NCBI GenBank assembly: GCA_033391075.1
Contig: JAWPMV010000001.1
Span: 7,812,001-7,876,000 of the forward strand
Source of the DNA: Bacteroidia bacterium
Lineage (GTDB): Bacteria > Bacteroidota > Bacteroidia > J057
Length of the DNA: 64,000 bases
Reading direction: 5' to 3'
The notes beneath the pieces are model-generated. The model was given only the letters and a program-made list of their open reading frames with translations, ran no database searches and was not told the origin of the DNA. Each line of letters opens with the position of its first letter. Position 1 is the first letter of the stretch. The translations under genes and the position numbers were made by a program. Shown here piece by piece: positions 1 through 64,000 of this stretch.

Positions 1-460
1 AGTGGTACATAACTTTACAATCCCGAAAGTTTCAATTATGGTGTACTTAGCTGCAGAAAGATAGCCGCAAAGGCTTATCAAAAGAATGCTTAAAAAGGTT
101 CTCATCAGATTCAAAGGTTAAAGGATTAAAAATGAGTCCATACTAAAACCTCAGGGTCTTACGCATGATCTGGCACTCCAATATTCCCATAGGAACACAG
201 AGTTATTGCACTTTATCATTATGGAGACGAATGGGAGAGGACATTTACATCAAGCCTAGTGACCTGAACACCAAAGGAAAAGTATCTATAATATACACTT
301 TAGTTTTGTGAAAATGCCTGAATGTTAAAATTTTTACAGGTGTGAGCTACTGTAAAAAGCTCTCTGAACTTATTCGGAGCTCCAAGGAAAAGCAGTATTA
401 AACCCAAAACTTGACAATTCCCCGCTTTAAAGCGATCTTAAATCAACATATACGATCGCA
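1..460. other. Non-coding stretch before the glycan operon
   Basis: No reading frame of useful length or recognisable protein is visible on either strand. The segment is AT-rich and probably carries the promoter of the downstream secreted-enzyme operon. A TAGTTTTG box at 301-308 fits the Bacteroidota -7 consensus TAnnTTTG, but no TTG lies at the expected distance upstream, so it is not called as a promoter. Confidence 0.4.
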
Positions 461-2458
461 ATGAACTACTATAAGCAACTACTCAGCACGAGTCTCTATA
501 TGCTGTTGGCAATAGCTTTGTTTGCAGCTTGCCAGGAAGTGGCAAATAAGGAGACAAGACAAAAGGCTTCACTCGAACTCGACTATCCCATTCAACCCAT
601 TGCCTTTACCGATGTAAAAATTAATGATAGCTTCTGGGCACCGCGTATCGAAACCAACCGCAAGGTTACCATTCCCTACAATTTCAAAAAGAGCGAAGAA
701 ACTGGACGCATCCGAAACTTTGCCATTGCTGGAGGGCTCGAAGAAGGCGAATTCGAAGGCATCTTTTTCAATGATTCCGATGTCTTCAAAATCATCGAAG
801 GAGCGGCCTATTCCCTCATGGTTCATAAGGATCCCGAACTGGACCAATACCTGGATGACCTCATTCATAAAATAGCTGCAGCCCAGGAAGAGGACGGTTA
901 CCTCTACACCAATCGGACCATCGATCCGAGCCAAGCGGCAGATAGTGCCGGTACTGAAAGGTGGACAAGTTTGGGCATTCATCACGAGCTCTACAATGTC
1001 GGGCATATGTATGAAGCAGCAGTCGCTCACTATCAGGCGACTGGAAAGCGTTCCTTTCTGGATGTCGCCTTGAAAAATGCAAATCTGGTGGATCAGGTAT
1101 TCGGGCCGGGCAAAAATCCCGGCTTTCCCGGACATCAGGAAATTGAGATCGGTTTGGTGAAGCTCTTTCGGGTAACGGGTGAGAAACGCTACCTCGATCT
1201 GGCGAAATTCTTTGTAGATCAAAGAGGATCAGAAGCACCTTATGAGTCAGAGGAAAAAGCCAATGATATGAAGTATCAACAGGCACATAAACTGCTGGCT
1301 GATCAGGAAGAAGCCGTTGGACATTCCGTACGAGCGGGCTATTTCTATTCGGGAGCTACGGATGTAGCAGCTTTGACCGGGGAGACCGCTTATGATAAAG
1401 GACTGGACAAGATTTGGAAAGACATCGTACATCAAAAGATTTATCTAACCGGAGGCATCGGAGCAGAACCTCGACACGAGGGCTTTGGGCCAGACTATGA
1501 ACTCCCAAATGCGACTGCCTATACAGAGACCTGCGCAGCCATTGCCTTGATGTTCTGGAATCATCGCATGTTCCTCCGAGGGGGAGATGTGAAATACATG
1601 GACGTTTTCGAAAGGACCCTTTACAATGGTTTTCTGGCAGGAGTTTCTTTTGAAGGCAATACTTTCTTTTATCCCAATCCCCTGGAAGCAGATGGCGTGA
1701 AGAAATTTAATCAGGGAGTCTGTGGTCGATCGCCCTGGTTTGACTGCTCCTGCTGTCCAGTTAATATTGTGCGGGTCTTGCCCTCTTTGCCTGGCTATAT
1801 CTATGCGGTAAAGGATGAGGATGTCTTTGTAAACCTGTATATCGGGAATGAGGCGAAATTTGCGGTCGGGGGAAAGGAACTGCAGATTAGGCAGACAACA
1901 AATTATCCCTGGGAAGGAAAGGTAAAGATTGAAATAGAGAATGACATAGATGCTCATTTCAATTTGCGTATTCCCGGCTGGGCAAGAAATGAAGTTATGC
2001 CCGGAGACCTCTATACATACGTTGATGACGAAAAACCAGGAATACTGGCAAAGGTGAATGGAGAAGAAGTAACAGTAGACTTGCAAAGCGGGTATCTCAG
2101 CCTGGAGAAAAAGACTTGGGCAAAAGGAGACGTGATTGAGCTTGCTTTTGAGATGCCGGTGAGAAAGGTAGAAAGCCATGAACTGGTGGAAGCCAATAAG
2201 GGCAAAATCGCACTCGAAAGAGGACCTTTGGTTTACTGTGCAGAAGAGGTAGACAATCCCGGAGGAGTTTTGAATTTGGGTGTTTCTCGAGAGACTCCCT
2301 TCAATTATAGCTATGATCAGGGTCTCTTTTCAGGCTTGGGTAAAATAAATGGCAAGACTTCGCCAGCTCATGGAATGAAGGACTTTACGGCTATACCTTA
2401 TTATGCGTGGGCACATAGAAAAATGGGAGAAATGGCCGTCTGGCTGGCCGAAAACTAA
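461..2458 (+). CDS. GH127 family beta-L-arabinofuranosidase-like lipoprotein
   Basis: Glycoside hydrolase of the DUF1680/GH127 type, which removes beta-L-arabinofuranose or related sugars from plant or algal glycans. The N-terminus is a lipoprotein signal with lipobox LFAAC (Cys24), so the enzyme should be membrane anchored and exported. The family's metal-thiol active site is visible: Glu356 and Cys358 in the TETC motif and Cys431-Cys432 in CSCCPVN, matching Glu338, Cys340, Cys417 and Cys418 of the characterised HypBA1 enzyme (family knowledge). The 665-residue length fits the family. It is the first gene of a tight operon; the sialidase follows after 9 nt. The exact sugar cannot be read from sequence, since GH127 and the related GH146 overlap. 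Confidence 0.88.
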   Translation: MNYYKQLLSTSLYMLLAIALFAACQEVANKETRQKASLELDYPIQPIAFTDVKINDSFWAPRIETNRKVTIPYNFKKSEETGRIRNFAIAGGLEEGEFEGIFFNDSDVFKIIEGAAYSLMVHKDPELDQYLDDLIHKIAAAQEEDGYLYTNRTIDPSQAADSAGTERWTSLGIHHELYNVGHMYEAAVAHYQATGKRSFLDVALKNANLVDQVFGPGKNPGFPGHQEIEIGLVKLFRVTGEKRYLDLAKFFVDQRGSEAPYESEEKANDMKYQQAHKLLADQEEAVGHSVRAGYFYSGATDVAALTGETAYDKGLDKIWKDIVHQKIYLTGGIGAEPRHEGFGPDYELPNATAYTETCAAIALMFWNHRMFLRGGDVKYMDVFERTLYNGFLAGVSFEGNTFFYPNPLEADGVKKFNQGVCGRSPWFDCSCCPVNIVRVLPSLPGYIYAVKDEDVFVNLYIGNEAKFAVGGKELQIRQTTNYPWEGKVKIEIENDIDAHFNLRIPGWARNEVMPGDLYTYVDDEKPGILAKVNGEEVTVDLQSGYLSLEKKTWAKGDVIELAFEMPVRKVESHELVEANKGKIALERGPLVYCAEEVDNPGGVLNLGVSRETPFNYSYDQGLFSGLGKINGKTSPAHGMKDFTAIPYYAWAHRKMGEMAVWLAEN

Positions 2459-2467
2459 TTCGCAGAT

Positions 2468-3619
2468 ATGAAAAACAGGATCATTTTCCTTGCATCTATG
2501 CTTTTGCTACTTGCGTGCAAAGAGAATAAGAGTCAAAAGCCGCTGGATGCAGAAGCAACTGTCGGCATTGAAAAGCTTTCCGAACCAAAGGCCTTGTTTC
2601 AGCAAGGAGAGTCCGGCTATGCCTGTTTTCGGATTCCCGCCCTCATAAAAGCGGCCAATGGAGATGTACTGGCTTTTTGTGAAGCGCGGAAAAATGGCTG
2701 CTCAGATACGGGCGATATTGACCTGGTCATGAAACGCTCCACAGATCAGGGACAAAGTTGGGGAGAACTGGAGGTAATTTGGGATGATGGGAAAAATGTA
2801 TGTGGAAATCCCGCTCCGGTTTTGGAAGAAAAAAGCGGAAATATCCATTTGCTCCTCACCTGGAACAAAGGCACAGATCATGAGTCTGAAATCATTGCCG
2901 GGGAAAGTGAGGATACGCGAAGAGTATTTCATTTGAGCACAGAGGATCATGGCGAAAGTTGGACCGAGCCCAAAGAAATTACCGCAACTACCAAACTCCC
3001 GAATTGGACCTGGTATGCAACAGGACCGGTGCATGGGATTCAAATGAAACAAGGTCCCTATGCAGGAAGATTAGTCATTCCTTGCGACCATATAGAGGCT
3101 GAAAGCAAGAAATACTATTCTCATGTGATCTATTCGGATGATCAGGGGTCAACTTGGCAACTCGGAGGGACTACCCCTCAGGATCAGGTCAATGAATGCA
3201 CCATCGCAGAACTCCCCAATGGAGACTTACTCCTGAATATGAGAAACTATGCCCGAAAGGAATCTCAAAGTCGTCAAATAGCGATTAGCAAAGACGGTGG
3301 CCTGAACTGGGAGGATCAAAAGTTTGATACTGAATTGCCAGAACCTCGATGTCAGGCGGCTATGCTTGCCGTCAAAAGAGGAGAAAAAGAGCTTTTGTTA
3401 TTCTCCAATCCCGCCCATGGATCAGAACGGAAAAATATGAGCCTGGCAGTAAGTGAAGATCAGGGAGCTTCCTGGAGTGCAAAAAAAACTATTTATGCCG
3501 GAAACTCGGCTTACTCTGATTTGGTGGAAATGGATAATGGCCAGATTCTGCTCTTTCACGAAGGAGGAGAGAACAGTGCCTATGATGCTATCTTATATAG
3601 CTTGCTTTCTATCCAATAA
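2468..3619 (+). CDS. Exo-alpha-sialidase (GH33-type neuraminidase) lipoprotein
   Basis: Six-bladed beta-propeller sialidase, predicted to release terminal sialic acid or a related nonulosonic acid from glycans outside the cell. A lipoprotein signal ends in LLAC (Cys17). The FRIP motif is at 54-57, with Arg55 as first member of the arginine triad; likely partners are Arg259 and Arg321. Five Asp-box repeats (SxDxGxSW type) start near residues 91, 157, 223, 274 and 329. Asp80 is the likely acid/base, Tyr349 the nucleophile and Glu248 its partner, by family pattern. The gene sits 9 nt after the GH127 gene and 14 nt before an SGNH esterase. That company suggests acetylated, sialylated or arabinosylated host or algal glycans as substrate (inference). 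Confidence 0.88.
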   Translation: MKNRIIFLASMLLLLACKENKSQKPLDAEATVGIEKLSEPKALFQQGESGYACFRIPALIKAANGDVLAFCEARKNGCSDTGDIDLVMKRSTDQGQSWGELEVIWDDGKNVCGNPAPVLEEKSGNIHLLLTWNKGTDHESEIIAGESEDTRRVFHLSTEDHGESWTEPKEITATTKLPNWTWYATGPVHGIQMKQGPYAGRLVIPCDHIEAESKKYYSHVIYSDDQGSTWQLGGTTPQDQVNECTIAELPNGDLLLNMRNYARKESQSRQIAISKDGGLNWEDQKFDTELPEPRCQAAMLAVKRGEKELLLFSNPAHGSERKNMSLAVSEDQGASWSAKKTIYAGNSAYSDLVEMDNGQILLFHEGGENSAYDAILYSLLSIQ

Positions 3620-3633
3620 GTCTTCTTTTTAGC

Positions 3634-5406
3634 ATGAAAAAATTATCCCTACTCATCTGCCTGTTTTCCTGCCTTGCTGTTTTTAGCCAGCAGGAATCTA
3701 CTTTTAAATGGTGGAATCCGGCAGAAGAGGAAGAAAGTCTGCTTGAAGGGCGCATCTGGAATAGCGAGCTTGAAGATCCCTATGATCGACTGCCTCAGAA
3801 AGCAAAAAGAGTAGTCAGACAAGCCGTTTGGAATCTCTCCAAACATTCCGCAGGCCTGATGATTCGCTTTCGTTCTAATGCTGAAAAAATCGTAGTCCGC
3901 TATACAGTAAAAGGTAATCATGCGATGCAACACATGCCAGCTACGGGAGTTTCCGGAGTTGATCTCTATGCCATAGATAGTGATGGAAATTGGTTGTGGT
4001 GCAATGGGCAAAGAAATTTTGGAGAGAAAATCAGCTTTACCTTCAGTGGCATTCAACCAAATGATACCTACCATAAAATGGGTCGAGAGTATCGCCTTTA
4101 TCTCCCTTTATACAATCAGGTGGAATGGATGGAAATTGGGGTGGAGGATGAAGCTTATTTTCAGCCTTTACCCATTCGGATGGAAAAACCTATCGTCGTC
4201 TATGGAACTTCTATTGCGCAAGGGGCCTGTGCTTCCAGACCGGGCATGGCCTGGACCAGTATCCTGAGCAGAAAACTCGATAGGCCTTTGATCAATCTTG
4301 CCTTTTCTGGAAATGGTCGATTGGAAGAAGAATTGATTGATTTGCTGCTGGAAGTCGATCCCAAAATCTACATCCTCGACTGCTTGCCGAATCTTTGGGA
4401 TGCAAAAAACTATGAGGATGCAGAGCTGAGCAAGCGAATTCTAAGATCAGTTAGGAGTTTGAAAGCAAAGAACCCTCAAACGCCTGTGCTTCTTGTTGAG
4501 CATGCGGGGTATACAGATGGGCTGCTAGTGCCTGCCAGAAAAACAGCCTATAGTCGGGTCAACGATATTCAGGAAAAAGCCTTTGCCCAATTGAAAGCGG
4601 AGGGATATGAAGAACTGTATTATATGAGCCGTGAAGAGATTGCTTTGAGCCTGGATGCAATGGTGGATGGAACCCATCCCAATGATTTGGGCATGATGCA
4701 GTATGCGGATGCTTATGAGGAAAAACTACGGCAAATTCTAGATGAGCCTTTGGGGAAGGCTTCGACCACACAGGCTTGCATTCAATATCGTGAACCCGGA
4801 AATTATGACTGGGAAAACAGGCATAGAGATATCCTGAAGATGAATCAATCTGATCCTCCCAAAACGATTATCCTGGCAAACTCTATCGTGCACTTTTGGG
4901 GAGGTTTGCCCCGGACAAAATTGGTACGAGAAGAGGAATCTTGGGAAAAGACCTTTACCCCTATGGGAGTCAGAAATTTTGCCTATGGATGGGATAGAAT
5001 TGAAAATGTATTGTGGAGGGTATATCATGATGAATTGGAGGAGTTTGAAGCTGAAAATATCATCCTTATGATTGGCACCAACAATCTTCATCTCAATACC
5101 GATGAGGAAATTCTGGAAGGATTAGCTCTTCTAATAAAAGCTATTCAGCATCGTCAAGCTCAGGCCGATCTTCGATTGATGGGCTTGTTACCGCGAAGGG
5201 CTTATGAGGAACGTATTGCTCAACTGAATCGGAAACTGGCACAACTAGCCGCCGAGACCAGGGTTGATTATGCTGATATCGGAAATATTTTTCTACAGCA
5301 AGATCAGAAAATAGATGAGGACCTGTTTTCAGATGGATTACATCCCAATGCCACTGGCTATATAAAAATGCGGGAAGCTCTCCTACCTTTTATCCAGAAT
5401 AACTAA
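3634..5406 (+). CDS. Secreted double-domain SGNH/GDSL esterase
   Basis: Two complete SGNH-hydrolase units lie in one 590-residue exported protein; the signal peptide ends near residue 19. Residues about 20-185 form an N-terminal beta-rich module that usually precedes this esterase type. Unit 1 (about 187-370) has GTSIAQG with Ser193, a glycine-asparagine block at 226-228, and the Asp345/His348 pair in DGTHP. Unit 2 (about 408-590) resembles platelet-activating-factor acetylhydrolase-like esterases: NSI with Ser417, GTNN at 491-494, and Asp567/His570 in DGLHP. Both catalytic triads look intact. By context it should remove acetyl groups from the sugars attacked by its operon partners. A read-through fusion of two genes is the likely origin. 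The following esterase starts 25 nt downstream. Confidence 0.85.
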   Translation: MKKLSLLICLFSCLAVFSQQESTFKWWNPAEEEESLLEGRIWNSELEDPYDRLPQKAKRVVRQAVWNLSKHSAGLMIRFRSNAEKIVVRYTVKGNHAMQHMPATGVSGVDLYAIDSDGNWLWCNGQRNFGEKISFTFSGIQPNDTYHKMGREYRLYLPLYNQVEWMEIGVEDEAYFQPLPIRMEKPIVVYGTSIAQGACASRPGMAWTSILSRKLDRPLINLAFSGNGRLEEELIDLLLEVDPKIYILDCLPNLWDAKNYEDAELSKRILRSVRSLKAKNPQTPVLLVEHAGYTDGLLVPARKTAYSRVNDIQEKAFAQLKAEGYEELYYMSREEIALSLDAMVDGTHPNDLGMMQYADAYEEKLRQILDEPLGKASTTQACIQYREPGNYDWENRHRDILKMNQSDPPKTIILANSIVHFWGGLPRTKLVREEESWEKTFTPMGVRNFAYGWDRIENVLWRVYHDELEEFEAENIILMIGTNNLHLNTDEEILEGLALLIKAIQHRQAQADLRLMGLLPRRAYEERIAQLNRKLAQLAAETRVDYADIGNIFLQQDQKIDEDLFSDGLHPNATGYIKMREALLPFIQNN

Positions 5407-5431
5407 TGAGCCAGAAAACGGATTACCTTTT

Positions 5432-6304
5432 ATGAAAAGTTTCTCTTTCCTTGCTTTATGCTTCCTTTTATTATGGGGGAACGCTTGTCTTCAGGGACAA
5501 ACAGAAGGCCAGATTATTACCAAAAGTTTTAAGGTCATAGATACCATTGACCTGAAAATGGATATTCACTATCCAGCAGAATTTAAAAAGGGAGATCAAT
5601 TGCCTGTGATTATCTTCTTTTTTGGAGGTGGATGGAAAGGAGGAACAATCGAACAGTTTCGACCACATGCCCAATATTTTGCTTCAAGAGGGATCATAGC
5701 AGCTCTGGCTGATTATCGCGTAGAATCCCGGCACGGTACTACTCCTTTTGAATCAGTAAAGGATGCAAAATCTGCCATTAGATTTTTGCGTATCCATCAG
5801 GAAGAACTGGGCATAGATTCCGATAAAATCATTGCAGCTGGAGGATCAGCTGGAGGACATCTGGCAGCTGCGACGGCTTTGGTTCCTGGATTAGAGGAAG
5901 AAGGGGAAAAGCTGGAGATCTCTTCCCAATCAAATGCGATGGTCCTTTTCAATCCTGTTTACAATAATGGACCGGGACAGTACGGATACGATCGCATAGG
6001 CGAACGTTATCCCGAAATCTCTCCCCGACATAATATCAGAAAAGGTGCCCCACCTGCCATCGTCTTTTTTGGTACAGAAGATCCCCTGCTAAGTCCGGAA
6101 ACGGCCATGGATTTTGATGCTGCAATGGAAGCGGTGGGAAGCCAATGTGAGACCTTTTTATATGAAGGCCAAAAACACGGATTTTTCAATTTCGCCAAAC
6201 CGAAATACTACAAAGAAACCGTCTACCAAACAGACCGATTTTTGCAGAAGCTGGGCTATTTAAGTGGAGAGCCTGCCATAAAAAGAGAAACTGAAAACAA
6301 ATAG
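5432..6304 (+). CDS. Secreted alpha/beta-hydrolase esterase (BD-FAE/acetyl-esterase type)
   Basis: Alpha/beta-hydrolase with an N-terminal signal peptide (cleavage near residue 23). The oxyanion-hole motif is FGGGWKGG (about 64-71), the nucleophile is Ser139 in GGSAGGH, and the likely acid and base are Asp217 (GTEDPLL) and His249 (QKHGF). The family includes carbohydrate, feruloyl and acetyl esterases that act on decorated polysaccharides. It is the last gene of the four-gene secreted operon, 25 nt after the SGNH esterase. The downstream gene is 138 nt away and unrelated. Substrate is inferred from context only. Confidence 0.82.
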   Translation: MKSFSFLALCFLLLWGNACLQGQTEGQIITKSFKVIDTIDLKMDIHYPAEFKKGDQLPVIIFFFGGGWKGGTIEQFRPHAQYFASRGIIAALADYRVESRHGTTPFESVKDAKSAIRFLRIHQEELGIDSDKIIAAGGSAGGHLAAATALVPGLEEEGEKLEISSQSNAMVLFNPVYNNGPGQYGYDRIGERYPEISPRHNIRKGAPPAIVFFGTEDPLLSPETAMDFDAAMEAVGSQCETFLYEGQKHGFFNFAKPKYYKETVYQTDRFLQKLGYLSGEPAIKRETENK

Positions 6305-6442
6305 TCAGGCTTGGATTAATCTCCTTTGTCAGACAGAAAACACATATAGAAACAAAAATATATGTCATTAGGTTAAACTATTGAATCATTTCCCGAAATT
6401 GCTGTAAGGACTAACGCTTCTATTTTAGGCTAAACCGCTACT

Positions 6443-8080
6443 ATGCCCCGTTTCAGCTTTGATCGAATCATTTCTGCCTGCATCTTTATGCTGCTGCTGG
6501 GTATTTCACCGCTCTCAGCACAAAATCTCGTTCCCAATTCTTCTTTCAATGATTTTACTTGGTGTCCGGGAGGAAGGGGACTTTTAGGTTGGGCAGTTCC
6601 CTGGTATTCACCAAACAGAAACACCAGCGATTTTTGCCATAGCTGTTCGGGCTCACCTTCTTATTCAGGAGTTCCTACCAACAGATGGGGAGATCAGTTG
6701 CCATATATGGGAGAAGGATATGCCGGTATCAGAACCTGGATTTCGACCGATGTTTTTGTCGCGGGCAAAAATTATAGAGAGTATCTGGCAGTTGAGTTGA
6801 CGGACAGCCTTCGAGGCGGAGATACCTATTTTCTGAGTTTTAAAGTAAGTGTGGGGGATAATGCCGGTTATTTTAGTGATGATATAGGCATGTACCTTTC
6901 GCCAGATACCATTGCCTCTGATACCATCTTGCTATTTACACCTCAATTGGAGAATCCGGAGGGGAACCTTCTGGAGGATATGGATAACTGGGTGGAAATT
7001 TCCGGTCAATTTGTCGCTGAAGGAGGAGAGCGTTTTCTCGTAATCGGAAACTTCAAGGTGGACGACAATACAACTTTGGTCCCCACACCCGATAGCGACT
7101 CCATGTTTCAGACGACTTATTTTTTCATAGATGATGTAAAAGTCGAAGCCTGCAAGGCCCGTTTCCCTGAGACTTTACTTTTTGCTGAAGATAGTTTGAT
7201 TTGTCCGGGGGAAACGATCCGTTTGACGGGAGTAGATTTGGACAGTGCTACTTACGAATGGGAAGATTCAAGTACAGATTTAATCCGCCAAATTCAAGCT
7301 CCAGGAACATATGAGCTGAGTGTAAGTCTGAATGGCTGTACCCGAAAAGACAGCATTAGTATAGAAGGTATAGAGCTCCCAGCCATAGATTTGGGGGCAG
7401 ATACTACCCTGTGTCCGGGCGAGAGTCTTTTGCTTAGCGTTGAAAGTGGAGCTGATTCTTATCTGTGGAGTGATCAATCAAATGGAACTGAATTGCTTGT
7501 GGAAAGTGGAGGTAGCTATAGTGTCGAAGTTCAGAAAGGAAAATGTAGCCAGACTGCCAGTGTTCAGATAAGCTATGAAGAAATTCCCCCTCAACCTGCG
7601 GATAAAGAATTGCAAAAATGCTCGGATACAGATCTGGAGTTAATTCCGGATCTCAAGGGATTGAATTACACCTGGCAGGACTTTAGTACTACGGAAAACT
7701 TTCTGGCAAAAGAAGCGGGAACCTATTGGGTAGAAGTAGAATCCTATTGCTATCAATTGAGGGAGACTTTTGTGGTAAGTGAATTTACCTGTAGTTGTGA
7801 GAGCATGGTTCCCAATGTATTTAGCCCTAATGGAGATGGAATAAATGAAGCTTTTCTTCCCATATTTGAAGCAGCCCCCAGCCGTTATCAATTGGATGTT
7901 TTTGACAGATATGGACGGGCGCTTTATTCCTCGACCGTTCCTTCAACTGGATGGGAAGGAAAATTAGGGACAAAAGATTTACCCTCAGGCGTCTACTATT
8001 GGACGATTTCCTATTCTTGCCTGGAAGGAGGCGAAATTCAGGATGTAGTCAAAAGCGGTTACCTGAGTTTGCTCCGTTAA
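6443..8080 (+). CDS. T9SS type B secreted protein with Ig-like repeats
   Basis: Exported 545-residue protein, signal peptide ending LSAQ at about residue 27. The first 240 residues look like a beta-jelly-roll module (opens NLVPNSSF; a conserved FIDDVKVE strand near the end). Two Ig-like repeats follow, with the pattern CPGE...GADSYLW...C. The last 90 or so residues are the gliding-motility-associated C-terminal domain: VPNVFSPNGDGINE, then DVFDRYGR, a GWEGK-like turn, and a GVYYW strand. That domain is the type B T9SS sorting signal, so the protein should be moved across the outer membrane and released or attached at the surface. The specific role is unknown; adhesion or matrix binding is plausible. 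Confidence 0.8.
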   Translation: MPRFSFDRIISACIFMLLLGISPLSAQNLVPNSSFNDFTWCPGGRGLLGWAVPWYSPNRNTSDFCHSCSGSPSYSGVPTNRWGDQLPYMGEGYAGIRTWISTDVFVAGKNYREYLAVELTDSLRGGDTYFLSFKVSVGDNAGYFSDDIGMYLSPDTIASDTILLFTPQLENPEGNLLEDMDNWVEISGQFVAEGGERFLVIGNFKVDDNTTLVPTPDSDSMFQTTYFFIDDVKVEACKARFPETLLFAEDSLICPGETIRLTGVDLDSATYEWEDSSTDLIRQIQAPGTYELSVSLNGCTRKDSISIEGIELPAIDLGADTTLCPGESLLLSVESGADSYLWSDQSNGTELLVESGGSYSVEVQKGKCSQTASVQISYEEIPPQPADKELQKCSDTDLELIPDLKGLNYTWQDFSTTENFLAKEAGTYWVEVESYCYQLRETFVVSEFTCSCESMVPNVFSPNGDGINEAFLPIFEAAPSRYQLDVFDRYGRALYSSTVPSTGWEGKLGTKDLPSGVYYWTISYSCLEGGEIQDVVKSGYLSLLR

Positions 8081-8101
8081 TATTCCTATTCTGGCCTTTG
8101 A

Positions 8102-8237
8102 GGACCCACCGCCTCAAGCCCACACTCCCTTATTTGGTCGAATAATGGAGTGCACGCGAAGCCATTACGTAAAAAAGCTGCCATATGCGGCTTGTTTCCT
8201 TTCTACTGAAGGGAAACGGGCTTGTGTGGAAGGGTCC
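8102..8237 (+). repeat. Structured intergenic repeat, module A, copy 1
   Basis: A 136-nt element closed by an outer stem (8102-8107 with 8232-8237) that extends through 8115-8121 with 8218-8224. It contains a hairpin 8124-8134/8141-8151 and a 10-bp hairpin 8194-8203/8208-8217. A second copy at 63623-63752 has the same fold and shares blocks such as CCGCCTCA and GGAGTGC. Paired positions differ in a compensating way between the copies, which supports selection for structure. Function is unknown. Confidence 0.7.
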
Positions 8238-8239
8238 CA

Positions 8240-8329
8240 GCCCATCGGGAACAGGGTAGGCTGGTGGGGCAGGTTCTAGGCTTTGCAATTTTTGACTCCA
8301 TCTTTTTTAAAAAAGAGGGAAACATCCCT
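8240..8329 (+). repeat. GC-rich companion repeat, module B, copy 1
   Basis: Begins GCCCATCGGGA directly after module A and ends in an A/T hairpin (CTTTTTTAAAAAAG) and AACATCCCT. The opening half aligns by eye with the minus strand of 33480-33562, including GCCCATCGGGA, GGC and GC-ATTTTT blocks. Confidence 0.6.
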
Positions 8330-8399
8330 AAAAAAGAAAACAACCTATCACAAGAATACTCAATTTTGCCTACCGATACTTAGGCTCCTGAAAATATTT

Positions 8400-8413
8400 C
8401 TGTAACTTGCGCC
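8400..8413 (+). promoter_or_regulatory. Possible -7 region of glyS
   Basis: The 14-mer CTGTAACTTGCGCC lies 35 nt before the glyS start. It contains TAACTTGC, a near match to TAnnTTTG. The identical 14-mer occurs on the minus strand upstream of lysA (35043-35056). No TTG is found at the ideal -33 spacing (TAG instead), so confidence is modest. Confidence 0.35.
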
Positions 8414-8448
8414 CCGGTTAATAAACCCGTGAAATACAAGGAATAGAG

Positions 8449-10002
8449 ATGAATTACAGCGAAATTTTCCCCAAGATTGTTTCCCATGCAAAGGAGTATG
8501 GATTCGTGTTTCAATCCAGCGAGATCTATGATGGCCTCGGTGCAGTTTACGATTATGGACAACTGGGGGTAGAACTTGTCAACAACCTGAAGATGGCCTG
8601 GTGGAAAGCCATGGTCCAAATGAATGAAAATATTGTTGGGATTGATGCATCTATCCTGATGCATCCTACGGTTTGGAAAGCTTCCGGACACGTAGATGCA
8701 TTCAATGATCCCCTCATCGATAATAAGGATTCCAAAAAGAGATACCGTGCAGATGTATTGATCGAAGACCAAATCGGCAAATACCTCACGAAATCTAAAA
8801 AGGATACAGTAAAGAAAGCCAGAAAAGAAGGCTGGGAAGAAGGTAGTGAAGACTATAATAACTTCCTGAACAGAAATAGAAATGCGGTTAAGGCTCAGGT
8901 GCTTCAAAAGCAATTTGAGGATGCCCTCAATTCCGGAGACCTGGGACAATTGAAAGATGTAATCGTCAACAATGGCATCGTAGATCCCGAGTCTGGTTCT
9001 AAAAACTGGTCAGACGTTCGTCAATTCAACCTGATGTTCAAAACCCAGTTGGGAGCCACAGCTGAATCTGCCATGGACTTGTATATGCGACCTGAGACGG
9101 CACAGGGTATTTTCGTCAATTACCTCAATGTGCAGAAAAGCTCGCGCATGAAGCTACCTTTCGGTATTGCACAAATCGGTAAATCTTTCCGTAACGAGAT
9201 CATCGCTCGTCAGTTCATCTTCCGGATGAGAGAGTTTACCCAAATGGAGATGCAATACTTTGTGAAGCCGGGGACTCAGCAGGAATTTTTCAAATATTGG
9301 AAAGCCCAAAGACTTGCCTGGCACAAAGCATTGGGATTAAGTCCGGAACGCCTGCACTTTCATCCACATGAAAAACTGGCGCATTATGCAGATGCTGCTG
9401 AAGATATTCAGTTTGATTATCCGATTGGTCTTAAAGAACTCGAGGGGATTCACTCACGTGGAAATTATGACCTGAGTCAGCACATGGAGTTTTCTGGAAA
9501 GAAGTTGCAGTACTTTGATCCTGAGAAGCAGGAGTCATATGTACCTTATGTAGTGGAAACCGCCGTAGGATTGGATCGTACCTTCCTGGCTCATCTCTGC
9601 AATTCTTACGATGAAGAAGAAGTGCCTACTGCAAAAGGGGATAAAGAGATCAGAAAAGTATTGCGTTTACATCCAATACTCGCTCCTTACAAAGTGGCTG
9701 TATTCCCATTGGTGAAGAAAGATGGTTTGCCGGAAATTGCCCGCAAGATCATTGGTGATCTGAAGTTTGATCATCAGGTTATGTATGATGAAAAGGATGC
9801 AGTCGGTAGAAGATATCGTCGCCATGATGCGATTGGTACGCCTTATTGTGTTACCGTTGATTATGAAACCAAGGATGACAATTGTGTGACCATTCGCGAA
9901 AGGGATAGCATGAAGCAGGATCGAATTCCAATCAGTGAAGTGGGGGCCTATGTTTCAGAAAGACTGAGCTGGAGAAATGTGCTTTCTCAATTGGAAGCCT
10001 AG
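8449..10002 (+). CDS. glyS: Glycyl-tRNA synthetase (single-chain, class II)
   Basis: Charges tRNA-Gly with glycine in the cytoplasm. The 517-residue single-chain form corresponds to the homodimeric (eukaryote-like) GlyRS used by Bacteroidota, not the split alpha/beta enzyme. Visible marks: the N-terminal EYGFVFQSSEIYDGLGAVYDYG segment region (16-37), MRPETAQGIF at 213-222, class II motif 2 with FRNEI at 247-251 and REFTQME at 261-267, motif 3 with a VGLDRTF block near 371, and a C-terminal anticodon-binding domain beginning near LHPILAP. The gene stands alone: it is preceded by a repeat-filled gap and followed by a strong hairpin at 10021-10060. Confidence 0.97.
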   Translation: MNYSEIFPKIVSHAKEYGFVFQSSEIYDGLGAVYDYGQLGVELVNNLKMAWWKAMVQMNENIVGIDASILMHPTVWKASGHVDAFNDPLIDNKDSKKRYRADVLIEDQIGKYLTKSKKDTVKKARKEGWEEGSEDYNNFLNRNRNAVKAQVLQKQFEDALNSGDLGQLKDVIVNNGIVDPESGSKNWSDVRQFNLMFKTQLGATAESAMDLYMRPETAQGIFVNYLNVQKSSRMKLPFGIAQIGKSFRNEIIARQFIFRMREFTQMEMQYFVKPGTQQEFFKYWKAQRLAWHKALGLSPERLHFHPHEKLAHYADAAEDIQFDYPIGLKELEGIHSRGNYDLSQHMEFSGKKLQYFDPEKQESYVPYVVETAVGLDRTFLAHLCNSYDEEEVPTAKGDKEIRKVLRLHPILAPYKVAVFPLVKKDGLPEIARKIIGDLKFDHQVMYDEKDAVGRRYRRHDAIGTPYCVTVDYETKDDNCVTIRERDSMKQDRIPISEVGAYVSERLSWRNVLSQLEA

Positions 10003-10020
10003 TATAAAAGCTTATCAAAG

Positions 10021-10060
10021 CAAAAAGGCGCAAATGGTTGATTCCCATTTGCGCCTTTTG
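10021..10060. terminator. Bidirectional hairpin terminator between glyS and DUF6089 gene
   Basis: An almost perfect stem (AAAAGGCGCAAATGG with its complement CCATTTGCGCCTTTT) with a 5-7 nt loop. A-rich and T-rich flanks on both sides let it serve the two convergent genes. Confidence 0.85.
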
Positions 10061-10076
10061 CATATATAATTTTTAA

Positions 10077-10904
10077 TTAATTTCTGGATGCGTATCTGCT
10101 GAGATAATAGTTTACGGTAAACATTACGAAGAAGTAAGAGTCCTTTGAACCAGGGTTTCCTCTTCTGTCGCCAGGATTGAAAATCCCGTCTGGAGAGCGC
10201 TCTGAAAGTGCTACTGCCAGCTCGCCACCTGAAGCTCTCAAAGCATCAAAGTCTGGATAAATGGAACTTACATCATCAATGTAGTCTGTTCCGGTCATTC
10301 TGTAACCAACTTCCAGGCTTACCCCGGTATAGTCAGTCAACCTGAGGCTCAATCCTCCTCCAAATGGAGCACTGAACTGAATGGTAGAATAAACCTTCGC
10401 ACCACCAATATACTGACCTTCAGTACCTAATGGCTGGAGATTTCTCCAAACACCCTCATAGCGTGCTTGAGGATTGAAGTGGAAAAGACCAACACCTGCA
10501 AAGAAGTAGGGAGTGAAAAATACTTCGTCTCTCCAGGAGTTTCCGAAATTTTTATCACGAAACAACTCAACTACAAGGGCAGCATGAGCTTCAAATACTT
10601 TGCTTCTGAAGTGCAGATTCCGAACCTGACGGCCCACGTCTATCGCCTGAGCATCTGCTGCACCAACTTCTCCATAAGAGAAACCGGTTCTGATTTTGAG
10701 TACGGGCATGATGTACTTGGCGTATGTGATAGAGGCTGCGGGACGGATCAGAGAATTGTTGAATTTATCAGTGAGGTCACCATAGTAATAGGTGGTACCG
10801 ATTCCAGCTGAAAATTCATGTGTTCTCTGACCGAAAAGATCCGGGCTGTACACAAAGCATATCATGTAGAGCAATGGATAGAGTAAATATTTTTGAAGTT
10901 TCAT
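10077..10904 (-). CDS. DUF6089 family outer-membrane beta-barrel protein
   Basis: Predicted outer-membrane protein of the DUF6089 type common in Bacteroidota. The start is placed at the ATG giving MKLQKYLLYP, which yields a normal signal peptide ending LFGQ. An ATG 18 nt further upstream (10922) is possible but adds MTLNVP before the signal. The mature N-terminus reads THEFSAGIGTTYYYGDLTD, typical of the family, followed by alternating strand segments rich in aromatic residues, and it ends with a Tyr/Phe-rich strand (YFFVMFTVNYYLS). Members are often found near cell-envelope genes, but no function is established. It stands alone, convergent with glyS. Confidence 0.78.
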   Translation of the reverse strand: MKLQKYLLYPLLYMICFVYSPDLFGQRTHEFSAGIGTTYYYGDLTDKFNNSLIRPAASITYAKYIMPVLKIRTGFSYGEVGAADAQAIDVGRQVRNLHFRSKVFEAHAALVVELFRDKNFGNSWRDEVFFTPYFFAGVGLFHFNPQARYEGVWRNLQPLGTEGQYIGGAKVYSTIQFSAPFGGGLSLRLTDYTGVSLEVGYRMTGTDYIDDVSSIYPDFDALRASGGELAVALSERSPDGIFNPGDRRGNPGSKDSYFFVMFTVNYYLSRYASRN

Positions 10905-11334
10905 AGGCACATTAAGGGTCATTCCCTGCTGATATCTCCTAGGGGGATGCGGAGCAACAAAGAACTTAATAATAGGGTAGAAAGGTTGTGCTAAATTAGT
11001 CGAATTCTTGCGTGTCTCAACAAGCCTTCGATGCTTCTGCTAAAATCTCTGTGCCAATGGTCTAAAACCCTGTGCAAAAACTCATTTTTGTTGAATATTC
11101 CAACTTCCCAAATAAGCGGAAAATGGAATGCTTGTTAAGCTAATTCGCTCTGGATCAAATATATATGCCTTGTGATGCCTGGGTACCTATTTGTTTTTAC
11201 CAAATGCGAAAAGAAGAGAGAAATTCCCTTGCTGAGTTGCTAAGGCGTATTTGCATAGGGAATTATGTAATTTTATCTGGAAAATTTTTAATCAATACAA
11301 CCGCTTTTCAATCACCTGACACCTTTCTATTACC
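10905..11334. other. Divergent intergenic region
   Basis: Separates the minus-strand DUF6089 gene from the plus-strand ECF sigma gene. No convincing gene is seen. A loose inverted repeat (AATTCCCT near 11221 with AGGGAATT near 11258) lies in the probable sigma-gene promoter region. No clean TTG-N20-TAnnTTTG match was found. Confidence 0.4.
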
Positions 11335-11898
11335 ATGCAAAGCAAGAGTAAAGCAAGTACGTATCCTATTCGAGAAGAGGAGCGGATTCTTTTAGAAGCC
11401 TGTCTCAGAGGTGATGCTATTGCCCAGAAACAGCTATATGATCGCTACAAGGATGCCATGTTTACCCTTGCGTATCGAATTTGTAATGATTTTGAAGTAG
11501 CACAGGATGCTTTGCAGGAAGGATTTGTGGGCGTGTTCAGGGGGATGAAAAATTTTCGGAAAGAGTCTACCCTCGGAGCCTGGATAAAAACCATTATCAT
11601 AAGAACTGCTTACAAGAAACTGAAGAAAGAGACCTTGATGCAACCCCTTAATCCAGAGATCGAGGATTCGGTGATTGACTGGGGAGGGCAGAAACTGGAT
11701 GTAGAGTACCTGGAGAAAGCTATTCAGGCATTGCCTTCAGGATATAGAAGCGTATTTGTGTTGATTGAGGTAGAAGGTTATGCGCATAAAGAAGTAGCCA
11801 ATATTTTGGGTATTTCGGTGGGTACCTCAAAGTCCCAACTCTTTTATGCTAAAAGACAATTGAGAAAACAACTAAATGCAATGGGAATATGGAGATGA
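11335..11898 (+). CDS. ECF-type RNA polymerase sigma factor
   Basis: Sigma-70 family factor of the extracytoplasmic-function class, 187 residues. Region 2 covers about residues 27-95 (LYDRYKDAMFTLAYRI, then DALQEGFVGVFRGMKNFR, the core-binding and -10-recognition helices). Region 4 covers about 125-182 (LPSGYRSVFVLIEVEGYAHKE followed by the helix-turn-helix LGISVGTSKSQLFYAKRQLR). Its 3' end overlaps the next gene by 10 nt, and that gene encodes a one-TM protein likely to be its anti-sigma regulator. The target genes are unknown. Confidence 0.93.
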   Translation: MQSKSKASTYPIREEERILLEACLRGDAIAQKQLYDRYKDAMFTLAYRICNDFEVAQDALQEGFVGVFRGMKNFRKESTLGAWIKTIIIRTAYKKLKKETLMQPLNPEIEDSVIDWGGQKLDVEYLEKAIQALPSGYRSVFVLIEVEGYAHKEVANILGISVGTSKSQLFYAKRQLRKQLNAMGIWR

Positions 11899-12524
11899 AG
11901 GAAAGAAATCATAAAGATCTCAAACGAGCCCTTGAACAATTACCGGAACACAAAGCTCCGGAAGTAGTCTGGGATCGTATCGAAAGAAGATTGGCTTCTC
12001 CAGAAGCAGAAAACCTGCGCGAGAAGTTGGGACAACTGAACACCTACCGGGCACCGGATGAGGCCTGGTCAAATATTCAGGGACAATTAAAGAACAAGCC
12101 TTCTACTATAGGAAGAGCCCTACGCATGATGCTGGTTGCTGCCACTGCCATGCTCTTGCTTTATATAGGTCTGCAATTTTTGGGAGATGATGAATTGCCT
12201 GCCAATCCACCTATGACCGAAACGAAAGTGCCCTTATCCGAAATGACAGACATCCAGATAGCCGATTTTGAGAATAAAATGGCTGAAGAAGAGGAAGAAT
12301 TGAAAGCTTGTATTGAGGCTATAGAAGATCAAGGATTGCAGGAGGAAATGGAGAAAGAAATTTTGCAATTGGAAGAACTCACCCAAACACGTGATAGCCT
12401 CAGTTATTTTCTTAGTAAAGGAGAAAGTTTGCCAGGCACCACCCCCCGACTGGATAGACTGGAAGCCAGAAGAAATCTCATGATTCAAAACCTGCGAGAA
12501 AAGCTCTGCGGGGATAAAGAATAA
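11889..12524 (+). CDS. Putative membrane anti-sigma regulator with duplicated N-terminal motif
   Basis: A 211-residue protein with a cytoplasmic N-terminal part, one transmembrane helix at about 77-98 (MMLVAATAMLLLYIGLQFL), and a Glu-rich, coiled-coil-like region outside the cytoplasm (about 125-205). The N-terminal part holds a 21-residue motif twice: LPEHKAPEVVWDRIERRL (about 18-35) and LNTYRAPDEAWSNIQGQL (about 50-67). It overlaps the sigma gene by 10 nt, so translational coupling is likely. No zinc-binding anti-sigma motif is present. The anti-sigma role is inferred from topology and linkage, not from a recognised domain. Confidence 0.65.
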   Translation: MEMKERNHKDLKRALEQLPEHKAPEVVWDRIERRLASPEAENLREKLGQLNTYRAPDEAWSNIQGQLKNKPSTIGRALRMMLVAATAMLLLYIGLQFLGDDELPANPPMTETKVPLSEMTDIQIADFENKMAEEEEELKACIEAIEDQGLQEEMEKEILQLEELTQTRDSLSYFLSKGESLPGTTPRLDRLEARRNLMIQNLREKLCGDKE

Positions 12525-12659
12525 GATGTTTGCTTCATGATTAGGATATTTTAAGGTAAAAATCATTCTCTCTCTGCAATTTTTCGGAATAATTGCTTAA
12601 ATTTATTACAGACAGAGGGCGATCCGACTTAACCTTCACATCCTAATTCAATTCTGTAT

Positions 12660-13355
12660 ATGAAGCAAAGCTTTACCTTACTGCTATTGACATTCGGATT
12701 AGCCTGTTCACTTTTTGCCCAAATTCCTTCAAAAAGCGATTTGCCCGATGAGGAAGAGCTGCCGCTCGTTCCTGATCTCTTTGGCTATCAGGATTATGAT
12801 ACGCGCATGTTTAAGTTGAATGTGCTGGATTTGATCCAGTATACCAATCCTGATGGAATCATTGGTAAAATTCAATTTGCCTATGAGCACAAGCTCAAGC
12901 CTTCCTGGTCCCTAAATACGGAACTCGCGGCAAACTATTTCTTTGCATATAATGAGCTTGGTAGATCCCATTTGAAACTAAGAGACGGAATTTTGAGCCT
13001 CACTATGGAGCCCCGCTATTATCTTGGGATGAGGAGACGAATGTTTTTCAAGCAAAGCAAGAATAACTTCTCCTCAAACTATGTAAGTCTGGCTTTTTCT
13101 ACGCGTCTGGTCGAACTTAATCGCGGATTTTCAGCTACAGACAATGCTCGCTACCTCTATTCAGATAATTTTGGAGTCGCTCCTTTATTTGGAGTACAAA
13201 GAAGAATCCTGAAATGGATATATGTGGATTTCAATCTGGGAGTTCGTGTCTCCTATGGAGATCCCCTGAGGACACGCTTGTTTTTCCCAAAAGATTCAGA
13301 GAAAGTCTGGCAGATAGCTCCGCATACGAGCCTGAAGTTGGGATTGGCAATTTAA
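12660..13355 (+). CDS. Exported protein, probable outer-membrane beta-barrel
   Basis: A 231-residue protein with a signal peptide (MKQSFTLLLLTFGLACSLFAQ). The mature part alternates short polar and aromatic segments (IQFAYEHKLKPSWSLNTEL, LTMEPRYYLGMRRRMFF, WIYVDFNLGVRVSYG), as in transmembrane beta-strands, and ends in a hydrophobic strand (TSLKLGLAI). No family is recognised. It lies 135 nt after the sigma/regulator pair in the same direction and could be part of that regulon. It ends just before an inverted-repeat element shared with another site in the window. Confidence 0.6.
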   Translation: MKQSFTLLLLTFGLACSLFAQIPSKSDLPDEEELPLVPDLFGYQDYDTRMFKLNVLDLIQYTNPDGIIGKIQFAYEHKLKPSWSLNTELAANYFFAYNELGRSHLKLRDGILSLTMEPRYYLGMRRRMFFKQSKNNFSSNYVSLAFSTRLVELNRGFSATDNARYLYSDNFGVAPLFGVQRRILKWIYVDFNLGVRVSYGDPLRTRLFFPKDSEKVWQIAPHTSLKLGLAI

Positions 13356-13376
13356 TTTGCTTACCACACTTTCCGT

Positions 13377-13478
13377 GTCATTGCGAGTCGGAACCTCCGG
13401 CGAAGCAATCCCCTTAACTCAAAATAACAATCGGGGTTCAAGGGGTCTGCTTCGCCTGTAGAACAGGCTCGCAATGAC
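13377..13478. repeat. GTCATTGCGAG-bounded inverted-repeat element, copy 1
   Basis: A 102-bp element bounded by GTCATTGCGAG (13377-13387) and its exact complement CTCGCAATGAC (13468-13478). Inner arms also pair in part (CGAAGCA with TGCTTCG; CCCCTT with AAGGGG). It sits between convergent genes and could form a long bidirectional hairpin. A degenerate copy is at 53319-53402. Confidence 0.8.
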
Positions 13479-13495
13479 AGCCTGTATAAACAGAA

Positions 13496-15886
13496 TCAAA
13501 CTCGCTCATAGATCCTCCGAATCCGACTACTCAGTCGTACCAGAATTTCATAAGGAATGGTATCAGCTGCCTCTGCCAGTTTGTTGATGGATAGATAGTG
13601 TTCTCCTTCTCGACCAAAGATGAGGACAGAATCGCCGGCTTCAGCTTCAGGAATATCTGTTACATCCAGCATGAGCATATCCATACACAGCCTGCCAAAA
13701 GTGGGAGCTTCTTTCCCTCTAACCAGGAAGCTGATGTTTCCTTCGCCAAGAGAACGAGGAATTCCGTCTGCATATCCAATGGCTACTGTAGCGATTCGAC
13801 TTTGCCGCTTTGTTTCCTGGCTACGTCCATAGCCGATACTTTGTCCGGCTGAATAGCTTCTGATTTGACTGATGCTGCTATGAAGGCTTCCAATTTCTTC
13901 CAAATCGATAAGTCCTTCTGTTGCCTTAGCGGGATGAATCCCATAAAGACCTATTCCCATCCTGACCATTTCAAAGGCATATTGTGGAAAGCGAAGGATG
14001 CCTGCTGTATTGAGGATGTGGCGAAAAGATTGAATGCCCAATTGCGATTGGAGGCTTTGGTACATCTGCTGAAAACGTTCAATTTGTGCATGGCTAAAGG
14101 CATCTTCCGACGGATCATCCGCAGCAGCCAAATGAGACAATACCGATACTATTTCGAGATCAGGGTAGAGAGAGAATAAATCTATGAGTTTTGACAGATC
14201 TTCTTCGACAAAGCCCAGCCTTCCCATACCTGTTTCCAGTTTGAGGTGTATGCGATAGCGACTTAATTCTGCCAGACGAGCAGCCTTGAGGTATTTGTCG
14301 AGAAAGGAAAAATTTGAAACTTCTGGTTCGAGAGAAAACTGAATCAGGCTTTCGATGCTGCTTTCATCCGGATTCATGACCATTATAGGAAGGCGAATCC
14401 CATCTTGCCGGAGTTCGATGCCTTCTGAGGCATAAGCAACTGTCAGGTAGGTCGCCCCCTCCTGTTCCAGAACCTGAGCAATTTCCCAGGTGCCGCTCCC
14501 ATAAGATGCCGCTTTGACCATACACATCGTATGCGTGCCTTCGGGGATTTGAGCCTTGAGGCTCCGAAAGTTTTTACTCAACTGATGAAGTCGGACCTTG
14601 AAATAGGTGGCATTGAGTTTTCTGTTGAAGAAAGGCAGGAGGGTTTCCAGGGCAAAACTTCGAGCTCCCTTGAGGAGTAAAACGGAATCTTTAAAATCCT
14701 CATATCGCAACTCAGCTTTCAAGGCTTCTGTATGCGGAAAGCTTTGAGGGAGATTCATGGAGGAGAATACCGGTCCAAGGGTATAAATATTTTCTTCGCC
14801 TAATTGCTCCCGCAATTCCTCATAGATAGCTTGCTGGATTTCTTTTTGTCTGTTGCCTAGATGTGGGATATCTGAGAGGATGATTTGCTTTCGGTCATGG
14901 CTGGGATTGCTGAGTAAAAGCTGCAAGGCATTGCGGAGAGAATCCTCATCTGAATTATAACTATCATTGATGAGGCTGATTTCAGGATTGTCGGTGATGA
15001 TTTCCGTCCGCATCTCTACTGCCTGAAGGAGAGCTAGGCGTTCGAGTATATCCTCTTCTGTCGCGCCCAGGTATTTTGCCACCGTGATAGCTAAGGCTGC
15101 ATTTTCTCTATCTGCCGGATTGGGAAAGCGATTTTCATCTGGATAGTTAGCCTGGCTACTTTCGAAAGGGATATTGTTTTGCTCAAGGGCTTGAAGGACA
15201 AAATCCTGTTCGGAGCCTGTAAAAACTTTTTCTGTCCCTTCAAAGAGTTGCAACTTCTCCTGAAGTTTTGCTGCTTCTGAGGTAAAGCCTTCTGCATGCG
15301 AGCTCCCCATATGCGTGAGGATGCCTAAATCCGGCTGTATCATTAGCCATAATCTTCCCATCTCTTCGGGTTCTGATATTCCCGCCTCGATTAAGGCCAG
15401 TTCTGCTTGTGGATGCATTTGCAAAAGAGATAGGGAAACCCCCAATTGGCTATTATAGCTCATGGGGCTTTTGACAATCTGGAATTGCATTTCCAGCAAA
15501 CTTGCCAACCATTCCTTTACAATGGTTTTACCATTGCTACCTGTGATACCGATGACTGGATAAGAAAATTTTTGTCGATGTGCGAGTGCCCATCTTTGCA
15601 GGCTGTCCAAGCAATTGTCGCAGAAAGCATAATTCACATCCTTATAAGGAAGGGCTTTTTCTACGAGGAAGTTTCTCACTCCTTTTTGATAAGCATCAGC
15701 AATAAAGTCATGCCCATCGCGATTCTCGGTTTTTAGGGCAATGAAAACAGTCTCGGCCCCTCGGCTGATCTTTCGACTGTCATAAGCGATATAAGTGAGA
15801 GGAATATTGTCCATGCGCCCCTGAAATAAATCCAGTGCGCCGGCAAGGCTCGCTATTTCATTGATATGATAGGGTAAACCCAGCAA
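13496..15886 (-). CDS. Bifunctional MurF ligase / alanine racemase
   Basis: Fusion enzyme for peptidoglycan precursor synthesis in the cytoplasm. The N-terminal half (about 1-425) is MurF, which adds D-Ala-D-Ala to UDP-MurNAc-tripeptide using ATP; its P-loop is GITGSNGKT at 113-121. The C-terminal half (about 430-796) is a PLP alanine racemase: the PLP lysine is Lys458 in MVKAASYG, with LYGIHP near 648 and the catalytic-type tyrosine Tyr686 in SIGYGR, then GYADGIPRS at about 704. Residue numbers are counted from this reading frame. The fusion is typical of Bacteroidota. It starts only 6 nt after the nuoB stop, so it is probably co-transcribed with nuoA-nuoB. Confidence 0.95.
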   Translation of the reverse strand: MLGLPYHINEIASLAGALDLFQGRMDNIPLTYIAYDSRKISRGAETVFIALKTENRDGHDFIADAYQKGVRNFLVEKALPYKDVNYAFCDNCLDSLQRWALAHRQKFSYPVIGITGSNGKTIVKEWLASLLEMQFQIVKSPMSYNSQLGVSLSLLQMHPQAELALIEAGISEPEEMGRLWLMIQPDLGILTHMGSSHAEGFTSEAAKLQEKLQLFEGTEKVFTGSEQDFVLQALEQNNIPFESSQANYPDENRFPNPADRENAALAITVAKYLGATEEDILERLALLQAVEMRTEIITDNPEISLINDSYNSDEDSLRNALQLLLSNPSHDRKQIILSDIPHLGNRQKEIQQAIYEELREQLGEENIYTLGPVFSSMNLPQSFPHTEALKAELRYEDFKDSVLLLKGARSFALETLLPFFNRKLNATYFKVRLHQLSKNFRSLKAQIPEGTHTMCMVKAASYGSGTWEIAQVLEQEGATYLTVAYASEGIELRQDGIRLPIMVMNPDESSIESLIQFSLEPEVSNFSFLDKYLKAARLAELSRYRIHLKLETGMGRLGFVEEDLSKLIDLFSLYPDLEIVSVLSHLAAADDPSEDAFSHAQIERFQQMYQSLQSQLGIQSFRHILNTAGILRFPQYAFEMVRMGIGLYGIHPAKATEGLIDLEEIGSLHSSISQIRSYSAGQSIGYGRSQETKRQSRIATVAIGYADGIPRSLGEGNISFLVRGKEAPTFGRLCMDMLMLDVTDIPEAEAGDSVLIFGREGEHYLSINKLAEAADTIPYEILVRLSSRIRRIYERV

Positions 15887-15892
15887 GAGATG

Positions 15893-16375
15893 CTAGTCCT
15901 GAAGAACAGAGTGCTCAGTCATCACTTTGTTCTGGATCGTCTGCAGTCCGTGGATCACTGTTTCGGGTCTTGGAGGACAACCGGGAATATAGACATCGAC
16001 CGGAAGGAAATTGTCAACTCCCTGAACGACACCATATACACGATGCATGCCACCCGTGGAAGCACAAGCTCCCATAGCCATACACCATTTGGGGTCAGGC
16101 ATTTGATCCCAGATCCTTTTGATAGCATGAGACATTTTATAGCTACACCATCCAGCTACGATCATAAGGTCTGCCTGCCGAGGGGAAAATCTGAATACCT
16201 CACTACCAAAACGAGATACGTCAAACTTAGGTCCGGCGAAAGACATCATTTCAATTGCACAACAAGCCAGTCCCATAGGCATTGGCCACATGGCATTTTT
16301 TCTTGCCCAGTTTGTAACAAAGTCTACAGTTGATAGCAGATAACCCTGCTGTGCTAATGCTTTTTCGAGTCCCAT
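15893..16375 (-). CDS. nuoB: NADH-quinone oxidoreductase subunit B
   Basis: Carries iron-sulfur cluster N2, the last electron carrier before quinone in respiratory complex I. The four N2 ligands are visible as Cys38-Cys39 (ACCAIEMM), Cys104 (GACASTGG) and Cys133 (PGCPPRPE), with the same spacing as Cys45, Cys46, Cys111 and Cys140 of the Thermus subunit. At 160 residues it is a normal length. nuoA lies 30 nt upstream, but nuoC is not downstream: the next gene, 6 nt away, is murF-alr. The rest of complex I must be encoded elsewhere. Confidence 0.97.
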
Positions 16376-16405
16376 GATGTAATAACTAAATGAGTATGCT
16401 ATATG

Positions 16406-16816
16406 TTAAGACCATTTCAGGCCACCTTTTTTATACACGTAAATGTATCCGACGAAAAGAATGATCACGAAGACCAGCATTTCTATGAAGGGAAAGAAGC
16501 TATCGGTTTCTATGATTAACTCCTTAAACTGAACTGCCCAGGGATACATAAATACCACCTCTATATCAAATAAGATGAAGAGCATGGCAATGAGGTAGAA
16601 CTTCACAGAGAAGCGCTCATGAGCAGTACCTACTGGGTCCATTCCACTTTCATATGCAGAACCTTTGATCTTGTTAGGGCGAAAGGGGCCGAGCAGCCAG
16701 GAAAGGTTGGTCAGCAATAAGGCCAGAACAATCGCAATGAGCAGCAGAATGAATATCGGGATATATCTGCCTAAGGTTTCTGTGTAGGCCAATAAAATGG
16801 TCGGAGCAGTGTTCAT
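16406..16816 (-). CDS. nuoA: NADH-quinone oxidoreductase subunit A
   Basis: Small membrane subunit of complex I, 136 residues, with three hydrophobic helices at about 17-43, 71-94 and 107-128. The family motif YESG (55-58), which corresponds to the conserved loop of mitochondrial ND3, and the acidic FDIE motif (83-86) are present. It is first in the nuoA-nuoB-murF/alr run. The upstream gap holds a strong terminator for the preceding minus-strand gene, so nuoA probably has its own promoter between 16817 and 16920. Confidence 0.95.
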   Translation of the reverse strand: MNTAPTILLAYTETLGRYIPIFILLLIAIVLALLLTNLSWLLGPFRPNKIKGSAYESGMDPVGTAHERFSVKFYLIAMLFILFDIEVVFMYPWAVQFKELIIETDSFFPFIEMLVFVIILFVGYIYVYKKGGLKWS

Positions 16817-16922
16817 ATAATAGATACTATTAACCCTTAAATATATTCACAATTTTGAGAAAGTCCGAATAAATTGTGGAAAGGAGAAAAAGGAAAAGAA
16901 ATGCAGCCTCTGGAAAAAAGTT

Positions 16923-16948
16923 AAGGGAAGCAAAATTGCTTCCCTTTT
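16923..16948 (-). terminator. Hairpin terminator after the 80-residue orphan gene
   Basis: GGGAAGCAA and TTGCTTCCC pair around a very short loop. On the minus strand the stem is followed by TTAACTTTTTT, which fits termination of the gene ending at 16975; the plus-strand side is also T-rich. Confidence 0.75.
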
Positions 16949-16974
16949 CTTTTAATCCGTGCGTGGCGAAACGG

Positions 16975-17217
16975 TTAGTTCAGTGAAACATTTTTCAGTT
17001 TCTCCAATTCACTAAGCATACGAGTAAGTTTATGGTTTTGAACCTCTCCAAGGTTCCTAACCCCTACGCGCTCAGCTTCATGGATCATATCCATTCTTAC
17101 TCCTATCTCTCTAAAAGTGAGCTTGGAATCAGAAGGATTAGTCCTGTTTCTAACAATTTCTTTGTTCAAGAATGACTTTGTGGCTTGGATCTTTGCGTGC
17201 AACTCTTGTGATGTCAT
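16975..17217 (-). CDS. Small protein of unknown function (80 residues)
   Basis: The start is set at the ATG giving MTSQELHAKIQATKSFLN. The frame is open further upstream to 17361, but the extension encodes an unlikely, strand-poor sequence and overlaps the promoter at 17274-17304. The protein is charged and mostly helical in character (KLTFREIGVRMDMIHEAERVGVRNLGE), with no signal peptide or TM segment. No family is recognised; short helical DNA- or RNA-binding adaptors look like this, but that is a guess. It has its own consensus promoter and terminator, so it is a stand-alone transcription unit. Confidence 0.6.
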   Translation of the reverse strand: MTSQELHAKIQATKSFLNKEIVRNRTNPSDSKLTFREIGVRMDMIHEAERVGVRNLGEVQNHKLTRMLSELEKLKNVSLN

Positions 17218-17759
17218 AATAATAATTCGGAAAATTTTAGACGTACTTAACCTAATATCCCTGCAAAAGTAGGAATAAAAAGCAGGAAATGCAAGGATTG
17301 TTTTTAACATAATGCTAGCTTTTTGCAGGATTATTAGAAGTTTTGACCCTGATTCCTGCAATTTTCTCCATTTTTTGGCCGAAATATTACATTATTTTCA
17401 TTTTTCCTGAGCATTCAATTTTTTTAGGCGCTTTTTGCAAACGGTCAAAATCTACGTTTGAATGGACATTTTCCCTCCCGCTAGCTGATTTTTTCTGTAA
17501 AAGCGAAATTTCGGGCCTAAAAAGCGTTTTGATTTTTAGCGAATTTTAGTGTCTTTCTTAGCTGTCTATTTATGTAGACAGAGATTTTCGGGGCAGGAGG
17601 TAAAAAAGTAGGGCTTTTCTATCTTTACAAAAGATTTTGATGTGAGAATCAGGCGAGTAATGTCGCTTTCGCAAATAAATCTATGGGGCTATTCTTACTC
17701 GGAATGAAATTTGCGTCTTAGACGATTACAATTGTTTGTTTGGGTATTAGAAATGGAAA
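17218..17759. other. AT-rich divergent intergenic region
   Basis: A 542-nt gap between the small orphan gene and the anchored SGNH hydrolase. It holds the orphan gene's promoter, T-rich tracts around 17370-17560, and a 7-bp hairpin (CTGTCTA/TAGACAG) at 17562-17581. A TATCTTTA box is at 17620-17627 without a -33 partner. No further gene is seen. Confidence 0.5.
17274..17304 (-). promoter_or_regulatory. Bacteroidota-type promoter of the 80-residue gene
   Basis: Read on the minus strand: TTG (17304-17302), a 20-nt spacer, then TACTTTTG (17281-17274), an exact fit to TTG-N19-21-TAnnTTTG. Transcription would start about 50 nt before the ATG at 17217. Confidence 0.75.
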
Positions 17760-19295
17760 ATGTATCATAAACATCGTAGAGCATTCACTGAGTTACTAGT
17801 GGCTGAACAACCGCATTGGTTTATGAAACTTGACAACATCCTCAAGGGATATGTCATCCTGGCAGCGGCGTCTTTCATTGGCTTCTGTCTCATTATCATC
17901 CATTCCCTTATATTAACTATAGGGACTGATGATACCATAGCTCCTGAAATTGCCTCTGCTAATATAGAAATGGAAGCAGTCGCTGTTACCGTGGAGTTGG
18001 ATACCACCACTTTCGAAGAAACCATAAGAAATCCCGATAACTTTATTATAGAACCTCTCGCAGATTCTTTGATGGCGAGGCTGGAAGAAGAGCAGGTAGT
18101 TGAAGTGCAAAGTCCAGCGGAAAAGGAGCCTGAAGAAGAGCAGGTATATAATCCTTTAGAAAGGTTCATTACCAAATTGGATAAGGCCAAGGAGAATAAT
18201 GAGCAAGTGAGGATAGGTTACTTTGGAGATTCTATGATAGAAGGAGATCTCATCACCCAATCTTTGCGCAAAGACCTGCAGGAGATGTTCGGGGGTAAAG
18301 GTGTGGGCTTTGTTCCCATCTCCTCCAAAATTCCTGGCTTTAGAAAAACCATCAGACATAGAATAGGGGAGTGGAAATCTTACAATTATTTCACCCCCGG
18401 TCCGAAAGGCATGCCATTGGGGATTTCCGGAGAGTTATTCCTGGCAGATAATCCTCAGATGAGTTGGGTGAGTTATAAAGCTACCTCTGCTTTCCCCGGT
18501 ACCGAGATATTTGAATTGGTAAAACTTTATTATGGGGGGGGAAGTGAAATTCCGGAAGGATTTGATTCTTATGTGATCGTTGATACAGACCAACGTAGTG
18601 ATACTTTCGCCCTCGACGGAAAAACAGAGATTTCAGAATTGGTGATCTCCTCTGAGCCGACCAAGAAAGTGGAGCTTAAATTTCACATACCTTCTAATCT
18701 GCCCATCTTTGGCCTGAGTGTAGAAAGTGAAAGTGGAATCGTTGTAGATAATTTCCCCTCACGCAGCAATAGCGGAACCAATCTTGTCAAGATTCCCGCC
18801 GATGTACTCAATAAGTTTGACAACTACCTGGATTATGACCTGATCGTATTGCAGTTTGGCTTAAATGTCGTTTCGCCTAAAAGAAAGAGTTATAGCAGTT
18901 ATGAAAAAGGCATGAAGCGAGTTGTAGAGCATTTCAAGACCCATATGCCCAATACAGATATCCTGCTGGTAAGTGTGTGTGATAAGAGCACGAAAATCAA
19001 TGGGGTACTGCAAACGGATCCCAGTGTGCCGCTGATTGTAGATGCGCAGCAACGGGTAGCAGAAGAAATGGGCATCGGTTTCCTCAACCTATATGAAGAA
19101 ATGGGAGGTCGCAATTCGATGATCAAATGGGTGAAAGCCAGACCTTCTTTAGCAAGATCGGATTACGCTCATCCTAATCATAGAGGAGCTGTCAAAGTTT
19201 CTAATATTGTGAAAGATTTCCTGTTGAGGAACTATGACACTCACATGGCTCAGAAAAAGGGACCCAATGAGGAAGCTTTTTCTATGCGTCGGTAG
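17760..19295 (+). CDS. Membrane-anchored SGNH/GDSL hydrolase
   Basis: A 511-residue protein with one N-terminal membrane helix (about 29-52), an acidic Glu/Pro-rich linker (about 60-130) and an SGNH hydrolase domain facing the periplasm. Catalytic blocks: GDSMIEGD with Ser158, and Asp468/His471 in DYAHPNHRG. An FGGKGVGF segment (about 177-184) is common in envelope-polysaccharide acyl-esterases of this class. An alternative start at Met22 (17823) would still leave the membrane anchor. No acyltransferase partner is nearby, so the substrate is unknown. Both flanks are long non-coding or convergent, indicating a monocistronic gene. Confidence 0.75.
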   Translation: MYHKHRRAFTELLVAEQPHWFMKLDNILKGYVILAAASFIGFCLIIIHSLILTIGTDDTIAPEIASANIEMEAVAVTVELDTTTFEETIRNPDNFIIEPLADSLMARLEEEQVVEVQSPAEKEPEEEQVYNPLERFITKLDKAKENNEQVRIGYFGDSMIEGDLITQSLRKDLQEMFGGKGVGFVPISSKIPGFRKTIRHRIGEWKSYNYFTPGPKGMPLGISGELFLADNPQMSWVSYKATSAFPGTEIFELVKLYYGGGSEIPEGFDSYVIVDTDQRSDTFALDGKTEISELVISSEPTKKVELKFHIPSNLPIFGLSVESESGIVVDNFPSRSNSGTNLVKIPADVLNKFDNYLDYDLIVLQFGLNVVSPKRKSYSSYEKGMKRVVEHFKTHMPNTDILLVSVCDKSTKINGVLQTDPSVPLIVDAQQRVAEEMGIGFLNLYEEMGGRNSMIKWVKARPSLARSDYAHPNHRGAVKVSNIVKDFLLRNYDTHMAQKKGPNEEAFSMRR

Positions 19296-19357
19296 AGACC
19301 TTATCCCATTTTAAGTATCAAGTTCAGGTGCATTTAAGCTTTTGGGAGAAAGCAGCT

Positions 19358-20401
19358 TTACTTATTTCCTTCCCCATAGTTGTTCTTATTTCCCTTTTCC
19401 TCGATAAACTCATTTACCCGTAACTCTACATTTTCACGAATATCTACCCAGAAAAGGTTGATGTCGCCTACGTGAAAGTTTTTGATAGGAGCGAGGGGTA
19501 AAGGACTTTTTACCCAAAGGATGCCCTGATGCGCTTGTGCGTGAAGGCTTTGGCTTTTGATCTTGGAGAATTTCCCATTGAGAAAGCCCTTGTGCATGCT
19601 TTCCGGAGCAAAACTTCCATCTGTTTTCCAGTTTATGGGATTTACCACCACTACATCTTTATAAAAAGTGTTCAGGCTTTTGGGCTCGGCATTTTTCTTC
19701 CAGGCTGCCCAACCCATCACACATTCGGTAGCATCAGGAGAATCGCAAACCTTAATGCTCTTGAATTTTGAAGCTCTGAAGGGCCAACCAGGGACATAGG
19801 CAGCAACCAATTGTTTTTGTAAATCTTTTCCATCAAAAAACTCCTGAAGGAGCATTTGTGCATGTAATGCTCCCTGGCTATGTCCGGCGATTACAATGGG
19901 GCGGCCTTGGTTGAAATTTTCCAGGTAGTAAATAAAGGCTTTGCGGACATCCTGATAGGCAAAAAGAAGGGCCGATCTTTTCGATGCTGTATCTACTGCT
20001 CCGAATCCTCCATACACCATTTGTCTATAGCGGGGAGCGTATACCTTGCAACTATGGTTAAATACACTGGCCTGATGCATGATGGCCCTTTCATCTGTCT
20101 GAGTGTTCAGGCTGCTATCCTCCACATTGGCATTCCAGTAAGTTCCTTTCATGAAGGTTGTGGGGTGCACGAAAAACACATCTGCAGATGCATGATCCTG
20201 GTCTTCTTCGCTAACTCCTTCCGGATATTTATCTGCAAAATCTTCTTTATCCGGATGAGAACACCAGGCATCGAGAGTTGAATAATCAGGTTCTACCCAT
20301 TTCGGGCTTTTGTCAAAGGATTCCGTCAGAAGTTCCTTGCTACTGGAACAAGCACCGAGGAAAAGCAATAGACCCAGGGTCCAGATAGATATAGATTTCA
20401 T
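19358..20401 (-). CDS. DUF3089 family alpha/beta-hydrolase lipoprotein
   Basis: Exported lipoprotein (lipobox LGAC, Cys18) of the DUF3089 family, which has a lipase-like alpha/beta-hydrolase fold. Landmarks: DVFFVHPTTF (about 74-83), YAPRYRQM (121-128), and the nucleophile elbow GHSQG with Ser175. The 347-residue length is normal. No substrate is known for the family. It is convergent with the SGNH hydrolase gene and transcribed alone. Confidence 0.85.
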   Translation of the reverse strand: MKSISIWTLGLLLFLGACSSSKELLTESFDKSPKWVEPDYSTLDAWCSHPDKEDFADKYPEGVSEEDQDHASADVFFVHPTTFMKGTYWNANVEDSSLNTQTDERAIMHQASVFNHSCKVYAPRYRQMVYGGFGAVDTASKRSALLFAYQDVRKAFIYYLENFNQGRPIVIAGHSQGALHAQMLLQEFFDGKDLQKQLVAAYVPGWPFRASKFKSIKVCDSPDATECVMGWAAWKKNAEPKSLNTFYKDVVVVNPINWKTDGSFAPESMHKGFLNGKFSKIKSQSLHAQAHQGILWVKSPLPLAPIKNFHVGDINLFWVDIRENVELRVNEFIEEKGNKNNYGEGNK

Positions 20402-20614
20402 AGTGTCGCGAATGGTCTTTTCAGGAGTATCGTCTATTTACGAAAGAAGGTGGTGTCGTAGATTCAAAAATAAGCTTAAATTTCAAACCCTGAAAAATCC
20501 CTTTTGTTAGGAAAAAGCTATATCAATTTCCCCTAAATGGAATTTGGGCTAATTGACCAAAGTCCTTTTTATTCTAAATTTCTTTTAGGGATTCCTATAA
20601 AGGTGTATGGATAC

Positions 20615-20648
20615 AAAAAACACGCCCCCTGAGAAGGAGGCGTGTTTT
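20615..20648 (-). terminator. Terminator of the M43 metalloprotease gene
   Basis: AAAACACGCC pairs with GGCGTGTTTT across a short interior loop. On the minus strand the stem ends in a run of T (TGTTTTTTG), placed about 20 nt after the stop codon. Confidence 0.85.
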
Positions 20649-20669
20649 ATGTTTTATATGCGGGCTTAT

Positions 20670-23600
20670 TTATCTGTAAACTACCTGTTGACGATAGGTT
20701 TCTTCGCCATCCATGAGTTCGATAAAATAAGCTCCCTTGTCAAAATTGCTGAGGCTAAAAGGCTGTTCATAAGTCCCTGCACTCACATGCAGCAAACCAT
20801 CATACAGCTGGGTACCTCTGGAATCCAGGAGGCGAAGCTGCAACCTCATTTGTCTGGGGCTTTCCAGCTTTACATTTACGATCCCTTCCTCATCTGCCAG
20901 GTCAGGAATATTTATTTCCCCTTCATCTACCAATTCCTCCAGACTAGAGCTATTGATAACTTCTATCTTCTTGCTTACAATATCCTCGCAGATTCCATTA
21001 GAAACGATCAAACTTACGGTGTACTTGCCAGGCTTGCGGAAGAAGTGCACAGGGTTTTGTTCGGTAGAAGTACTTCCTGTACCAAAATCCCAGAGCCAGC
21101 TTTTCCCATTGATGGTTCTGTCGCTGAAATCTACTTTACCTGCACCTTGTGCAAGATCTATGGTTTCCGGTCTGTCAAATACAAAGTCAGGCTTCAATTC
21201 ATTTACTTCCAGACTTATTTCTGCTGTATCTACACATCCGCCTGTATTCGTTCCTATGACTTGATAAGTTGTGGTCTGATTGGGTCTCACATATGTACGA
21301 GCGCCTTCAAACCTGAGCAAGCCCTCAGCAGGTAGCCATGTATAGCTATCTGCACCCGAAGCAATCAGAGATACTTCTTCCTGCACACAAACGCTGGCAT
21401 GAGAAGCGGAGATTTCGAGAAAATCTTTTTCTTCTACTACCACTGTTACATAATTACTCGTTTCACAGCCTTGTTCATCGATTGAGCTGACTGTATAGCG
21501 AGTTGTGGTTTCAGGATTGACACGCACTTCTTCTCCTGCTGCTTTGGTCAGGCCTTCTGCCTGATCCCAAATATAGTATTGACCACCGCTGGCTGTCAGG
21601 GTGGTATATTGTCCGCGACAGGCTTGTACGCTTGCCGGACTTATTGTCAAAGGTTCTGGCTGGGTAACGGTAATTGTGATGGCTTCTTCAACGCGGCACC
21701 CATCAGCGCCTGTGCTTACTATATAGGTAGTGGTCTCTTCAGGGAAAGCGGCGACTACCGGACCTCTTGTTTTGTCGAGGCTTGCAGAAGGAGACCATAA
21801 ATAATCGGTGGATCCAGAAGCTGTAAGGAAGGTTGTATCTCCACGGCAAATGCTACGCTCCTGGGCGCGTACTTTGAGATCTTCGGCTTCATTTACAACC
21901 ACAGTTACTCGAGCTTCTGCATGACATCCGCCATCATTGGTGCCGCGAACCACATATTCTGTAGTTCTTGTAGGAAAGGCATCCACTGCTGTGCCAGAAG
22001 ATGCACTCAGGGAACCTGAAGGGCTCCAGGTAAATACCCCTTCGCTATGGGTGTCCAAACGAATTTGATCTCCCTTGCAAATGACCGGACTTTCCGGATC
22101 TATTTTGATGGACAGGCCTTCATTGACCGTAACCGTAATTTCTTCTTTAAACTCACAGCCATTCAAACTGCTTGCCTCTACCACAAAAGTTGTCGTTTGA
22201 GTAGGGCTAACTAGTATTTCATTTTCATCCCCGCTTGTCGTAGACTGACCGGCAACACTCCAGGTATAAGAAGCCGCTCCTTCTGCAAGGAGTCGTACAC
22301 TTTCGCCTGAACAAATGCTGGGATTTTTGGGACTGACGCTTAATTGGTCGTTTGTTTCCAAAACTTCCAGGGTGATTTCTGCTTCTGCTTTACAGCCATC
22401 GCTCATTTCTCCCACTACCTTATAGGTGGTTGTTCCGGTAGGCTTGGCGTTTACAAGGTTTCCGTTTGTTTTATCCAATCCTATAGCTGGCGACCAGGAA
22501 TAGGTATCGGCTCCGAAAGCCTGCAATTCCAGACTTCCCCCTTTGCAAATGCTTTGGTCTCCCTGATTCAAACTCAGAATAATGGGTTCAGTTACTACAA
22601 TGAAGTCTGTCTCTGAGGTGTAATCTTCATTTCCGCTACAACTTACTACCCGCAAACTTACGCTATGGTATCCTTCCGTCTCAAAGGTGACTTCGGGATT
22701 GGCTTCATTAGATCTTCTGGGGAAACCTCCTTCAAATTCCCAATAGTATTCCTGGGCATTCTGGGAAAGGCTTTGAAATTGAACAGATTCTCCGGCACAA
22801 ACGACACTCTTCACAGATGTAAAGGCAGCTCTTGGATAAGATCCTGTTGCCACATCTATGGTAATTTCGTCTTCACTTTCACATCCATTTTCATCTTCTG
22901 CCACTACCCGATATGTGGTTTGCCTGCTTGGGCTAACCCGGGTAAATTCTCCTACCCTTGAGCTTACTTCATTTGCCGGATACCAGGTATATCTGGATGC
23001 GCCATAAGCCCTCAATACAGTTGATTGACGACGACATACAGCAGCATCATCTGCTTCGATTTTAACTTTGCGACTTTCTCTCACTCCCACTTCTACAAAA
23101 GCGGTATCGCTACAGCCGGCTTCATTGGAGCCAATCACCTGATAGGTCGTATTGACGGTCGGGACTGCTTCTGCACGCGCTCCCTGAACAATGCTCAGTT
23201 CTGCTTGTGGATACCAATCGTAGGTGAGCGCTCCGGCAGCCTGAAGGCTTACTGTGCTCCCTTCACATACGAGATCCGTTGATGCATTTAATATAATATT
23301 GGGTCTTGGGATAACTTCCACAAAAACATCTGCCGAAGTAGAACATCCATTTTCGGTGGTTGCAGTAACTCTATATGTTGTACTCTGGAAAGGCCTTGCA
23401 ATAATTTCCTTTCCTTCTGCACTATTCAAGTCCGATACAGGCGACCAACGATATCCTGCGGCGCCTGAGGCAGTAAGGGTAACGGCATCTCCCGGACAGA
23501 GAATCCTGCGAGACGACTGAACGGTCAATAAATTGGGAGCATCATCTACCGTTACCGTAATATCCTTTTTGACTCTACAGGATCCTTTTATTCCGGTAAC

Positions 23601-26201
23601 TGTGTAGGTAGTTGTTTCATCCGGACTTAAACTTACGAGACCCTGTCCAAGGAATGAAACTCCCTGTGCAGGTTCCCAGGTATATGAATCGGCTCCATCC
23701 AGATTGATTTCTACATTGGAACCTCTACAGATAGAAGCAGAAGGAGGTGTCATGCTGATATTTTCTCCTTGCTGAACATCTATACTTAGATTTACTTCAT
23801 TTTTACAGCCGCTACTGCCTTCTCCAATGACACTCAGGGTCATACTTTGTTCTGGTCGAAGGGTCAAGCTATTATTGAGGGGTTGATTGGTAAGCCCCGG
23901 GACATTCCAGGTATAAGAATCTGCCCCACTGACTTCAATGGTTATTTCTTCTCCTGCGCAGATATTGGGATCTTTAGAAGGCGTAAGACTAACGGGTTCC
24001 TTCGGTCGTACTTCTATGACTTCTTTACGCGTAATGGTATTGCTTCCACCTTCGCTGGTAACGGTTAGGAAAACATCGTATCTGCCTGGCTCTTCGTAGC
24101 GAACCTTGGGACTTTTGACCGTATCTCCTGCCGGGAAGCCTCCGGGAAATGCCCATACCCACTTTTGAGGGGTACCATAGGAGTCATCCGTAAACTGTAC
24201 ATCCATACCGGCACAAATACTGGTGCTGGATATTTTAAAATCTGCAACCGGCGGCAATTGAGTTGCACCGGTCAGTTTTATATTATCGAGGTAAATATCA
24301 TTACCGTGTCCGCCGAAGTTTACAAAGGCAATTTGCACTCGGGGTTGTCCATCGAATTGACTGAGGTCTATTACATCAGTTCTCCAGTCATCCTCTACCG
24401 GAGAGAAAGGTTTGTTGAACGGACGGGCCGTTTGCAAGGCTTCTCCTCCTTTATAGTAGATGCACCTGAAAACCGGATCGCAGGCAGTAGCTACGAAAAT
24501 TCCCAGAGTATCTGCATATCTTCCATTATAGGGTACATAGGCCAGATCAAAAGCCAAAGTAGTTGAACTTTCTTCACTCAAATCAAAAATAGGACTTACC
24601 AACCAGTCATCCGTTCCCGTTAGGTTATTGTCATAGTTATTGATTGTCATGGCGCCTTTGCTTTTTCCAAAGCCTCCTACGCGTTCTGTTTTATCCCAGG
24701 TATGATCCTGCTGAGGGTTGTGGATGAAAAAGCCATTGGGCGGGAAAACGCTATCCGGTTCGAAGGTAGCTGTAAGGGGAAGGGAAGCACCCTCTTCCAT
24801 TACCTGGACATAGGCACTCTTTGTTATTTCTTTTGATCCTCCTTTATTGGATGCTACGAGTTTTACCTCATAGAGTCCTGGCTTTCTATATACTACTTTA
24901 GGATTCTGGTTTTTCGAGGACTTTGGTTTTCCTCCGGGAAATGACCACTTCCAGTTCTCGACATCTCCTTCTGTCAGATCTCCAAAATTGACTTCCAAAG
25001 GCCCACATCCCAATCGGATATCAGCGATAAAATCCGGTTTGGGAGGTTCGACTTTGCTTCTGCATGCAGTAGATTCGATGACACTTTTTCTGCGTGGACT
25101 ATTTTGAAGGACTGCTCTCATACGATCCCTTTGGTCCCGGGTAAATAGATTCATACAAGCATCATCGCTGTAATCCATATAATTAGATACCATGGCTTTT
25201 CCTCCTTCACAACTTACAGATCCCGGAGGGCAGTTGAAGTTAGGGGAATCAGCTACAGGCGTATCATTACAATAATCATCTTTATCACAAGCGCCATCAC
25301 CCCAGATATGGCGAAGTCCCAGCCAATGTCCTACCTCATGGGTAGTTGTTCTCCCTCCATTAAAAGGAGTGCTGACTGTTCCTATGGTACCAAAAACATT
25401 ATAGTTTATCACCACTCCATCTGTTTTTGCCAAACCCGGAGAAAAAGGTAGTCCGCCTACTTCTCCTGATTGAGGAAATTGAGCATAGCCCAGAATTCCT
25501 CCCGCGATATTACAGACCCAAATATTGAGATATCGACTAGGATCCCAGATGATATCCGGTTTTATCTGTTCATTGATAAATTGTTCACTAAAAGGCGCCC
25601 CATCAAAAGAAATTCTATTGATTCCATTGGTACTTCTGCCGGATGGATCTAGGCTTGCGAGGCAAAACTCAATGCCGGTATCTACTGCGCTATTTCTAAA
25701 TTGAGAAGGTGTTTTCCCTTTGTCAGGATTCTGTCTTCTGTAATCTTCATTAAGAACACGGATTTGAGAAAGTACCTGATCGTCGCTGATATTTTCTGTG
25801 GGATTGCTGTAGACCACATGCACTACTACTGGTACAGTCAGGATTTCATCTGAACCGGTACGATATAGCGAACGGCTGGATTGCTGTCTTTTTACATTGT
25901 CCTGTATCCATTTTTCGAAGCTAGCATCATCCTCTACTGCATTGGGATTGACGATCTCCAGCTCTTCTCCATTTTCATTTGTGTAGCAGATACGATCTTT
26001 AGGAAGCAATGCCCGATATCTGGGATTTTGTCTCTCATAATCATACTCCAGAAGATGTTGAATCGTACCAAGCTGGGGATTTCTGAGGTTGAGCGTTTTA
26101 TTTGGATTTCCCCCGTGTGCGCTGGGGGGAAGTGGAGTTTGTGCTATTAGGCTTGTTAGTGTGAAGAACAATGCCAGACCAGTAGTCAGGGTTCGCAACA
26201 T
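20670..26201 (-). CDS. Giant secreted M43 metalloprotease with PKD and Ig-like repeats, T9SS type A
   Basis: Exported 1843-residue protein. Order: signal peptide (1-21); propeptide; M43 (pappalysin/cytophagalysin) protease domain about 120-375 with zinc motif HEVGHWLGLRH (His288, His292, His298; catalytic Glu289) and Met-turn Met342 in NYMDYSDD; PKD about 388-468; a jelly-roll carbohydrate-binding-like module about 476-645; PKD about 650-732; five Ig-like repeats of about 77 residues (about 735-1125); PKD (about 1126-1212); six more Ig-like repeats (to about 1675); PKD (to about 1762); and a type A sorting domain (about 1770-1843, with LRLLDSRGTQLYDG and GAYFIEL strands). Each Ig-like repeat has a C-x-G opening and a late GC, a probable disulfide pair. 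Likely a surface or extracellular protein-degrading enzyme. Confidence 0.92.
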   Translation of the reverse strand: MLRTLTTGLALFFTLTSLIAQTPLPPSAHGGNPNKTLNLRNPQLGTIQHLLEYDYERQNPRYRALLPKDRICYTNENGEELEIVNPNAVEDDASFEKWIQDNVKRQQSSRSLYRTGSDEILTVPVVVHVVYSNPTENISDDQVLSQIRVLNEDYRRQNPDKGKTPSQFRNSAVDTGIEFCLASLDPSGRSTNGINRISFDGAPFSEQFINEQIKPDIIWDPSRYLNIWVCNIAGGILGYAQFPQSGEVGGLPFSPGLAKTDGVVINYNVFGTIGTVSTPFNGGRTTTHEVGHWLGLRHIWGDGACDKDDYCNDTPVADSPNFNCPPGSVSCEGGKAMVSNYMDYSDDACMNLFTRDQRDRMRAVLQNSPRRKSVIESTACRSKVEPPKPDFIADIRLGCGPLEVNFGDLTEGDVENWKWSFPGGKPKSSKNQNPKVVYRKPGLYEVKLVASNKGGSKEITKSAYVQVMEEGASLPLTATFEPDSVFPPNGFFIHNPQQDHTWDKTERVGGFGKSKGAMTINNYDNNLTGTDDWLVSPIFDLSEESSTTLAFDLAYVPYNGRYADTLGIFVATACDPVFRCIYYKGGEALQTARPFNKPFSPVEDDWRTDVIDLSQFDGQPRVQIAFVNFGGHGNDIYLDNIKLTGATQLPPVADFKISSTSICAGMDVQFTDDSYGTPQKWVWAFPGGFPAGDTVKSPKVRYEEPGRYDVFLTVTSEGGSNTITRKEVIEVRPKEPVSLTPSKDPNICAGEEITIEVSGADSYTWNVPGLTNQPLNNSLTLRPEQSMTLSVIGEGSSGCKNEVNLSIDVQQGENISMTPPSASICRGSNVEINLDGADSYTWEPAQGVSFLGQGLVSLSPDETTTYTVTGIKGSCRVKKDITVTVDDAPNLLTVQSSRRILCPGDAVTLTASGAAGYRWSPVSDLNSAEGKEIIARPFQSTTYRVTATTENGCSTSADVFVEVIPRPNIILNASTDLVCEGSTVSLQAAGALTYDWYPQAELSIVQGARAEAVPTVNTTYQVIGSNEAGCSDTAFVEVGVRESRKVKIEADDAAVCRRQSTVLRAYGASRYTWYPANEVSSRVGEFTRVSPSRQTTYRVVAEDENGCESEDEITIDVATGSYPRAAFTSVKSVVCAGESVQFQSLSQNAQEYYWEFEGGFPRRSNEANPEVTFETEGYHSVSLRVVSCSGNEDYTSETDFIVVTEPIILSLNQGDQSICKGGSLELQAFGADTYSWSPAIGLDKTNGNLVNAKPTGTTTYKVVGEMSDGCKAEAEITLEVLETNDQLSVSPKNPSICSGESVRLLAEGAASYTWSVAGQSTTSGDENEILVSPTQTTTFVVEASSLNGCEFKEEITVTVNEGLSIKIDPESPVICKGDQIRLDTHSEGVFTWSPSGSLSASSGTAVDAFPTRTTEYVVRGTNDGGCHAEARVTVVVNEAEDLKVRAQERSICRGDTTFLTASGSTDYLWSPSASLDKTRGPVVAAFPEETTTYIVSTGADGCRVEEAITITVTQPEPLTISPASVQACRGQYTTLTASGGQYYIWDQAEGLTKAAGEEVRVNPETTTRYTVSSIDEQGCETSNYVTVVVEEKDFLEISASHASVCVQEEVSLIASGADSYTWLPAEGLLRFEGARTYVRPNQTTTYQVIGTNTGGCVDTAEISLEVNELKPDFVFDRPETIDLAQGAGKVDFSDRTINGKSWLWDFGTGSTSTEQNPVHFFRKPGKYTVSLIVSNGICEDIVSKKIEVINSSSLEELVDEGEINIPDLADEEGIVNVKLESPRQMRLQLRLLDSRGTQLYDGLLHVSAGTYEQPFSLSNFDKGAYFIELMDGEETYRQQVVYR

Positions 26202-26415
26202 ATATATCTTGTTTTTGCCTGTTCTTAGGGTTTGAATTGATGAAAAGTATATATGGCAATTGTGAGGCCATTGCCGAACAGAAAGCTAAGGATTTTAAAA
26301 AAAGCCAATAATGGCTGGAATAAATAGGGAGATGTCTACTTATTAAGTCAGGGAATACAATATATGCAAAAAAACTGATTAGTTTTCTATACATTCCTGT
26401 GTTAAAAAAAATAAA

Positions 26416-26459
26416 GACTGCCAAAAGGGAATTTTTTTCATAATACCCTTTTGGCAGTC
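26416..26459 (-). terminator. Terminator of the hybrid histidine kinase gene
   Basis: GACTGCCAAAAGGG and CCCTTTTGGCAGTC form a 14-bp stem. On the minus strand the stem is followed by TTTATTTTTTTT. It insulates the kinase operon from the downstream protease gene. Confidence 0.88.
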
Positions 26460-26494
26460 CTGAAAATTATTAGTTTTCGGAGCTAAGTCTTTTT

Positions 26495-28261
26495 TTAGCA
26501 GGCTTTTGGTTCTTCTGCTTCCTCTTTTGCTCCTAATACATATTTTGCAATTTTTCTGTTGAGTTCCTCCGGTTTGAAAGGTTTGGATACAAAATCTGTC
26601 ATCCCTACTTCTCGTACCCCGCTTTGTGTAGGTTGGAGAACTGAGGCCGTCAAAGCAATGATGGGAAGGTCTTGAAAGCGTTTATCTTTATAAGATCGAA
26701 TTGTACGGGTTGCAGTGTAGCCATCCATGACAGGCATATGCAGGTCCATGAGGATAATGTCAAATTCCAGCTGTCGGACCAATTCTGTTGCGATCAGTCC
26801 ATTCTCTGCCACCTCAACCTCAATTCCCCAGTGGCTGAGAAATTTCTTGGCCACCATTTGGTTGACTTTATTATCCTCGACCAATAGCACTTTTACCCCT
26901 TTCAGAGATTCTACCAAAGGAGCTGTGTCTGCGGATTCTTCCTTGAGCGATTGTCGTCTGCTTCTTTTGAGGGGCAAGGTAAAGTAAAACTTTGATCCTA
27001 CGCCCAATTCACTTTCCAGTTTGATTTCACTTCCTTGCAGCTCAATCAGACGCTTCGTAATAGACAAACCCAGTCCAGTTCCTCCATATTTGCGGGTAAT
27101 GGTCGAATTGGATTGCGTAAAGCTTTCAAAAACGCTCGTAATCTTGTCCTCCGGGATTCCAATTCCAGTATCTTCCACTTCGAAATCAATGAACATTTGC
27201 TCGTCCTTTTCTTCCCGCATGGCGATATCGACCGTAACTTTTCCTTTTTCCGTAAACTTGACCGCATTTCCAATCAGATTATTGAGGATTTGAGAAAGGC
27301 GGGTAGGATCTCCTACGACCACTTCCGGAAGGGCCGAATCAATATAAATCCGAAGACCTATTCCTTTGTCCCTGGCTTTCACCCCTAGCGCTTCCTTAAT
27401 CGTATTTGCAACCGTTTTCAGGCTAAAGTCTATTTCTTCAAATTCAATTCTTCCTGCTTCTATCTTATTGAAATCAAGGATATCATTGATGAGTACAAGT
27501 AGATTTTCCCCGGAAAACTTGAGGACATTCAAATTGTCTAATTGATCCTGCCGGGGATTTTCCTGAATAAGGAGATTGGTAAGACCGATTACTGCATTCA
27601 TCGGAGTACGAATCTCATGACTCATAGTGGAGAGGAAATTGGTTTTTGCAATAGCAGCGGCTTCTGCTTTCTCCTTGGCCTGAATCAGTTCTTCCTGAAA
27701 CCTGACTCTAAGGGTAATATCCTTGATGATGGTGATAAAAATATCTCCGCTACTTCCTGACATTTTACTGATAGAAATCTCTGTCGGGAATATTTCTCCA
27801 TCCTTCTTGAGGGCCAAGGACTCATCAGAAAAGCTGGCTTGCTTGCCTGAAATTATTTCACCTATAGCCAGGTGAAGTCCTTTTGCTTTTTCGTGACTCA
27901 CATCGGGGAGAAGAAGTTGAATATTTTCTCCCTGCAATTCCGTTTCGATGAAGCCAAATATTTCCTGGGCTGCTGAATTGACAGACAGGATCTTTCCCTC
28001 AGAATCAAAAGTGAGTATCCCATCAACCACATTTTCCATAATTGCGGAAACATAGCCTTCGGCATCTTCTTTAATCTTTTGATTTAGCTCTGTGAGCTCT
28101 TGGGTAAGTGTAGCAACCGTATGGTCTTTTTTCCTGCGCTCTTCATCCTGCTCTTCATAGGCGCTACTGACGACTTCCAGGAGAGCTTCGAGGGGGAATT
28201 CCCCCTCTTTGGCTTTCCTTTTAAGTTTTTTTACTTGTCGTTCCAGCAACTTATGCATCAT
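26495..28261 (-). CDS. Hybrid sensor histidine kinase (coiled coil-PAS-HisKA-HATPase-REC)
   Basis: Cytoplasmic 588-residue two-component kinase without TM helices. Order: N-terminal coiled coil (about 1-68), PAS domain (about 70-190), dimerisation/phosphoacceptor domain with His215 in MSHEIRTPMN, catalytic ATPase domain with N-box Asn332, G1 DTGIGIP (364-370) and G2 GGTGLGLS, and a C-terminal receiver with Asp506 (ILMDLHMPVMDG) and Lys560. Its start codon overlaps the stop of the FIST gene by 4 nt, so the two are translationally coupled. In Proteobacteria, FIST proteins of the NosP type regulate co-encoded hybrid kinases (NahK) in response to nitric oxide, so a similar pair is likely here (inference). 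Confidence 0.93.
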   Translation of the reverse strand: MMHKLLERQVKKLKRKAKEGEFPLEALLEVVSSAYEEQDEERRKKDHTVATLTQELTELNQKIKEDAEGYVSAIMENVVDGILTFDSEGKILSVNSAAQEIFGFIETELQGENIQLLLPDVSHEKAKGLHLAIGEIISGKQASFSDESLALKKDGEIFPTEISISKMSGSSGDIFITIIKDITLRVRFQEELIQAKEKAEAAAIAKTNFLSTMSHEIRTPMNAVIGLTNLLIQENPRQDQLDNLNVLKFSGENLLVLINDILDFNKIEAGRIEFEEIDFSLKTVANTIKEALGVKARDKGIGLRIYIDSALPEVVVGDPTRLSQILNNLIGNAVKFTEKGKVTVDIAMREEKDEQMFIDFEVEDTGIGIPEDKITSVFESFTQSNSTITRKYGGTGLGLSITKRLIELQGSEIKLESELGVGSKFYFTLPLKRSRRQSLKEESADTAPLVESLKGVKVLLVEDNKVNQMVAKKFLSHWGIEVEVAENGLIATELVRQLEFDIILMDLHMPVMDGYTATRTIRSYKDKRFQDLPIIALTASVLQPTQSGVREVGMTDFVSKPFKPEELNRKIAKYVLGAKEEAEEPKAC

Positions 28262-29403
28262 ACTTTCTCAGTAATTGAAGTAATGGTCATTGTTTGGTTG
28301 TGTAATTGACAGTTTCCAACTTCGACGTGAGGAGAAATTTCACCATACGAATAGAAACCGATCTGCTTGGCGCCTCCCATGATATCCATGACAGATTCAA
28401 CCTCATCTGCAGTTCTTTGGCCCAAAACCATTTTTCTTCCTACACAGCTAATCAAAATAGCCAGTGTATCACTCTCCATTTCTTCTTCTTCCTTATTCAA
28501 GGCAAATTTTGCTGCCTCCGAAGCTCCAGCTACCAGGCGGTCAAAGTTTGCCATCATGAGCTGAGCAGAATATCCTTCTGGCACATCTCCGGCAAAAGTC
28601 ATGGATTGATCTTCTTCATTTACGGTGAGGATCGTGCGTACTGTTCCTACTTCTTCCTGTCCGGATGGACGGATCATAAGTGGAAAGAGGAGCGCACTTC
28701 CTGGCAATTCAGAAGCTTTATCTCCTAAATATCCTTTGTAAAGTTCCAATGCTGGTTTTCCGTCCAGTTCATATAAAACATTTGCTTCTGAACGCGTAAT
28801 TTTTCTTTCGGGACCAAAAGCGTCCCATCCGCCTACAGAACCATGCCCTACCTGTACAGCTTCACCTTCAAAGCCGATAACTACAATTCGTCCCTGTTCA
28901 GGAGTTGCATTATAGGCTACCAGTGTTTTTTCAAATCTGCCTCCATCTCCGGCTAGTCCTCCTGTGATGATTACATCTGTACCAAGTATTTCTGTAAGTC
29001 CTTCTACCAATTCACTTCCATTTACAGATCCTCCATCAGAGATAACCAGGACAGATTTTAAATTATCAGCCTTAATTTCCTTTCCCAGAATTTTTCCAGC
29101 ATCTAGAGAACCTTCTGTATCTCCTATCAGAATAGAAGCAGAATTTATCGTTGTTTTTTCAAACTCAATAGCAGTAGCTACGATCGAATCATCCAATACT
29201 TCATCTCCAATAATCTCTCCGGCAGTGGTGCAGCCAACTAAAGTGGCTTTCGGGTACATTTCCTGTAATTGTTGGAAGAACTCCTGTTCTTCAAGCAAGC
29301 TTGTACTTCCAAAAAATAGTACAAGTTGTGGGGTGATCTCTACGGCATCTTCATAGCTTTCCCATGAATCCCCGTCTTCCCAGATCAATTGATTAGTCTT
29401 CAT
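28258..29403 (-). CDS. FIST domain sensor protein (possible NosP-like NO sensor)
   Basis: Cytoplasmic 381-residue protein made of a FIST N-domain (about 25-220; TLVGCTTAGEIIGDE, then VLVISDGGSVNGSELVEGL and GGLAGDGGRF) and a FIST C-domain (about 225-365; ending in IGFYSYGEISP). FIST domains bind small ligands and, in the NosP family, haem for nitric-oxide sensing. Whether this protein binds haem cannot be decided by reading. It is first in a two-gene operon and overlaps the hybrid kinase by 4 nt; the kinase is the presumed partner. No consensus promoter was recognised in the AT-rich upstream gap. Confidence 0.88.
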   Translation of the reverse strand: MKTNQLIWEDGDSWESYEDAVEITPQLVLFFGSTSLLEEQEFFQQLQEMYPKATLVGCTTAGEIIGDEVLDDSIVATAIEFEKTTINSASILIGDTEGSLDAGKILGKEIKADNLKSVLVISDGGSVNGSELVEGLTEILGTDVIITGGLAGDGGRFEKTLVAYNATPEQGRIVVIGFEGEAVQVGHGSVGGWDAFGPERKITRSEANVLYELDGKPALELYKGYLGDKASELPGSALLFPLMIRPSGQEEVGTVRTILTVNEEDQSMTFAGDVPEGYSAQLMMANFDRLVAGASEAAKFALNKEEEEMESDTLAILISCVGRKMVLGQRTADEVESVMDIMGGAKQIGFYSYGEISPHVEVGNCQLHNQTMTITSITEKV

Positions 29404-29706
29404 ATTTCTTATGTTACTGAGAATAAAAGGTCTTTATCCGACATAAATTTTGATTGTTTGTATAATTAATATTTTGTAATACTTTCTTCAAGGGAGAATG
29501 TATAGGCATCTAACAGAGAAATGGAGATGTAATAATTCAGGCTTTCTTCAAAGAAGAAGGCCTTCAATTGCACTCGATAATCCCTTTAATCAAGTTGAGA
29601 TAAGGGGGGAGCTAAATGTTTTGTGGAAAGAATTCGCGATAAGAGGGCCTTTTTTGGGCTAAGGCCAAGAATATGTGTCACAGATCAAATATCCATGTCT
29701 GACTAT
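29404..29706. other. AT-rich intergenic region
   Basis: About 300 nt between the FIST gene start and the DinB gene end. A hairpin at 29539-29562 (AGGCTTTCTTC with GAAGAAGGCCT) may terminate the DinB transcript. No gene is seen. Confidence 0.4.
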
Positions 29707-30225
29707 CTATTCATTTTTAACTTCCAGATTTTGCCCATCATAATAGCCAGTTGAAATATCTTTCCTGGCTTTGACGAAATAGGTGATTTGGCCAATATGC
29801 CCTGAAAAGTGCTCAACAATATGGATGAGAATGGAGAGTCCGGTCTCCGAATAGCCCTGTACACTATAAGGCTTGATCAGGATTTCGGGCTTAGTCTGAT
29901 CCAACACTTTTTCGGCATCTGTCTGTAATTGGTCTAATTTTGAAATGAGCTCAACAGTCGGAATTGGTCCCCTTTCGTCAAATTCCAATTGTCTCTGTCG
30001 AGTATCGGCTTCTTCTCCTATAGCACTGATGAGCCATTGACGGACATTGCCACATAAATGCAGAATGAGATTGCCTACACTATTGCTATTCTCATTGGGT
30101 CGGTACCAAATATCTTCATCAGATAATAAATCCAGACATTTCTTTGCCCTGGGGATGGACTCTTTGAATAAACGTCTTTTTACTTCTGCGATCATCAAGC
30201 TGTGTACCTGTTCCAAAGAATCCAT
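29707..30225 (-). CDS. DinB-like four-helix metal-binding protein
   Basis: A 172-residue protein of the DinB/YfiT-like superfamily, four-helix bundles that bind a divalent metal; some act as thiol-dependent transferases, most are uncharacterised. The three metal-binding histidine regions are visible: NLILHLCGNVRQW and HIVEHFSGHIGQI. The start is placed at the ATG giving MDSLEQVHSL. The frame is open to 30534, but the extension runs into the divergent flippase gene and has no family character. Monocistronic, divergent from the flippase. Confidence 0.8.
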   Translation of the reverse strand: MDSLEQVHSLMIAEVKRRLFKESIPRAKKCLDLLSDEDIWYRPNENSNSVGNLILHLCGNVRQWLISAIGEEADTRQRQLEFDERGPIPTVELISKLDQLQTDAEKVLDQTKPEILIKPYSVQGYSETGLSILIHIVEHFSGHIGQITYFVKARKDISTGYYDGQNLEVKNE

Positions 30226-30348
30226 ATTTCTTCTATTTGCTAGGTGTATTATTTTCTCCCCTAAGTAAGAAATAATTTCGCAATCGGGGACTATCTTAGC
30301 AGGATCAAAACACTTTTTGCAAATATCAGCCTCATCGTTCTGCTCAAT

Positions 30349-31719
30349 TTGCTGATCAAACCTATATGGGTATTGGTCGAAATGGAGATACAGGATGTAG
30401 TCGGGCATGAAGCATGGGGTATGTATGCGGCTCTTTTTGCCCTGGGATATTTGTTCCTGGTATTCGCTGATCTGGGGATCAATCCCTACACCACGCAGAA
30501 ATTGGCTTCCCAACCGGAATTGATGAAGACCCATGCACCGGGCTTACTTTCCCTCAAGATCATCCTGATGTTTTTTTACCCCTTTCTCATGTTGGGAGTA
30601 GGTTTGATATTGGGGTATAGAGGAACAGAGCTTTATTTTCTGGCCATCATTTGCCTCATTCATGCAGGTAGTCAATTGATGAGTTTCTTTCGAGCAAACT
30701 TTCGCGCCTTGCAGAGATTTCAGATTGACGCCTATCTCTCTGTTTTTGATCGGATTTTTCTATTGCTGCTGGTTCCACTTCTCTTCTATACTGGCATGAC
30801 GATAGATGGATTTATCTATATGCGGATATTGAGCGTTGGGGTAGGGGCTCTCTTGTTTTACATCTTATTGGTGAGGATGTATGGGAAAATAAAGGCCAGT
30901 TTTGATAAAAGTTTGCTAAGGAAGAGCCTGAAATCCAGTATGCCTTTCGCCCTCATGACCCTGCTTTACTCTGTCCACGATAAAGTAGATCAGGTAATGA
31001 TCGAACGTATGGCTGGCCAATTGGAAACGGGACTCTATGCTGCGGCCTACCGATGGATAGATGCTTTTAGTATGTATCTCTGGATCGTACTTCCCATTTT
31101 CTTTGCCCGTTTCGCTTTTTATATAAAAGACAAAAAAGAGCAAGAAGCTTTATTGAGCTTTGGGCAGGCGATAGCCAGTTTGCCGATTATATTTATTTCG
31201 ATCTTTGGCCTCTTTTATGGAGATAAATTGCTTTTTCTGTTCGACAATAGCAGTCCGGAAGAACTGGAAGTGATGCAAGCTTGTTTGCGCATTCTCTTTA
31301 TGGCTCTATTGATCAATGGGAGCTTCACCATTTTCAGTACCCTGCTCACCTCCACAGGATATGTGAAATTTGTCAACCAGGTGATCCTAATCAGTATTCT
31401 CTTAAACATTGGACTCAATGCCTACTTTATTCCCCAATACGGAGCCATTGCCAGTGCATGGACTACATTACTCAGTTTTAGCCTGGCTAATATTGCCTAT
31501 GTAGTATATGCGGGTATCCACTTGAATATCTATCTCCCGGTCCGTCAGTTTTTCTTATTGGTCTTTTTGGGAGGCGGCTTATATGGGCTCTTTTATGTAT
31601 TGGGGGAAATGTCAGATAACTGGCTGCTCATTAGTTGTATCGCAGGAATCATGTATGGTGGTTTGGCTTTTGCACTAAAGTTGATATCTTTTGAGCAAAT
31701 CCGATCTTTCAAAGTCTGA
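30349..31719 (+). CDS. Oligosaccharide flippase (Wzx/MATE-like polysaccharide exporter)
   Basis: Multi-pass membrane protein with about 12 helices, of the polysaccharide-biosynthesis flippase type that moves lipid-linked sugars across the inner membrane. The coordinates give the first usable start, TTG at 30349. However, the frame continues upstream to 30265 without an ATG, GTG or other TTG, and the upstream codons 30304-30348 encode a plausible first helix (KTLFANISLIVLLN) running into LLIKPIW, where family members normally have helix 1. The natural start may be the ATC at 30304 or a mutated ATG. It forms a pair with the glycosyltransferase gene 6 nt downstream, suggesting export of a surface glycan. 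Confidence 0.82.
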   Translation: MLIKPIWVLVEMEIQDVVGHEAWGMYAALFALGYLFLVFADLGINPYTTQKLASQPELMKTHAPGLLSLKIILMFFYPFLMLGVGLILGYRGTELYFLAIICLIHAGSQLMSFFRANFRALQRFQIDAYLSVFDRIFLLLLVPLLFYTGMTIDGFIYMRILSVGVGALLFYILLVRMYGKIKASFDKSLLRKSLKSSMPFALMTLLYSVHDKVDQVMIERMAGQLETGLYAAAYRWIDAFSMYLWIVLPIFFARFAFYIKDKKEQEALLSFGQAIASLPIIFISIFGLFYGDKLLFLFDNSSPEELEVMQACLRILFMALLINGSFTIFSTLLTSTGYVKFVNQVILISILLNIGLNAYFIPQYGAIASAWTTLLSFSLANIAYVVYAGIHLNIYLPVRQFFLLVFLGGGLYGLFYVLGEMSDNWLLISCIAGIMYGGLAFALKLISFEQIRSFKV

Positions 31720-31725
31720 TCTGTT

Positions 31726-32847
31726 TTGGCTGCACATATCTGTCATATAAGCGTACTGAATCCGGCTCTCCATCCTCGGATCTATTACAAATTGGCAAAG
31801 TCCCAACTCAAGATGGGCTACATGCTCAGTATTTATGCTCAGGATGCTGCCGAAGAAGCTTATGAGAAAGATGAAATCAATATTCATCCGGTAAAACCAT
31901 TTCACAGACTAAGTTTTCAGCGATTTTTTTTTAGCATACTTCATTTCCGCAAACTCAAAAGATTGAGGGCAGATATCTATACCCTCCACAGTCCTCAGTT
32001 ATTACTGCTGGGAGTTTTGCTGAAATGGACGACGGGAGCAAAGATCATTTACGATGTACATGAAGATTATGCCCTGACCATTCGACAGGTTTCTCATTAT
32101 CCCGGTTTTTTGGGGAACTTACTGGCTTCCTGTGTTCGACTAATAGAACGATGGGCAGTCAAAAGAATTCATGCGGTGAGCTATGCGGAGGATTGTTATG
32201 ATGATGTGTTGAAAGCGGGCTGGGAGAAGAAATTTTTCCTGAGAAATAAGTTCTACATGGGAGATAAGGAGGAACTTTCTGAAAAAAAATCAGCCTTTGA
32301 TTCCTATATGCTCTATACGGGTACTTTTGCAGAGGATTGGGGCATTTTTCGCAGCATCGATCTTTGGGCGAAAATGAATGAGCATAAACCACTTTATTTC
32401 ATCATGGCAGGGGTCAGTCCTCATAAGGAACTGATTGAAGAGATCAATAAACGAGTAGCCTATACTCCCTATGTGGATCGCTTCATCATGGTAGGGGGGA
32501 ATGAATATGTTCCTTATGCAGAAATCCTGGACCTCATCCGCAACTGTAGATTTGGAACAGCCCTTTATTCCTTAAAACCTCATATCAAAGGCAAGATGCC
32601 CACCAAGTTTTATGAATACATGGTTTTTGATAAACCCCTGATCTATACCAAAGAAGAAAGCTGGGATGCTTTTAATTATGAAGAAAAACTAGGCTTACCA
32701 TATAGTGGCGTTGAAAGTGGCCGCTACATCTGGCAGATGTTGGAAGCCTGGGAAAAACAGTCTTTCCAACACGAAGCAGAAAGCTACTCCTGGGAAGGAG
32801 AAGAATCTGAGTTGAAACGGATGTTGGAGTTTGTAGAGAGGGGATAA
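31726..32847 (+). CDS. Glycosyltransferase, GT-B fold (GT4-like)
   Basis: A 373-residue cytoplasmic glycosyltransferase. The N-terminal half begins HICHISVLNPALHPRIYYKLA and includes IIYDVHEDY, a mark of GT-B enzymes that build surface polysaccharides. The C-terminal half contains MLYTGTFAEDWG, an FIMAGV strand and a GKMPTKFYEYM donor-binding helix, equivalent to the family's KxxE/YE region. Only a TTG at 31726 is available as start, because a TGA lies just upstream in frame. It begins 6 nt after the flippase stop, so the two form an operon for a lipid-linked glycan. Donor and acceptor are unknown. Confidence 0.85.
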   Translation: MAAHICHISVLNPALHPRIYYKLAKSQLKMGYMLSIYAQDAAEEAYEKDEINIHPVKPFHRLSFQRFFFSILHFRKLKRLRADIYTLHSPQLLLLGVLLKWTTGAKIIYDVHEDYALTIRQVSHYPGFLGNLLASCVRLIERWAVKRIHAVSYAEDCYDDVLKAGWEKKFFLRNKFYMGDKEELSEKKSAFDSYMLYTGTFAEDWGIFRSIDLWAKMNEHKPLYFIMAGVSPHKELIEEINKRVAYTPYVDRFIMVGGNEYVPYAEILDLIRNCRFGTALYSLKPHIKGKMPTKFYEYMVFDKPLIYTKEESWDAFNYEEKLGLPYSGVESGRYIWQMLEAWEKQSFQHEAESYSWEGEESELKRMLEFVERG

Positions 32848-32856
32848 AGTTTGGGA

Positions 32857-32927
32857 GTTTTGTGGTGTTATAGTGCGATAGTTGAATAGTAAGCAAAATG
32901 AACTACAACACTAAAACACCACAACAC
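32857..32927. repeat. ACTACAACACT-type palindromic repeat, copy 1
   Basis: Arms 32857-32883 (GTTTTGTGGTGTTATAGTGC...) and 32901-32927 (AACTACAACACTAAAACACC...) are imperfect complements over 27 nt with a 17-nt loop. The right arm is identical to that of the copy at 37694-37766. It lies between convergent genes. Confidence 0.75.
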
Positions 32928-32932
32928 ACTCT

Positions 32933-33391
32933 TTACGCTATCTCAAAAATCGCCTCAATCTCTACCGCCGCTCCCAGTGGTAGGATCATACCCACCGCGC
33001 TTCTCGCACCCACGCCAATTTCAGGCCCGAATACTTCCCGCATGCATTCGCTATATCCGTTGATGACCAAATGATGCGATTCGAAGTCCATCGTACTATT
33101 GACCATGCCCAGGGTTTTGACCAGCTTTTTGACTCTGCTCAAATCACCGAGATTTTCTTTGAGGGTAGCAATCATAAGCAGAGCTACTATTTTGGCGTAT
33201 TCCTGTCCTTGCTCAATGGTATATTCTCTTCCCAGTTTCCCTTTTATGACCTTGCCTTCGCTATCCAGAGAAACATGGCCAGATAAGTAGATCCTGTTTC
33301 CGGTGATAACGGCAGGTTGGTAGACAGCTCCGGGTTTGGGAGCTTCTGGTAGACTCAATCCGAGTTCTGTGAGTTTTTGTTCTGGAGTCAT
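32933..33391 (-). CDS. RidA family protein (YjgF/YER057c/UK114)
   Basis: A 152-residue protein of the RidA superfamily, trimeric enzymes that hydrolyse reactive enamine/imine intermediates made by PLP enzymes. The start is placed at MTPEQKLTELGL; the frame is open to 33607, but the extension crosses a repeat element. Landmarks: RIYLSGHV (33-40), the substrate-carboxylate-binding arginine Arg130 in GVGARSAVG, and Glu144 in VEIEAIFE at the C-terminus. The 150-residue length with the extra Met-Asp-Phe-Glu-Ser-His region matches the longer RidA subgroup. Monocistronic, next to lysA but 365 nt from it. Confidence 0.9.
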   Translation of the reverse strand: MTPEQKLTELGLSLPEAPKPGAVYQPAVITGNRIYLSGHVSLDSEGKVIKGKLGREYTIEQGQEYAKIVALLMIATLKENLGDLSRVKKLVKTLGMVNSTMDFESHHLVINGYSECMREVFGPEIGVGARSAVGMILPLGAAVEIEAIFEIA

Positions 33392-33756
33392 GGGGCGGTT
33401 TTTAACTTGGTTTCTTTTACTTTCTAAACTTAGGATGTTTGGGAGGCTTTTCCTATAATTTTTGAAGAGGAAAATGGGTTCTCTTTCCCCTTTTTTAGAA
33501 AAAGGGGGAAAAATCGCAGCGCCCAAAGCCAGCCGCACTTGCCGCCCCGACTCCCGATGGGCACTGCCGGACCATCGCGCTTTGATTTGTCGATAATCTA
33601 TTGGCACGTGGGAGATGAAACGAGCACTTAGGGGACGGAATATGTGCCGGCCTTCTCTGCTCGTTTCGATTCTTTAGTCCTGAGGGGAACGAAGGATCAG
33701 CCAAACTTTTTTCTAAAAAAAGTTTGAACATCCCTCAAGAAAATTCAAAAATAAAA
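33392..33756. other. Intergenic region filled by a repeat element
   Basis: No gene is seen. A GC-rich repeat (33480-33562, minus orientation) is followed by a second structured segment with a 10-bp stem GAAACGAGCA (33617-33626) / TGCTCGTTTC (33658-33667), and by an A/T hairpin AAACTTTTTT...AAAAAAGTTT (33703-33725) plus AACATCCCT. The layout recalls 8102-8329 in reverse. Confidence 0.55.
33480..33562 (-). repeat. GC-rich companion repeat, module B, copy 2
   Basis: On the minus strand this begins GCCCATCGGGA and continues through GGGGCGGC, GGCTGG and GCGATTTTT to an A/T-rich hairpin (TTTCCCCTTTTTT...AAAAAGGGGGAAA). It aligns by eye with 8240-8300. Confidence 0.6.
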
Positions 33757-35016
33757 TTAGAAGTCTATCTCCTTCTGCCCCTTTAGCAAATCATCAAAGG
33801 TCTCTCTTTCTCTGATGAGATGCGCTTTGCCTTCCCAGATCATTACCTCAGCAGGCCTTAGACGGGAATTGTAATTGGAGCTCATTGAAAAGCCATAAGC
33901 CCCTGCATTTTTGAGACAGATGATATCGCCTTCACGTACTTCATTGAGTTTGCGATCCCAACCGAAGGTATCCGTTTCACAGATGTATCCCACGACCGTA
34001 TAGATGCGGGGAGTTCCTTCCGGATTGGAAATATTGAGCATCTGGTGATAGCCATCATACATCATCGGGCGGATGAAATGGTTTAATCCACTATCAACTC
34101 CGACAAAGACAGTAGAAGGCGTAGGCTTTATGACATTGGCGCGCATGAGGAAATAACCCGAATCGCTGACCATGTACTTACCCGGCTCAAACCATAGCTC
34201 TACTTCCTTGCCATAGTCACGGCTAAAGGCTGCATAGGATTTGCGAAGCTGTTCTCCTATAGAAAAGACATCTGTATGGGCATCATTTTCTTTATAGGCT
34301 ACTTTAAAGCCACTCCCAAAGTCGATAAACTCCAGCCCCTCGAACTCATGTGCAATTTCAAACATGATCTCAGCGCTCTGGGTATAGCTGCGTGGATCGA
34401 GTATGTCTGATCCCGTATGTACATGGAGGCCAATCACACGAATATTCTCGGATTGGATCACCCGCTGCACATGCCGCCTTTGGTATACTGAAATCCCAAA
34501 TTTAGAATCAATATGTCCCGTCTGAATCTTACTGTTTCCTCCCGCATAAATATGAGGATTGAAACGGATACAGCAGGGAACGCTATCTCCATAGGTATGT
34601 CCAAACTGCTCCAGGATAGAGATGTTGTCAATATTAATGACTACTCCTAATTCTACCGCTTGTTGGATCTCTTCAAAGGAAACACAATTGGGGGTGAAAA
34701 TGATCTCTTTCGGATCAAATCCAGCTTTCAATCCTAGCTTTACTTCCTGAATAGATACGGTATCCAGGCCAGAACCCAGTTTCTTCAAAAGTTTCAGGAC
34801 ATTCAGGTTGCTGAGGGCTTTGGTAGGATATTTCACCTTACAGTTCAATCCTTCAAATGCCTTGACCATCTGTTTATACTGGTGCTCAATCTGAGCGCCA
34901 TCATAAACATAAAGCGGGTGGCCGAACTGCTGTATAAGTTGCTCAAGGCCCACTCCCTGAATTTGGTACTGGTTGTTTTCCAGTTGAAGTCCGATTTCTT
35001 TTGTCAAAACTTCCAT
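33757..35016 (-). CDS. lysA: Diaminopimelate decarboxylase
   Basis: PLP enzyme of the alanine-racemase fold type III that converts meso-diaminopimelate to L-lysine, the last step of lysine synthesis. The PLP lysine is Lys66 in KYPTKALSN. Other marks are GLHVHTGSD, a glycine-rich phosphate-binding segment FIDFGSGFK, WFEPGKYMV, and the catalytic cysteine from the partner subunit in GYICETDTF, followed by NAGAYGFSMSSNYN. The 419-residue length is normal. An upstream 14-mer (minus strand, 35043-35056) is identical to one before glyS. Related decarboxylases for other substrates exist, but the ICETDTF and NAGAYG motifs fit LysA. Confidence 0.92.
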   Translation of the reverse strand: MEVLTKEIGLQLENNQYQIQGVGLEQLIQQFGHPLYVYDGAQIEHQYKQMVKAFEGLNCKVKYPTKALSNLNVLKLLKKLGSGLDTVSIQEVKLGLKAGFDPKEIIFTPNCVSFEEIQQAVELGVVINIDNISILEQFGHTYGDSVPCCIRFNPHIYAGGNSKIQTGHIDSKFGISVYQRRHVQRVIQSENIRVIGLHVHTGSDILDPRSYTQSAEIMFEIAHEFEGLEFIDFGSGFKVAYKENDAHTDVFSIGEQLRKSYAAFSRDYGKEVELWFEPGKYMVSDSGYFLMRANVIKPTPSTVFVGVDSGLNHFIRPMMYDGYHQMLNISNPEGTPRIYTVVGYICETDTFGWDRKLNEVREGDIICLKNAGAYGFSMSSNYNSRLRPAEVMIWEGKAHLIRERETFDDLLKGQKEIDF

Positions 35017-35042
35017 GGGTTATACATTAATTATAAGGAGGC

Positions 35043-35056
35043 GCAAGTTACAGGCT
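35043..35056 (-). promoter_or_regulatory. Possible -7 region of lysA
   Basis: Minus-strand CTGTAACTTGCGCC, about 27-40 nt before the lysA ATG, identical to the site before glyS. It contains TAACTTGC, close to TAnnTTTG. No clear TTG is present at -33. Confidence 0.35.
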
Positions 35057-35096
35057 TTTTGGGGGAATTCTTGTATAAATGCTTGCATTTTTTATG

Positions 35097-35185
35097 GTGT
35101 TTGTGTGCTAGGGTGCCAGCCTGTTAGAGCTGGTGAATGATGCTGCCCTCCTCGCTAACACACAAATACCCTAGCACCCAAACAC
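35097..35185. repeat. Divergent-region palindrome related to the ACTACAACACT repeats
   Basis: GTGTTTGTGTGCTAGGGTG (35097-35115) is complementary, with two mismatches, to TACCCTAGCACCCAAACAC (35167-35185), around a loop of about 51 nt. Style and size match the palindromes at 32857 and 37694, but the core sequence differs. It lies between the divergent lysA and acyl-CoA dehydrogenase genes. Confidence 0.6.
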
Positions 35186-35237
35186 TTCTCCCCTTCCATT
35201 AACCCGTTTAATAAATTCTCTCAATCCACTTTTCGTC

Positions 35238-35269
35238 TTGATAAAGTCTGCTCATCCTCAGTATCTTGA
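35238..35269 (+). promoter_or_regulatory. Probable promoter of the acyl-CoA dehydrogenase operon
   Basis: TTG (35238-35240), a 21-nt spacer, then TATCTTGA (35262-35269), close to the Bacteroidota consensus. It is 30 nt before the ATG at 35300. Confidence 0.5.
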
Positions 35270-35299
35270 AGCTATCCATTCATTTTTAATAGACAAATA

Positions 35300-37138
35300 A
35301 TGCAAGCTCCCGCTCCAAGTACAGATGTTCTTGAGAAAAAATATGTCAGCATGGAAAACCTTCGATTCATTCTATTCGAAGTGTTCCAGGCAGAGAAACT
35401 GGCAGAAAATCCCTATTTCTCCGAGTATGATAAAGAATCCATCGAACTGATGGTGGCATCAGCCAAGCAGATTGCAGATACACATATGTTTCCCATTTTT
35501 CAGGAGATGGATCAGTTTGGTTCAAATCTGGAAGATGGTGTATTGAAAGTTCATCCCGGATTGAGAGCGATCATTGATGCGATGGGAGAAGGAGGCTGGA
35601 TCGGTGCTCAGGCTCCAGCGGAAGTTGGGGGGATGCAAATGCCGAGTATGGTCTATATGGCTGCCGAGTTTATTTTCAATGCAGCGAATAATTCGGCTGT
35701 TGGATACTCAGGTTTGACAGCAGGAGCGGCTAAACTGATTTATTCTTTTGGTTCGCAAACGCTGATCGATACCTATGTAGATAGAATGTTGGGAGGCGAA
35801 TGGCAGGGAACCATGGCCCTGACTGAACCTCAGGCAGGAAGTTCACTTTCTGATGTGATCACCAGTGCGACTCCTACGGAGGAAGGCCATTATATGATCG
35901 AAGGTCAGAAGATCTTTATCTCTTCCGGAGACCATGATGCGACCAATAATGTCATTCACCTTATGTTGGCCCGTATTCAGGGAGCTCCAGCGGGTACCAA
36001 AGGAATTTCTCTCTTTGTAGTGCCAAAATATCGTTTGGATGAAAGTGGCCAATTGGTGGACAATGATGTACAGACGGCTGCTGCGATTCATAAGATGGGG
36101 CAGAGTGGGTATTCCAATGTACAGTTGATGATGGGAGAGAAAGGGAATTGCAGAGGCTATCTGGTTGGCGAGCCTCACAGAGGGCTACGCTATATGTTCC
36201 AGATGATGAATGGAGCAAGACTTGGAGTAGGAATGAGTGCAACCGGAACAGCCAGTGGGGCTTATTATGCTTCTTTGAAATATGCCTACGAAAGGGCGCA
36301 GGGACGCCGTTTGAACAATCGTGATCTGAGCAAACCCCAGGACCTCATTGCACATCATCCGGATGTGAGAAGAATGCTTTTCCTACAAAAAGCTATAGTG
36401 GAAGGTTGTTTGAGTCTGGTCATGCAATGTGCGCAATACGCGGATATGATGAAGGTTACCGATGGAGATGAAAAGGAAAGAAATCATTTGCTCCTGGAAA
36501 TCCTGATTGGTATTGCCAAAACTTATCCATCAGAAGCCGGCAATCGCTCAGTAAGTAATGGCCTTCAAGTATTGGGAGGATATGGCTATGTGAAAGATTT
36601 TCCCCTGGAGCAGTACTACCGGGATATGCGTATCATGGCGATCTATGAAGGTACGACCGGCATACAGTCTCAGGACCTGCTGGGAAGAAAGGTGATCCTG
36701 GGAGAAGGGCAGATGCTTAAACAACTGATGGTAGAAGTGCAAAAAACTATGAAGGAAGCTGCACAAATTTCTGCTTTGCAAGAGCATGTAGCTACTTTCG
36801 AAAATGTATTGAAAAGACTAAATGAAGTAACCCAACACCTGATAGGGATTGCGATGAAAGGAGATAAGGAAATCTTTCTTTCGGATGCCAATCTATATAT
36901 GGAAGTATTTAGCAATGCGGTGATCGGATGGCAATGGTTGAAGCAAGGAATAGTTGCTGCTAAAGCCCTGGAGAATCCAGGTGAAGCAGTAGAGGATCAG
37001 GATTTCTACGAAAGTAAGCTTCATACGCTTGCCTTCTTCTTTGCTTATGAGTTGCCTCGCAATGAAGGCCTCATCAAAAGATTGATGGATCCCAGAATTT
37101 ATACCGTATTGGGTACTGATAAAGATTTGCTCCGATGA
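35300..37138 (+). CDS. Acyl-CoA dehydrogenase, long form with C-terminal extension
   Basis: FAD-dependent acyl-CoA dehydrogenase (612 residues) for the first oxidation step of fatty-acid or related acyl-CoA breakdown. N-terminal helical domain, middle beta domain with TMALTEPQAGSSLSD (FAD/substrate contact) and KIFISSGDHD, then the C-terminal helical domain with LGGYGYVKDFPLEQYYRD and the catalytic glutamate Glu450 in IYEGTTGIQ. It is about 200 residues longer than typical short-chain enzymes; the extra C-terminal part (about 470-612) is helical and typical of the long bacterial subgroup. The HD-domain gene overlaps its stop by 4 nt. Confidence 0.92.
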   Translation: MQAPAPSTDVLEKKYVSMENLRFILFEVFQAEKLAENPYFSEYDKESIELMVASAKQIADTHMFPIFQEMDQFGSNLEDGVLKVHPGLRAIIDAMGEGGWIGAQAPAEVGGMQMPSMVYMAAEFIFNAANNSAVGYSGLTAGAAKLIYSFGSQTLIDTYVDRMLGGEWQGTMALTEPQAGSSLSDVITSATPTEEGHYMIEGQKIFISSGDHDATNNVIHLMLARIQGAPAGTKGISLFVVPKYRLDESGQLVDNDVQTAAAIHKMGQSGYSNVQLMMGEKGNCRGYLVGEPHRGLRYMFQMMNGARLGVGMSATGTASGAYYASLKYAYERAQGRRLNNRDLSKPQDLIAHHPDVRRMLFLQKAIVEGCLSLVMQCAQYADMMKVTDGDEKERNHLLLEILIGIAKTYPSEAGNRSVSNGLQVLGGYGYVKDFPLEQYYRDMRIMAIYEGTTGIQSQDLLGRKVILGEGQMLKQLMVEVQKTMKEAAQISALQEHVATFENVLKRLNEVTQHLIGIAMKGDKEIFLSDANLYMEVFSNAVIGWQWLKQGIVAAKALENPGEAVEDQDFYESKLHTLAFFFAYELPRNEGLIKRLMDPRIYTVLGTDKDLLR

Positions 37139-37686
37139 TCAGTCGCAAAGAAGCCCAGGATATTTTCGATGAACTCATAGAAAATCCCAGTCTCCGCCGT
37201 CATTGCCGGACGGTGGAACTGGTGATGGAAGCCTATGCTAAAAAACTGGGTGAGGATTCGGATAAATGGGCAATCACAGGTTTGCTGCATGACGCAGATT
37301 ATGAAAAATACCCGGAGGAGCACCCCAAGATTATTGTAGCTAAACTTAGAGAAATGGGGGAAGAGGAAATTGCCTATGCGATCTCGGCGCATTATACCAA
37401 ATGGGGCGTTTCATATGATCACTTACTAGATAAAGCGCTCCTGGCCTGCGATGAACTTACGGGTTTTATTGTGGCTTGTGCATTGGTTCGACCTACCAAG
37501 ATCGAAGGGATGAAACCCAAGTCTGTTCGAAAGAAGCTCAAAGACAAAAAGTTTGCAGCCAAAGTAGAACGGGAGGAAATCAATGCCGGAGTAGAAATGC
37601 TGGGCGTAGAACTCAGCGAGCATATTGCATTTATTATAGCTGTACTGGAGGAGAATAAGGAGGAGCTAGGATTAATTGCAGAGTAG
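37135..37686 (+). CDS. HD domain putative phosphohydrolase
   Basis: A 183-residue HD-superfamily protein. The metal-binding set is visible: His23 (LRRHCRTVE), His52-Asp53 (LLHDADYEKYPEEHP), His86 (AISAHYTKWG) and Asp106 (LACDELTG). Members hydrolyse nucleotides or related phosphates; the true substrate is unknown. ATGA overlap with the acyl-CoA dehydrogenase gene implies translational coupling, though a functional link is not obvious. Its 3' end runs directly into a perfect 26-bp inverted repeat that may terminate the operon. Confidence 0.85.
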   Translation: MISRKEAQDIFDELIENPSLRRHCRTVELVMEAYAKKLGEDSDKWAITGLLHDADYEKYPEEHPKIIVAKLREMGEEEIAYAISAHYTKWGVSYDHLLDKALLACDELTGFIVACALVRPTKIEGMKPKSVRKKLKDKKFAAKVEREEINAGVEMLGVELSEHIAFIIAVLEENKEELGLIAE

Positions 37687-38011
37687 TATTGTAGTGTTGT
37701 GGTGTTTTAGTGTTGTAGTAGGATTGATTATCCAAATTCAACTACAACACTAAAACACCACAACACTTCCCTTTAAAAACTCGAACACCAGAACACCCGC
37801 GCACTTCCCATTTTCCTTCTTCTTTCAAAATTTCCGAAAAATGGATGTGACCTAAGAAGAAAAGTCTGTCTAAAGTATTGAATAGCAAAAAAATAGTGAA
37901 ATATCTGACTGGATATTAGGGTGAGCAGGCTAATCGATAGGAAAAAAAAATATTTTTTGCTAAATAAAGCAGTCATCGGAAATTCGAACCTTTTAATATT
38001 TGCTTAGGACT
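37687..38011. other. Intergenic region with palindrome and AT-rich tract
   Basis: Holds the perfect palindrome at 37694-37766 and then an AT-rich stretch (about 37840-38000) that should contain the promoter of the DUF1508 gene. No clear consensus promoter or gene is seen. Confidence 0.5.
37694..37766. repeat. ACTACAACACT-type palindromic repeat, copy 2 (perfect 26-bp arms)
   Basis: Arms 37694-37719 and 37741-37766 (ACTACAACACTAAAACACCA...) are perfect 26-nt complements with a 21-nt loop. The right arm recurs at 32902-32927. The element directly follows the HD gene and may act as a transcript end, but it also has the form of a dispersed palindromic repeat. Confidence 0.85.
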
Positions 38012-38335
38012 ATGTTTGAACTTTATCAAAGCGAGAAAAACGACAAGTACTACTTTCGTCTCAAAGCCAAAAACGGGCAAGTTATTTTGACTAGCCAGGG
38101 CTACGCCAGTAAATCTGGTGCCAAGAATGGAATTGAATCTATAAGAAAGAATTCAGGAGACGATGATCAATTTGAAAGAAAAGTGGCTTCTAATGGGAAG
38201 CACCATTTCAATTTGACCGCCAAAAACGGTGAGATCATCGGATCTAGTCAGATGTACGCATCTAAAGACGGCATGAATAACGGGATCAAATCTGTTGCAG
38301 CAAATGCTCCCGGAGCAGAAGTGAGAGAGGTATAG
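38012..38335 (+). CDS. DUF1508 (YegP-like) tandem-repeat protein
   Basis: A 107-residue protein of two DUF1508 repeats (about 1-50 and 52-107), each with the pattern FxLKAKNGQVILTSQGYASKSGAKNGIESI. The family is small and widespread (E. coli YegP); structures show a compact alpha/beta fold, but the function is unsettled. The start is set at the ATG giving MFELYQSEKND, the usual family N-terminus; an in-frame TTG at 38000 would add four residues. A strong terminator follows at 38363-38394. Confidence 0.9.
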   Translation: MFELYQSEKNDKYYFRLKAKNGQVILTSQGYASKSGAKNGIESIRKNSGDDDQFERKVASNGKHHFNLTAKNGEIIGSSQMYASKDGMNNGIKSVAANAPGAEVREV

Positions 38336-38362
38336 TCCGACTCGCACACACAGCAAAATAAT

Positions 38363-38394
38363 AACCGACTTCTTTGGGAGTCGGTATTTTTTTT
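38363..38394 (+). terminator. Rho-independent terminator of the DUF1508 gene
   Basis: ACCGACT pairs with AGTCGGT around an 8-nt loop, followed by a run of eight T after one A. Confidence 0.9.
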
Positions 38395-38456
38395 GCTCTA
38401 TTTTTGCCTGGTTTTATACTAATTAGTTGTGTTAATGTAAAATTTGTGAAAATAAT

Positions 38457-38486
38457 TTGACTTTTTAATTGAAATACCTATCTTTG
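38457..38486 (+). promoter_or_regulatory. Consensus Bacteroidota promoter of the DUF805 gene
   Basis: TTG (38457-38459), a 19-nt spacer, TATCTTTG (38479-38486): a perfect match to TTG-N19-TAnnTTTG. The predicted start near 38493 gives a leader of about 130 nt before the ATG at 38622. Confidence 0.85.
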
Positions 38487-38508
38487 TACAGCACAATCAA
38501 TTCAAGCA

Positions 38509-38581
38509 ATGAAAACACAAAGAATCTCTGTATGATGATATTGCTTCCTGTTCGGAATTGATGGATTTGTACAGAGATTCT
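38509..38581 (+). promoter_or_regulatory. Structured leader with mini-ORF upstream of DUF805 gene
   Basis: AGAATCTCTGTA (38521-38532) and TACAGAGATTCT (38570-38581) are perfect 12-nt complements with a 37-nt loop. An ATG at 38509 opens an 8-codon frame (MKTQRISV, stop at 38533-38535) that runs through the left arm. A second tiny frame (MMILLPVRN) starts inside the loop region. Translation of the mini-ORF would open the stem, so an attenuation-like control is possible (inference). Confidence 0.5.
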
Positions 38582-38621
38582 CATTTAACCAACATCAACC
38601 AACCATAAAAGCACAAGACCC

Positions 38622-39032
38622 ATGAATTATTATTTAATGGCCTTCAAGCGCTACGCAGATTTTAGTGGCCGTTCAAGACGAAAAGAATACTGGTATTTCG
38701 TCCTCTTCAATTTCCTTATCTATATCCTTCTCTTTGCCGCAGATATGGCAATTATCAGCAATAGTTCCTCAGCAGGATTAGGCATTTTTAGTGGCATTTA
38801 TGCCCTGGCTACTCTTATTCCTTCTTTAGCTGTTGCAGTGAGAAGATTGCATGATATCGGGAGAAGTGGATGGAGCATTCTTTTTGGCCTGATTCCTTTG
38901 ATCGGAGCTATACTCTTGCTTATCTGGTATACCACAGATAGCCAGGTAGGTAGCAATGCCTATGGACTCAATCCCAAAGACATAGGGGAGGACCAACTGA
39001 TAGAACAAATTGGCGGAGCAAGGGCATATTGA
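38622..39032 (+). CDS. DUF805 family inner-membrane protein
   Basis: A 136-residue membrane protein of the DUF805 (YhaH/YhaI) family. It has the family opening (YADFSGRSRRKEYWYFVLFNF), about four hydrophobic helices, the loop RRLHDIGRSGW (about 74-84), and the tail SQVGSNAYGLNPK. Function is unknown in all species. It is driven by a perfect consensus promoter through a structured leader and followed by a clear terminator, so it is a separately regulated single gene. Confidence 0.92.
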   Translation: MNYYLMAFKRYADFSGRSRRKEYWYFVLFNFLIYILLFAADMAIISNSSSAGLGIFSGIYALATLIPSLAVAVRRLHDIGRSGWSILFGLIPLIGAILLLIWYTTDSQVGSNAYGLNPKDIGEDQLIEQIGGARAY

Positions 39033-39094
39033 CTGAGCGAAGTGTCTGGCTGTTGCCTTGGACGGAACAGTCAACACTTATTTTCAATGTATTT

Positions 39095-39128
39095 CATCCG
39101 GGTGAAAGCCCGGATGATTTTTTTTAGG
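39095..39128 (+). terminator. Rho-independent terminator of the DUF805 gene
   Basis: CATCCGGG and CCCGGATG form an 8-bp stem with a 6-nt loop, followed by A and a run of T. Confidence 0.9.
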
Positions 39129-39161
39129 GGCTTTCCTATCTTGCTATTGTAAAATTGACCT

Positions 39162-40313
39162 ATGCAAAATCAGAAAGCTCTCTTTAGCCTCGATCCGGAA
39201 GTCCATTACCTCAACTGTGCCTATATGTCTCCGATTATGAAATCGGTCGAACAAAAAGGAATAGAGGGATTGATTCGGAAAAGAAACCCCTATCACCTGG
39301 CCCCGGAAGACTTTTTTACTGAAGTGGCTGAAGCCAGGAACCTATTTGCTGAGATGATCAATTGTCGTCCCAGTCAGATTGCCCTTATTCCTTCTGCTTC
39401 CTATGGCTTAAGTGCTGCCATCTCCAATATTCCCGCTGAAAGGGGGAATCATGCCCTTACCCTGGATCAGGAATTCCCGAGTGATTTTTTTCCTCTACAA
39501 CGCTGGTGCGACAAATATGATAAAGAACTTAAATCCATTCGTATCGATGCTCCAGCTGGAAAGCAGGGAGAGGCATGGAATAAGACCATCCTTGAGAGCA
39601 TTAATGAAGATTCGGCCGTATTGGTCATGTCTTCTGTACATTGGATGAATGGGATTCGTTTTGATTTACAAGCGATAGGAGAGAAATGTAGGGCAAATAA
39701 TTGCCTGCTAATAGTTGATGGAACCCAATCTTTCGGAGCCTTGCCTATAGATGTGCAGGAATGCAAGATTGATGCCCTGGTCTGTGCCAGCTACAAATGC
39801 ATGATGGGGCCTTATTCTATTGGACTTGCTTATATGGGCGAAGCATTCAATGAGGGAATTCCTTTGGAAGAAAGCTGGATGAACCGAACCAATGCGATGA
39901 ACTTCCGGGATCTCACAGATTATGAGGAGCATTATACAGAAGATGCAGGCCGTTATAATGTAGGCGAATTCAGCAATTTTATTTTGGTTCCCATGCTCAT
40001 TGAAGCATTGAAACAATTGAAGGAATGGCGACCTGATCAGGTGCAAGCCTATTGCCGGGCACTCGTCCAAGCCCTGCTTGAGTATTGTGAAGGGATAGGG
40101 GTTCAGCTGGAGAAAGAGGAAAATCGCTCCGCGCATATTTTGGGATTGCAGCTTCCTGATTCCATTGATTCAGAAGAATTACTCAAACGCCTGAAAGCTC
40201 GAAAGATCATAGTATCTGTTAGAGGAAGCACCATTCGAGTTTCTCCCAGTGTCTATAACACTCCGGAAGATATTCAGGCACTCATAGACACCATCGAGTC
40301 TTGTCGTCAATAA
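39162..40313 (+). CDS. Class V aminotransferase-like PLP enzyme
   Basis: A 383-residue fold-type I PLP protein of aminotransferase class V, the group of cysteine desulfurases, kynureninase-like and isopenicillin-epimerase-like enzymes. Visible features: HYLNCAYMSP at the N-terminus, His160 in SSVHWMNG, the PLP-binding Asp186 in IVDGTQSFG, and the PLP lysine Lys212 in CASYKCMMGP. No cysteine-desulfurase active-site loop is recognisable, so an aminotransferase, lyase or epimerase role is more likely; the substrate is unknown. A TATCTTGC box at 39137-39144 lies 18 nt before the start but overlaps the upstream terminator region. Monocistronic. Confidence 0.85.
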   Translation: MQNQKALFSLDPEVHYLNCAYMSPIMKSVEQKGIEGLIRKRNPYHLAPEDFFTEVAEARNLFAEMINCRPSQIALIPSASYGLSAAISNIPAERGNHALTLDQEFPSDFFPLQRWCDKYDKELKSIRIDAPAGKQGEAWNKTILESINEDSAVLVMSSVHWMNGIRFDLQAIGEKCRANNCLLIVDGTQSFGALPIDVQECKIDALVCASYKCMMGPYSIGLAYMGEAFNEGIPLEESWMNRTNAMNFRDLTDYEEHYTEDAGRYNVGEFSNFILVPMLIEALKQLKEWRPDQVQAYCRALVQALLEYCEGIGVQLEKEENRSAHILGLQLPDSIDSEELLKRLKARKIIVSVRGSTIRVSPSVYNTPEDIQALIDTIESCRQ

Positions 40314-40336
40314 ACAGGCCTGCGAAAAAAGGAAAA

Positions 40337-40356
40337 GCGGTTTCGCCAGAAACCGC
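40337..40356 (-). terminator. Hairpin between convergent aminotransferase and CHAT genes
   Basis: GCGGTTTC and GAAACCGC form a perfect 8-bp stem with a 4-nt loop. On the minus strand it is followed by TTTTCCTTTTTT, so it may end the CHAT transcript about 190 nt after its stop. Confidence 0.6.
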
Positions 40357-40418
40357 CTAACATGAACAATTATATATGTTCTGCTTACTTATACATTGTT
40401 GAGGACAACAAAAGAAAG

Positions 40419-40441
40419 CCGATCCTCCTCAGGAGGATCGG
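40419..40441. repeat. 23-bp palindrome downstream of the CHAT gene
   Basis: CCGATCCTCCT and AGGAGGATCGG are exact complements around a single C. It could be an additional transcript-end hairpin or a protein-binding palindrome; no T-run follows on the plus strand. Confidence 0.5.
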
Positions 40442-40548
40442 GTCTTGCTAATTGCTGTATATGTACATGAGATTCTTTGCAAATTTTTTGGGCTGTGCAT
40501 GATCGTGTATGTTTTCTTTAATAAGACGCAAGCCCTCAACTTATCTCA

Positions 40549-43419
40549 TCAACTCAGCTTAATTTTTTTATTTCTTAGGCTAAATACCCAATAAAGGAGC
40601 ATCGCGGCCAATAAAAGTAGCAGCCACATGCCATAGGTTTTGAAAAAGGGATTCCAAACACTTATGTCCTGACCTGTCAAAACATAGGTTGACCAGAAAT
40701 AGGGATGGGTCATATCGGGACTTGCGGAAGCCAAAAATTCCAGTTTTGCCGTCTTTAAGGCTCTGGAAGGTTTTTGTCCTTCTTTCAAAAATCTATAGAA
40801 AGATTCCGATATGGGAGCAGCAGCACGACCATCAGCTTTCCAAAGACTGGTCATGATACTTTTTGCGCCTGCCATTCTAAAAGCTCTGGCCAAGCTCATG
40901 ACGCCTTCTCCTTTTTGAAGCTTTCCATAACCCGCTTCACAAGCAATAAGACTCACAATCCGGCTATCTAAAGAAAGAGAGTAAAGCTCATGCACATAGA
41001 GTTTCCCATCATCATCTTCCTGTTCTTTGCCAAAATCAAGATAGGCTTTTATCGGATCTTCTACATTTGCATTTCCGTGGACAGCCAGGTGAACGGCTTT
41101 GAAATTGTTGGCTTCGGACTTGAAGGTCTTTTCAGAAGCATCCTGATCCAGATAGGTTTTTCCTCCCAGCAATTTTCCAATTTCCTGAGCAGAAGCCTTA
41201 TTGTGTTTGAGCTGCAAAAGGCCTTCATAATTTGGGGCGAAAGCAGCCAGATCTTGTAGGATTGGACCCTGTCTGTCAGCTTCTTTTTCTATGAGGGAAG
41301 CAGCGTGCAGGTATTGGATATGTTGACTTTTGAGTAAATATGGGAGTTTCCTGTAGGCCTGTGCGGGAATGCGGGAGCTAAGTGTTTGCTCCGGGTAGCT
41401 ACTCAGCAAAACCTCAAATGGAACAAAGGCCAAAGGACCATCAGGAACGATATACCAACTATCATAGATGGCAGAATCGGGAAGGGGAAGCTTTAAAACC
41501 TGAAAGAGCTCATGTGCATTTTTACAAAAACCAAGTAATCCTTCCTGAGACATATCCGGTTTGCGGGTATGCGCAGCTGTTTGATCCAGGGCGAGCAAAA
41601 TTTCATCACTAAGAGGGATGCTTTCAATGGAAATATCCGTCACATTCATTTGGAATCGATAGGCCATATTCTCTCCCCAGAAATATTCGATAAGTAGGCT
41701 ACGTTCCGGTAAACTTTCTTTAATAAAAGCTGCATCGAGCCGCTTATCATTCAAGTTCTTTTTCCGGTAGCCCGGATATTTCCTGACGACTTCATCTGTC
41801 AATTCTTTCTGTTTAGCTTCGAGTTCCGCTATGAGTGTCGTCCATTTTCCTGCTTGTATAGAATCTTGTGCTGACTGTTGCTCAGTATTGGTCAGGCGAT
41901 TTTTATAATATTCGATGTCCGCTTGCAGTCCATCGAGTTGCTGCTGAACAGAATCTGGTAAAGCTTCAAAAGTAATGGCTCTGGATTCCAGAATTTCTTC
42001 GATCAGCAAACGAGATTTTATGGCTTCGGCAAATGAAAAAGCATCCCAAAGATAGCTTTGATCCCGGCTGAGCTTATATAATTCTGTGCTGATCTCTATT
42101 CCCAGTTCCACCAAAGAACGGGAGCCCTCGCTCAACTTCAACTTACTTTCCTCGCTTTCCTGAATCGCCTCAATTTCCGGGATCAGATCTATGCCCCTTT
42201 CGATATGTCTGTGTGCCAATTCAAGCAGAGATTGCTCCTGAGATGACTGGTAGAGGGTAAATAAACTGAAGGCCTTCAATTCCATCAGTTTGATCATATC
42301 CCGGGGAATCTTGATGGCTGTTTTATCCGGAAGGATTTTCCAATCACTACTATCCGGCAAATTTCTACTCAATACACTCACACTTTGTTGAAATGATCCT
42401 AGACTTTCCTCCCATAAATTTTGTGCTGCCTGAATTTCTCCTATCCGTTTATACCCTCTGGCAATATCGATCATCAAAGATTTTGCATTCTTCTGCTGCA
42501 GCCTGATTTTCTGAGCTTCTTTCAAATGAAAGAGGGCTTTTTCCGGATCAGCCGTTTTGAAGTACATTTCTCCCAGCAATTCTTCTCCCACTTGTTTGTA
42601 GGCATTCCCTGCACCTGTTTCGATGGAATTTCCTTTCTGGATAAAGAAAACACAGCTATCATATTTCCCCATGCCCAAATAGGAATTTGCTATCCCATAG
42701 TATGAGCGGGCAATTCCGAGAGGGCTGGCGAAACTCAGGCATTTGCGGAAAGCAGAAAGAGAGGACTGCCAGTTTTCTTCCCGGTTTTGTATCCATCCCA
42801 GGGCGAGGAAGAGGTTTTGGGCAGAACGATCTGAGATAGAAGCTTCGTTCATGAGAAGTGCTTCGGCTTTTTCATAAAATTCTATCGCTTTCAGGTAATC
42901 TCCACCTCTATCGTAGGTGGTAGCTATTTCATAAAGCGAGAGAAAAATAGCTTCGGGATTTCGCTCTTTTTTGTTTTGGTGAATGTCCAGGAGTTCCCGG
43001 TAGATTGCCAGGGTTTCCTTGAACTTTCCTTTCTCCCGTAGAAAAAAGGCCAGATTATAATAAGGATCCGTGTATTGGAGGTGATCTTTGTCTAGGCTTT
43101 TTTGGGTAACTTCTATTCCTCTTCGGGCATAGGCTTCTCCTTCTTCATAGTTTCCCAGCACCATGTGGATTTGACTTAGGGCATTATGGGAACCTGTATA
43201 GCCATTCATGAGCTCATAGTGTTTGAAGAACGGGATCATCTCTTCAAAATGGGCTATGGCTAATAGAGGCTTGCTACGCACCAATACAAAAGCAGTATCA
43301 TAGCATGAAATTACTGCATCCTTACTAAGGGTATCGCCATTGACTTGTGCTTTTGCGCCAAAGGGTAGTAGTAATGCCAGCAGGATTGCCCAGCTAGTAT
43401 GTGTAGTTTTCTTGACCAT
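40549..43419 (-). CDS. CHAT domain protease-like protein with TPR array and C-terminal anchor
   Basis: A 956-residue exported protein: signal peptide (1-24), tetratricopeptide repeats over about 35-430 (for example YYNLAFFLREKGKFKETLAIY), a helical linker with coiled coil (about 460-560), a CHAT domain (about 610-920) with the cysteine-peptidase dyad His781 (LAVHGNA) and Cys827 (LIACEAGYG), then one TM helix (about 933-950) and a basic tail (RNKKIKLS). CHAT is the caspase-like family that includes HetF-associated peptidases and separase relatives. The predicted topology puts TPRs and CHAT in the periplasm, anchored in the inner membrane. Three secreted paralogs and a divergent ECF sigma pair are neighbours. 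Protease activity is inferred from the dyad. Confidence 0.88.
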   Translation of the reverse strand: MVKKTTHTSWAILLALLLPFGAKAQVNGDTLSKDAVISCYDTAFVLVRSKPLLAIAHFEEMIPFFKHYELMNGYTGSHNALSQIHMVLGNYEEGEAYARRGIEVTQKSLDKDHLQYTDPYYNLAFFLREKGKFKETLAIYRELLDIHQNKKERNPEAIFLSLYEIATTYDRGGDYLKAIEFYEKAEALLMNEASISDRSAQNLFLALGWIQNREENWQSSLSAFRKCLSFASPLGIARSYYGIANSYLGMGKYDSCVFFIQKGNSIETGAGNAYKQVGEELLGEMYFKTADPEKALFHLKEAQKIRLQQKNAKSLMIDIARGYKRIGEIQAAQNLWEESLGSFQQSVSVLSRNLPDSSDWKILPDKTAIKIPRDMIKLMELKAFSLFTLYQSSQEQSLLELAHRHIERGIDLIPEIEAIQESEESKLKLSEGSRSLVELGIEISTELYKLSRDQSYLWDAFSFAEAIKSRLLIEEILESRAITFEALPDSVQQQLDGLQADIEYYKNRLTNTEQQSAQDSIQAGKWTTLIAELEAKQKELTDEVVRKYPGYRKKNLNDKRLDAAFIKESLPERSLLIEYFWGENMAYRFQMNVTDISIESIPLSDEILLALDQTAAHTRKPDMSQEGLLGFCKNAHELFQVLKLPLPDSAIYDSWYIVPDGPLAFVPFEVLLSSYPEQTLSSRIPAQAYRKLPYLLKSQHIQYLHAASLIEKEADRQGPILQDLAAFAPNYEGLLQLKHNKASAQEIGKLLGGKTYLDQDASEKTFKSEANNFKAVHLAVHGNANVEDPIKAYLDFGKEQEDDDGKLYVHELYSLSLDSRIVSLIACEAGYGKLQKGEGVMSLARAFRMAGAKSIMTSLWKADGRAAAPISESFYRFLKEGQKPSRALKTAKLEFLASASPDMTHPYFWSTYVLTGQDISVWNPFFKTYGMWLLLLLAAMLLYWVFSLRNKKIKLS

Positions 43420-43432
43420 GTTTATGCATATA

Positions 43433-43462
43433 AGCCCTTATTGAGAAATCTCAATAAGGGCT
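43433..43462 (-). terminator. Strong hairpin between secreted paralog 1 and the CHAT gene
   Basis: AGCCCTTATTGAGA and TCTCAATAAGGGCT are perfect 14-nt complements around two A. It lies in the 62-nt gap before the CHAT start and has only a weak T-tail, so it may lower read-through or stabilise the upstream mRNA. Confidence 0.6.
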
Positions 43463-43481
43463 GAAAATAAAGCTTTATCTC

Positions 43482-44369
43482 TTAGTATTTCACAATTTTC
43501 TTGTTGAATACTTCGCTTCCATTGCTCACGCGTATCAAATAAAATCCGGGACTGAGTGCTTTAGTATTTATAGAACCCAACCACTTATCTGCTCCTGTGA
43601 ATTTGCTTTGATACTCCAGCTTCAATTTTTCTCCATTCAAATTGTAGACTTCTACCGAAGGCTTGATTCCCTGATTTCCTGGAATGCTTAATTCCACATA
43701 GTCTGTGAAAGGATTGGGAGAGGCGTCAAAAGAATCCGATCGATCGATTCCCGTTCTGCTATGGCTAGCTCCTCCCTGGGATGCTGCACCTGGACTAGTA
43801 TTAGTACATAGTTCAACCGTATAACTTCCCCAGGCTTCTCTTTGAAATCCGTCCCAATGAGGCATAGGATTTGTGAAAATATCCCTTACGAAAAGCTCTA
43901 AATTTATCACCATGAGATTTGCTTGAGGATACCCCAAAGGGAGTCCTGTGCTAAAATTAAATGGGATTTCCAGTGTATAGGCATCTATTTGGTTCAGATC
44001 AGCCACTTGATAGGTAGCTGAATGCGTCAGGCCTCCGCTTACATAGGGATGGTCTATACTAACTTCTACTCGAATAGCTAGCAGATCTTCAATGGGATCA
44101 CTCGGTCTATAGGTAATTATTTCATTAAAAATTACCTGATTCGGCATTCCTTTAATGTATAGCACCGGTTGGCAGCCAACATTAGGATCTTTGGGGTTTT
44201 TGGGATTTCTGTCAAATTGCTGAGGAGAAGTGTGGGCCCCGTTCCCGGTTCCATGACCATTATCTGTAACGATGATTATCGTCTGAGGAGTTTGGGCATA
44301 GAGAGAATTGATCGAAAAGGACAAGAAGACTGCAAAAAAGCAGAGGGTAACATGTGTTATTGTTTTCAT
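43482..44369 (-). CDS. Secreted T9SS type A protein of unknown family (paralog 1)
   Basis: A 295-residue exported protein, signal peptide ending LYAQ (about 26). The mature protein opens with a motif shared by its two neighbours, TIIIVTDNGHGTGNG, then a region with CQPVLYIKG and FNEIITYRPSDPIEDLLAIRVEVSIDHP, and LEIPFNFS. The last 80 residues are a type A sorting domain (FDASPNPFTDYVELSIPGN..., VEVYNLNGEKL, LSPGFYLIRV). The core domain is not recognised; a beta-sandwich is likely from the strand pattern. It lies 62 nt before the CHAT gene and 157 nt after paralog 2, all on the minus strand. Confidence 0.72.
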   Translation of the reverse strand: MKTITHVTLCFFAVFLSFSINSLYAQTPQTIIIVTDNGHGTGNGAHTSPQQFDRNPKNPKDPNVGCQPVLYIKGMPNQVIFNEIITYRPSDPIEDLLAIRVEVSIDHPYVSGGLTHSATYQVADLNQIDAYTLEIPFNFSTGLPLGYPQANLMVINLELFVRDIFTNPMPHWDGFQREAWGSYTVELCTNTSPGAASQGGASHSRTGIDRSDSFDASPNPFTDYVELSIPGNQGIKPSVEVYNLNGEKLKLEYQSKFTGADKWLGSINTKALSPGFYLIRVSNGSEVFNKKIVKY

Positions 44370-44526
44370 GTCATGAGATTAAGTAGCGAACAAAATAAAA
44401 ATTCAAGTGTATTACAGCCCCTTTATCGTCAAAAGGCCTGCAATAAGCGTAAGCAGAAATTTAGCTTCCTTGTGCTTAATACGATAGGACGTATGAAAGC
44501 AAAAAATCTAAACAGAAAAATGAAAT

Positions 44527-45411
44527 TTATTTTTTCAGCAACTTGATTACTTCTGGATCATCGTCAGAAAGCAATTGTATGAGATACATGCCCGGGGGTA
44601 AATCTTGGGTAGAGAATGAGCCAATCCATTGACCGTCTCCCATAAACTTAAGGCTTGTTTGCATAGGAAGCTGACGGCCTTGCATATCCATAAGTTTGAT
44701 TTTTGGTTCTTTACTTTCCGGGGCAGTTATCCGCAATTCGAGGTAGTCCTGAAAGGGATTGGGGAAAGCCTGAAAGCTATCTGAAATATCTTGAGAAATA
44801 GAGCTTCTATGATTACCGGCTCCCGGACAAGCATGATGTTGGCCTTGTCTGCAAATCCGGGTGTTGTAGACACCTGCGGATTTAAATTCGAATGTACCAG
44901 ATGGGAGATTACTCAGGCCTGTGGGGCGAGTGGAGATTTCAATTTGAATTTGCATCCTTCTTCTAATTCTCCTTCTCCTGCGAAGTTCTACCCTAAAGCT
45001 GAGCGGGATTTCTATATACTCGGTATTCAAGCCTTTTACTACATTAAGATCCGTTCGGTTAAATACTTCGGTGTAGGTAAAACCTCTGGGAATATTTCGG
45101 TGCTGAATCTCTAGCTTTATCTCAATTTGAGAAATAGAAGATACAGGATCGGTTGGGGTATACTGGATAAGGTCATTAAAATCAAGCTGAAACCTCCTGC
45201 GCCTATCGGTAGGAATCAATTCCTGACAGGGAGGATTAGTCAAAGCTTCATCAAAAGGCTCAAGTTCATAATCTTCAAACATTTCCCCTTCATTTCCTCG
45301 CCCATTATCAGAAGCAATAATAATGGTACGGGGCATTTGGGCAAAGAGAAAGACGGGACTACAAAAGAGGAATAAAAAGAGAACTCTGAGATAGCTTTTT
45401 GATATCAACAT
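44527..45411 (-). CDS. Secreted T9SS type A protein of unknown family (paralog 2)
   Basis: A 294-residue exported protein, signal peptide ending LFAQ. It opens TIIIASDNGRGNEGE, followed by PPCQELIP, FQLDFNDLIQYTPTDPVSS, EIKLEIQHR and YIEIPLSF, all aligned with paralogs 1 and 3. An arginine-rich segment (RVELRRRRRIRRRMQI, about 148-163) is special to this copy. The C-terminus is a type A sorting domain (FQAFPNPFQDYLELRI, KLMDMQGRQLPMQ, LPPGMYLIQLL). Function is unknown. Middle gene of the tandem trio. Confidence 0.72.
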   Translation of the reverse strand: MLISKSYLRVLFLFLFCSPVFLFAQMPRTIIIASDNGRGNEGEMFEDYELEPFDEALTNPPCQELIPTDRRRRFQLDFNDLIQYTPTDPVSSISQIEIKLEIQHRNIPRGFTYTEVFNRTDLNVVKGLNTEYIEIPLSFRVELRRRRRIRRRMQIQIEISTRPTGLSNLPSGTFEFKSAGVYNTRICRQGQHHACPGAGNHRSSISQDISDSFQAFPNPFQDYLELRITAPESKEPKIKLMDMQGRQLPMQTSLKFMGDGQWIGSFSTQDLPPGMYLIQLLSDDDPEVIKLLKK

Positions 45412-45524
45412 CAGATACAGATTTATCAGGGGTTTCGAATAAAAAATACCTTAAAAGATAGCTTTTTTTACGCTTGTAAGCAGTTTTTTAGTCCGAACGC
45501 GCATTACTTCTGCATCAGAGGTCG

Positions 45525-45557
45525 AAAAAATCCACATACCCTTTCGGGCATGTGGAT
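45525..45557 (-). terminator. Terminator of secreted paralog 3
   Basis: On the minus strand ATCCACATGCCC, loop GAAA, GGGTATGTGGAT, then TTTTTT. One G-T wobble. It lies 20 nt after the stop codon, so paralog 3 can be expressed alone. Confidence 0.9.
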
Positions 45558-45576
45558 CGAGCTCATTGTGTATCGC

Positions 45577-46452
45577 TTATTCTATGACAAGTCTTTGGCT
45601 AAATGTCCTTTCCGAAGTTCTGACATGGAGCAAATAAATGCCGCTGGGAAGTTGTGCTGTAGGAACAGATGAAATCCAGGTATTATTTCCACTGTATTTA
45701 CTGGTTGGGGAAATAGATTGTGCTTTTCCGGATAGGTCGAAGAGAGTAATCTCGGGCATCTGATCCCCATCTGCAGGAATCTGAAGACTCAGGTAATCCT
45801 TTACAGGATTTGGAAATGCAAGGAACTCCATTTCTTGTGCTTCTTCGATCCCTTCCCGAAATCCAATGCCCGATTTTATGCTTTTCAAGCAAATTCTTGC
45901 AGGATAAAAGCCAAAGGATCGAAAATCAAAATTGGAGCCATCAACAGCAGGAGTCAAGCCATCGTCGAGTGTAGCGATCTCCAGATAGATATCGAGAGTC
46001 GATTCTATGAAATAGAAAGGAAGAATTTCTACCACAAGTTGTAAGGGAATCTCGAGGTATCCATTTGGGTTCACCACCAGGTCCGAAAGTCGGTAAACAT
46101 GCTCGGCATTATAAGGAACACTTAGCATAGGATCATCTATGCTGACTTTTACCCTTACATAATTTAAAGAGGAAATCGATGAACCTGGCGTATAATATAT
46201 GATATCATTCACCGTCAGGTCCAGGTTGCGACCGTTTCCATTTCGGCTTAGTGGCTGGCAGGGAACTTCAACTTCCAAATCGTCAAAGGGTTCCGCCTCG
46301 TAAACAAAGTTTACTTCTTCATCACCAGTACCATGTCCATTGTCAGACACAATAATAATGGTCATGGGTTGTTGCCCAAACACAGCAGAGCATGTACATC
46401 CTAGAATAATGAATGCAAATAGTAGTTGAAAGCAAGTCTTACAAAGATTCAT
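45577..46452 (-). CDS. Secreted T9SS type A protein of unknown family (paralog 3)
   Basis: Start set at the ATG giving MNLCKTCFQLLFAF, which yields a signal peptide of normal length ending VFGQ; an ATG 36 nt upstream (46488) would add MNFYCFLLNTLR. The mature protein opens TIIIVSDNGHGTGDEE, then VPCQPLSR, LDLTVNDIIYYTPGSSISS, VRVKVSIDDP and LEIPLQLVVE, matching its two downstream neighbours. The type A sorting domain is at the end (FLAFPNPVKDYLSLQIP, ITLFDLSGKAQ, LPSGIYLLHV). The family is not recognised. It is divergent from the ECF sigma gene, with 230 nt between them. Confidence 0.72.
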   Translation of the reverse strand: MNLCKTCFQLLFAFIILGCTCSAVFGQQPMTIIIVSDNGHGTGDEEVNFVYEAEPFDDLEVEVPCQPLSRNGNGRNLDLTVNDIIYYTPGSSISSLNYVRVKVSIDDPMLSVPYNAEHVYRLSDLVVNPNGYLEIPLQLVVEILPFYFIESTLDIYLEIATLDDGLTPAVDGSNFDFRSFGFYPARICLKSIKSGIGFREGIEEAQEMEFLAFPNPVKDYLSLQIPADGDQMPEITLFDLSGKAQSISPTSKYSGNNTWISSVPTAQLPSGIYLLHVRTSERTFSQRLVIE

Positions 46453-46682
46453 TCTTAAAGTATTAAGCAGAAAACAATAAAAGTTCATGAAAACAGAGTA
46501 GCAGTGAATTTTTTTTCCAAATTTCGAATAATGAGTAGCTTCGCATATTGGGAAAAGGAGGAAAACCCTATTGCTCCATTTTTCTCTATCAGACGCAAAG
46601 GGGGACTTTATCTCAACAGAAATTCAATTTTTTTTTCCATTTTTAATGTTGGATGAAATTTAAAACAGGCAAATAGCGGAAC

Positions 46683-47249
46683 ATGCTTCCATCGGATCAG
46701 GACATCATTGACGGTATCAGACAAGGGGGGACGGCCCGCCAAAGACTCGCATCCCAGATTTATAAACAATTTATGGGCTATGTCTATAAAGGTCAGCAAC
46801 GCTACAAGTTGAACCTGGAAGAGGCGCTGGATGCCTATGCAGATGCTATAACGGGAGTTTGCCGTCATATTGAAGCCGGGAAATTTCGAGGAGAAAGCAA
46901 GCTCTCTACTTATCTTTTTAAATCTTTTTCCAACAGATGTGTTGATAAACTCAGAAGGCGCGCGTCTAATGCAAATGTAGAATGGGAAGACCTGACACCG
47001 ACGATGCCGGACAAGGCTAAAACCATGATACAGGAGCTTGTCGTAAAAGAAGATACGCAAAGACTATTGTCCCTAATGGATGAATTGGGAGAAAACTGCA
47101 AAAAGATTCTCGTCGATTCTGAATATTACGGATTCAATATGGAAGAGATCGCAGAGCGTATTGGATTTAAAAATGCTGCCAGTGTATCCAGTATGAAATA
47201 CAGATGCCTGGATAAATTGAAGAAACTGATCGGCAAGCGGAATAGCTAA
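46683..47249 (+). CDS. ECF-type RNA polymerase sigma factor
   Basis: A 188-residue sigma-70 family protein. Region 2 is at about residues 26-95 (QIYKQFMGYVYKGQQRY, then YADAITGVCRHIEAGKFR and STYLFKSFSNRCVDKLRRR). Region 4 is at about 125-185 (LGENCKKILVDSEYYGFNMEEIAERIGF and a SVSSMKYRCLDKLKKL helix). It is followed after 22 nt by a one-TM regulator and is divergent from the three secreted paralogs and CHAT gene, the most obvious regulon (inference). The long, CHAT-associated subgroup of Bacteroidota sigma factors looks similar. Confidence 0.9.
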   Translation: MLPSDQDIIDGIRQGGTARQRLASQIYKQFMGYVYKGQQRYKLNLEEALDAYADAITGVCRHIEAGKFRGESKLSTYLFKSFSNRCVDKLRRRASNANVEWEDLTPTMPDKAKTMIQELVVKEDTQRLLSLMDELGENCKKILVDSEYYGFNMEEIAERIGFKNAASVSSMKYRCLDKLKKLIGKRNS

Positions 47250-47271
47250 GAGAAACACAGCAAAAGATATT

Positions 47272-48027
47272 ATGGCCAAAAAAGACATTTATACTCCTGA
47301 TCCTGAGCGTATACAATTGTATCTGTCTGGAAATATGTCAAAAGCCGATCAAGTGGCCTTTGAAAATGAGATAGATACGACTCCTCAACTGAGGGATGCT
47401 GTTCAGGAAGCTGCCCTTGCCAAATGGACCATACATGCCTATGCCAATCAGGAGGAGATGAAAGCACTGAATGAGCTCTACGAGGATAATGCGCAGAAAG
47501 CGAAGCTGATAAACTTGATGCATTATCGCTGGATGGCTGTAGCTGCGGCTATAGCACTTTTGCTGGTAGCTTACTTCATCTTTAAACCTGCTCCCGTCAA
47601 AAATATGGAGCAAATCATCGCTTCTTATTATGAGGTACCGGCTTCTCCTGATATCATGGCCATTGATACAGAAGAAGCTTTGAGAAAGGCAGATAAGGCT
47701 TATGGTGATCAGGACTGGCAAACAGCTATTGATGCCTATGAGCAGATTCATGAAGACTCTATTTCCAGTTTTCAGATTTCCCGTATAGCATTTTTTAAGG
47801 GGATCAGCCAAATGGAATTAGGGAAATGGGAACAGGCTGAAAATTCCTTATCAACTGCAAATCAACATCCAGAGCAAAGTCAATGGTATTTGGCTTTACT
47901 TGCTCTGAAAAAAGGAGATCGGGAGAAAGCCAAAGAACGTCTCTCCGCCATCAGTTCCAATGCTGATCATTACTTTGCTTCACAGGCAAATTCCTTATTG
48001 GAAGAGCTTGAGGCTCTGAAAGAATAA
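47272..48027 (+). CDS. Probable anti-sigma regulator with periplasmic TPR domain
   Basis: A 251-residue protein with a cytoplasmic helical N-terminus (ERIQLYLSGNMSKADQVAFE, about 13-32), which has the shape of an anti-sigma domain but lacks zinc-binding cysteines and histidines. One TM helix lies at about 84-104 (RWMAVAAAIALLLVAYFIF). The periplasmic part (about 130-251) contains tetratricopeptide-like repeats (ALRKADKAYGDQDWQTAIDAY and a MELGKWEQAENSL repeat). It is 22 nt after the ECF sigma gene. The periplasmic TPRs could sense, or be cleaved by, the CHAT-TPR protein encoded opposite (inference). A good terminator follows. Confidence 0.78.
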   Translation: MAKKDIYTPDPERIQLYLSGNMSKADQVAFENEIDTTPQLRDAVQEAALAKWTIHAYANQEEMKALNELYEDNAQKAKLINLMHYRWMAVAAAIALLLVAYFIFKPAPVKNMEQIIASYYEVPASPDIMAIDTEEALRKADKAYGDQDWQTAIDAYEQIHEDSISSFQISRIAFFKGISQMELGKWEQAENSLSTANQHPEQSQWYLALLALKKGDREKAKERLSAISSNADHYFASQANSLLEELEALKE

Positions 48028-48051
48028 TATCTCTAACATCTATTACATAGA

Positions 48052-48080
48052 AACCCGGCTTTTCAGTCGGGTTTTTTATT
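48052..48080 (+). terminator. Terminator of the ECF sigma/regulator operon
   Basis: AACCCG pairs with CGGGTT around a GC-containing loop, followed by TTTTTTATT, about 25 nt after the regulator stop codon. Confidence 0.85.
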
Positions 48081-48224
48081 GATATACCTGCCTGGCTTTT
48101 GGCTCTATCTATTTCTAAATAAGATGGAATTATCCCTCAGAACATAAACCTCCATTTTTACCCGGACTGAAAGGAAGCGAGAGGAAATTATTATCCTTTA
48201 CTTTGCTAAAGAAATTAAGGCTAA

Positions 48225-48722
48225 ATGAAGATCCAACTCAGAAAAATGACCGCTACAGACTGGCCCAGGGTAAAAGACATTTACCAAAAAGGCCTGGATT
48301 TGGGCTATGCTTCTTTTGAAACGGAGGCGCCTGCCTGGGAAAAATGGGATGCAACACATCTGACTGATTGTCGATATGTAGCAGAAACTTCCGAGGGGAT
48401 ATTGGGTTGGATTGCGTTGAGTAAGGTATCAGCCCGTGAAGTTTATAAAGGAGTTGCTGAGGTCAGTATCTATATCGATCCGGCGCAATCGGGTAGGGGA
48501 TTAGGAAAGAAGTTGATGGAGAAAGTGATAGAAGAAAGTGAAAAGCGAGGCTTCTGGACCTTGCAATCTGGTATCTTCCCTCAGAATACGGCCAGCATTC
48601 ACCTACACGAAAAAATGGGCTTTAGAAAAATCGGCTACAGAGAAAAAGTCGCCAAAAGAGTGGGCATCTGGCAAGACAATGTACTTATGGAAAGGAGGAG
48701 TAAGAAAGTGGGTTTGGATTAA
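48225..48722 (+). CDS. GNAT acetyltransferase of the phosphinothricin/arsinothricin type
   Basis: A 165-residue GNAT enzyme using acetyl-CoA. The acetyl-CoA-binding motif A is QSGRGLGKKL (about 88-97). The sequence around GYASFETEAPAWEKWD and the C-terminal HEKMGFRKIGYREKVAKRVGIWQDNVLMER fit the phosphinothricin N-acetyltransferase family, which also includes arsinothricin acetyltransferases (ArsN1). It ends 4 nt into the convergent next gene. An arsR operon lies about 1.5 kb away, but not adjacent. The substrate is inferred from family only. Confidence 0.85.
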   Translation: MKIQLRKMTATDWPRVKDIYQKGLDLGYASFETEAPAWEKWDATHLTDCRYVAETSEGILGWIALSKVSAREVYKGVAEVSIYIDPAQSGRGLGKKLMEKVIEESEKRGFWTLQSGIFPQNTASIHLHEKMGFRKIGYREKVAKRVGIWQDNVLMERRSKKVGLD

Positions 48723-49231
48723 GGCTTACTTCTTAAATCCTTGGTCAGGTATAAAACGAGCCCATCATCTACTTCTATTTTTGTATGGTAAACGGCTGGC
48801 TTTCCATGATAAAACAGTCCCTTTCCATCCGGAACATAGCCTCGCCGGACATACATGACCTGAGCTGCTCCATAATCCGGAGGCATTCCCACACCAATTC
48901 CCGCAAAATCTGATATGAGACTCATTCGCCTTTCTGCCTCATCCATCATTGCACTCGCGATTCCTTTCCGATGAAATTTTTGTAGAACATTCAAATCAAC
49001 GATCTCCGGGATTCCTTGCGATTTGAAAAATGTATAACCTGAAATCCATTGGATGGTCAAATAGCCCGCAAATTCTCCCTCCCATTCTGCTAGAATGATA
49101 TCTCTTTCGCCCTTTTCTTGAAATTGGAAATATCGTTCGTATTGGCTGGCTGGTTTTTTCCATCCTTGTGCGTTAAAGGCTTGTTCGATAGGCAATGCAT
49201 CCCCTTCGCTAAGGGCTCTCAAATGGATCAT
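48719..49231 (-). CDS. GNAT family N-acetyltransferase
   Basis: A 170-residue GNAT acetyltransferase. Motif A is FHRKGIASAMM (about 86-96), preceded by the strand EIVDLNVL. The C-terminal part, GIGVGMPPDYGAAQVMYVRRGYVPDG, is the usual AAQxxYxxxGF acceptor-side motif. The substrate cannot be named. Its 3' end overlaps the neighbouring acetyltransferase gene by 4 nt in convergent orientation. The next gene is 98 nt upstream. Confidence 0.82.
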   Translation of the reverse strand: MIHLRALSEGDALPIEQAFNAQGWKKPASQYERYFQFQEKGERDIILAEWEGEFAGYLTIQWISGYTFFKSQGIPEIVDLNVLQKFHRKGIASAMMDEAERRMSLISDFAGIGVGMPPDYGAAQVMYVRRGYVPDGKGLFYHGKPAVYHTKIEVDDGLVLYLTKDLRSKP

Positions 49232-49329
49232 GGAAATAGGTATTGGGTCGAAAGAAAAAATCGACAGAGTTTGTATCTAAGGGAAGAGGTTTTTGATTCC
49301 TCCATTGCTTCTTCTTTGTTTTTATATCA

Positions 49330-50091
49330 TCAGGCAAGGTTCAAATTTCCCCTGAAAATCCATTCCCGAGGCCTTGGTCCGCCCAGTCGATCCTCGATAT
49401 GACTGATAAGTGCAAGCAGGCTTTTCTCTTCATCTCTTCTACAGCTAGCCTCAATGGCTTCTGCCAGGATTCGTCCAAATTCCGGATCATCTTTGCTTAG
49501 GAAAGGGATAAGTCGCTTTTTCTTTTGGGGAAATTGTTGTTTTAGCTGAAAATGGAGCTTAATGCAATCCTCAATGATTCCTGCAGCAACGAGCCGAGCT
49601 CCCAGCATATCCCCATTATCCAGACAGTCCCAATAGTCTTTTCGCTGATCGTCCAAGCCATACTTGGCCAATTCTCTTTGCACATCTGTGATGGGTTCCG
49701 CCTTTTTCTTCAGTCTTGCCCTTGCCTCATTCACCAGTTCGGCTATGACGGGATCTCGCTCCAGGCGACATTCACCATGAGCCATGATATGAGCAGTATG
49801 AGGTTTATCTCCTTCTTGTCTAAAATAGGCACGTATTTGCTCGGGGGGATTGTGGAAATACTCAATCTCGACTCCTCCAATCCAGGTATTGCCTCTTTCC
49901 CTAAAGTCAATCCCTTCCTTTAGTATCACATATACATCTATGTCAGAATGCTTGTCCAGTCTACCGTGTGCATAAGATCCACTGGCGATGATCCCGATCA
50001 CTTCCGGATTTTCACTTACTTGATCTATGTAGGTTTTGAGGGCTTTGTCGAAAATTTGTTTTCGCTCTCCCTCCCGACTAGTGTGCTGCAT
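49330..50091 (-). CDS. Nucleotidyltransferase-fold protein
   Basis: A 253-residue protein with an N-terminal nucleotidyltransferase domain: GSYAHGRLDKHSDIDVYV (about 38-55) supplies the GS motif and the metal-binding Asp50 and Asp52. The C-terminal part is helical (LVNEARARLKKK..., DCLDNGDMLGARLVAAGIIEDCIKLHFQ), as in aminoglycoside or small-molecule nucleotidyltransferases and HEPN-like helical partners. Whether it modifies a drug, an RNA or a protein is unknown. Monocistronic and divergent from arsR. Confidence 0.75.
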   Translation of the reverse strand: MQHTSREGERKQIFDKALKTYIDQVSENPEVIGIIASGSYAHGRLDKHSDIDVYVILKEGIDFRERGNTWIGGVEIEYFHNPPEQIRAYFRQEGDKPHTAHIMAHGECRLERDPVIAELVNEARARLKKKAEPITDVQRELAKYGLDDQRKDYWDCLDNGDMLGARLVAAGIIEDCIKLHFQLKQQFPQKKKRLIPFLSKDDPEFGRILAEAIEASCRRDEEKSLLALISHIEDRLGGPRPREWIFRGNLNLA

Positions 50092-50158
50092 TTGTCTGTC
50101 TGTTTGCGTGTAATTTATACTCCTGAACGATAGGAAAGGTTGAGAAAATGAAAAAAAA

Positions 50159-50194
50159 TTGAAACTTAATTCTATTTAATCGTATATTTACGAT
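50159..50194 (+). promoter_or_regulatory. arsR promoter with overlapping ArsR-type operator
   Basis: TTG (50159-50161), a 21-nt spacer, then TATATTTA (50183-50190). Across the -7 box lies the inverted repeat ATCGTA-TATT-TACGAT (50179-50194), the form of ArsR operators. The ATG is at 50210, so a bound repressor would block RNA polymerase. Confidence 0.75.
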
Positions 50195-50209
50195 ATATAA
50201 TGAATTGCA

Positions 50210-50548
50210 ATGGCGATCAATAAAAAACATAGTTTCGAAAGTAGGCAGATTGAGTTGGCAGATTTCGCAAAAGCATTGGCGCATCCTGCCCGCATAGCCA
50301 TCATTGAAGTATTGATAAAAAGGCAGAGTTGTATATGCGGAGAGATTGTAGAAGAACTGCCTTTATCCCAATCAACGGTTTCCCAGCACCTGAAAGAATT
50401 GAAGAAAGTCGGTTTGATTACTGGCGAGATTGAAGGGGTACGGACCTGTTATTGCCTGGACCTGACGGTTTTTGATCAGTTCATTGGACTCTTCCAACAC
50501 CTCAAAGGAGAGATCGATACCTATAAAGAGAAAATTAATTGTTGTTAA
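50210..50548 (+). CDS. arsR: ArsR family metalloregulatory repressor
   Basis: A 112-residue winged-helix repressor. The HTH is in the segment LPLSQSTVSQHLKELKKVG. Metal or arsenite-binding thiols are likely Cys41 and Cys43 (SCICGEI) in the DNA-recognition region; further cysteines are at 80, 82 and the terminal 111-112. It is first of an arsR-DUF6428-arsC operon and should bind the inverted repeat that overlaps its own promoter, releasing it when As(III) or a similar thiophilic ion binds. Gene name is by family and context. Confidence 0.88.
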   Translation: MAINKKHSFESRQIELADFAKALAHPARIAIIEVLIKRQSCICGEIVEELPLSQSTVSQHLKELKKVGLITGEIEGVRTCYCLDLTVFDQFIGLFQHLKGEIDTYKEKINCC

Positions 50549-50594
50549 ATTTTGCGGCGAATTATATTGCCGCAGCGAAATCATATATACACCT
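50549..50594 (+). other. Intra-operon hairpin between arsR and the DUF6428 gene
   Basis: TGCGGC (50553-50558) and GCCGCA (50569-50574) pair around a 10-nt AT-rich loop, with ATTT/AAAT extending the stem imperfectly. No T-run follows; it may set mRNA stability between the two genes. Confidence 0.4.
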
Positions 50595-51131
50595 ATGAAT
50601 TGGCAAAGTTTTAAAGATAGCCTATCTGCTCATCCGGAAGCTCCTCTTCAGTTTGAATATGCTTCGGAGCAGTATGTTAGTCCTGCTTATCACATTACCG
50701 AAATCAAGCAGGCCCAAATCACCTCTGTAGATTGTGGAGGGAAAATGAATGCGTGGAACGAAGTTGTCGTACAACTTTGGGTTCCCGAAGGCAAGGCTGA
50801 AGAAGTACCTATGTCTTCAGCTAAGGCACTCAAGATCATTGATCTGGTAGAGAAAAGTTTACAAATCCACCCGGATGCACCGGTGAAGATTGAATATGGG
50901 GACGCTGCTTTCCCCACACGCCAAATGTTGATAGAAGAAATAGGAACCCAGGATGGAGAAGTACGGGTAAGCCTGGTTGCTGATAAAACTCAGTGCAAAG
51001 CCAATGATAGAGGAGGGGAGTGCGGTCCTAAGAAAACAGAAAAGCCTAAAGTCGTATTACAAAGCCTGGGGAGTAGCCTGAGTGTCGCCAATGAAGGCGA
51101 TTGCTGCACTCCCGAGTCGGGCTGTTGTTAA
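50595..51131 (+). CDS. DUF6428 family protein of arsenic operons
   Basis: A 178-residue cytoplasmic protein. The start is set at ATG giving MNWQSFKDSLSAHP; an upstream open frame to 50472 overlaps arsR and is not real. DUF6428 proteins regularly sit between arsR and an arsenate-reductase-like gene in Bacteroidota; their function is unknown. The sequence has CKANDRGGECG and a cysteine-rich end (GDCCTPESGCC), which suggests soft-metal or As(III) binding (inference). The next gene starts 9 nt after its stop. Confidence 0.82.
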   Translation: MNWQSFKDSLSAHPEAPLQFEYASEQYVSPAYHITEIKQAQITSVDCGGKMNAWNEVVVQLWVPEGKAEEVPMSSAKALKIIDLVEKSLQIHPDAPVKIEYGDAAFPTRQMLIEEIGTQDGEVRVSLVADKTQCKANDRGGECGPKKTEKPKVVLQSLGSSLSVANEGDCCTPESGCC

Positions 51132-51140
51132 TTTATTCCT

Positions 51141-51770
51141 ATGAAACAGCATCTCTTTCCTCCTCTGCTCGAGTTTATGAATGATCGGGCGAAAGAATTT
51201 GATCAAATAAGTGCTGAGCGTAAGGTCCTTTTGGGCCAGCTCAGCACTTATCTTTCGACTAAATACCAAAAAGCTGAGACTCCAAAGCTCATTGTTATCT
51301 GTACCCATAATTCCAGGAGGAGCCATATGGGGCAAATCTGGCTGTCGGTCGCAGCAGAATATCTTACTTTACCCCATTTAGAATCATATTCAGGAGGAAC
51401 GGAGGCCACCGCTTTTAACCATCGATCTGTAGCTGCTTTGCAGAAAAGTGGATTGGAGATCCGTACAGAAAATGCCGATAGCAAGAACCCTGTGTATCAG
51501 CTAAGTTGGAAAGCAGATATGGATGCTTATCGGGCCTTTTCCAAGAAATTTTCGGATCCTCCAAATCCTGAGCAAGCTTTTGCAGCCATTATGGTATGTA
51601 CGGAAGCTGATGAAGCCTGCCCTTTTGTTCCGGGCGCTGAATTTCGACTTGCGCTGCCTTTTGTGGATCCGAAAGCTTTCGATGATACTGATTTGGAAGC
51701 GGAAAAGTATGAAGAACGGTCCCGGCAAATAGCTCGGGAAATACTTTTTGCACTAAAAGAGGCATCTTAA
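51141..51770 (+). CDS. arsC: Arsenate reductase-type low-molecular-weight phosphatase
   Basis: A 209-residue protein of the low-molecular-weight tyrosine phosphatase/thioredoxin-type ArsC fold. The P-loop CTHNSRR (Cys54 to Arg60) follows the LIVI strand, with SHMGQIW after it. A second cysteine pair region, CTEADEACPFVPG, may supply the redox thiols and the catalytic aspartate. It probably reduces As(V) to As(III). It ends the arsR-DUF6428-arsC operon. An arsenite efflux gene (acr3 or arsB) would normally follow but is absent; a MATE exporter with its own promoter is next. Confidence 0.8.
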   Translation: MKQHLFPPLLEFMNDRAKEFDQISAERKVLLGQLSTYLSTKYQKAETPKLIVICTHNSRRSHMGQIWLSVAAEYLTLPHLESYSGGTEATAFNHRSVAALQKSGLEIRTENADSKNPVYQLSWKADMDAYRAFSKKFSDPPNPEQAFAAIMVCTEADEACPFVPGAEFRLALPFVDPKAFDDTDLEAEKYEERSRQIAREILFALKEAS

Positions 51771-51850
51771 TTTTAGTTTCCCCGTAAGACCCCTTGTACC
51801 CACCTCTCATCTGCGCGGCTTTTTGTTTCAAAAAGCTCATGTCTAACGCG

Positions 51851-51858
51851 TACCTTTG
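51851..51858 (+). promoter_or_regulatory. -7 box of the MATE exporter gene
   Basis: TACCTTTG followed by CGCACC, a good Bacteroidota -7 motif 17 nt before the ATG at 51876. The nearest TTG (51823-51825) is 25 nt upstream, slightly too far. It suggests that the exporter is transcribed apart from the ars genes. Confidence 0.55.
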
Positions 51859-51875
51859 CGCACCTATACACATTT

Positions 51876-53282
51876 ATGTCGGAACCTAAATCTAGCTTTA
51901 TTAAAGTTTTTGATCTTATTGTTGACGCAATAAGGGGAACAGATGAGGACCTAACCAAAATCAGCATTAATCGTGCGATTATTTTGTTGGCCATTCCCAT
52001 GGTCATCGAAATGATGATGGAAGGAATCTTTGCTGTGGTGGATGCATTTTTTGTTTCCCGAATCAGTGAAGAAGCCGTAGCAACTGTTGGAATTACGGAA
52101 AACGTAATGTCCATCATTTATTCCATTGCCATTGGTGTGAGTATCGCTGCTACTGCCATGGTAGCTCGCCGAACAGGAGAAGGAGATAAAAAAGCAGCAG
52201 CGAATACAGCTGCTCAGGCAATTCTACTGGCTGTGGGTTTGGCCGTTTTGATCGGTATTTTTGGAACCATCTTCTCTGAAGATATCCTTCGTCTGATGGG
52301 GGCCGAAGACAAAGTCGTCCAACAGGGAGTGGGTTATACCCGCATTATGTTTGGAGGAAATGTGGTCATCATTCTCCTTTTTCTCTTAAATGGGATTTTT
52401 CGGGGAATAGGAAATGCAAACATTGCCTTACGAAGTCTGATTGTTTCGAATGGGCTCAACATCATTCTTGACCCTTGTCTGATATTCGGCCTGGGTCCCT
52501 TTCCTGAAATGGGAATCGAGGGAGCTGCAATTGCCACCAATATCGGTCGAGGAACCGGAGTTTTATTTCAGCTCTACATCCTCTTCAATGGGAGCGCCAT
52601 CATCAAATTGCTGGCTTCTGATTTTAAGGTGCAATTGAGCATCATCGGCCGAATGGTGAAAGTAGGAGCTGGTGGAGCCGGACAATACATGATCTCTTCT
52701 GCCAGTTGGATTTTTCTGATGATGATTATCACAGATTTCGGAACGCAGGTGGTTGCAGGATATGTAATCGCTATACGGGTGATTATTTTCGCCATACTTC
52801 CTGCCTGGGGAATGTCCAATGCCGCAGCTACGCTGGTGGGTCAGAATTTAGGTGCGGGGCAACCCGATCGGGCAGAAAAATCTGTTTGGATAACCGCCAT
52901 GTATGCCTCCGGACTCTTATTGGTAATATCTTTTATTTTCTTCTTTTTCGCTCCGGAGATCGTTGATTTTTTTGAAGGGGGAGAATTGGCGAAACAAACC
53001 GCAGTGGACTGCCTCAAGATTGTTTCCCTGGGCTATTTCATCTTTGGCTTTGGCATGGTCATGTCTCAATCGCTCAATGGAAGTGGAGATACAAAAACTC
53101 CTACCTGGATCAATTTCTTTTGTTTTTGGCTCTTGCAGGCTCCATTGGCCTACTATACAGCCATTTATCTGGGATGGGGCGTAACTTTTATCTATTGGTC
53201 TGTCTTTTTCTCTTATGTGGTATATGCCATCATATTCGCCATCATTTTCAAGAGAGGAAAATGGAAAGCAATCCAGATCTAG
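51876..53282 (+). CDS. MATE family efflux transporter
   Basis: A 468-residue inner-membrane protein with about 12 helices. The N-terminal part begins with a short cytoplasmic extension (about 35 residues), then INRAIILLAIPMVIEMMMEGIFAVVDAFFVSRI, the typical first MATE helices, and the inner repeat MVKVGAGGAGQYMISSASW at about 260-278. MATE exporters use sodium or proton gradients to expel cationic drugs and metabolites. It follows the ars operon by 105 nt but has its own -7 box. A role in arsenic export is not expected for the family. Confidence 0.92.
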   Translation: MSEPKSSFIKVFDLIVDAIRGTDEDLTKISINRAIILLAIPMVIEMMMEGIFAVVDAFFVSRISEEAVATVGITENVMSIIYSIAIGVSIAATAMVARRTGEGDKKAAANTAAQAILLAVGLAVLIGIFGTIFSEDILRLMGAEDKVVQQGVGYTRIMFGGNVVIILLFLLNGIFRGIGNANIALRSLIVSNGLNIILDPCLIFGLGPFPEMGIEGAAIATNIGRGTGVLFQLYILFNGSAIIKLLASDFKVQLSIIGRMVKVGAGGAGQYMISSASWIFLMMIITDFGTQVVAGYVIAIRVIIFAILPAWGMSNAAATLVGQNLGAGQPDRAEKSVWITAMYASGLLLVISFIFFFFAPEIVDFFEGGELAKQTAVDCLKIVSLGYFIFGFGMVMSQSLNGSGDTKTPTWINFFCFWLLQAPLAYYTAIYLGWGVTFIYWSVFFSYVVYAIIFAIIFKRGKWKAIQI

Positions 53283-53318
53283 AAAAGCTGGATGTATTAT
53301 AAATACAGCCCAAAAACA

Positions 53319-53402
53319 GTCATGGCGAGGGTACCGAAGTGGTCCCCCTGGGATAAATAAAGCCTTTGAATCAAGGAGATTGCCCAGGTCCTTCGCGATG
53401 AC
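53319..53402. repeat. GTCATTGCGAG-bounded inverted-repeat element, copy 2 (degenerate)
   Basis: Bounded by GTCATGGCGAG (53319-53329) and TTCGCGATGAC (53392-53402), with inner CCTGGG and CCCAGG arms. It resembles the element at 13377-13478 in end sequence and GAAG/CTTC inner pairs, but is shorter (84 bp). Confidence 0.65.
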
Positions 53403-53561
53403 AGATCTGCTATCTTTCTTATTAAAATTATCCCCCTTCTCACTTTTCCACAGGATGGGGAAAAACTAGCTGTAGTGGACAGATAGATTTTTCTATCTTC
53501 GTAAGTTCAATATGAACCACATAGGATATGCCCTGTATATCCTCTCAAACGGAAAGAGACC

Positions 53562-56216
53562 TTGGCCAGACCACGAAAGAGCGGAACCGCTACCAAAACA
53601 AAGAAGGAAACCCCTTTGATGAAGCAATACTATGCCATTAAGGCAAAGTATCCGGGGACCGTTCTTCTGTTTCGGGTAGGAGATTTTTATGAAACATTTG
53701 GAGAAGATGCGATAGAAGTTTCGCAGGTATTGGGCATCGTCCTGACCAAGCGAGCCAATGGTGCTGCTTCTCATGTTGAACTGGCAGGTTTTCCCCATCA
53801 TTCTCTTGATACCTATTTGCCCAAGCTTGTGAGAGCCGGAAAGCGAGTAGCTGTTTGTGATCAATTGGAAGACCCCAAACAGGCCAAGGGTATCGTAAAA
53901 CGAGGAGTAACAGAACTCGTAACTCCCGGAGTTACTTTCAATGATAAAGTACTGGAGGTAAATAAGAGTAATTACCTCGCTAGTGTATATTTCTCCAGCC
54001 CCACAGAATTGGGTCTGGCCTTCGTGGAGGTATCTACCGGTGATTTCTTTTGTTTCTCTGGTAGCCCGGCTTATGCAGATAAAGTGCTTGGAACACTCCA
54101 GCCTTCGGAGGTATTGGTACAAAAGAGGGACTATCGGAAGTTTATCGAGACCTTCAATGATAAATACTACCTCAGTCGTCTGGACGAATGGGTGTATCAG
54201 GAAGACTATGCCCGAGAGAAACTATTGGGACTACTCAAAACCAATTCGCTTAAGGGTTTTGGAATAGAGAAAGAAACCAGAGGGATCATTGCTGCGGGTT
54301 CTGTAGTTCATTACCTGAACGAAACCCAGCAAAAGGAACTGGGGCATATTTCCCGCATCTATCGCTTTGATGATTCTCATTTTGTCTGGCTGGATCAGTT
54401 CACGGTAAGAAATCTGGAGTTGATTCGACCCTTACATCCGGACGGCAAAGCTTTGGTAGAGGTACTGGATCATTGTTTGACTGCTATGGGAGCGAGGATG
54501 CTCAGACGGGCCCTGCTACTTCCTTTGAAAGATCCCAACCAAATCCAGGGCAGATTGGATGTGGTAGAAACCTATATTCGCCATGCCCTTCCCCTCGGAA
54601 GATTGGAAGAACAGTTTGGGCAAATGGGAGATTTGGAAAGACTGGCCTCCAAAGTAGCTACTTTGAGGCTTTCGCCCAGAGAAGCTGCCCTGCTCAGAGA
54701 TTCTTTCGCCCTCATCCCACACATACAGGATACCCTTAGGGCATTTGGGACAGAAGCACTGATCCAGAAAGCCCAGGCTTTCGAGGATGTACACCCGGCT
54801 TTGGAAGTACTCACTTCTCAGTTGATGGATGAAATAGGGGGGAATCTCTCTGATGGAAATGTCATACGCGAAGGAGTATCAGAAGAACTGGATGAACTGA
54901 GAAATATCAAGCAGAATAGCCGGGATCTCTTGCTGGCTATGCAGGAGCGGGAAATTCAGCGAACAGGCATCACTTCTCTCAAAATTGGATTCAATAAAGT
55001 TTTTGGTTACTACCTCGAAGTAACCAATGCGCATAAGGATAAGGCTCCGGAAGAGTGGATCAGAAAACAAACCCTGACCAATGCAGAGCGCTACATTACA
55101 GAAGAACTCAAAGAATACGAGGATAAGATTCTTTCTGCAGAAGACCGCATCCAATCTCTGGAGTTTCAGCTTTATCAGCGTTTTATCCAGATGATGCAAC
55201 TCCATATCCACACCATTCAGCAAAATGCCAAATTGATCGCTGAGCTGGATATGTTGCTCAGTTTTGCGAAGGTGGCCCAAGCCAATAAGTACTGCAAACC
55301 TGAGGTAAACGGAGGGGATCGGATTGAGATCGTTCAGGGAAGGCATCCGGTGATCGAAACTACCATGCCACCGGACAGTCCCTACATCCCCAATGATCTG
55401 GTGCTGGACAATGAAGACCAGCAAGTAGTTATCATTACCGGTCCGAATATGGCGGGTAAATCCGCCTTGCTACGTCAAACTGCACTCATTTCGCTTATGG
55501 CGCAAATGGGCAGTTATGTTCCCGCAGAAATTGCAAAGCTGGGCATCGTAGATAAAATCTTTACCCGGGTAGGAGCTTCTGATAATATTTCCAGTGGCGA
55601 GTCTACCTTTATGGTGGAAATGAATGAGACTGCTCAAATCGCCAATAATGCGACCAATAAAAGCCTCATTTTGTTGGATGAGATTGGGCGGGGAACATCC
55701 ACCTATGATGGGGTATCGATTGCCTGGGCCCTGGTCGAGTATCTACATGAAACGCCGGCTTGTCAGGCAAAAACCCTGTTCGCTACTCACTATCATGAGC
55801 TCAACGAATTGGAAAATCGTCTGCCTCGGGTGAAAAACTACAATGTATCCGTCAGGGAGATAGATGGGAAAATCCTCTTTCTGAGGACCCTTAAGCCCGG
55901 AGGCTCTGAGCATAGCTTCGGGATACATGTTGCCGAAATGGCCGGAATGCCCGGACCTTTGGTACAGAGGGCGCAGCAACTCCTCAAACACTTCGAGCAA
56001 AACCGGGTTCAGGATAAAGAAAATGCCAAGGCTGTAAAATTCTCTTCCAAGAAGACCATCCAACTCAATATGTTTGAGCTGAAAGATGCCGATACCTTGA
56101 AAATTCGAAATATCCTTTCCGGTTTGGACATAGACCGTATGACTCCGGTCGAAGCTTTACTCAAACTCCAGGAGATCAAACAAGCCCTCGTAGAAGAGGA
56201 AATGCATGAAAAATAA
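53562..56216 (+). CDS. mutS: DNA mismatch repair protein MutS
   Basis: An 884-residue mismatch-recognition ATPase. Mismatch-reading FYE motif at 42-44 in VGDFYETFGEDA; connector, lever and clamp domains in the middle; Walker A GPNMAGKS at 627-634; Walker B region LILLDEIGRGTSTYDG; and a conserved helix-turn-helix end. The first available start is TTG at 53562 (MARPRKSGTAT); an ATG 57 nt later (MKQYYAIK) would remove the conserved N-terminal TPLMKQY context, and an in-frame stop lies just upstream at 53502. A TATCTTCG box is at 53494-53501. The EamA gene overlaps its 3' end by 11 nt. Confidence 0.97.
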   Translation: MARPRKSGTATKTKKETPLMKQYYAIKAKYPGTVLLFRVGDFYETFGEDAIEVSQVLGIVLTKRANGAASHVELAGFPHHSLDTYLPKLVRAGKRVAVCDQLEDPKQAKGIVKRGVTELVTPGVTFNDKVLEVNKSNYLASVYFSSPTELGLAFVEVSTGDFFCFSGSPAYADKVLGTLQPSEVLVQKRDYRKFIETFNDKYYLSRLDEWVYQEDYAREKLLGLLKTNSLKGFGIEKETRGIIAAGSVVHYLNETQQKELGHISRIYRFDDSHFVWLDQFTVRNLELIRPLHPDGKALVEVLDHCLTAMGARMLRRALLLPLKDPNQIQGRLDVVETYIRHALPLGRLEEQFGQMGDLERLASKVATLRLSPREAALLRDSFALIPHIQDTLRAFGTEALIQKAQAFEDVHPALEVLTSQLMDEIGGNLSDGNVIREGVSEELDELRNIKQNSRDLLLAMQEREIQRTGITSLKIGFNKVFGYYLEVTNAHKDKAPEEWIRKQTLTNAERYITEELKEYEDKILSAEDRIQSLEFQLYQRFIQMMQLHIHTIQQNAKLIAELDMLLSFAKVAQANKYCKPEVNGGDRIEIVQGRHPVIETTMPPDSPYIPNDLVLDNEDQQVVIITGPNMAGKSALLRQTALISLMAQMGSYVPAEIAKLGIVDKIFTRVGASDNISSGESTFMVEMNETAQIANNATNKSLILLDEIGRGTSTYDGVSIAWALVEYLHETPACQAKTLFATHYHELNELENRLPRVKNYNVSVREIDGKILFLRTLKPGGSEHSFGIHVAEMAGMPGPLVQRAQQLLKHFEQNRVQDKENAKAVKFSSKKTIQLNMFELKDADTLKIRNILSGLDIDRMTPVEALLKLQEIKQALVEEEMHEK

Positions 56217-57063
56217 GGCAGCAATCGCCGTAATTATTGGAGCACTGCTGGCAGGCCTCAGTGGATTCTTTATCAAAAGTGCTGATCTCCCACCTGCATC
56301 CTATGCTTTTTTCAGGACTACCGTACCTGCGGTCCTTATGGCTTTATGGATGCTTAGTCAGGGAATTCGTTTTCTGAGGGGAAATTATAAGCTGATGTTG
56401 CTGGGATCTGCTTTCAATGCAGCCCGTATGTATTTCTTTTTCATGGCTTATATCATGACCTCCATCGGAAATGCAGTGCTCATTTCCTATACCTGGCCCA
56501 TATTCGCGACCTTATTGAGTGCCCTGATTCTAAAAGAAACAGTCTCCCGGCGAAATATATTCCTCTTATTTCTGGCCTTTAGTGGCATTGTTCTGGTCTA
56601 TATCAACAAGCCCTTCTCATTCGAAAATGATGATTTTATTGGCATGAGCGCAGCTTTGGCTTCCGCAGCCCTTTACGCTTGCTCCATCATCATTTTCAAA
56701 AAAGAGGCTGATGGCTATACCCGAAACGAATTGCTCTTCTACCAGAACCTGGTCAGCGTATTTGTATTCTTGCCCTTTGTTCTGCTGCAGGAACCTCCGC
56801 CTGAGCTTCATGATATCGGAATTGCATCCGCTCATGGATTTTTGTTGGGAACGGTAGGTTTTGCTTTCTTTTTCTATGGACTCAAATACTTGCCTGCATC
56901 TACAGCTTCCGGACTCACCTACATAGAGGTCGTAGCGGCCCTTTTGTTGAGTATATTCTGGATGAAAGAGGAATTAACCCTCAATATGCTGGCCGGTGGA
57001 GCCATCATCCTGATATCAACAAGTTTGCTGCGTTCGAAGAAGAAGGAAGAGGCAGAAAATTAA
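56206..57063 (+). CDS. EamA family (drug/metabolite) transporter
   Basis: A 285-residue inner-membrane protein with ten predicted helices in two EamA repeats (about 5-135 and 150-280). The conserved glycine- and proline-rich ends of both repeats are present (SYTWPIFATLLSALILKE; LTYIEVVAALLLSIFWMKEE). Substrates in the family range from amino acids to nucleotide sugars; none can be assigned. Its start overlaps the mutS end by 11 nt, so it is translationally coupled. It overlaps the next convergent gene by 4 nt. Confidence 0.9.
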   Translation: MKNKAAIAVIIGALLAGLSGFFIKSADLPPASYAFFRTTVPAVLMALWMLSQGIRFLRGNYKLMLLGSAFNAARMYFFFMAYIMTSIGNAVLISYTWPIFATLLSALILKETVSRRNIFLLFLAFSGIVLVYINKPFSFENDDFIGMSAALASAALYACSIIIFKKEADGYTRNELLFYQNLVSVFVFLPFVLLQEPPPELHDIGIASAHGFLLGTVGFAFFFYGLKYLPASTASGLTYIEVVAALLLSIFWMKEELTLNMLAGGAIILISTSLLRSKKKEEAEN

Positions 57064-57512
57064 ATTCTCTGCACCTTTCTACTCAGACTTTTCTTTTTCT
57101 TGATCTTTTTGCCTTTGTATTTGGCCTGAAAATTCTCTGGAATTTCTTGCCAAATATGATCTGGAATACCCGGACGGGTCTTGCCATCAAATTCAGGATG
57201 AATGAAGTAAAGGGCATCCCAGTAAACCAGGAATAGATCCCATTCTTCTTCCAGAACGAAGTCCATAGAACCTTGTCCTATGGCGTTCATATTTTCATCA
57301 AGGATTGTGATGTAGGCATAATTTTCAATCTCGCCATCTAAATATTTTGCCCAGTTTCCCTCTCCTTCGGACTCATGCCAGGAAATCCAGATGTTTTCCG
57401 AGTCGCTGATTCCATAATAGCTAAGGTCTCCAAGCAATTGTTGCGATACTTGAAGAAGGAGGTGGGAACCCATGGCTTTCGCCATGCCCATTTCATTGTT
57501 TGAGTGATTCAT
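57060..57512 (-). CDS. Protein of unknown function (150 residues)
   Basis: Cytoplasmic by absence of signal or TM segments. The sequence mixes short strands and helices (NIWISWHESEGEGNW, MDFVLEEEWDLFLVYWDALYFIHPEFDG) and ends in a strongly basic tail (KYKGKKIKKKKSLSRKV), which could bind nucleic acid. No family is recognised. Its 3' end overlaps the EamA gene by 4 nt in convergent orientation, and 112 nt or more upstream lies the Crp/Fnr gene region in the divergent direction. Confidence 0.55.
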   Translation of the reverse strand: MNHSNNEMGMAKAMGSHLLLQVSQQLLGDLSYYGISDSENIWISWHESEGEGNWAKYLDGEIENYAYITILDENMNAIGQGSMDFVLEEEWDLFLVYWDALYFIHPEFDGKTRPGIPDHIWQEIPENFQAKYKGKKIKKKKSLSRKVQRI

Positions 57513-57767
57513 ATACTTTCCTATACCCCTGAGATCAATTCTATTGCTGATCTCGTTTTTTGAAATACGTCAATTAAGTATGAGAATGAAAATCTATAGT
57601 TTCCTGATTCTAACGAACGAATATTGGAAGTTTTTAAGAGATTTTTAGAAGGGTGTAAATTGGAAGACATTGACTTACAGAAAGAAAGGAGAACTTCGAA
57701 AGTTGTGATTGAAATCAGGCATGCGGGCAGGGAAATATGTATATGGGTTTTAGAGAAATTACACCAC

Positions 57768-58490
57768 ATGGAAATAGCCAAAATTTGGTACCTCGAGCAA
57801 TTTGGATTTTTAAGTCGGATCGATAAAAAGGACATTGAATACCTGGCAAAAGAATTGCCTTTGCACCGGGTTTATAAAGGAAATCCTATTTTATTTTCTC
57901 AGCCAGAGGAAGGACAAATTTACTTCCTCAAAAAAGGATCCGTAAAAATTGGAAGCTTGCGTGCGGATGGGCGCGAAGATTTGAAGTATCTGGCAAAACA
58001 AGGGGATATATTTGGGGAGATGGCCTTACTTAACAGGCAGACTAGCAATGACTTTGCTATTGCTTTGGAAGACAGCCTCGTTTGTCCCATGTCTGTATCT
58101 ACCATGAATCGATTGATGGATAGAAATCCCGGTCTGCACACGGCTGTTCATCAATTGATGGGCGATCGTATAGAAAAACTTGAGCGCAGACTGGACTCCA
58201 TTTTATTTAAAAGCTCCCGCGTACGAATTCTGGAATTTGTATTGGACTTTTTCAAGCAATTTGGAAAGGAAGAAGGAGAAGAGATTCGGGTAAAAAATCA
58301 GCTGACTCATAGTGATATTGCAAAACTTACTGCAACCTCTCGACAAAGTGTAAATAGTATTTTCAATTATTTGCGGAAAAACAAGATCATCGATTATAAT
58401 ACAGAATGGATCTGGGCAGAGCGCGAAAAGCTTGACTACATCCTACAAGAAATTCAGGGAGAAATACCGGGAGATTTATCTTCGGACTAA
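57768..58490 (+). CDS. Crp/Fnr family transcriptional regulator
   Basis: A 240-residue regulator; the start is placed at ATG giving MEIAKIWYLEQFGFLSR, because the open frame extends to 57624 with sequence unlike the family. The N-terminal cyclic-nucleotide-binding-like domain (about 10-125) has GQIYFLKKGSVKIG and GDIFGEMALLN. The C-terminal winged helix (about 160-230) has LTHSDIAKLTATSRQSVNSIFNYLRKNKII. No Fnr-type cysteine cluster is present, so the signal is not an iron-sulfur oxygen sensor. The ligand is unknown; cAMP-contact residues are not certain. Confidence 0.88.
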   Translation: MEIAKIWYLEQFGFLSRIDKKDIEYLAKELPLHRVYKGNPILFSQPEEGQIYFLKKGSVKIGSLRADGREDLKYLAKQGDIFGEMALLNRQTSNDFAIALEDSLVCPMSVSTMNRLMDRNPGLHTAVHQLMGDRIEKLERRLDSILFKSSRVRILEFVLDFFKQFGKEEGEEIRVKNQLTHSDIAKLTATSRQSVNSIFNYLRKNKIIDYNTEWIWAEREKLDYILQEIQGEIPGDLSSD

Positions 58491-58631
58491 AATTTTTTTA
58501 CATCCTCATCGAACGAAATGAAGGCCAAATCCGTTTGAAGGTTGACATTTCTATTCGGTTTTTCTTTTTATTTTAGGGAAAAGCCCGGAAAATAAGTCAT
58601 ATACATGATGCTCATTACTATCCATGATTTT

Positions 58632-59609
58632 ATGAGAATACTTAGTCGTATATTTTTATTGGGTGTTATTTCCTTATTTCTCGCAGCCTGTGAAGGAGAT
58701 ACGCCAAATTATAATGTAGAACTCGAATTTCAACAATATGTGGACCGTTTCATTGATGAAGCAGCCAAAAGGGGACAAACGATTGATTTCTCTGATTCAG
58801 GTTTGTCTATTCAATTCAGAGATGCGGTTTCCAAAGAATCCGGAGGGGTTTGTTATCTCGGGCAACATAGAATAGAAATTGAAAAATTCTTTTGGGATGA
58901 TGCTAATGATTCTCAGCGTGAGGGTCTGATCTTTCATGAACTGGGGCATTGTGAACTGGATCGCCGACATAGAAATGATCTTCTCTCCAATGGAGAATGG
59001 GCGAGTCGCATGCGAGGTGATCCCATTCCTGATGGGCAAACCATTCCTGTAAATTATACCGGGACCCGCCAAGAATATTATACCAATGAACTTTTTGATG
59101 AGAATACTCCAGAACCGGAATGGGTGAACTGGAGCTTTGACTATAATGAGTTTGATGAAAGTAAGCGTGTCCTACTGACGGATGTTCCTGAAGTGCGGCG
59201 AGAATTTTTAGAGAATCTGGGAACTGCTCCTTCTTTGGATTTTGAACTGGAAGTAGAAGTAAAGTTGGGAGCAAGTGAATCCTGGGTCGGATTCCAGTGG
59301 GGCAGCCTGAGTGGATCTCAAGCCATTCAAATTGTTTTCCGAGGGAGTAAACGCTTTTTCATAGGAAGTGGGAATCAGGTATTTGGGGTACTACGTGAAA
59401 TTGAGCGTTTAGATCTCTTGAATGGTGCAGAAGAATTCAATAAGCTGACCTTACGAAAGGTAGGAGATCTGTATCAAATTTTTGTAAACGAGCAGTTTGT
59501 ATACTGGTTTGATTATGCACCTCCGGCTACTTCTGATTTTGTTTCTCTGGTTTCTGGTATGACCCGTCCGGAATATAGAAATATCAGGGTGAGTCGTTTG
59601 CTTCCATAG
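58632..59609 (+). CDS. Lipoprotein with HExxH metallopeptidase-like and jelly-roll-like domains
   Basis: The start is placed at ATG giving MRILSRIFLLGV, a normal lipoprotein signal with lipobox LAAC; an ATG 27 nt upstream (58605) is possible. The N-terminal domain contains HELGHCELDRRH, a zincin motif with metal ligands at residues 102 and 106 and a possible third at 113. About residues 185-325 form a beta-rich domain that resembles concanavalin/DUF1080-type sugar-binding jelly rolls (GFQWGSLSG, FNKLTLRKVGDLYQIFVN). The function is not known; a putative surface metallopeptidase. Its 3' end overlaps the convergent hydrolase gene by 26 nt. Confidence 0.68.
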   Translation: MRILSRIFLLGVISLFLAACEGDTPNYNVELEFQQYVDRFIDEAAKRGQTIDFSDSGLSIQFRDAVSKESGGVCYLGQHRIEIEKFFWDDANDSQREGLIFHELGHCELDRRHRNDLLSNGEWASRMRGDPIPDGQTIPVNYTGTRQEYYTNELFDENTPEPEWVNWSFDYNEFDESKRVLLTDVPEVRREFLENLGTAPSLDFELEVEVKLGASESWVGFQWGSLSGSQAIQIVFRGSKRFFIGSGNQVFGVLREIERLDLLNGAEEFNKLTLRKVGDLYQIFVNEQFVYWFDYAPPATSDFVSLVSGMTRPEYRNIRVSRLLP

Positions 59610-60498
59610 TTTTAGCTGAAACCTGCCTTTCCACAAAAGCAAATAGAGTATCTGCAAAGGCCTTTCCTCCTTTGTCGAAAAGATCATTGTGTCCGGCTTC
59701 AGGAATGAGGTAGAGTCGCTTATTCTTACTCGCAAGCTGTTCAAATATCCTTTTTCCATGTTTTGGAGAAATATTCACATCCTTTTCACCATGAACGAGA
59801 AGGATGGCTTGCTGAATTTCCTGAGCGGATTGGACAGGTTTAACCTGCTCGGGATCGAAATCGGCAATTTCACCGGCTTTCGTCAGTACATAATCTGAAT
59901 AAGGTTTCCACCGGATAAATGAATAAAGCTCCATTCGATCCAGGACAATATCATCCAATTCAGCAAAGGGGCTCATAATCACTCCAAACTCTATTTCCTG
60001 ATCTTTGGCTAGTGCCTGAATAGCGACTGCCGCACCCATGGAGTGACCGATAATCCCAATAGGTCCACTTAGTTTTTCCTGAAGGAGTACTTTCATCCGA
60101 ATCACATCTTCCTTTTCCTCAAATCCAAAGGTGCAGTACGCTCCTTCACTATCTCCATGTGCCTGTGCATCATAGGTTACAGCCAGAAATCCCCGGGCGG
60201 CAAATTCAGCAGCCAGGCCATATTGGTGTTCTTTACAACTCCCTATGCCGTGCAATAGAATGAGGCCTCCTTTTATTTCTTCTGTATCAGGGTAAAAGAG
60301 TTTGGTAGAAAGTTCAAGGCCTTTCTCATTGTTGATGCTTAAGTCTTCCGTTTTGATTTTTGGATCGTAAACTCCTTCGCGAATAAGGGGCTTATAGGGC
60401 TTGATAATAGAATAGGGGAGGACAAACTCGGCCAGGATAAAGGGAGCTACCGCCAGGAAAATTAAGAGGAAAATCAGATAAAGGTATTTCTTTTTCAT
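59584..60498 (-). CDS. Membrane-anchored alpha/beta hydrolase
   Basis: A 304-residue alpha/beta-hydrolase with an N-terminal membrane helix (about 5-27), so the enzyme faces the periplasm. LLHGIGSCKEH (oxyanion region, about 81-91), the nucleophile Ser153 in GHSMGAA, Asp240 (HGEKDVN) and His270 (EAGHNDL) give a complete catalytic triad. It resembles monoglyceride-lipase and BAAT/hydrolase-like enzymes of the peptidase S9-like group; the substrate is unknown. It overlaps the upstream lipoprotein gene by 26 nt on opposite strands. Confidence 0.82.
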   Translation of the reverse strand: MKKKYLYLIFLLIFLAVAPFILAEFVLPYSIIKPYKPLIREGVYDPKIKTEDLSINNEKGLELSTKLFYPDTEEIKGGLILLHGIGSCKEHQYGLAAEFAARGFLAVTYDAQAHGDSEGAYCTFGFEEKEDVIRMKVLLQEKLSGPIGIIGHSMGAAVAIQALAKDQEIEFGVIMSPFAELDDIVLDRMELYSFIRWKPYSDYVLTKAGEIADFDPEQVKPVQSAQEIQQAILLVHGEKDVNISPKHGKRIFEQLASKNKRLYLIPEAGHNDLFDKGGKAFADTLFAFVERQVSAKTMEANDSP

Positions 60499-60570
60499 AG
60501 ATGCTTATAAGGCATACGACTGCTTTATCTACAGGGTTTAACAATAATAGGATTGGTACAGCGTTATGAT

Positions 60571-60587
60571 ATTACGAAAATCGTAAT
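60571..60587. promoter_or_regulatory. Palindromic operator-like site before the Kelch gene
   Basis: ATTACGA-AAA-TCGTAAT is a perfect 7-bp inverted repeat with a 3-nt spacer, 54 nt before the ATG. The half-site differs from the arsR operator (ATCGTA), but the style is similar. The binding protein is unknown. Confidence 0.5.
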
Positions 60588-60640
60588 TTACATTCATTTG
60601 CTGCTCAGGGATTTATAGCTAAACCTATAAGCCTTGTGAT

Positions 60641-61894
60641 ATGAAAACCCTGACCAGCCTCCTGTTTAGTTTGTGTTGCTGTCTTTTTCTGCAGGCACAA
60701 TGGACAAATCTTTCCCCCACTAATGATGGCAGTCATTCCTGGCATTTTCAGAAACATGAATGCGGGGTAGTGATTGTCGGAGATACGATTTTGCTCGTCG
60801 GAGGACGAGGAAGCAAACGAGCCCTGATCTATAATCCTCAGACCAATCATGTAAGTACGGGTTCAGATGGCCCGATCGAATTCCACCACTTCCAGGCAGT
60901 TGAGAAAGATGGAATTGCCTATTTGGGCATGGGAATGACCGGCGGTTATCCCAATGAAACGCCGATTGCTAATTTGTATACTTATGATGTCCGTAATGAT
61001 AGTTGGAATCTGGAATCAGCCATACCTCCTGCTCGAGTGAGAGGTTCAGCCCAGGCAATACTGATCGGGGACTGGATTTATTACTTCAATGGACTGACTG
61101 TCGGACACCAAAGTGGTCATGTAAATATGACAGATCGCTACAATGTAGTGACGAAGCAGTGGGAAGTGTTGGCGAATAGTCCACGTGCGAGAGATCATTC
61201 AATCGCTTTGTATTACAACAATAAAGTCTATTTGGTTGGAGGCAGGAGGAGCAAAGTAAACCATGGAGGCTTACACTCAGACATGGTAAGCGAAATAGAT
61301 GTTTATGATATTCCCTCAGATAGCTGGACGACTTTGGGAACTCTTATTCCAACTGATCGGGCTGCACCTATGGCGGCATTCTTAATAAATACTGCAGGTA
61401 ATGTTCAGTTAAATGTTTGGGGAGGAGAATATGCGGGAGGAACCTATGCTTTGGGAGAGGGCCTTGACCTCGTTTCGGAGAGTTGGGAAACCATTGATCC
61501 TTTGACCGGGACTACGCATGCCTCTCAGATTGTTCGGGTTTCAGTCGATACTCTTTACCTAATCGGAGGAGCAATAAATGGAGGAAACAATCGACCCATA
61601 ACAGATCCTGCCTATGTTCAGCGTTTTGTCAGTGATGTGATCTTTGGGATCACTTTTCCAGAGGAAACTGATAAGATTGATCCAAAGAGACCTTTTCTTT
61701 ATCAGGTAGATGAAAAATTGTATGTCAATCTTAATGCGAGAAAAATGAGTTTGATAGGACTTGATGGCAAGTCTTTGCATTACCCTCCGGCTTCAGTCTT
61801 TGAAATCCCCGATGAACTAAGTGCCGGAATTTATCTGTTTAAGGTGATAACAGATAAAGGAAAGGTAGCGACTCAAAAGATCATGGTGAAATAA
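60641..61894 (+). CDS. Kelch-repeat secreted protein with T9SS type A sorting domain
   Basis: A 417-residue exported protein, signal peptide ending about residue 21 (LFLQAQ). At least five Kelch repeats follow (LLVGGRGSKRALIYNPQT; LYTYDVRNDSWNLES; YYFNGLTVGH; KVYLVGGRRS; VYDIPSDSWTTLG), forming a beta-propeller of the galactose-oxidase type, without the enzyme's catalytic thioether context. The last 70 residues look like a type A sorting domain (ARKMSLIGLDGKSLHY, ELSAGIYLFKVI, ATQKIMVK). Probable surface or extracellular binding protein. A palindromic site precedes the gene, and a terminator follows. Confidence 0.78.
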   Translation: MKTLTSLLFSLCCCLFLQAQWTNLSPTNDGSHSWHFQKHECGVVIVGDTILLVGGRGSKRALIYNPQTNHVSTGSDGPIEFHHFQAVEKDGIAYLGMGMTGGYPNETPIANLYTYDVRNDSWNLESAIPPARVRGSAQAILIGDWIYYFNGLTVGHQSGHVNMTDRYNVVTKQWEVLANSPRARDHSIALYYNNKVYLVGGRRSKVNHGGLHSDMVSEIDVYDIPSDSWTTLGTLIPTDRAAPMAAFLINTAGNVQLNVWGGEYAGGTYALGEGLDLVSESWETIDPLTGTTHASQIVRVSVDTLYLIGGAINGGNNRPITDPAYVQRFVSDVIFGITFPEETDKIDPKRPFLYQVDEKLYVNLNARKMSLIGLDGKSLHYPPASVFEIPDELSAGIYLFKVITDKGKVATQKIMVK

Positions 61895-61912
61895 ACAGGA
61901 TTAGAAACAAAG

Positions 61913-61937
61913 AAGGCCTTCCCAAAAGGGAGGCCTT
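61913..61937. terminator. Bidirectional terminator between Kelch and HtrA genes
   Basis: AAGGCCT(T)CCC and GGGAGGCCTT form a 10-bp stem with one bulge around AAAA, between two convergent genes. Confidence 0.75.
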
Positions 61938-62003
61938 TACTTTGAATCTACTTCTAACCTTAAATATCCACTAAGGATACACTTATGTATTTACACTTTT
62001 TTA

Positions 62004-63494
62004 TTACTTTAAATCGAAGGTATAGTAACGTCTTCTGGAAGGATAACTTTCGTATATACCCTCTATGGTTACTACGCCGGCCTGGTCTTCCAGGGCTGCA
62101 GTGAGGTCATCTGTATTTTCGATGCGCTCCTCTCCAACCTTGGTGATAATAAAGCCCGAGCGAATATCAGTCAGTCTTTTCAGCGTGCCTACTCCCAGGC
62201 TTTTTACTTTTACTCCTCCCTCGATATTCAAACTAGCTGCCCGATTTTCGCTGATATCTTCAAATTCTGCTCCCAGCTTTGCCAGGGTTTTGATTTCTTT
62301 CTTTTCAACCGATCCGGTATTTCCGTCTCCATTTCTCAGCACTACATTTATGGTTCTTTCTGCACCTCCGCGATTGACGGTTACCTCTACTTTATCGCCA
62401 GGACGATGTGTACCTATGGCTGCCTGGAGTTCTGGAGAAGAACTTACGGCTTTACCGTCTACGGCAGTGATTACATCTCCAATTTTCAATCCGGCTTCTG
62501 CTGCTGCCCCATTTGAGGTCAGGCTATCGATATAGATGCCATTTGTCAGATCGAGGTCTTTTTCTTTTGCCAATTGTCCATCCACATTACGGATCAGAAC
62601 CCCAAGGAAAGCTCTTTGTACCACGCCATATTGCATGAGGTCTTCCATAACCTTGCGGACGATATTGGTGGGTACTGCGAAAGAGTATCCGGAATAAGAT
62701 CCTGTGCGACTGGCAATAGCTGTGTTGATACCGATAAGATCACCATCAAGGTTTACCAGTGCTCCCCCGCTATTACCGGGATTTACTGCTGCGTCTGTTT
62801 GGATAAAGGACTCGATTGCAGAGCGATTTCTCAGGATGTTGATGTTTCTACCTTTTGCACTTACGATACCTGCGGTTACGGTAGAGGTCAGGTTGAAAGG
62901 GTTACCAATTGCCAGTACCCACTCTCCAACTCTTACTTCATCCGAATTGGCAAAACTTACTTTCTCCAGGCCTTCGGCTTCTATTTTGATGAGAGCCAAA
63001 TCGGTTGTTGGGTCTGTGCCGATGACTTCTGCTTTATAATTGCGATTGTCAAAGAGTGATACTTCAATATCATCAGCTTTATCGATCACATGATTATTCG
63101 TTACTATATATCCATCCTGGCTGATGATTACTCCAGAACCGGAACCAACACTGGGCTGGGGACTGCGACCTCTACCTCCAAAGTCATCTCCGAAGAAGTC
63201 TCTGAAAATATCTGGCACTTGTCCACCACCGCCTCTGCCATCCAGAGAGGTAGATTTTATATGAACTACCCCTGGCATCACTTGCTCTGCAGCGGTAGTG
63301 AAATCTGAAGGAGTGGATGAGATCTGGGTATCAAACCTACTATTCAAAGTCGGGAGACTTTGGGTATGTTCGATGGTTACTTTTTGATCATTTTTGAAAA
63401 AATACTGATTCACGCCCAGGGTAAGTGCGCTTCCAAAAATACCAGCTGCCATTACCAGGGCAAAAGGACTGAGGGATTTCTTCATCTTTTTCAT
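62004..63494 (-). CDS. HtrA/DegP-type periplasmic serine protease
   Basis: A 496-residue trypsin-fold protease with N-terminal signal anchor (about 10-30). Catalytic triad: His135 (TNNHVID), Asp165 (TTDLALIK) and Ser242 (NPGNSGGAL). Two PDZ domains follow (about 285-385, opening GVVQRAFLGVLIRN; and about 400-490 with GVKVKSLGVGTLKR and GFIITKVGEERI). HtrA proteins degrade or hold misfolded envelope proteins under stress. The start codon is one of two close ATGs (MKKMKK). The gene is monocistronic; the upstream gap holds a structured repeat copy. Gene symbol is left open because degP, degQ and htrA cannot be separated. Confidence 0.95.
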   Translation of the reverse strand: MKKMKKSLSPFALVMAAGIFGSALTLGVNQYFFKNDQKVTIEHTQSLPTLNSRFDTQISSTPSDFTTAAEQVMPGVVHIKSTSLDGRGGGGQVPDIFRDFFGDDFGGRGRSPQPSVGSGSGVIISQDGYIVTNNHVIDKADDIEVSLFDNRNYKAEVIGTDPTTDLALIKIEAEGLEKVSFANSDEVRVGEWVLAIGNPFNLTSTVTAGIVSAKGRNINILRNRSAIESFIQTDAAVNPGNSGGALVNLDGDLIGINTAIASRTGSYSGYSFAVPTNIVRKVMEDLMQYGVVQRAFLGVLIRNVDGQLAKEKDLDLTNGIYIDSLTSNGAAAEAGLKIGDVITAVDGKAVSSSPELQAAIGTHRPGDKVEVTVNRGGAERTINVVLRNGDGNTGSVEKKEIKTLAKLGAEFEDISENRAASLNIEGGVKVKSLGVGTLKRLTDIRSGFIITKVGEERIENTDDLTAALEDQAGVVTIEGIYESYPSRRRYYTFDLK

Positions 63495-63760
63495 CTAAGC
63501 GTTGAAACATTTAATGGGATAAGAGAAAGATTCTTTAGGTTCTTTTTCTCTTACATTATCAAATACGCTTTTAGCTTCTTAAAAGATTGTTAGGGAGGTG
63601 TTAATGTTTTCTTAAAACTTTTGAACCCGCCGCCTCACGCTCACCTTCCCTTGTTCTACAGAACAAAGGAGTGCGCGCGTGCCAAGTAGTATAGAATGCC
63701 GGATGCGGGACTTTTCTTTTTTGAGGGGAAGGGACTTGCGGCGGAAGGGTTCAGGAAGGA
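63495..63760. other. Intergenic region with structured repeat
   Basis: Contains module A copy 2 (63623-63752) directly adjacent to the Lrp/AsnC gene end, and the AT-rich htrA promoter region near 63495-63600. No gene is seen. Confidence 0.5.
63623..63752 (+). repeat. Structured intergenic repeat, module A, copy 2
   Basis: A 130-nt element with the same fold as 8102-8237: outer stem GAACCC (63623-63628) with GGGTTC (63747-63752), GCCGC with GCGGC inside it, a hairpin TTCCCTTGTTC (63646-63656) / GAACAAAGGAG (63661-63671), and a T-rich hairpin near 63710-63731. Pairs GG-CC in copy 1 become GA-TC here, and A-T becomes G-C in the first hairpin, keeping the pairing. Confidence 0.7.
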
Positions 63761-64000
63761 TCACTTTTCCTTTTTCAAAGCAGCCATGGGAGAAAGTCCC
63801 CGACTAAAGGCTACCTCAAATGAAATGATGGTATTGGTTCCTTCTACTCCATCCAGCTTGTCGATGCGATCGTAGAGGATGTCGCGAAGGTGAGCATTGT
63901 CCCGGGCGTAGATCTTTACCATAAGGTCATACCTCCCAGCGATATTGGCGCATTCTACAATCTCGGGGATTTCTTTTAATGCATTCATAAGTTCTTCTAC
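63761..64000 (-). CDS. Lrp/AsnC family regulator, ligand-binding (RAM) domain, partial
   Basis: Only the C-terminal 79 residues are in the window; the frame runs off the right edge (VEELMNALKEIPEIV...). The sequence has the RAM/Lrp_AsnC_C pattern: a helix, then CANIAGRYDLMVKIYARDN, a second helix (HLRDILYDRIDKLDGVEG) and TNTIISFEV. These domains bind amino acids or similar ligands and drive octamer assembly. Whether an N-terminal HTH domain is present cannot be seen; stand-alone RAM-domain proteins of this size also exist. The last residues (GLSPMAALKKEK) form a short tail. Confidence 0.85.
   Translation of the reverse strand, partial: VEELMNALKEIPEIVECANIAGRYDLMVKIYARDNAHLRDILYDRIDKLDGVEGTNTIISFEVAFSRGLSPMAALKKEK

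What the first reader, a model, noticed from the sequence alone, without database searches (positions are those of the whole stretch)
40549..48027. CHAT-TPR protease-like anchor, three T9SS paralogs and a divergent ECF sigma/TPR-regulator pair
Seen: a periplasm-facing CHAT protein (His781/Cys827 dyad, C-terminal TM) next to three tandem secreted paralogs on the minus strand, and divergent to them an ECF sigma gene followed 22 nt later by a one-TM protein with periplasmic TPRs. Known: CHAT domains are caspase-like peptidases that often recognise partners through TPRs; ECF factors are usually held by membrane anti-sigma proteins that are released by cleavage. Inference: the CHAT protein could cleave the TPR regulator, or respond to the secreted paralogs, giving a surface-to-sigma signalling route. 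I know of no described system with this composition.
Basis: partly seen in the sequence, partly recalled or inferred. Interest (0 to 1): 0.72.

Follow-up and report, generated by a model that had tools for sequence, protein, structure and literature searches.

The report
Caspase-like protease paired with sigma switch
This locus is one copy of a recurring bacterial gene set in which a gene-switch protein, its probable membrane-bound brake and a caspase-like protease keep turning up together, which suggests, without proof so far, that the protease releases the switch.

Summary
In detail: TPR-CHAT protein (His781/Cys827, C-terminal TM), three T9SS-tailed paralogs, and a divergent ECF sigma with a one-TM TPR protein 22 nt downstream. 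Sigma pair and CHAT are a linked unit: in this genome nine such pairs lie beside ten of twelve anchored CHATs, and none of 24 other CHATs has one. In 14 other Bacteroidota genomes of a phylum draw, 20 of 27 TPR-protein hits lie within 10 kb of such a CHAT; 13 of the 14 have it, against 1 of 18 examined genomes without the TPR protein. The dyad is kept in 99 of 101 long CHATs. Sigma, TPR protein and CHAT co-diversify within genomes. The three paralogs are local, but some exported protein just upstream of CHAT is common; its kind varies, and a few loci have none. Best reading: regulated proteolysis, a TPR anti-sigma cut by a periplasmic TPR-CHAT peptidase. Cleavage is inferred. Precedents: Csx29 cutting Csx30 (type III-E CRISPR), CalpL/CalpT/CalpS, and ECF54, whose context holds CHAT and subtilase genes. 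New variant of a known kind; I found no description of this membrane form in the open-access library searched.

The parts
40549..43419 (-). TPR-CHAT peptidase-like protein, 956 aa: signal-like N-terminus, TPRs, CHAT domain 636-917 with His781/Cys827, C-terminal TM near residue 930, basic tail
43482..44369 (-). secreted T9SS-tailed paralog P1
44527..45411 (-). secreted T9SS-tailed paralog P2
45577..46488 (-). secreted T9SS-tailed paralog P3 (three-row model: beta-rich, low confidence)
46489..46682 (.). 194-bp divergent intergenic region; no shared promoter motif found
46683..47249 (+). ECF sigma factor, 188 aa
47272..48027 (+). probable anti-sigma factor, 251 aa: N-terminal domain predicted cytosolic (1-86), one TM (about 87-105), C-terminal TPRs predicted periplasmic

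Best explanation
The locus is one copy of a Bacteroidota gene module whose core is an ECF sigma factor, a single-pass probable anti-sigma factor with a TPR tail in the periplasm, and a membrane-anchored TPR-CHAT peptidase whose CHAT domain is also predicted periplasmic; a variable exported protein is usually attached. Shown by sequence: the linkage and its recurrence, the kept catalytic dyad, the predicted shared topology and the co-diversification of the three core proteins. Inferred: the anti-sigma's N-terminal domain holds the sigma at the membrane; the CHAT peptidase recognises the TPR tail and, when triggered by an envelope or surface signal (perhaps through its own TPRs or the exported partner), cuts the periplasmic part (a 'site-1' cut); an intramembrane protease then frees the sigma, which transcribes the cargo/CHAT operon. 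I put about 0.9 on the three core genes working as one unit, 0.8 on the TPR protein being an anti-sigma, and 0.5 on CHAT being the protease that cuts it.
For: Own genome: the window TPR protein alone finds six places at E<=0.001, itself included, all beside a CHAT of this family; its sigma's seven best places (itself included) of 17 likewise. The 9-row profile adds three and finds no other strong place (next 53 bits); its rows were chosen beside CHAT, so '9 of 9' is not an independent count. 10 of 12 anchored CHATs have an ECF gene within 10 kb against 1 of 24 others, and no sigma/TPR pair was seen in the stretches round those 24. Phylum draw: 20 of 27 TPR-protein hits in 14 other genomes lie within 10 kb of CHAT (hand comparison of the tables); CHAT at E<=1e-40 in 13 of 14. 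Of 16 genomes without the TPR protein given to the same search, 0 have it. Crocinitomix locus L032, fetched with the CHAT protein alone, has CHAT-CHAT-TPR protein-sigma. Dyad kept in 74 of 75 and 25 of 26. Net charge before the TM exceeds that after it in 36 of 37 TPR proteins. zf-HC2 matches 15 of 34 N-terminal domains at E<=1, the next family 2 of 34. Sigma and TPR-protein frames overlap or lie <30 nt apart in 66 of 80 pairs. Co-diversification of 57 modules under within-genome shuffling: sigma-CHAT r 0.42 against null 0.15, p 0.0002; periplasmic tail-CHAT 0.46 against 0.26, p 0.0005.
Against: No cleavage evidence. 21 of 80 sigma/TPR pairs in the fetched loci have no CHAT in the stretch. Anchored CHATs without a pair exist: L037 and L045 here, and 35 of 63 from relatives (many fetched because the tables showed no pair). 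G016 has several CHATs and no strong TPR protein, and G034, without the TPR protein at 1e-15, has one CHAT; I had not put G034 or G039 among the 16 controls (G034 yes, G039 no), so the fair count is 1 of 18. The 16 were all of the window's class, the 14 not. The window's own N-terminal domain has no Pfam match; the solved anti-sigma 3hug was first with the 9-row profile (E 0.046) but ninth with 34 rows (E 0.57). The juxtamembrane R-[GSAND] is as common without CHAT as with it (17 of 21 against 42 of 59) and missing in the window copy. No shared promoter. The periplasmic tail tracks sigma as well as it tracks CHAT (0.43 and 0.42 at equal column numbers), and block duplication alone would give co-diversification.
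Confidence: 0.52

Rival explanations
1. CHAT is an output, not the trigger: the sigma, released by some other signal, transcribes the cargo/CHAT operon, and the CHAT peptidase processes the co-encoded exported protein (maturation, quality control or activation of an effector).
For: CHAT lies in the divergent or downstream same-strand gene run of the sigma pair in 24 of 56 rows, 20 of them with other genes between. In the second set the gene just upstream of CHAT looks exported in 16 of 23 cases by eye. Cargo differs from copy to copy: subtilase, lipase, FGE-like, T9SS-tailed proteins. Pairs without CHAT exist. I raised this rival from 0.30 to 0.33, and lowered the best reading from 0.55 to 0.52, after one search showed exported neighbours to be commoner than I had first written.
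Against: L043, L169 and L181 have sigma, TPR protein and CHAT in a row with no gene between, so an exported gene is not needed for the linkage; CHAT distances track those of the TPR protein.
Confidence: 0.33
2. The TPR-CHAT protein is a docking sensor whose peptidase is not the point: it binds the TPR tail and moves it without cutting.
For: Both partners carry TPRs; one copy, L045, lacks both catalytic residues.
Against: 99 of 101 long copies keep the His-Cys dyad, and L045 is one of the two anchored copies of this genome with no sigma pair.
Confidence: 0.1
3. Proximity is incidental: both families are merely abundant in large Bacteroidota genomes.
For: This genome has 74 ECF-type genes above cut-off and 36 CHAT matches.
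Against: 0 of 20,000 random placements reached the observed 9 of 12; linkage recurs in other families.
Confidence: 0.01

Closest known systems
Type III-E CRISPR Craspase: Csx29 (TPR-CHAT), Csx30, CASP-sigma (PMC10028731; passages seen)
   Same: A TPR-CHAT peptidase with His-Cys dyad, a sigma inhibitor and an ECF sigma encoded together; the peptidase cuts the inhibitor. After 8rot_B, the CHAT profile's best solved sequences are chains named 'CHAT domain protein' and Csx29.
   Different: Csx29 acts with Cas7-11 and RNA. Here CHAT and the TPR protein are predicted membrane proteins facing the periplasm, there is no direct-repeat array in 36000-52000, and the Csx29 model scores 20.9 bits against a cut-off of 300.
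CalpL/CalpT/CalpS (PMC11417357; passages seen)
   Same: Dedicated protease, anti-sigma and ECF sigma as a three-part switch.
   Different: Lon-type protease with SAVED domain, triggered by a cyclic nucleotide in type III CRISPR.
ECF54, example from Geodermatophilus (PMC8999054; passages seen)
   Same: CHAT and subtilase proteins recorded in the genetic context, and control by proteolysis proposed.
   Different: Described there as without an anti-sigma; the present modules have a candidate. Subtilase is seen here in L041 and L151 only, among the genes scanned.
RseA/DegS and RsiW regulated proteolysis (mentioned in PMC10028731; details recalled)
   Same: Single-pass anti-sigma with cytosolic N-terminal domain, ECF sigma, envelope-side first cut proposed here.
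   Different: The first protease would be a CHAT peptidase encoded beside the pair; the periplasmic part is TPR.
T9SS type A cargo (TIGR04183)
   Same: All three paralogs carry the sorting domain over cut-off.
   Different: Outside the tail region their N-terminal part has no Pfam match over a cut-off; in 40 genomes it was found here, once each in G002 and G010 (both in the profile), and weakly in G032 (21 bits).

Membership tests
CHAT peptidases (PF12770) | Pfam CHAT domain over gathering score | tested here: met
   144.9 bits against 24
CHAT peptidases (PF12770) | His-Cys catalytic dyad | tested here: met
   H781, C827; 11 of 12 in this genome, 74 of 75, 25 of 26
CHAT peptidases (PF12770) | peptidase activity | not testable with these tools
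   needs biochemistry
Type III-E Craspase (Csx29) | NCBIfam Csx29 model over cut-off | tested here: not met
   20.9 bits against 300
Type III-E Craspase (Csx29) | CRISPR array and cas genes nearby | tested here: not met
   no direct repeats of 20 or more within 200 bases in 36000-52000; no Cas match among the 9 proteins scanned; other neighbours not scanned
ECF sigma factors | sigma region 2 and TIGR02937 | tested here: met
   TIGR02937 73.9 bits against 42.9; region 2 27.2 against 24; region 4 18.4, below 24.1
membrane anti-sigma factors | gene directly after the sigma | tested here: met
   22 nt here; <30 nt or overlapping in 66 of 80 pairs, starts being first in-frame start codons
membrane anti-sigma factors | one TM, N-terminus in the cytosol | tested here: met
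   one TM at 87; charge bias in 36 of 37; prediction only
membrane anti-sigma factors | anti-sigma domain | tested here: inconclusive
   zf-HC2 in 15 of 34 N-terminal domains at E<=1, best 3.4e-4, none for the window copy; 3hug E 0.046, then 0.57
membrane anti-sigma factors | binds and inhibits the sigma | not testable with these tools
   needs biochemistry
ECF54 | CHAT, subtilase and carboxypeptidase in context | tested here: inconclusive
   CHAT yes; subtilase only in L041 and L151 among genes scanned; none in the window locus
ECF54 | no anti-sigma factor | tested here: not met
   an anti-sigma candidate follows the sigma
ECF54 | sigma sequence belongs to the group | not testable with these tools
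   no group models held; Casas-Pastor 2021 not held
T9SS type A cargo | C-terminal sorting domain | tested here: met
   39.5, 32.8, 41.6 bits against 23

The most novel reading that the evidence does not exclude
A periplasmic caspase-like signalling network: Bacteroidota genomes carry from one to at least fourteen private sigma/anti-sigma/TPR-CHAT circuits (fourteen linked trios counted in G010), each protease releasing its own sigma when its own exported partner or envelope patch is disturbed, and the CRISPR Craspase cassette (Csx29-Csx30-sigma) is a cytosolic relative recruited from such cellular modules.
Probability: 0.25. Interest if true: 0.87.

Novelty: new variant of a known kind. Interest (0 to 1): 0.7.

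Why it matters
If the inferred cut is real, caspase-like peptidases control transcription across the envelope as an everyday bacterial signalling mode, not only inside CRISPR immunity, and in many parallel copies per genome. It would give a use to many membrane-anchored CHAT genes of Bacteroidota, a cellular setting to compare with Csx29/Csx30, and a ready set of protease-substrate pairs with natural specificity differences inside one genome.

Tried and rejected
Shared promoter in the divergent regions: 55 upstream regions gave only A/T-rich words slightly above shuffles, and four close sigmas share no gapped word in three or more. A conserved cleavage site: juxtamembrane R-[GSAND] is not enriched with CHAT (42 of 59 against 17 of 21) and is absent here. 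Structure of the TPR protein: single sequence, pLDDT 68; the 50 Foldseek rows shown are mostly TPR and helical-repeat proteins, none of the matches at E<=0.001. Structure of paralog P3: pLDDT 64, three rows; best rows are immunoglobulin-like folds with TM about 0.2, not informative. PDB profile searches with whole proteins were dominated by TPR proteins. Defence-system membership: PADLOC gives only a generic TPR model. Literature: searches in the open-access library (listings seen) showed no account of this membrane module; the ECF classification paper is not held and its supplement was not seen, so absence from it is not established. Incidental proximity. Rows dropped: for the 34-row N-terminal set I printed 41 of the 81 available references (every second pair, plus the window) and left out seven by eye for unusual length; for co-diversification L167 and CHATs over 9 kb away were left out.
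Full report
What is there. The CHAT protein has TPRs, a CHAT domain over Pfam's cut-off, the His781/Cys827 dyad, a signal-like start and a C-terminal TM followed by a basic tail. The sigma is an ECF-type factor. The next gene, 22 nt on, has a TM at about residue 87 and C-terminal TPRs. The three minus-strand paralogs carry T9SS sorting domains.

The module repeats in the same genome. The genome (9.49 Mb, 5 contigs) has 36 CHAT matches. The window TPR protein finds six places at E<=0.001 (itself included), all beside a long CHAT; the window sigma finds 17, the best seven of them (itself included) beside a long CHAT. I fetched 40 regions around CHAT and sigma hits and annotated them. Twelve long CHAT proteins (406 bits or more with a profile of their own, the others 21 bits or less) share the TPR-CHAT-TM design; nine sigma/TPR-protein pairs lie beside ten of them, two CHATs sharing one pair (L035/L036; the further one is 8.5 kb from the sigma). 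L037 and L045 have none; L045 is also the only one of the twelve without the catalytic His and Cys. No pair was seen in the stretches around the other 24 CHATs. With 74 ECF-type genes above cut-off as background, 9 of 12 long CHATs have one within 8 kb against 1 of 24 others, Fisher p 2e-5, and no random placement in 20,000 matched it.

Relatives. In 40 genomes (this one included) the TPR-protein profile gave 88 hits of 70 bits or more outside this genome; 35 had a CHAT hit within 10 kb in the tables. I fetched 80 regions, chosen because they held one or both hits, so proportions in them are not unbiased. Over all fetched loci, with L032 and the later set, there are 80 distinct sigma/TPR pairs, 59 with CHAT in the same stretch. 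Against the reading: 35 of 63 long CHATs from relatives have no pair in the stretch, three in a row in L135 have none, and G016 and G034 have CHATs without a strong TPR protein. The three G016 CHATs fetched lack the C-terminal TM even by a relaxed cut. By that cut, of 101 long CHATs 59 have TM and pair, 36 TM only, 5 neither, 1 (L172) pair only.

A less biased test. In a phylum-wide draw of 148 genomes, 15 (this one included) have the TPR protein at 1e-15. I gave 30 genomes to the CHAT search: the 14 others with it and 16 of the 133 without, all 16 from the window's class. CHAT at E<=1e-40 was in 13 of 14 and 0 of 16; G113 and G136 matched only in the TPR part. Two more draw members without the TPR protein had been searched: G034 has a CHAT, G039 has not; so 1 of 18. 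Comparing tables by hand, 20 of 27 TPR-protein hits lie within 10 kb of CHAT. In the 20 fetched loci the sigma was recognised beside the TPR protein in 19 (not L162), and L181 holds a trio that the profile search missed. A Crocinitomix contig found with the CHAT protein alone has two CHATs convergent with a TPR-protein/sigma pair.

Core and cargo. L043, L169 and L181 have sigma, TPR protein and CHAT in a row with nothing between. Elsewhere extra genes differ: subtilase (L041, L151), FGE-like plus T9SS-tailed (L034, L095), lipase (L038), S74 (L033), T9SS-tailed proteins of no family. In the second set the gene just upstream of CHAT looks exported (signal- or lipoprotein-like start, by eye) in 16 of 23 cases. 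The window's paralogs occur in 40 genomes only here, once each in G002 and G010 between sigma and CHAT (both were in the profile), with a weak hit in G032. So sigma, TPR protein and CHAT are the core, an exported partner of changing kind is common, and the paralogs are this locus's version of it.

Is the TPR protein an anti-sigma? It follows the sigma within 30 nt or overlaps it in 66 of 80 pairs. Charge bias puts its N-terminus in the cytosol in 36 of 37. zf-HC2 (an anti-sigma zinc-finger family; that meaning is recalled) matches 15 of 34 N-terminal domains at E<=1, best 3.4e-4, the next family 2 of 34, but not the window's own. A 9-row profile put 3hug_B first at E 0.046 (that this is the RslA anti-sigma of a SigL complex is recalled); a 34-row profile put it ninth at 0.57.

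Is CHAT the protease of the switch? For: dyad in 99 of 101 (the exceptions are L045 and the broken L167), CHAT domain predicted on the periplasmic side (C-terminal TM in 64 of 75 by the strict cut, signal-like start in 67 of 75), and co-diversification. In 57 modules sigma-CHAT distances correlate at 0.42 against 0.15 when modules are shuffled only within genomes (p 0.0002); periplasmic tail-CHAT 0.46 against 0.26 (p 0.0005); cytosolic part-CHAT 0.31 against 0.12 (p 0.0002). At equal column numbers the tail tracks CHAT (0.42, sd 0.04) more than the cytosolic part does (0.31), but it also tracks sigma more (0.43 against 0.32), so it may simply carry more signal. Block duplication would give the same pattern. 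Against: no cleavage site could be named, no promoter tie.

Known relatives. In type III-E CRISPR the TPR-CHAT protease Csx29 cuts Csx30, which inhibits an ECF sigma (PMC10028731, passages). CalpL cuts the anti-sigma CalpT (PMC11417357, passages). A review says that control by proteolysis without an anti-sigma was proposed for ECF54 because carboxypeptidase, subtilase and CHAT proteins lie in its context (PMC8999054, passages). The CHAT domain's nearest solved sequences are 8rot_B (4.4e-8) and chains named CHAT domain protein or Csx29. The present module fails the Csx29 tests and differs from ECF54 by its anti-sigma candidate. I file it as a new variant of protease-controlled ECF signalling: it would work like Csx29/Csx30/sigma, in the envelope, but is not a member.

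Noticed in passing
L167 (G153:C31:1-19000), 7580-10896: CHAT gene split: its C-terminal part (250 aa, +) is inverted relative to the rest (855 aa, -), next to a sigma/TPR pair; possibly an inversion.
   Followed up: no
L146 9118-15989: Sigma/TPR pair divergent to a shorter CHAT protein (599 aa) and an nSTAND1 ATPase (1126 aa), a different kind of CHAT neighbour.
   Followed up: partly
L045 8152-11040: Anchored CHAT-like protein that lacks both catalytic residues and has no sigma pair.
   Followed up: partly
L135 4859-15356: Three tandem long CHAT genes with no sigma pair in the fetched stretch.
   Followed up: no
L074 9139-12360 approx.: Two sigma/TPR-protein pairs in tandem without CHAT in the stretch.
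   Followed up: no
L037 9165-12431: Orphan anchored CHAT of this genome, dyad intact, nearest ECF-type gene 170 kb away.
   Followed up: no
L130, L133, L143 (G016): CHAT proteins that end just after the CHAT domain, without the C-terminal TM, in a genome with no strong TPR anti-sigma.
   Followed up: partly
window 50210-51770: ArsR-like regulator followed by an arsenate-reductase-like gene, by eye; looks like an ordinary arsenic cluster, not tested.
   Followed up: no
TPR-protein family just after the TM (window 47590-47660 approx.): Partly conserved periplasmic linker of the form LfAe-F-pyP...RG between TM and TPRs over 80 pairs (R in 64%, G in 59% of the rows with a residue there); meaning unknown.
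   Followed up: partly
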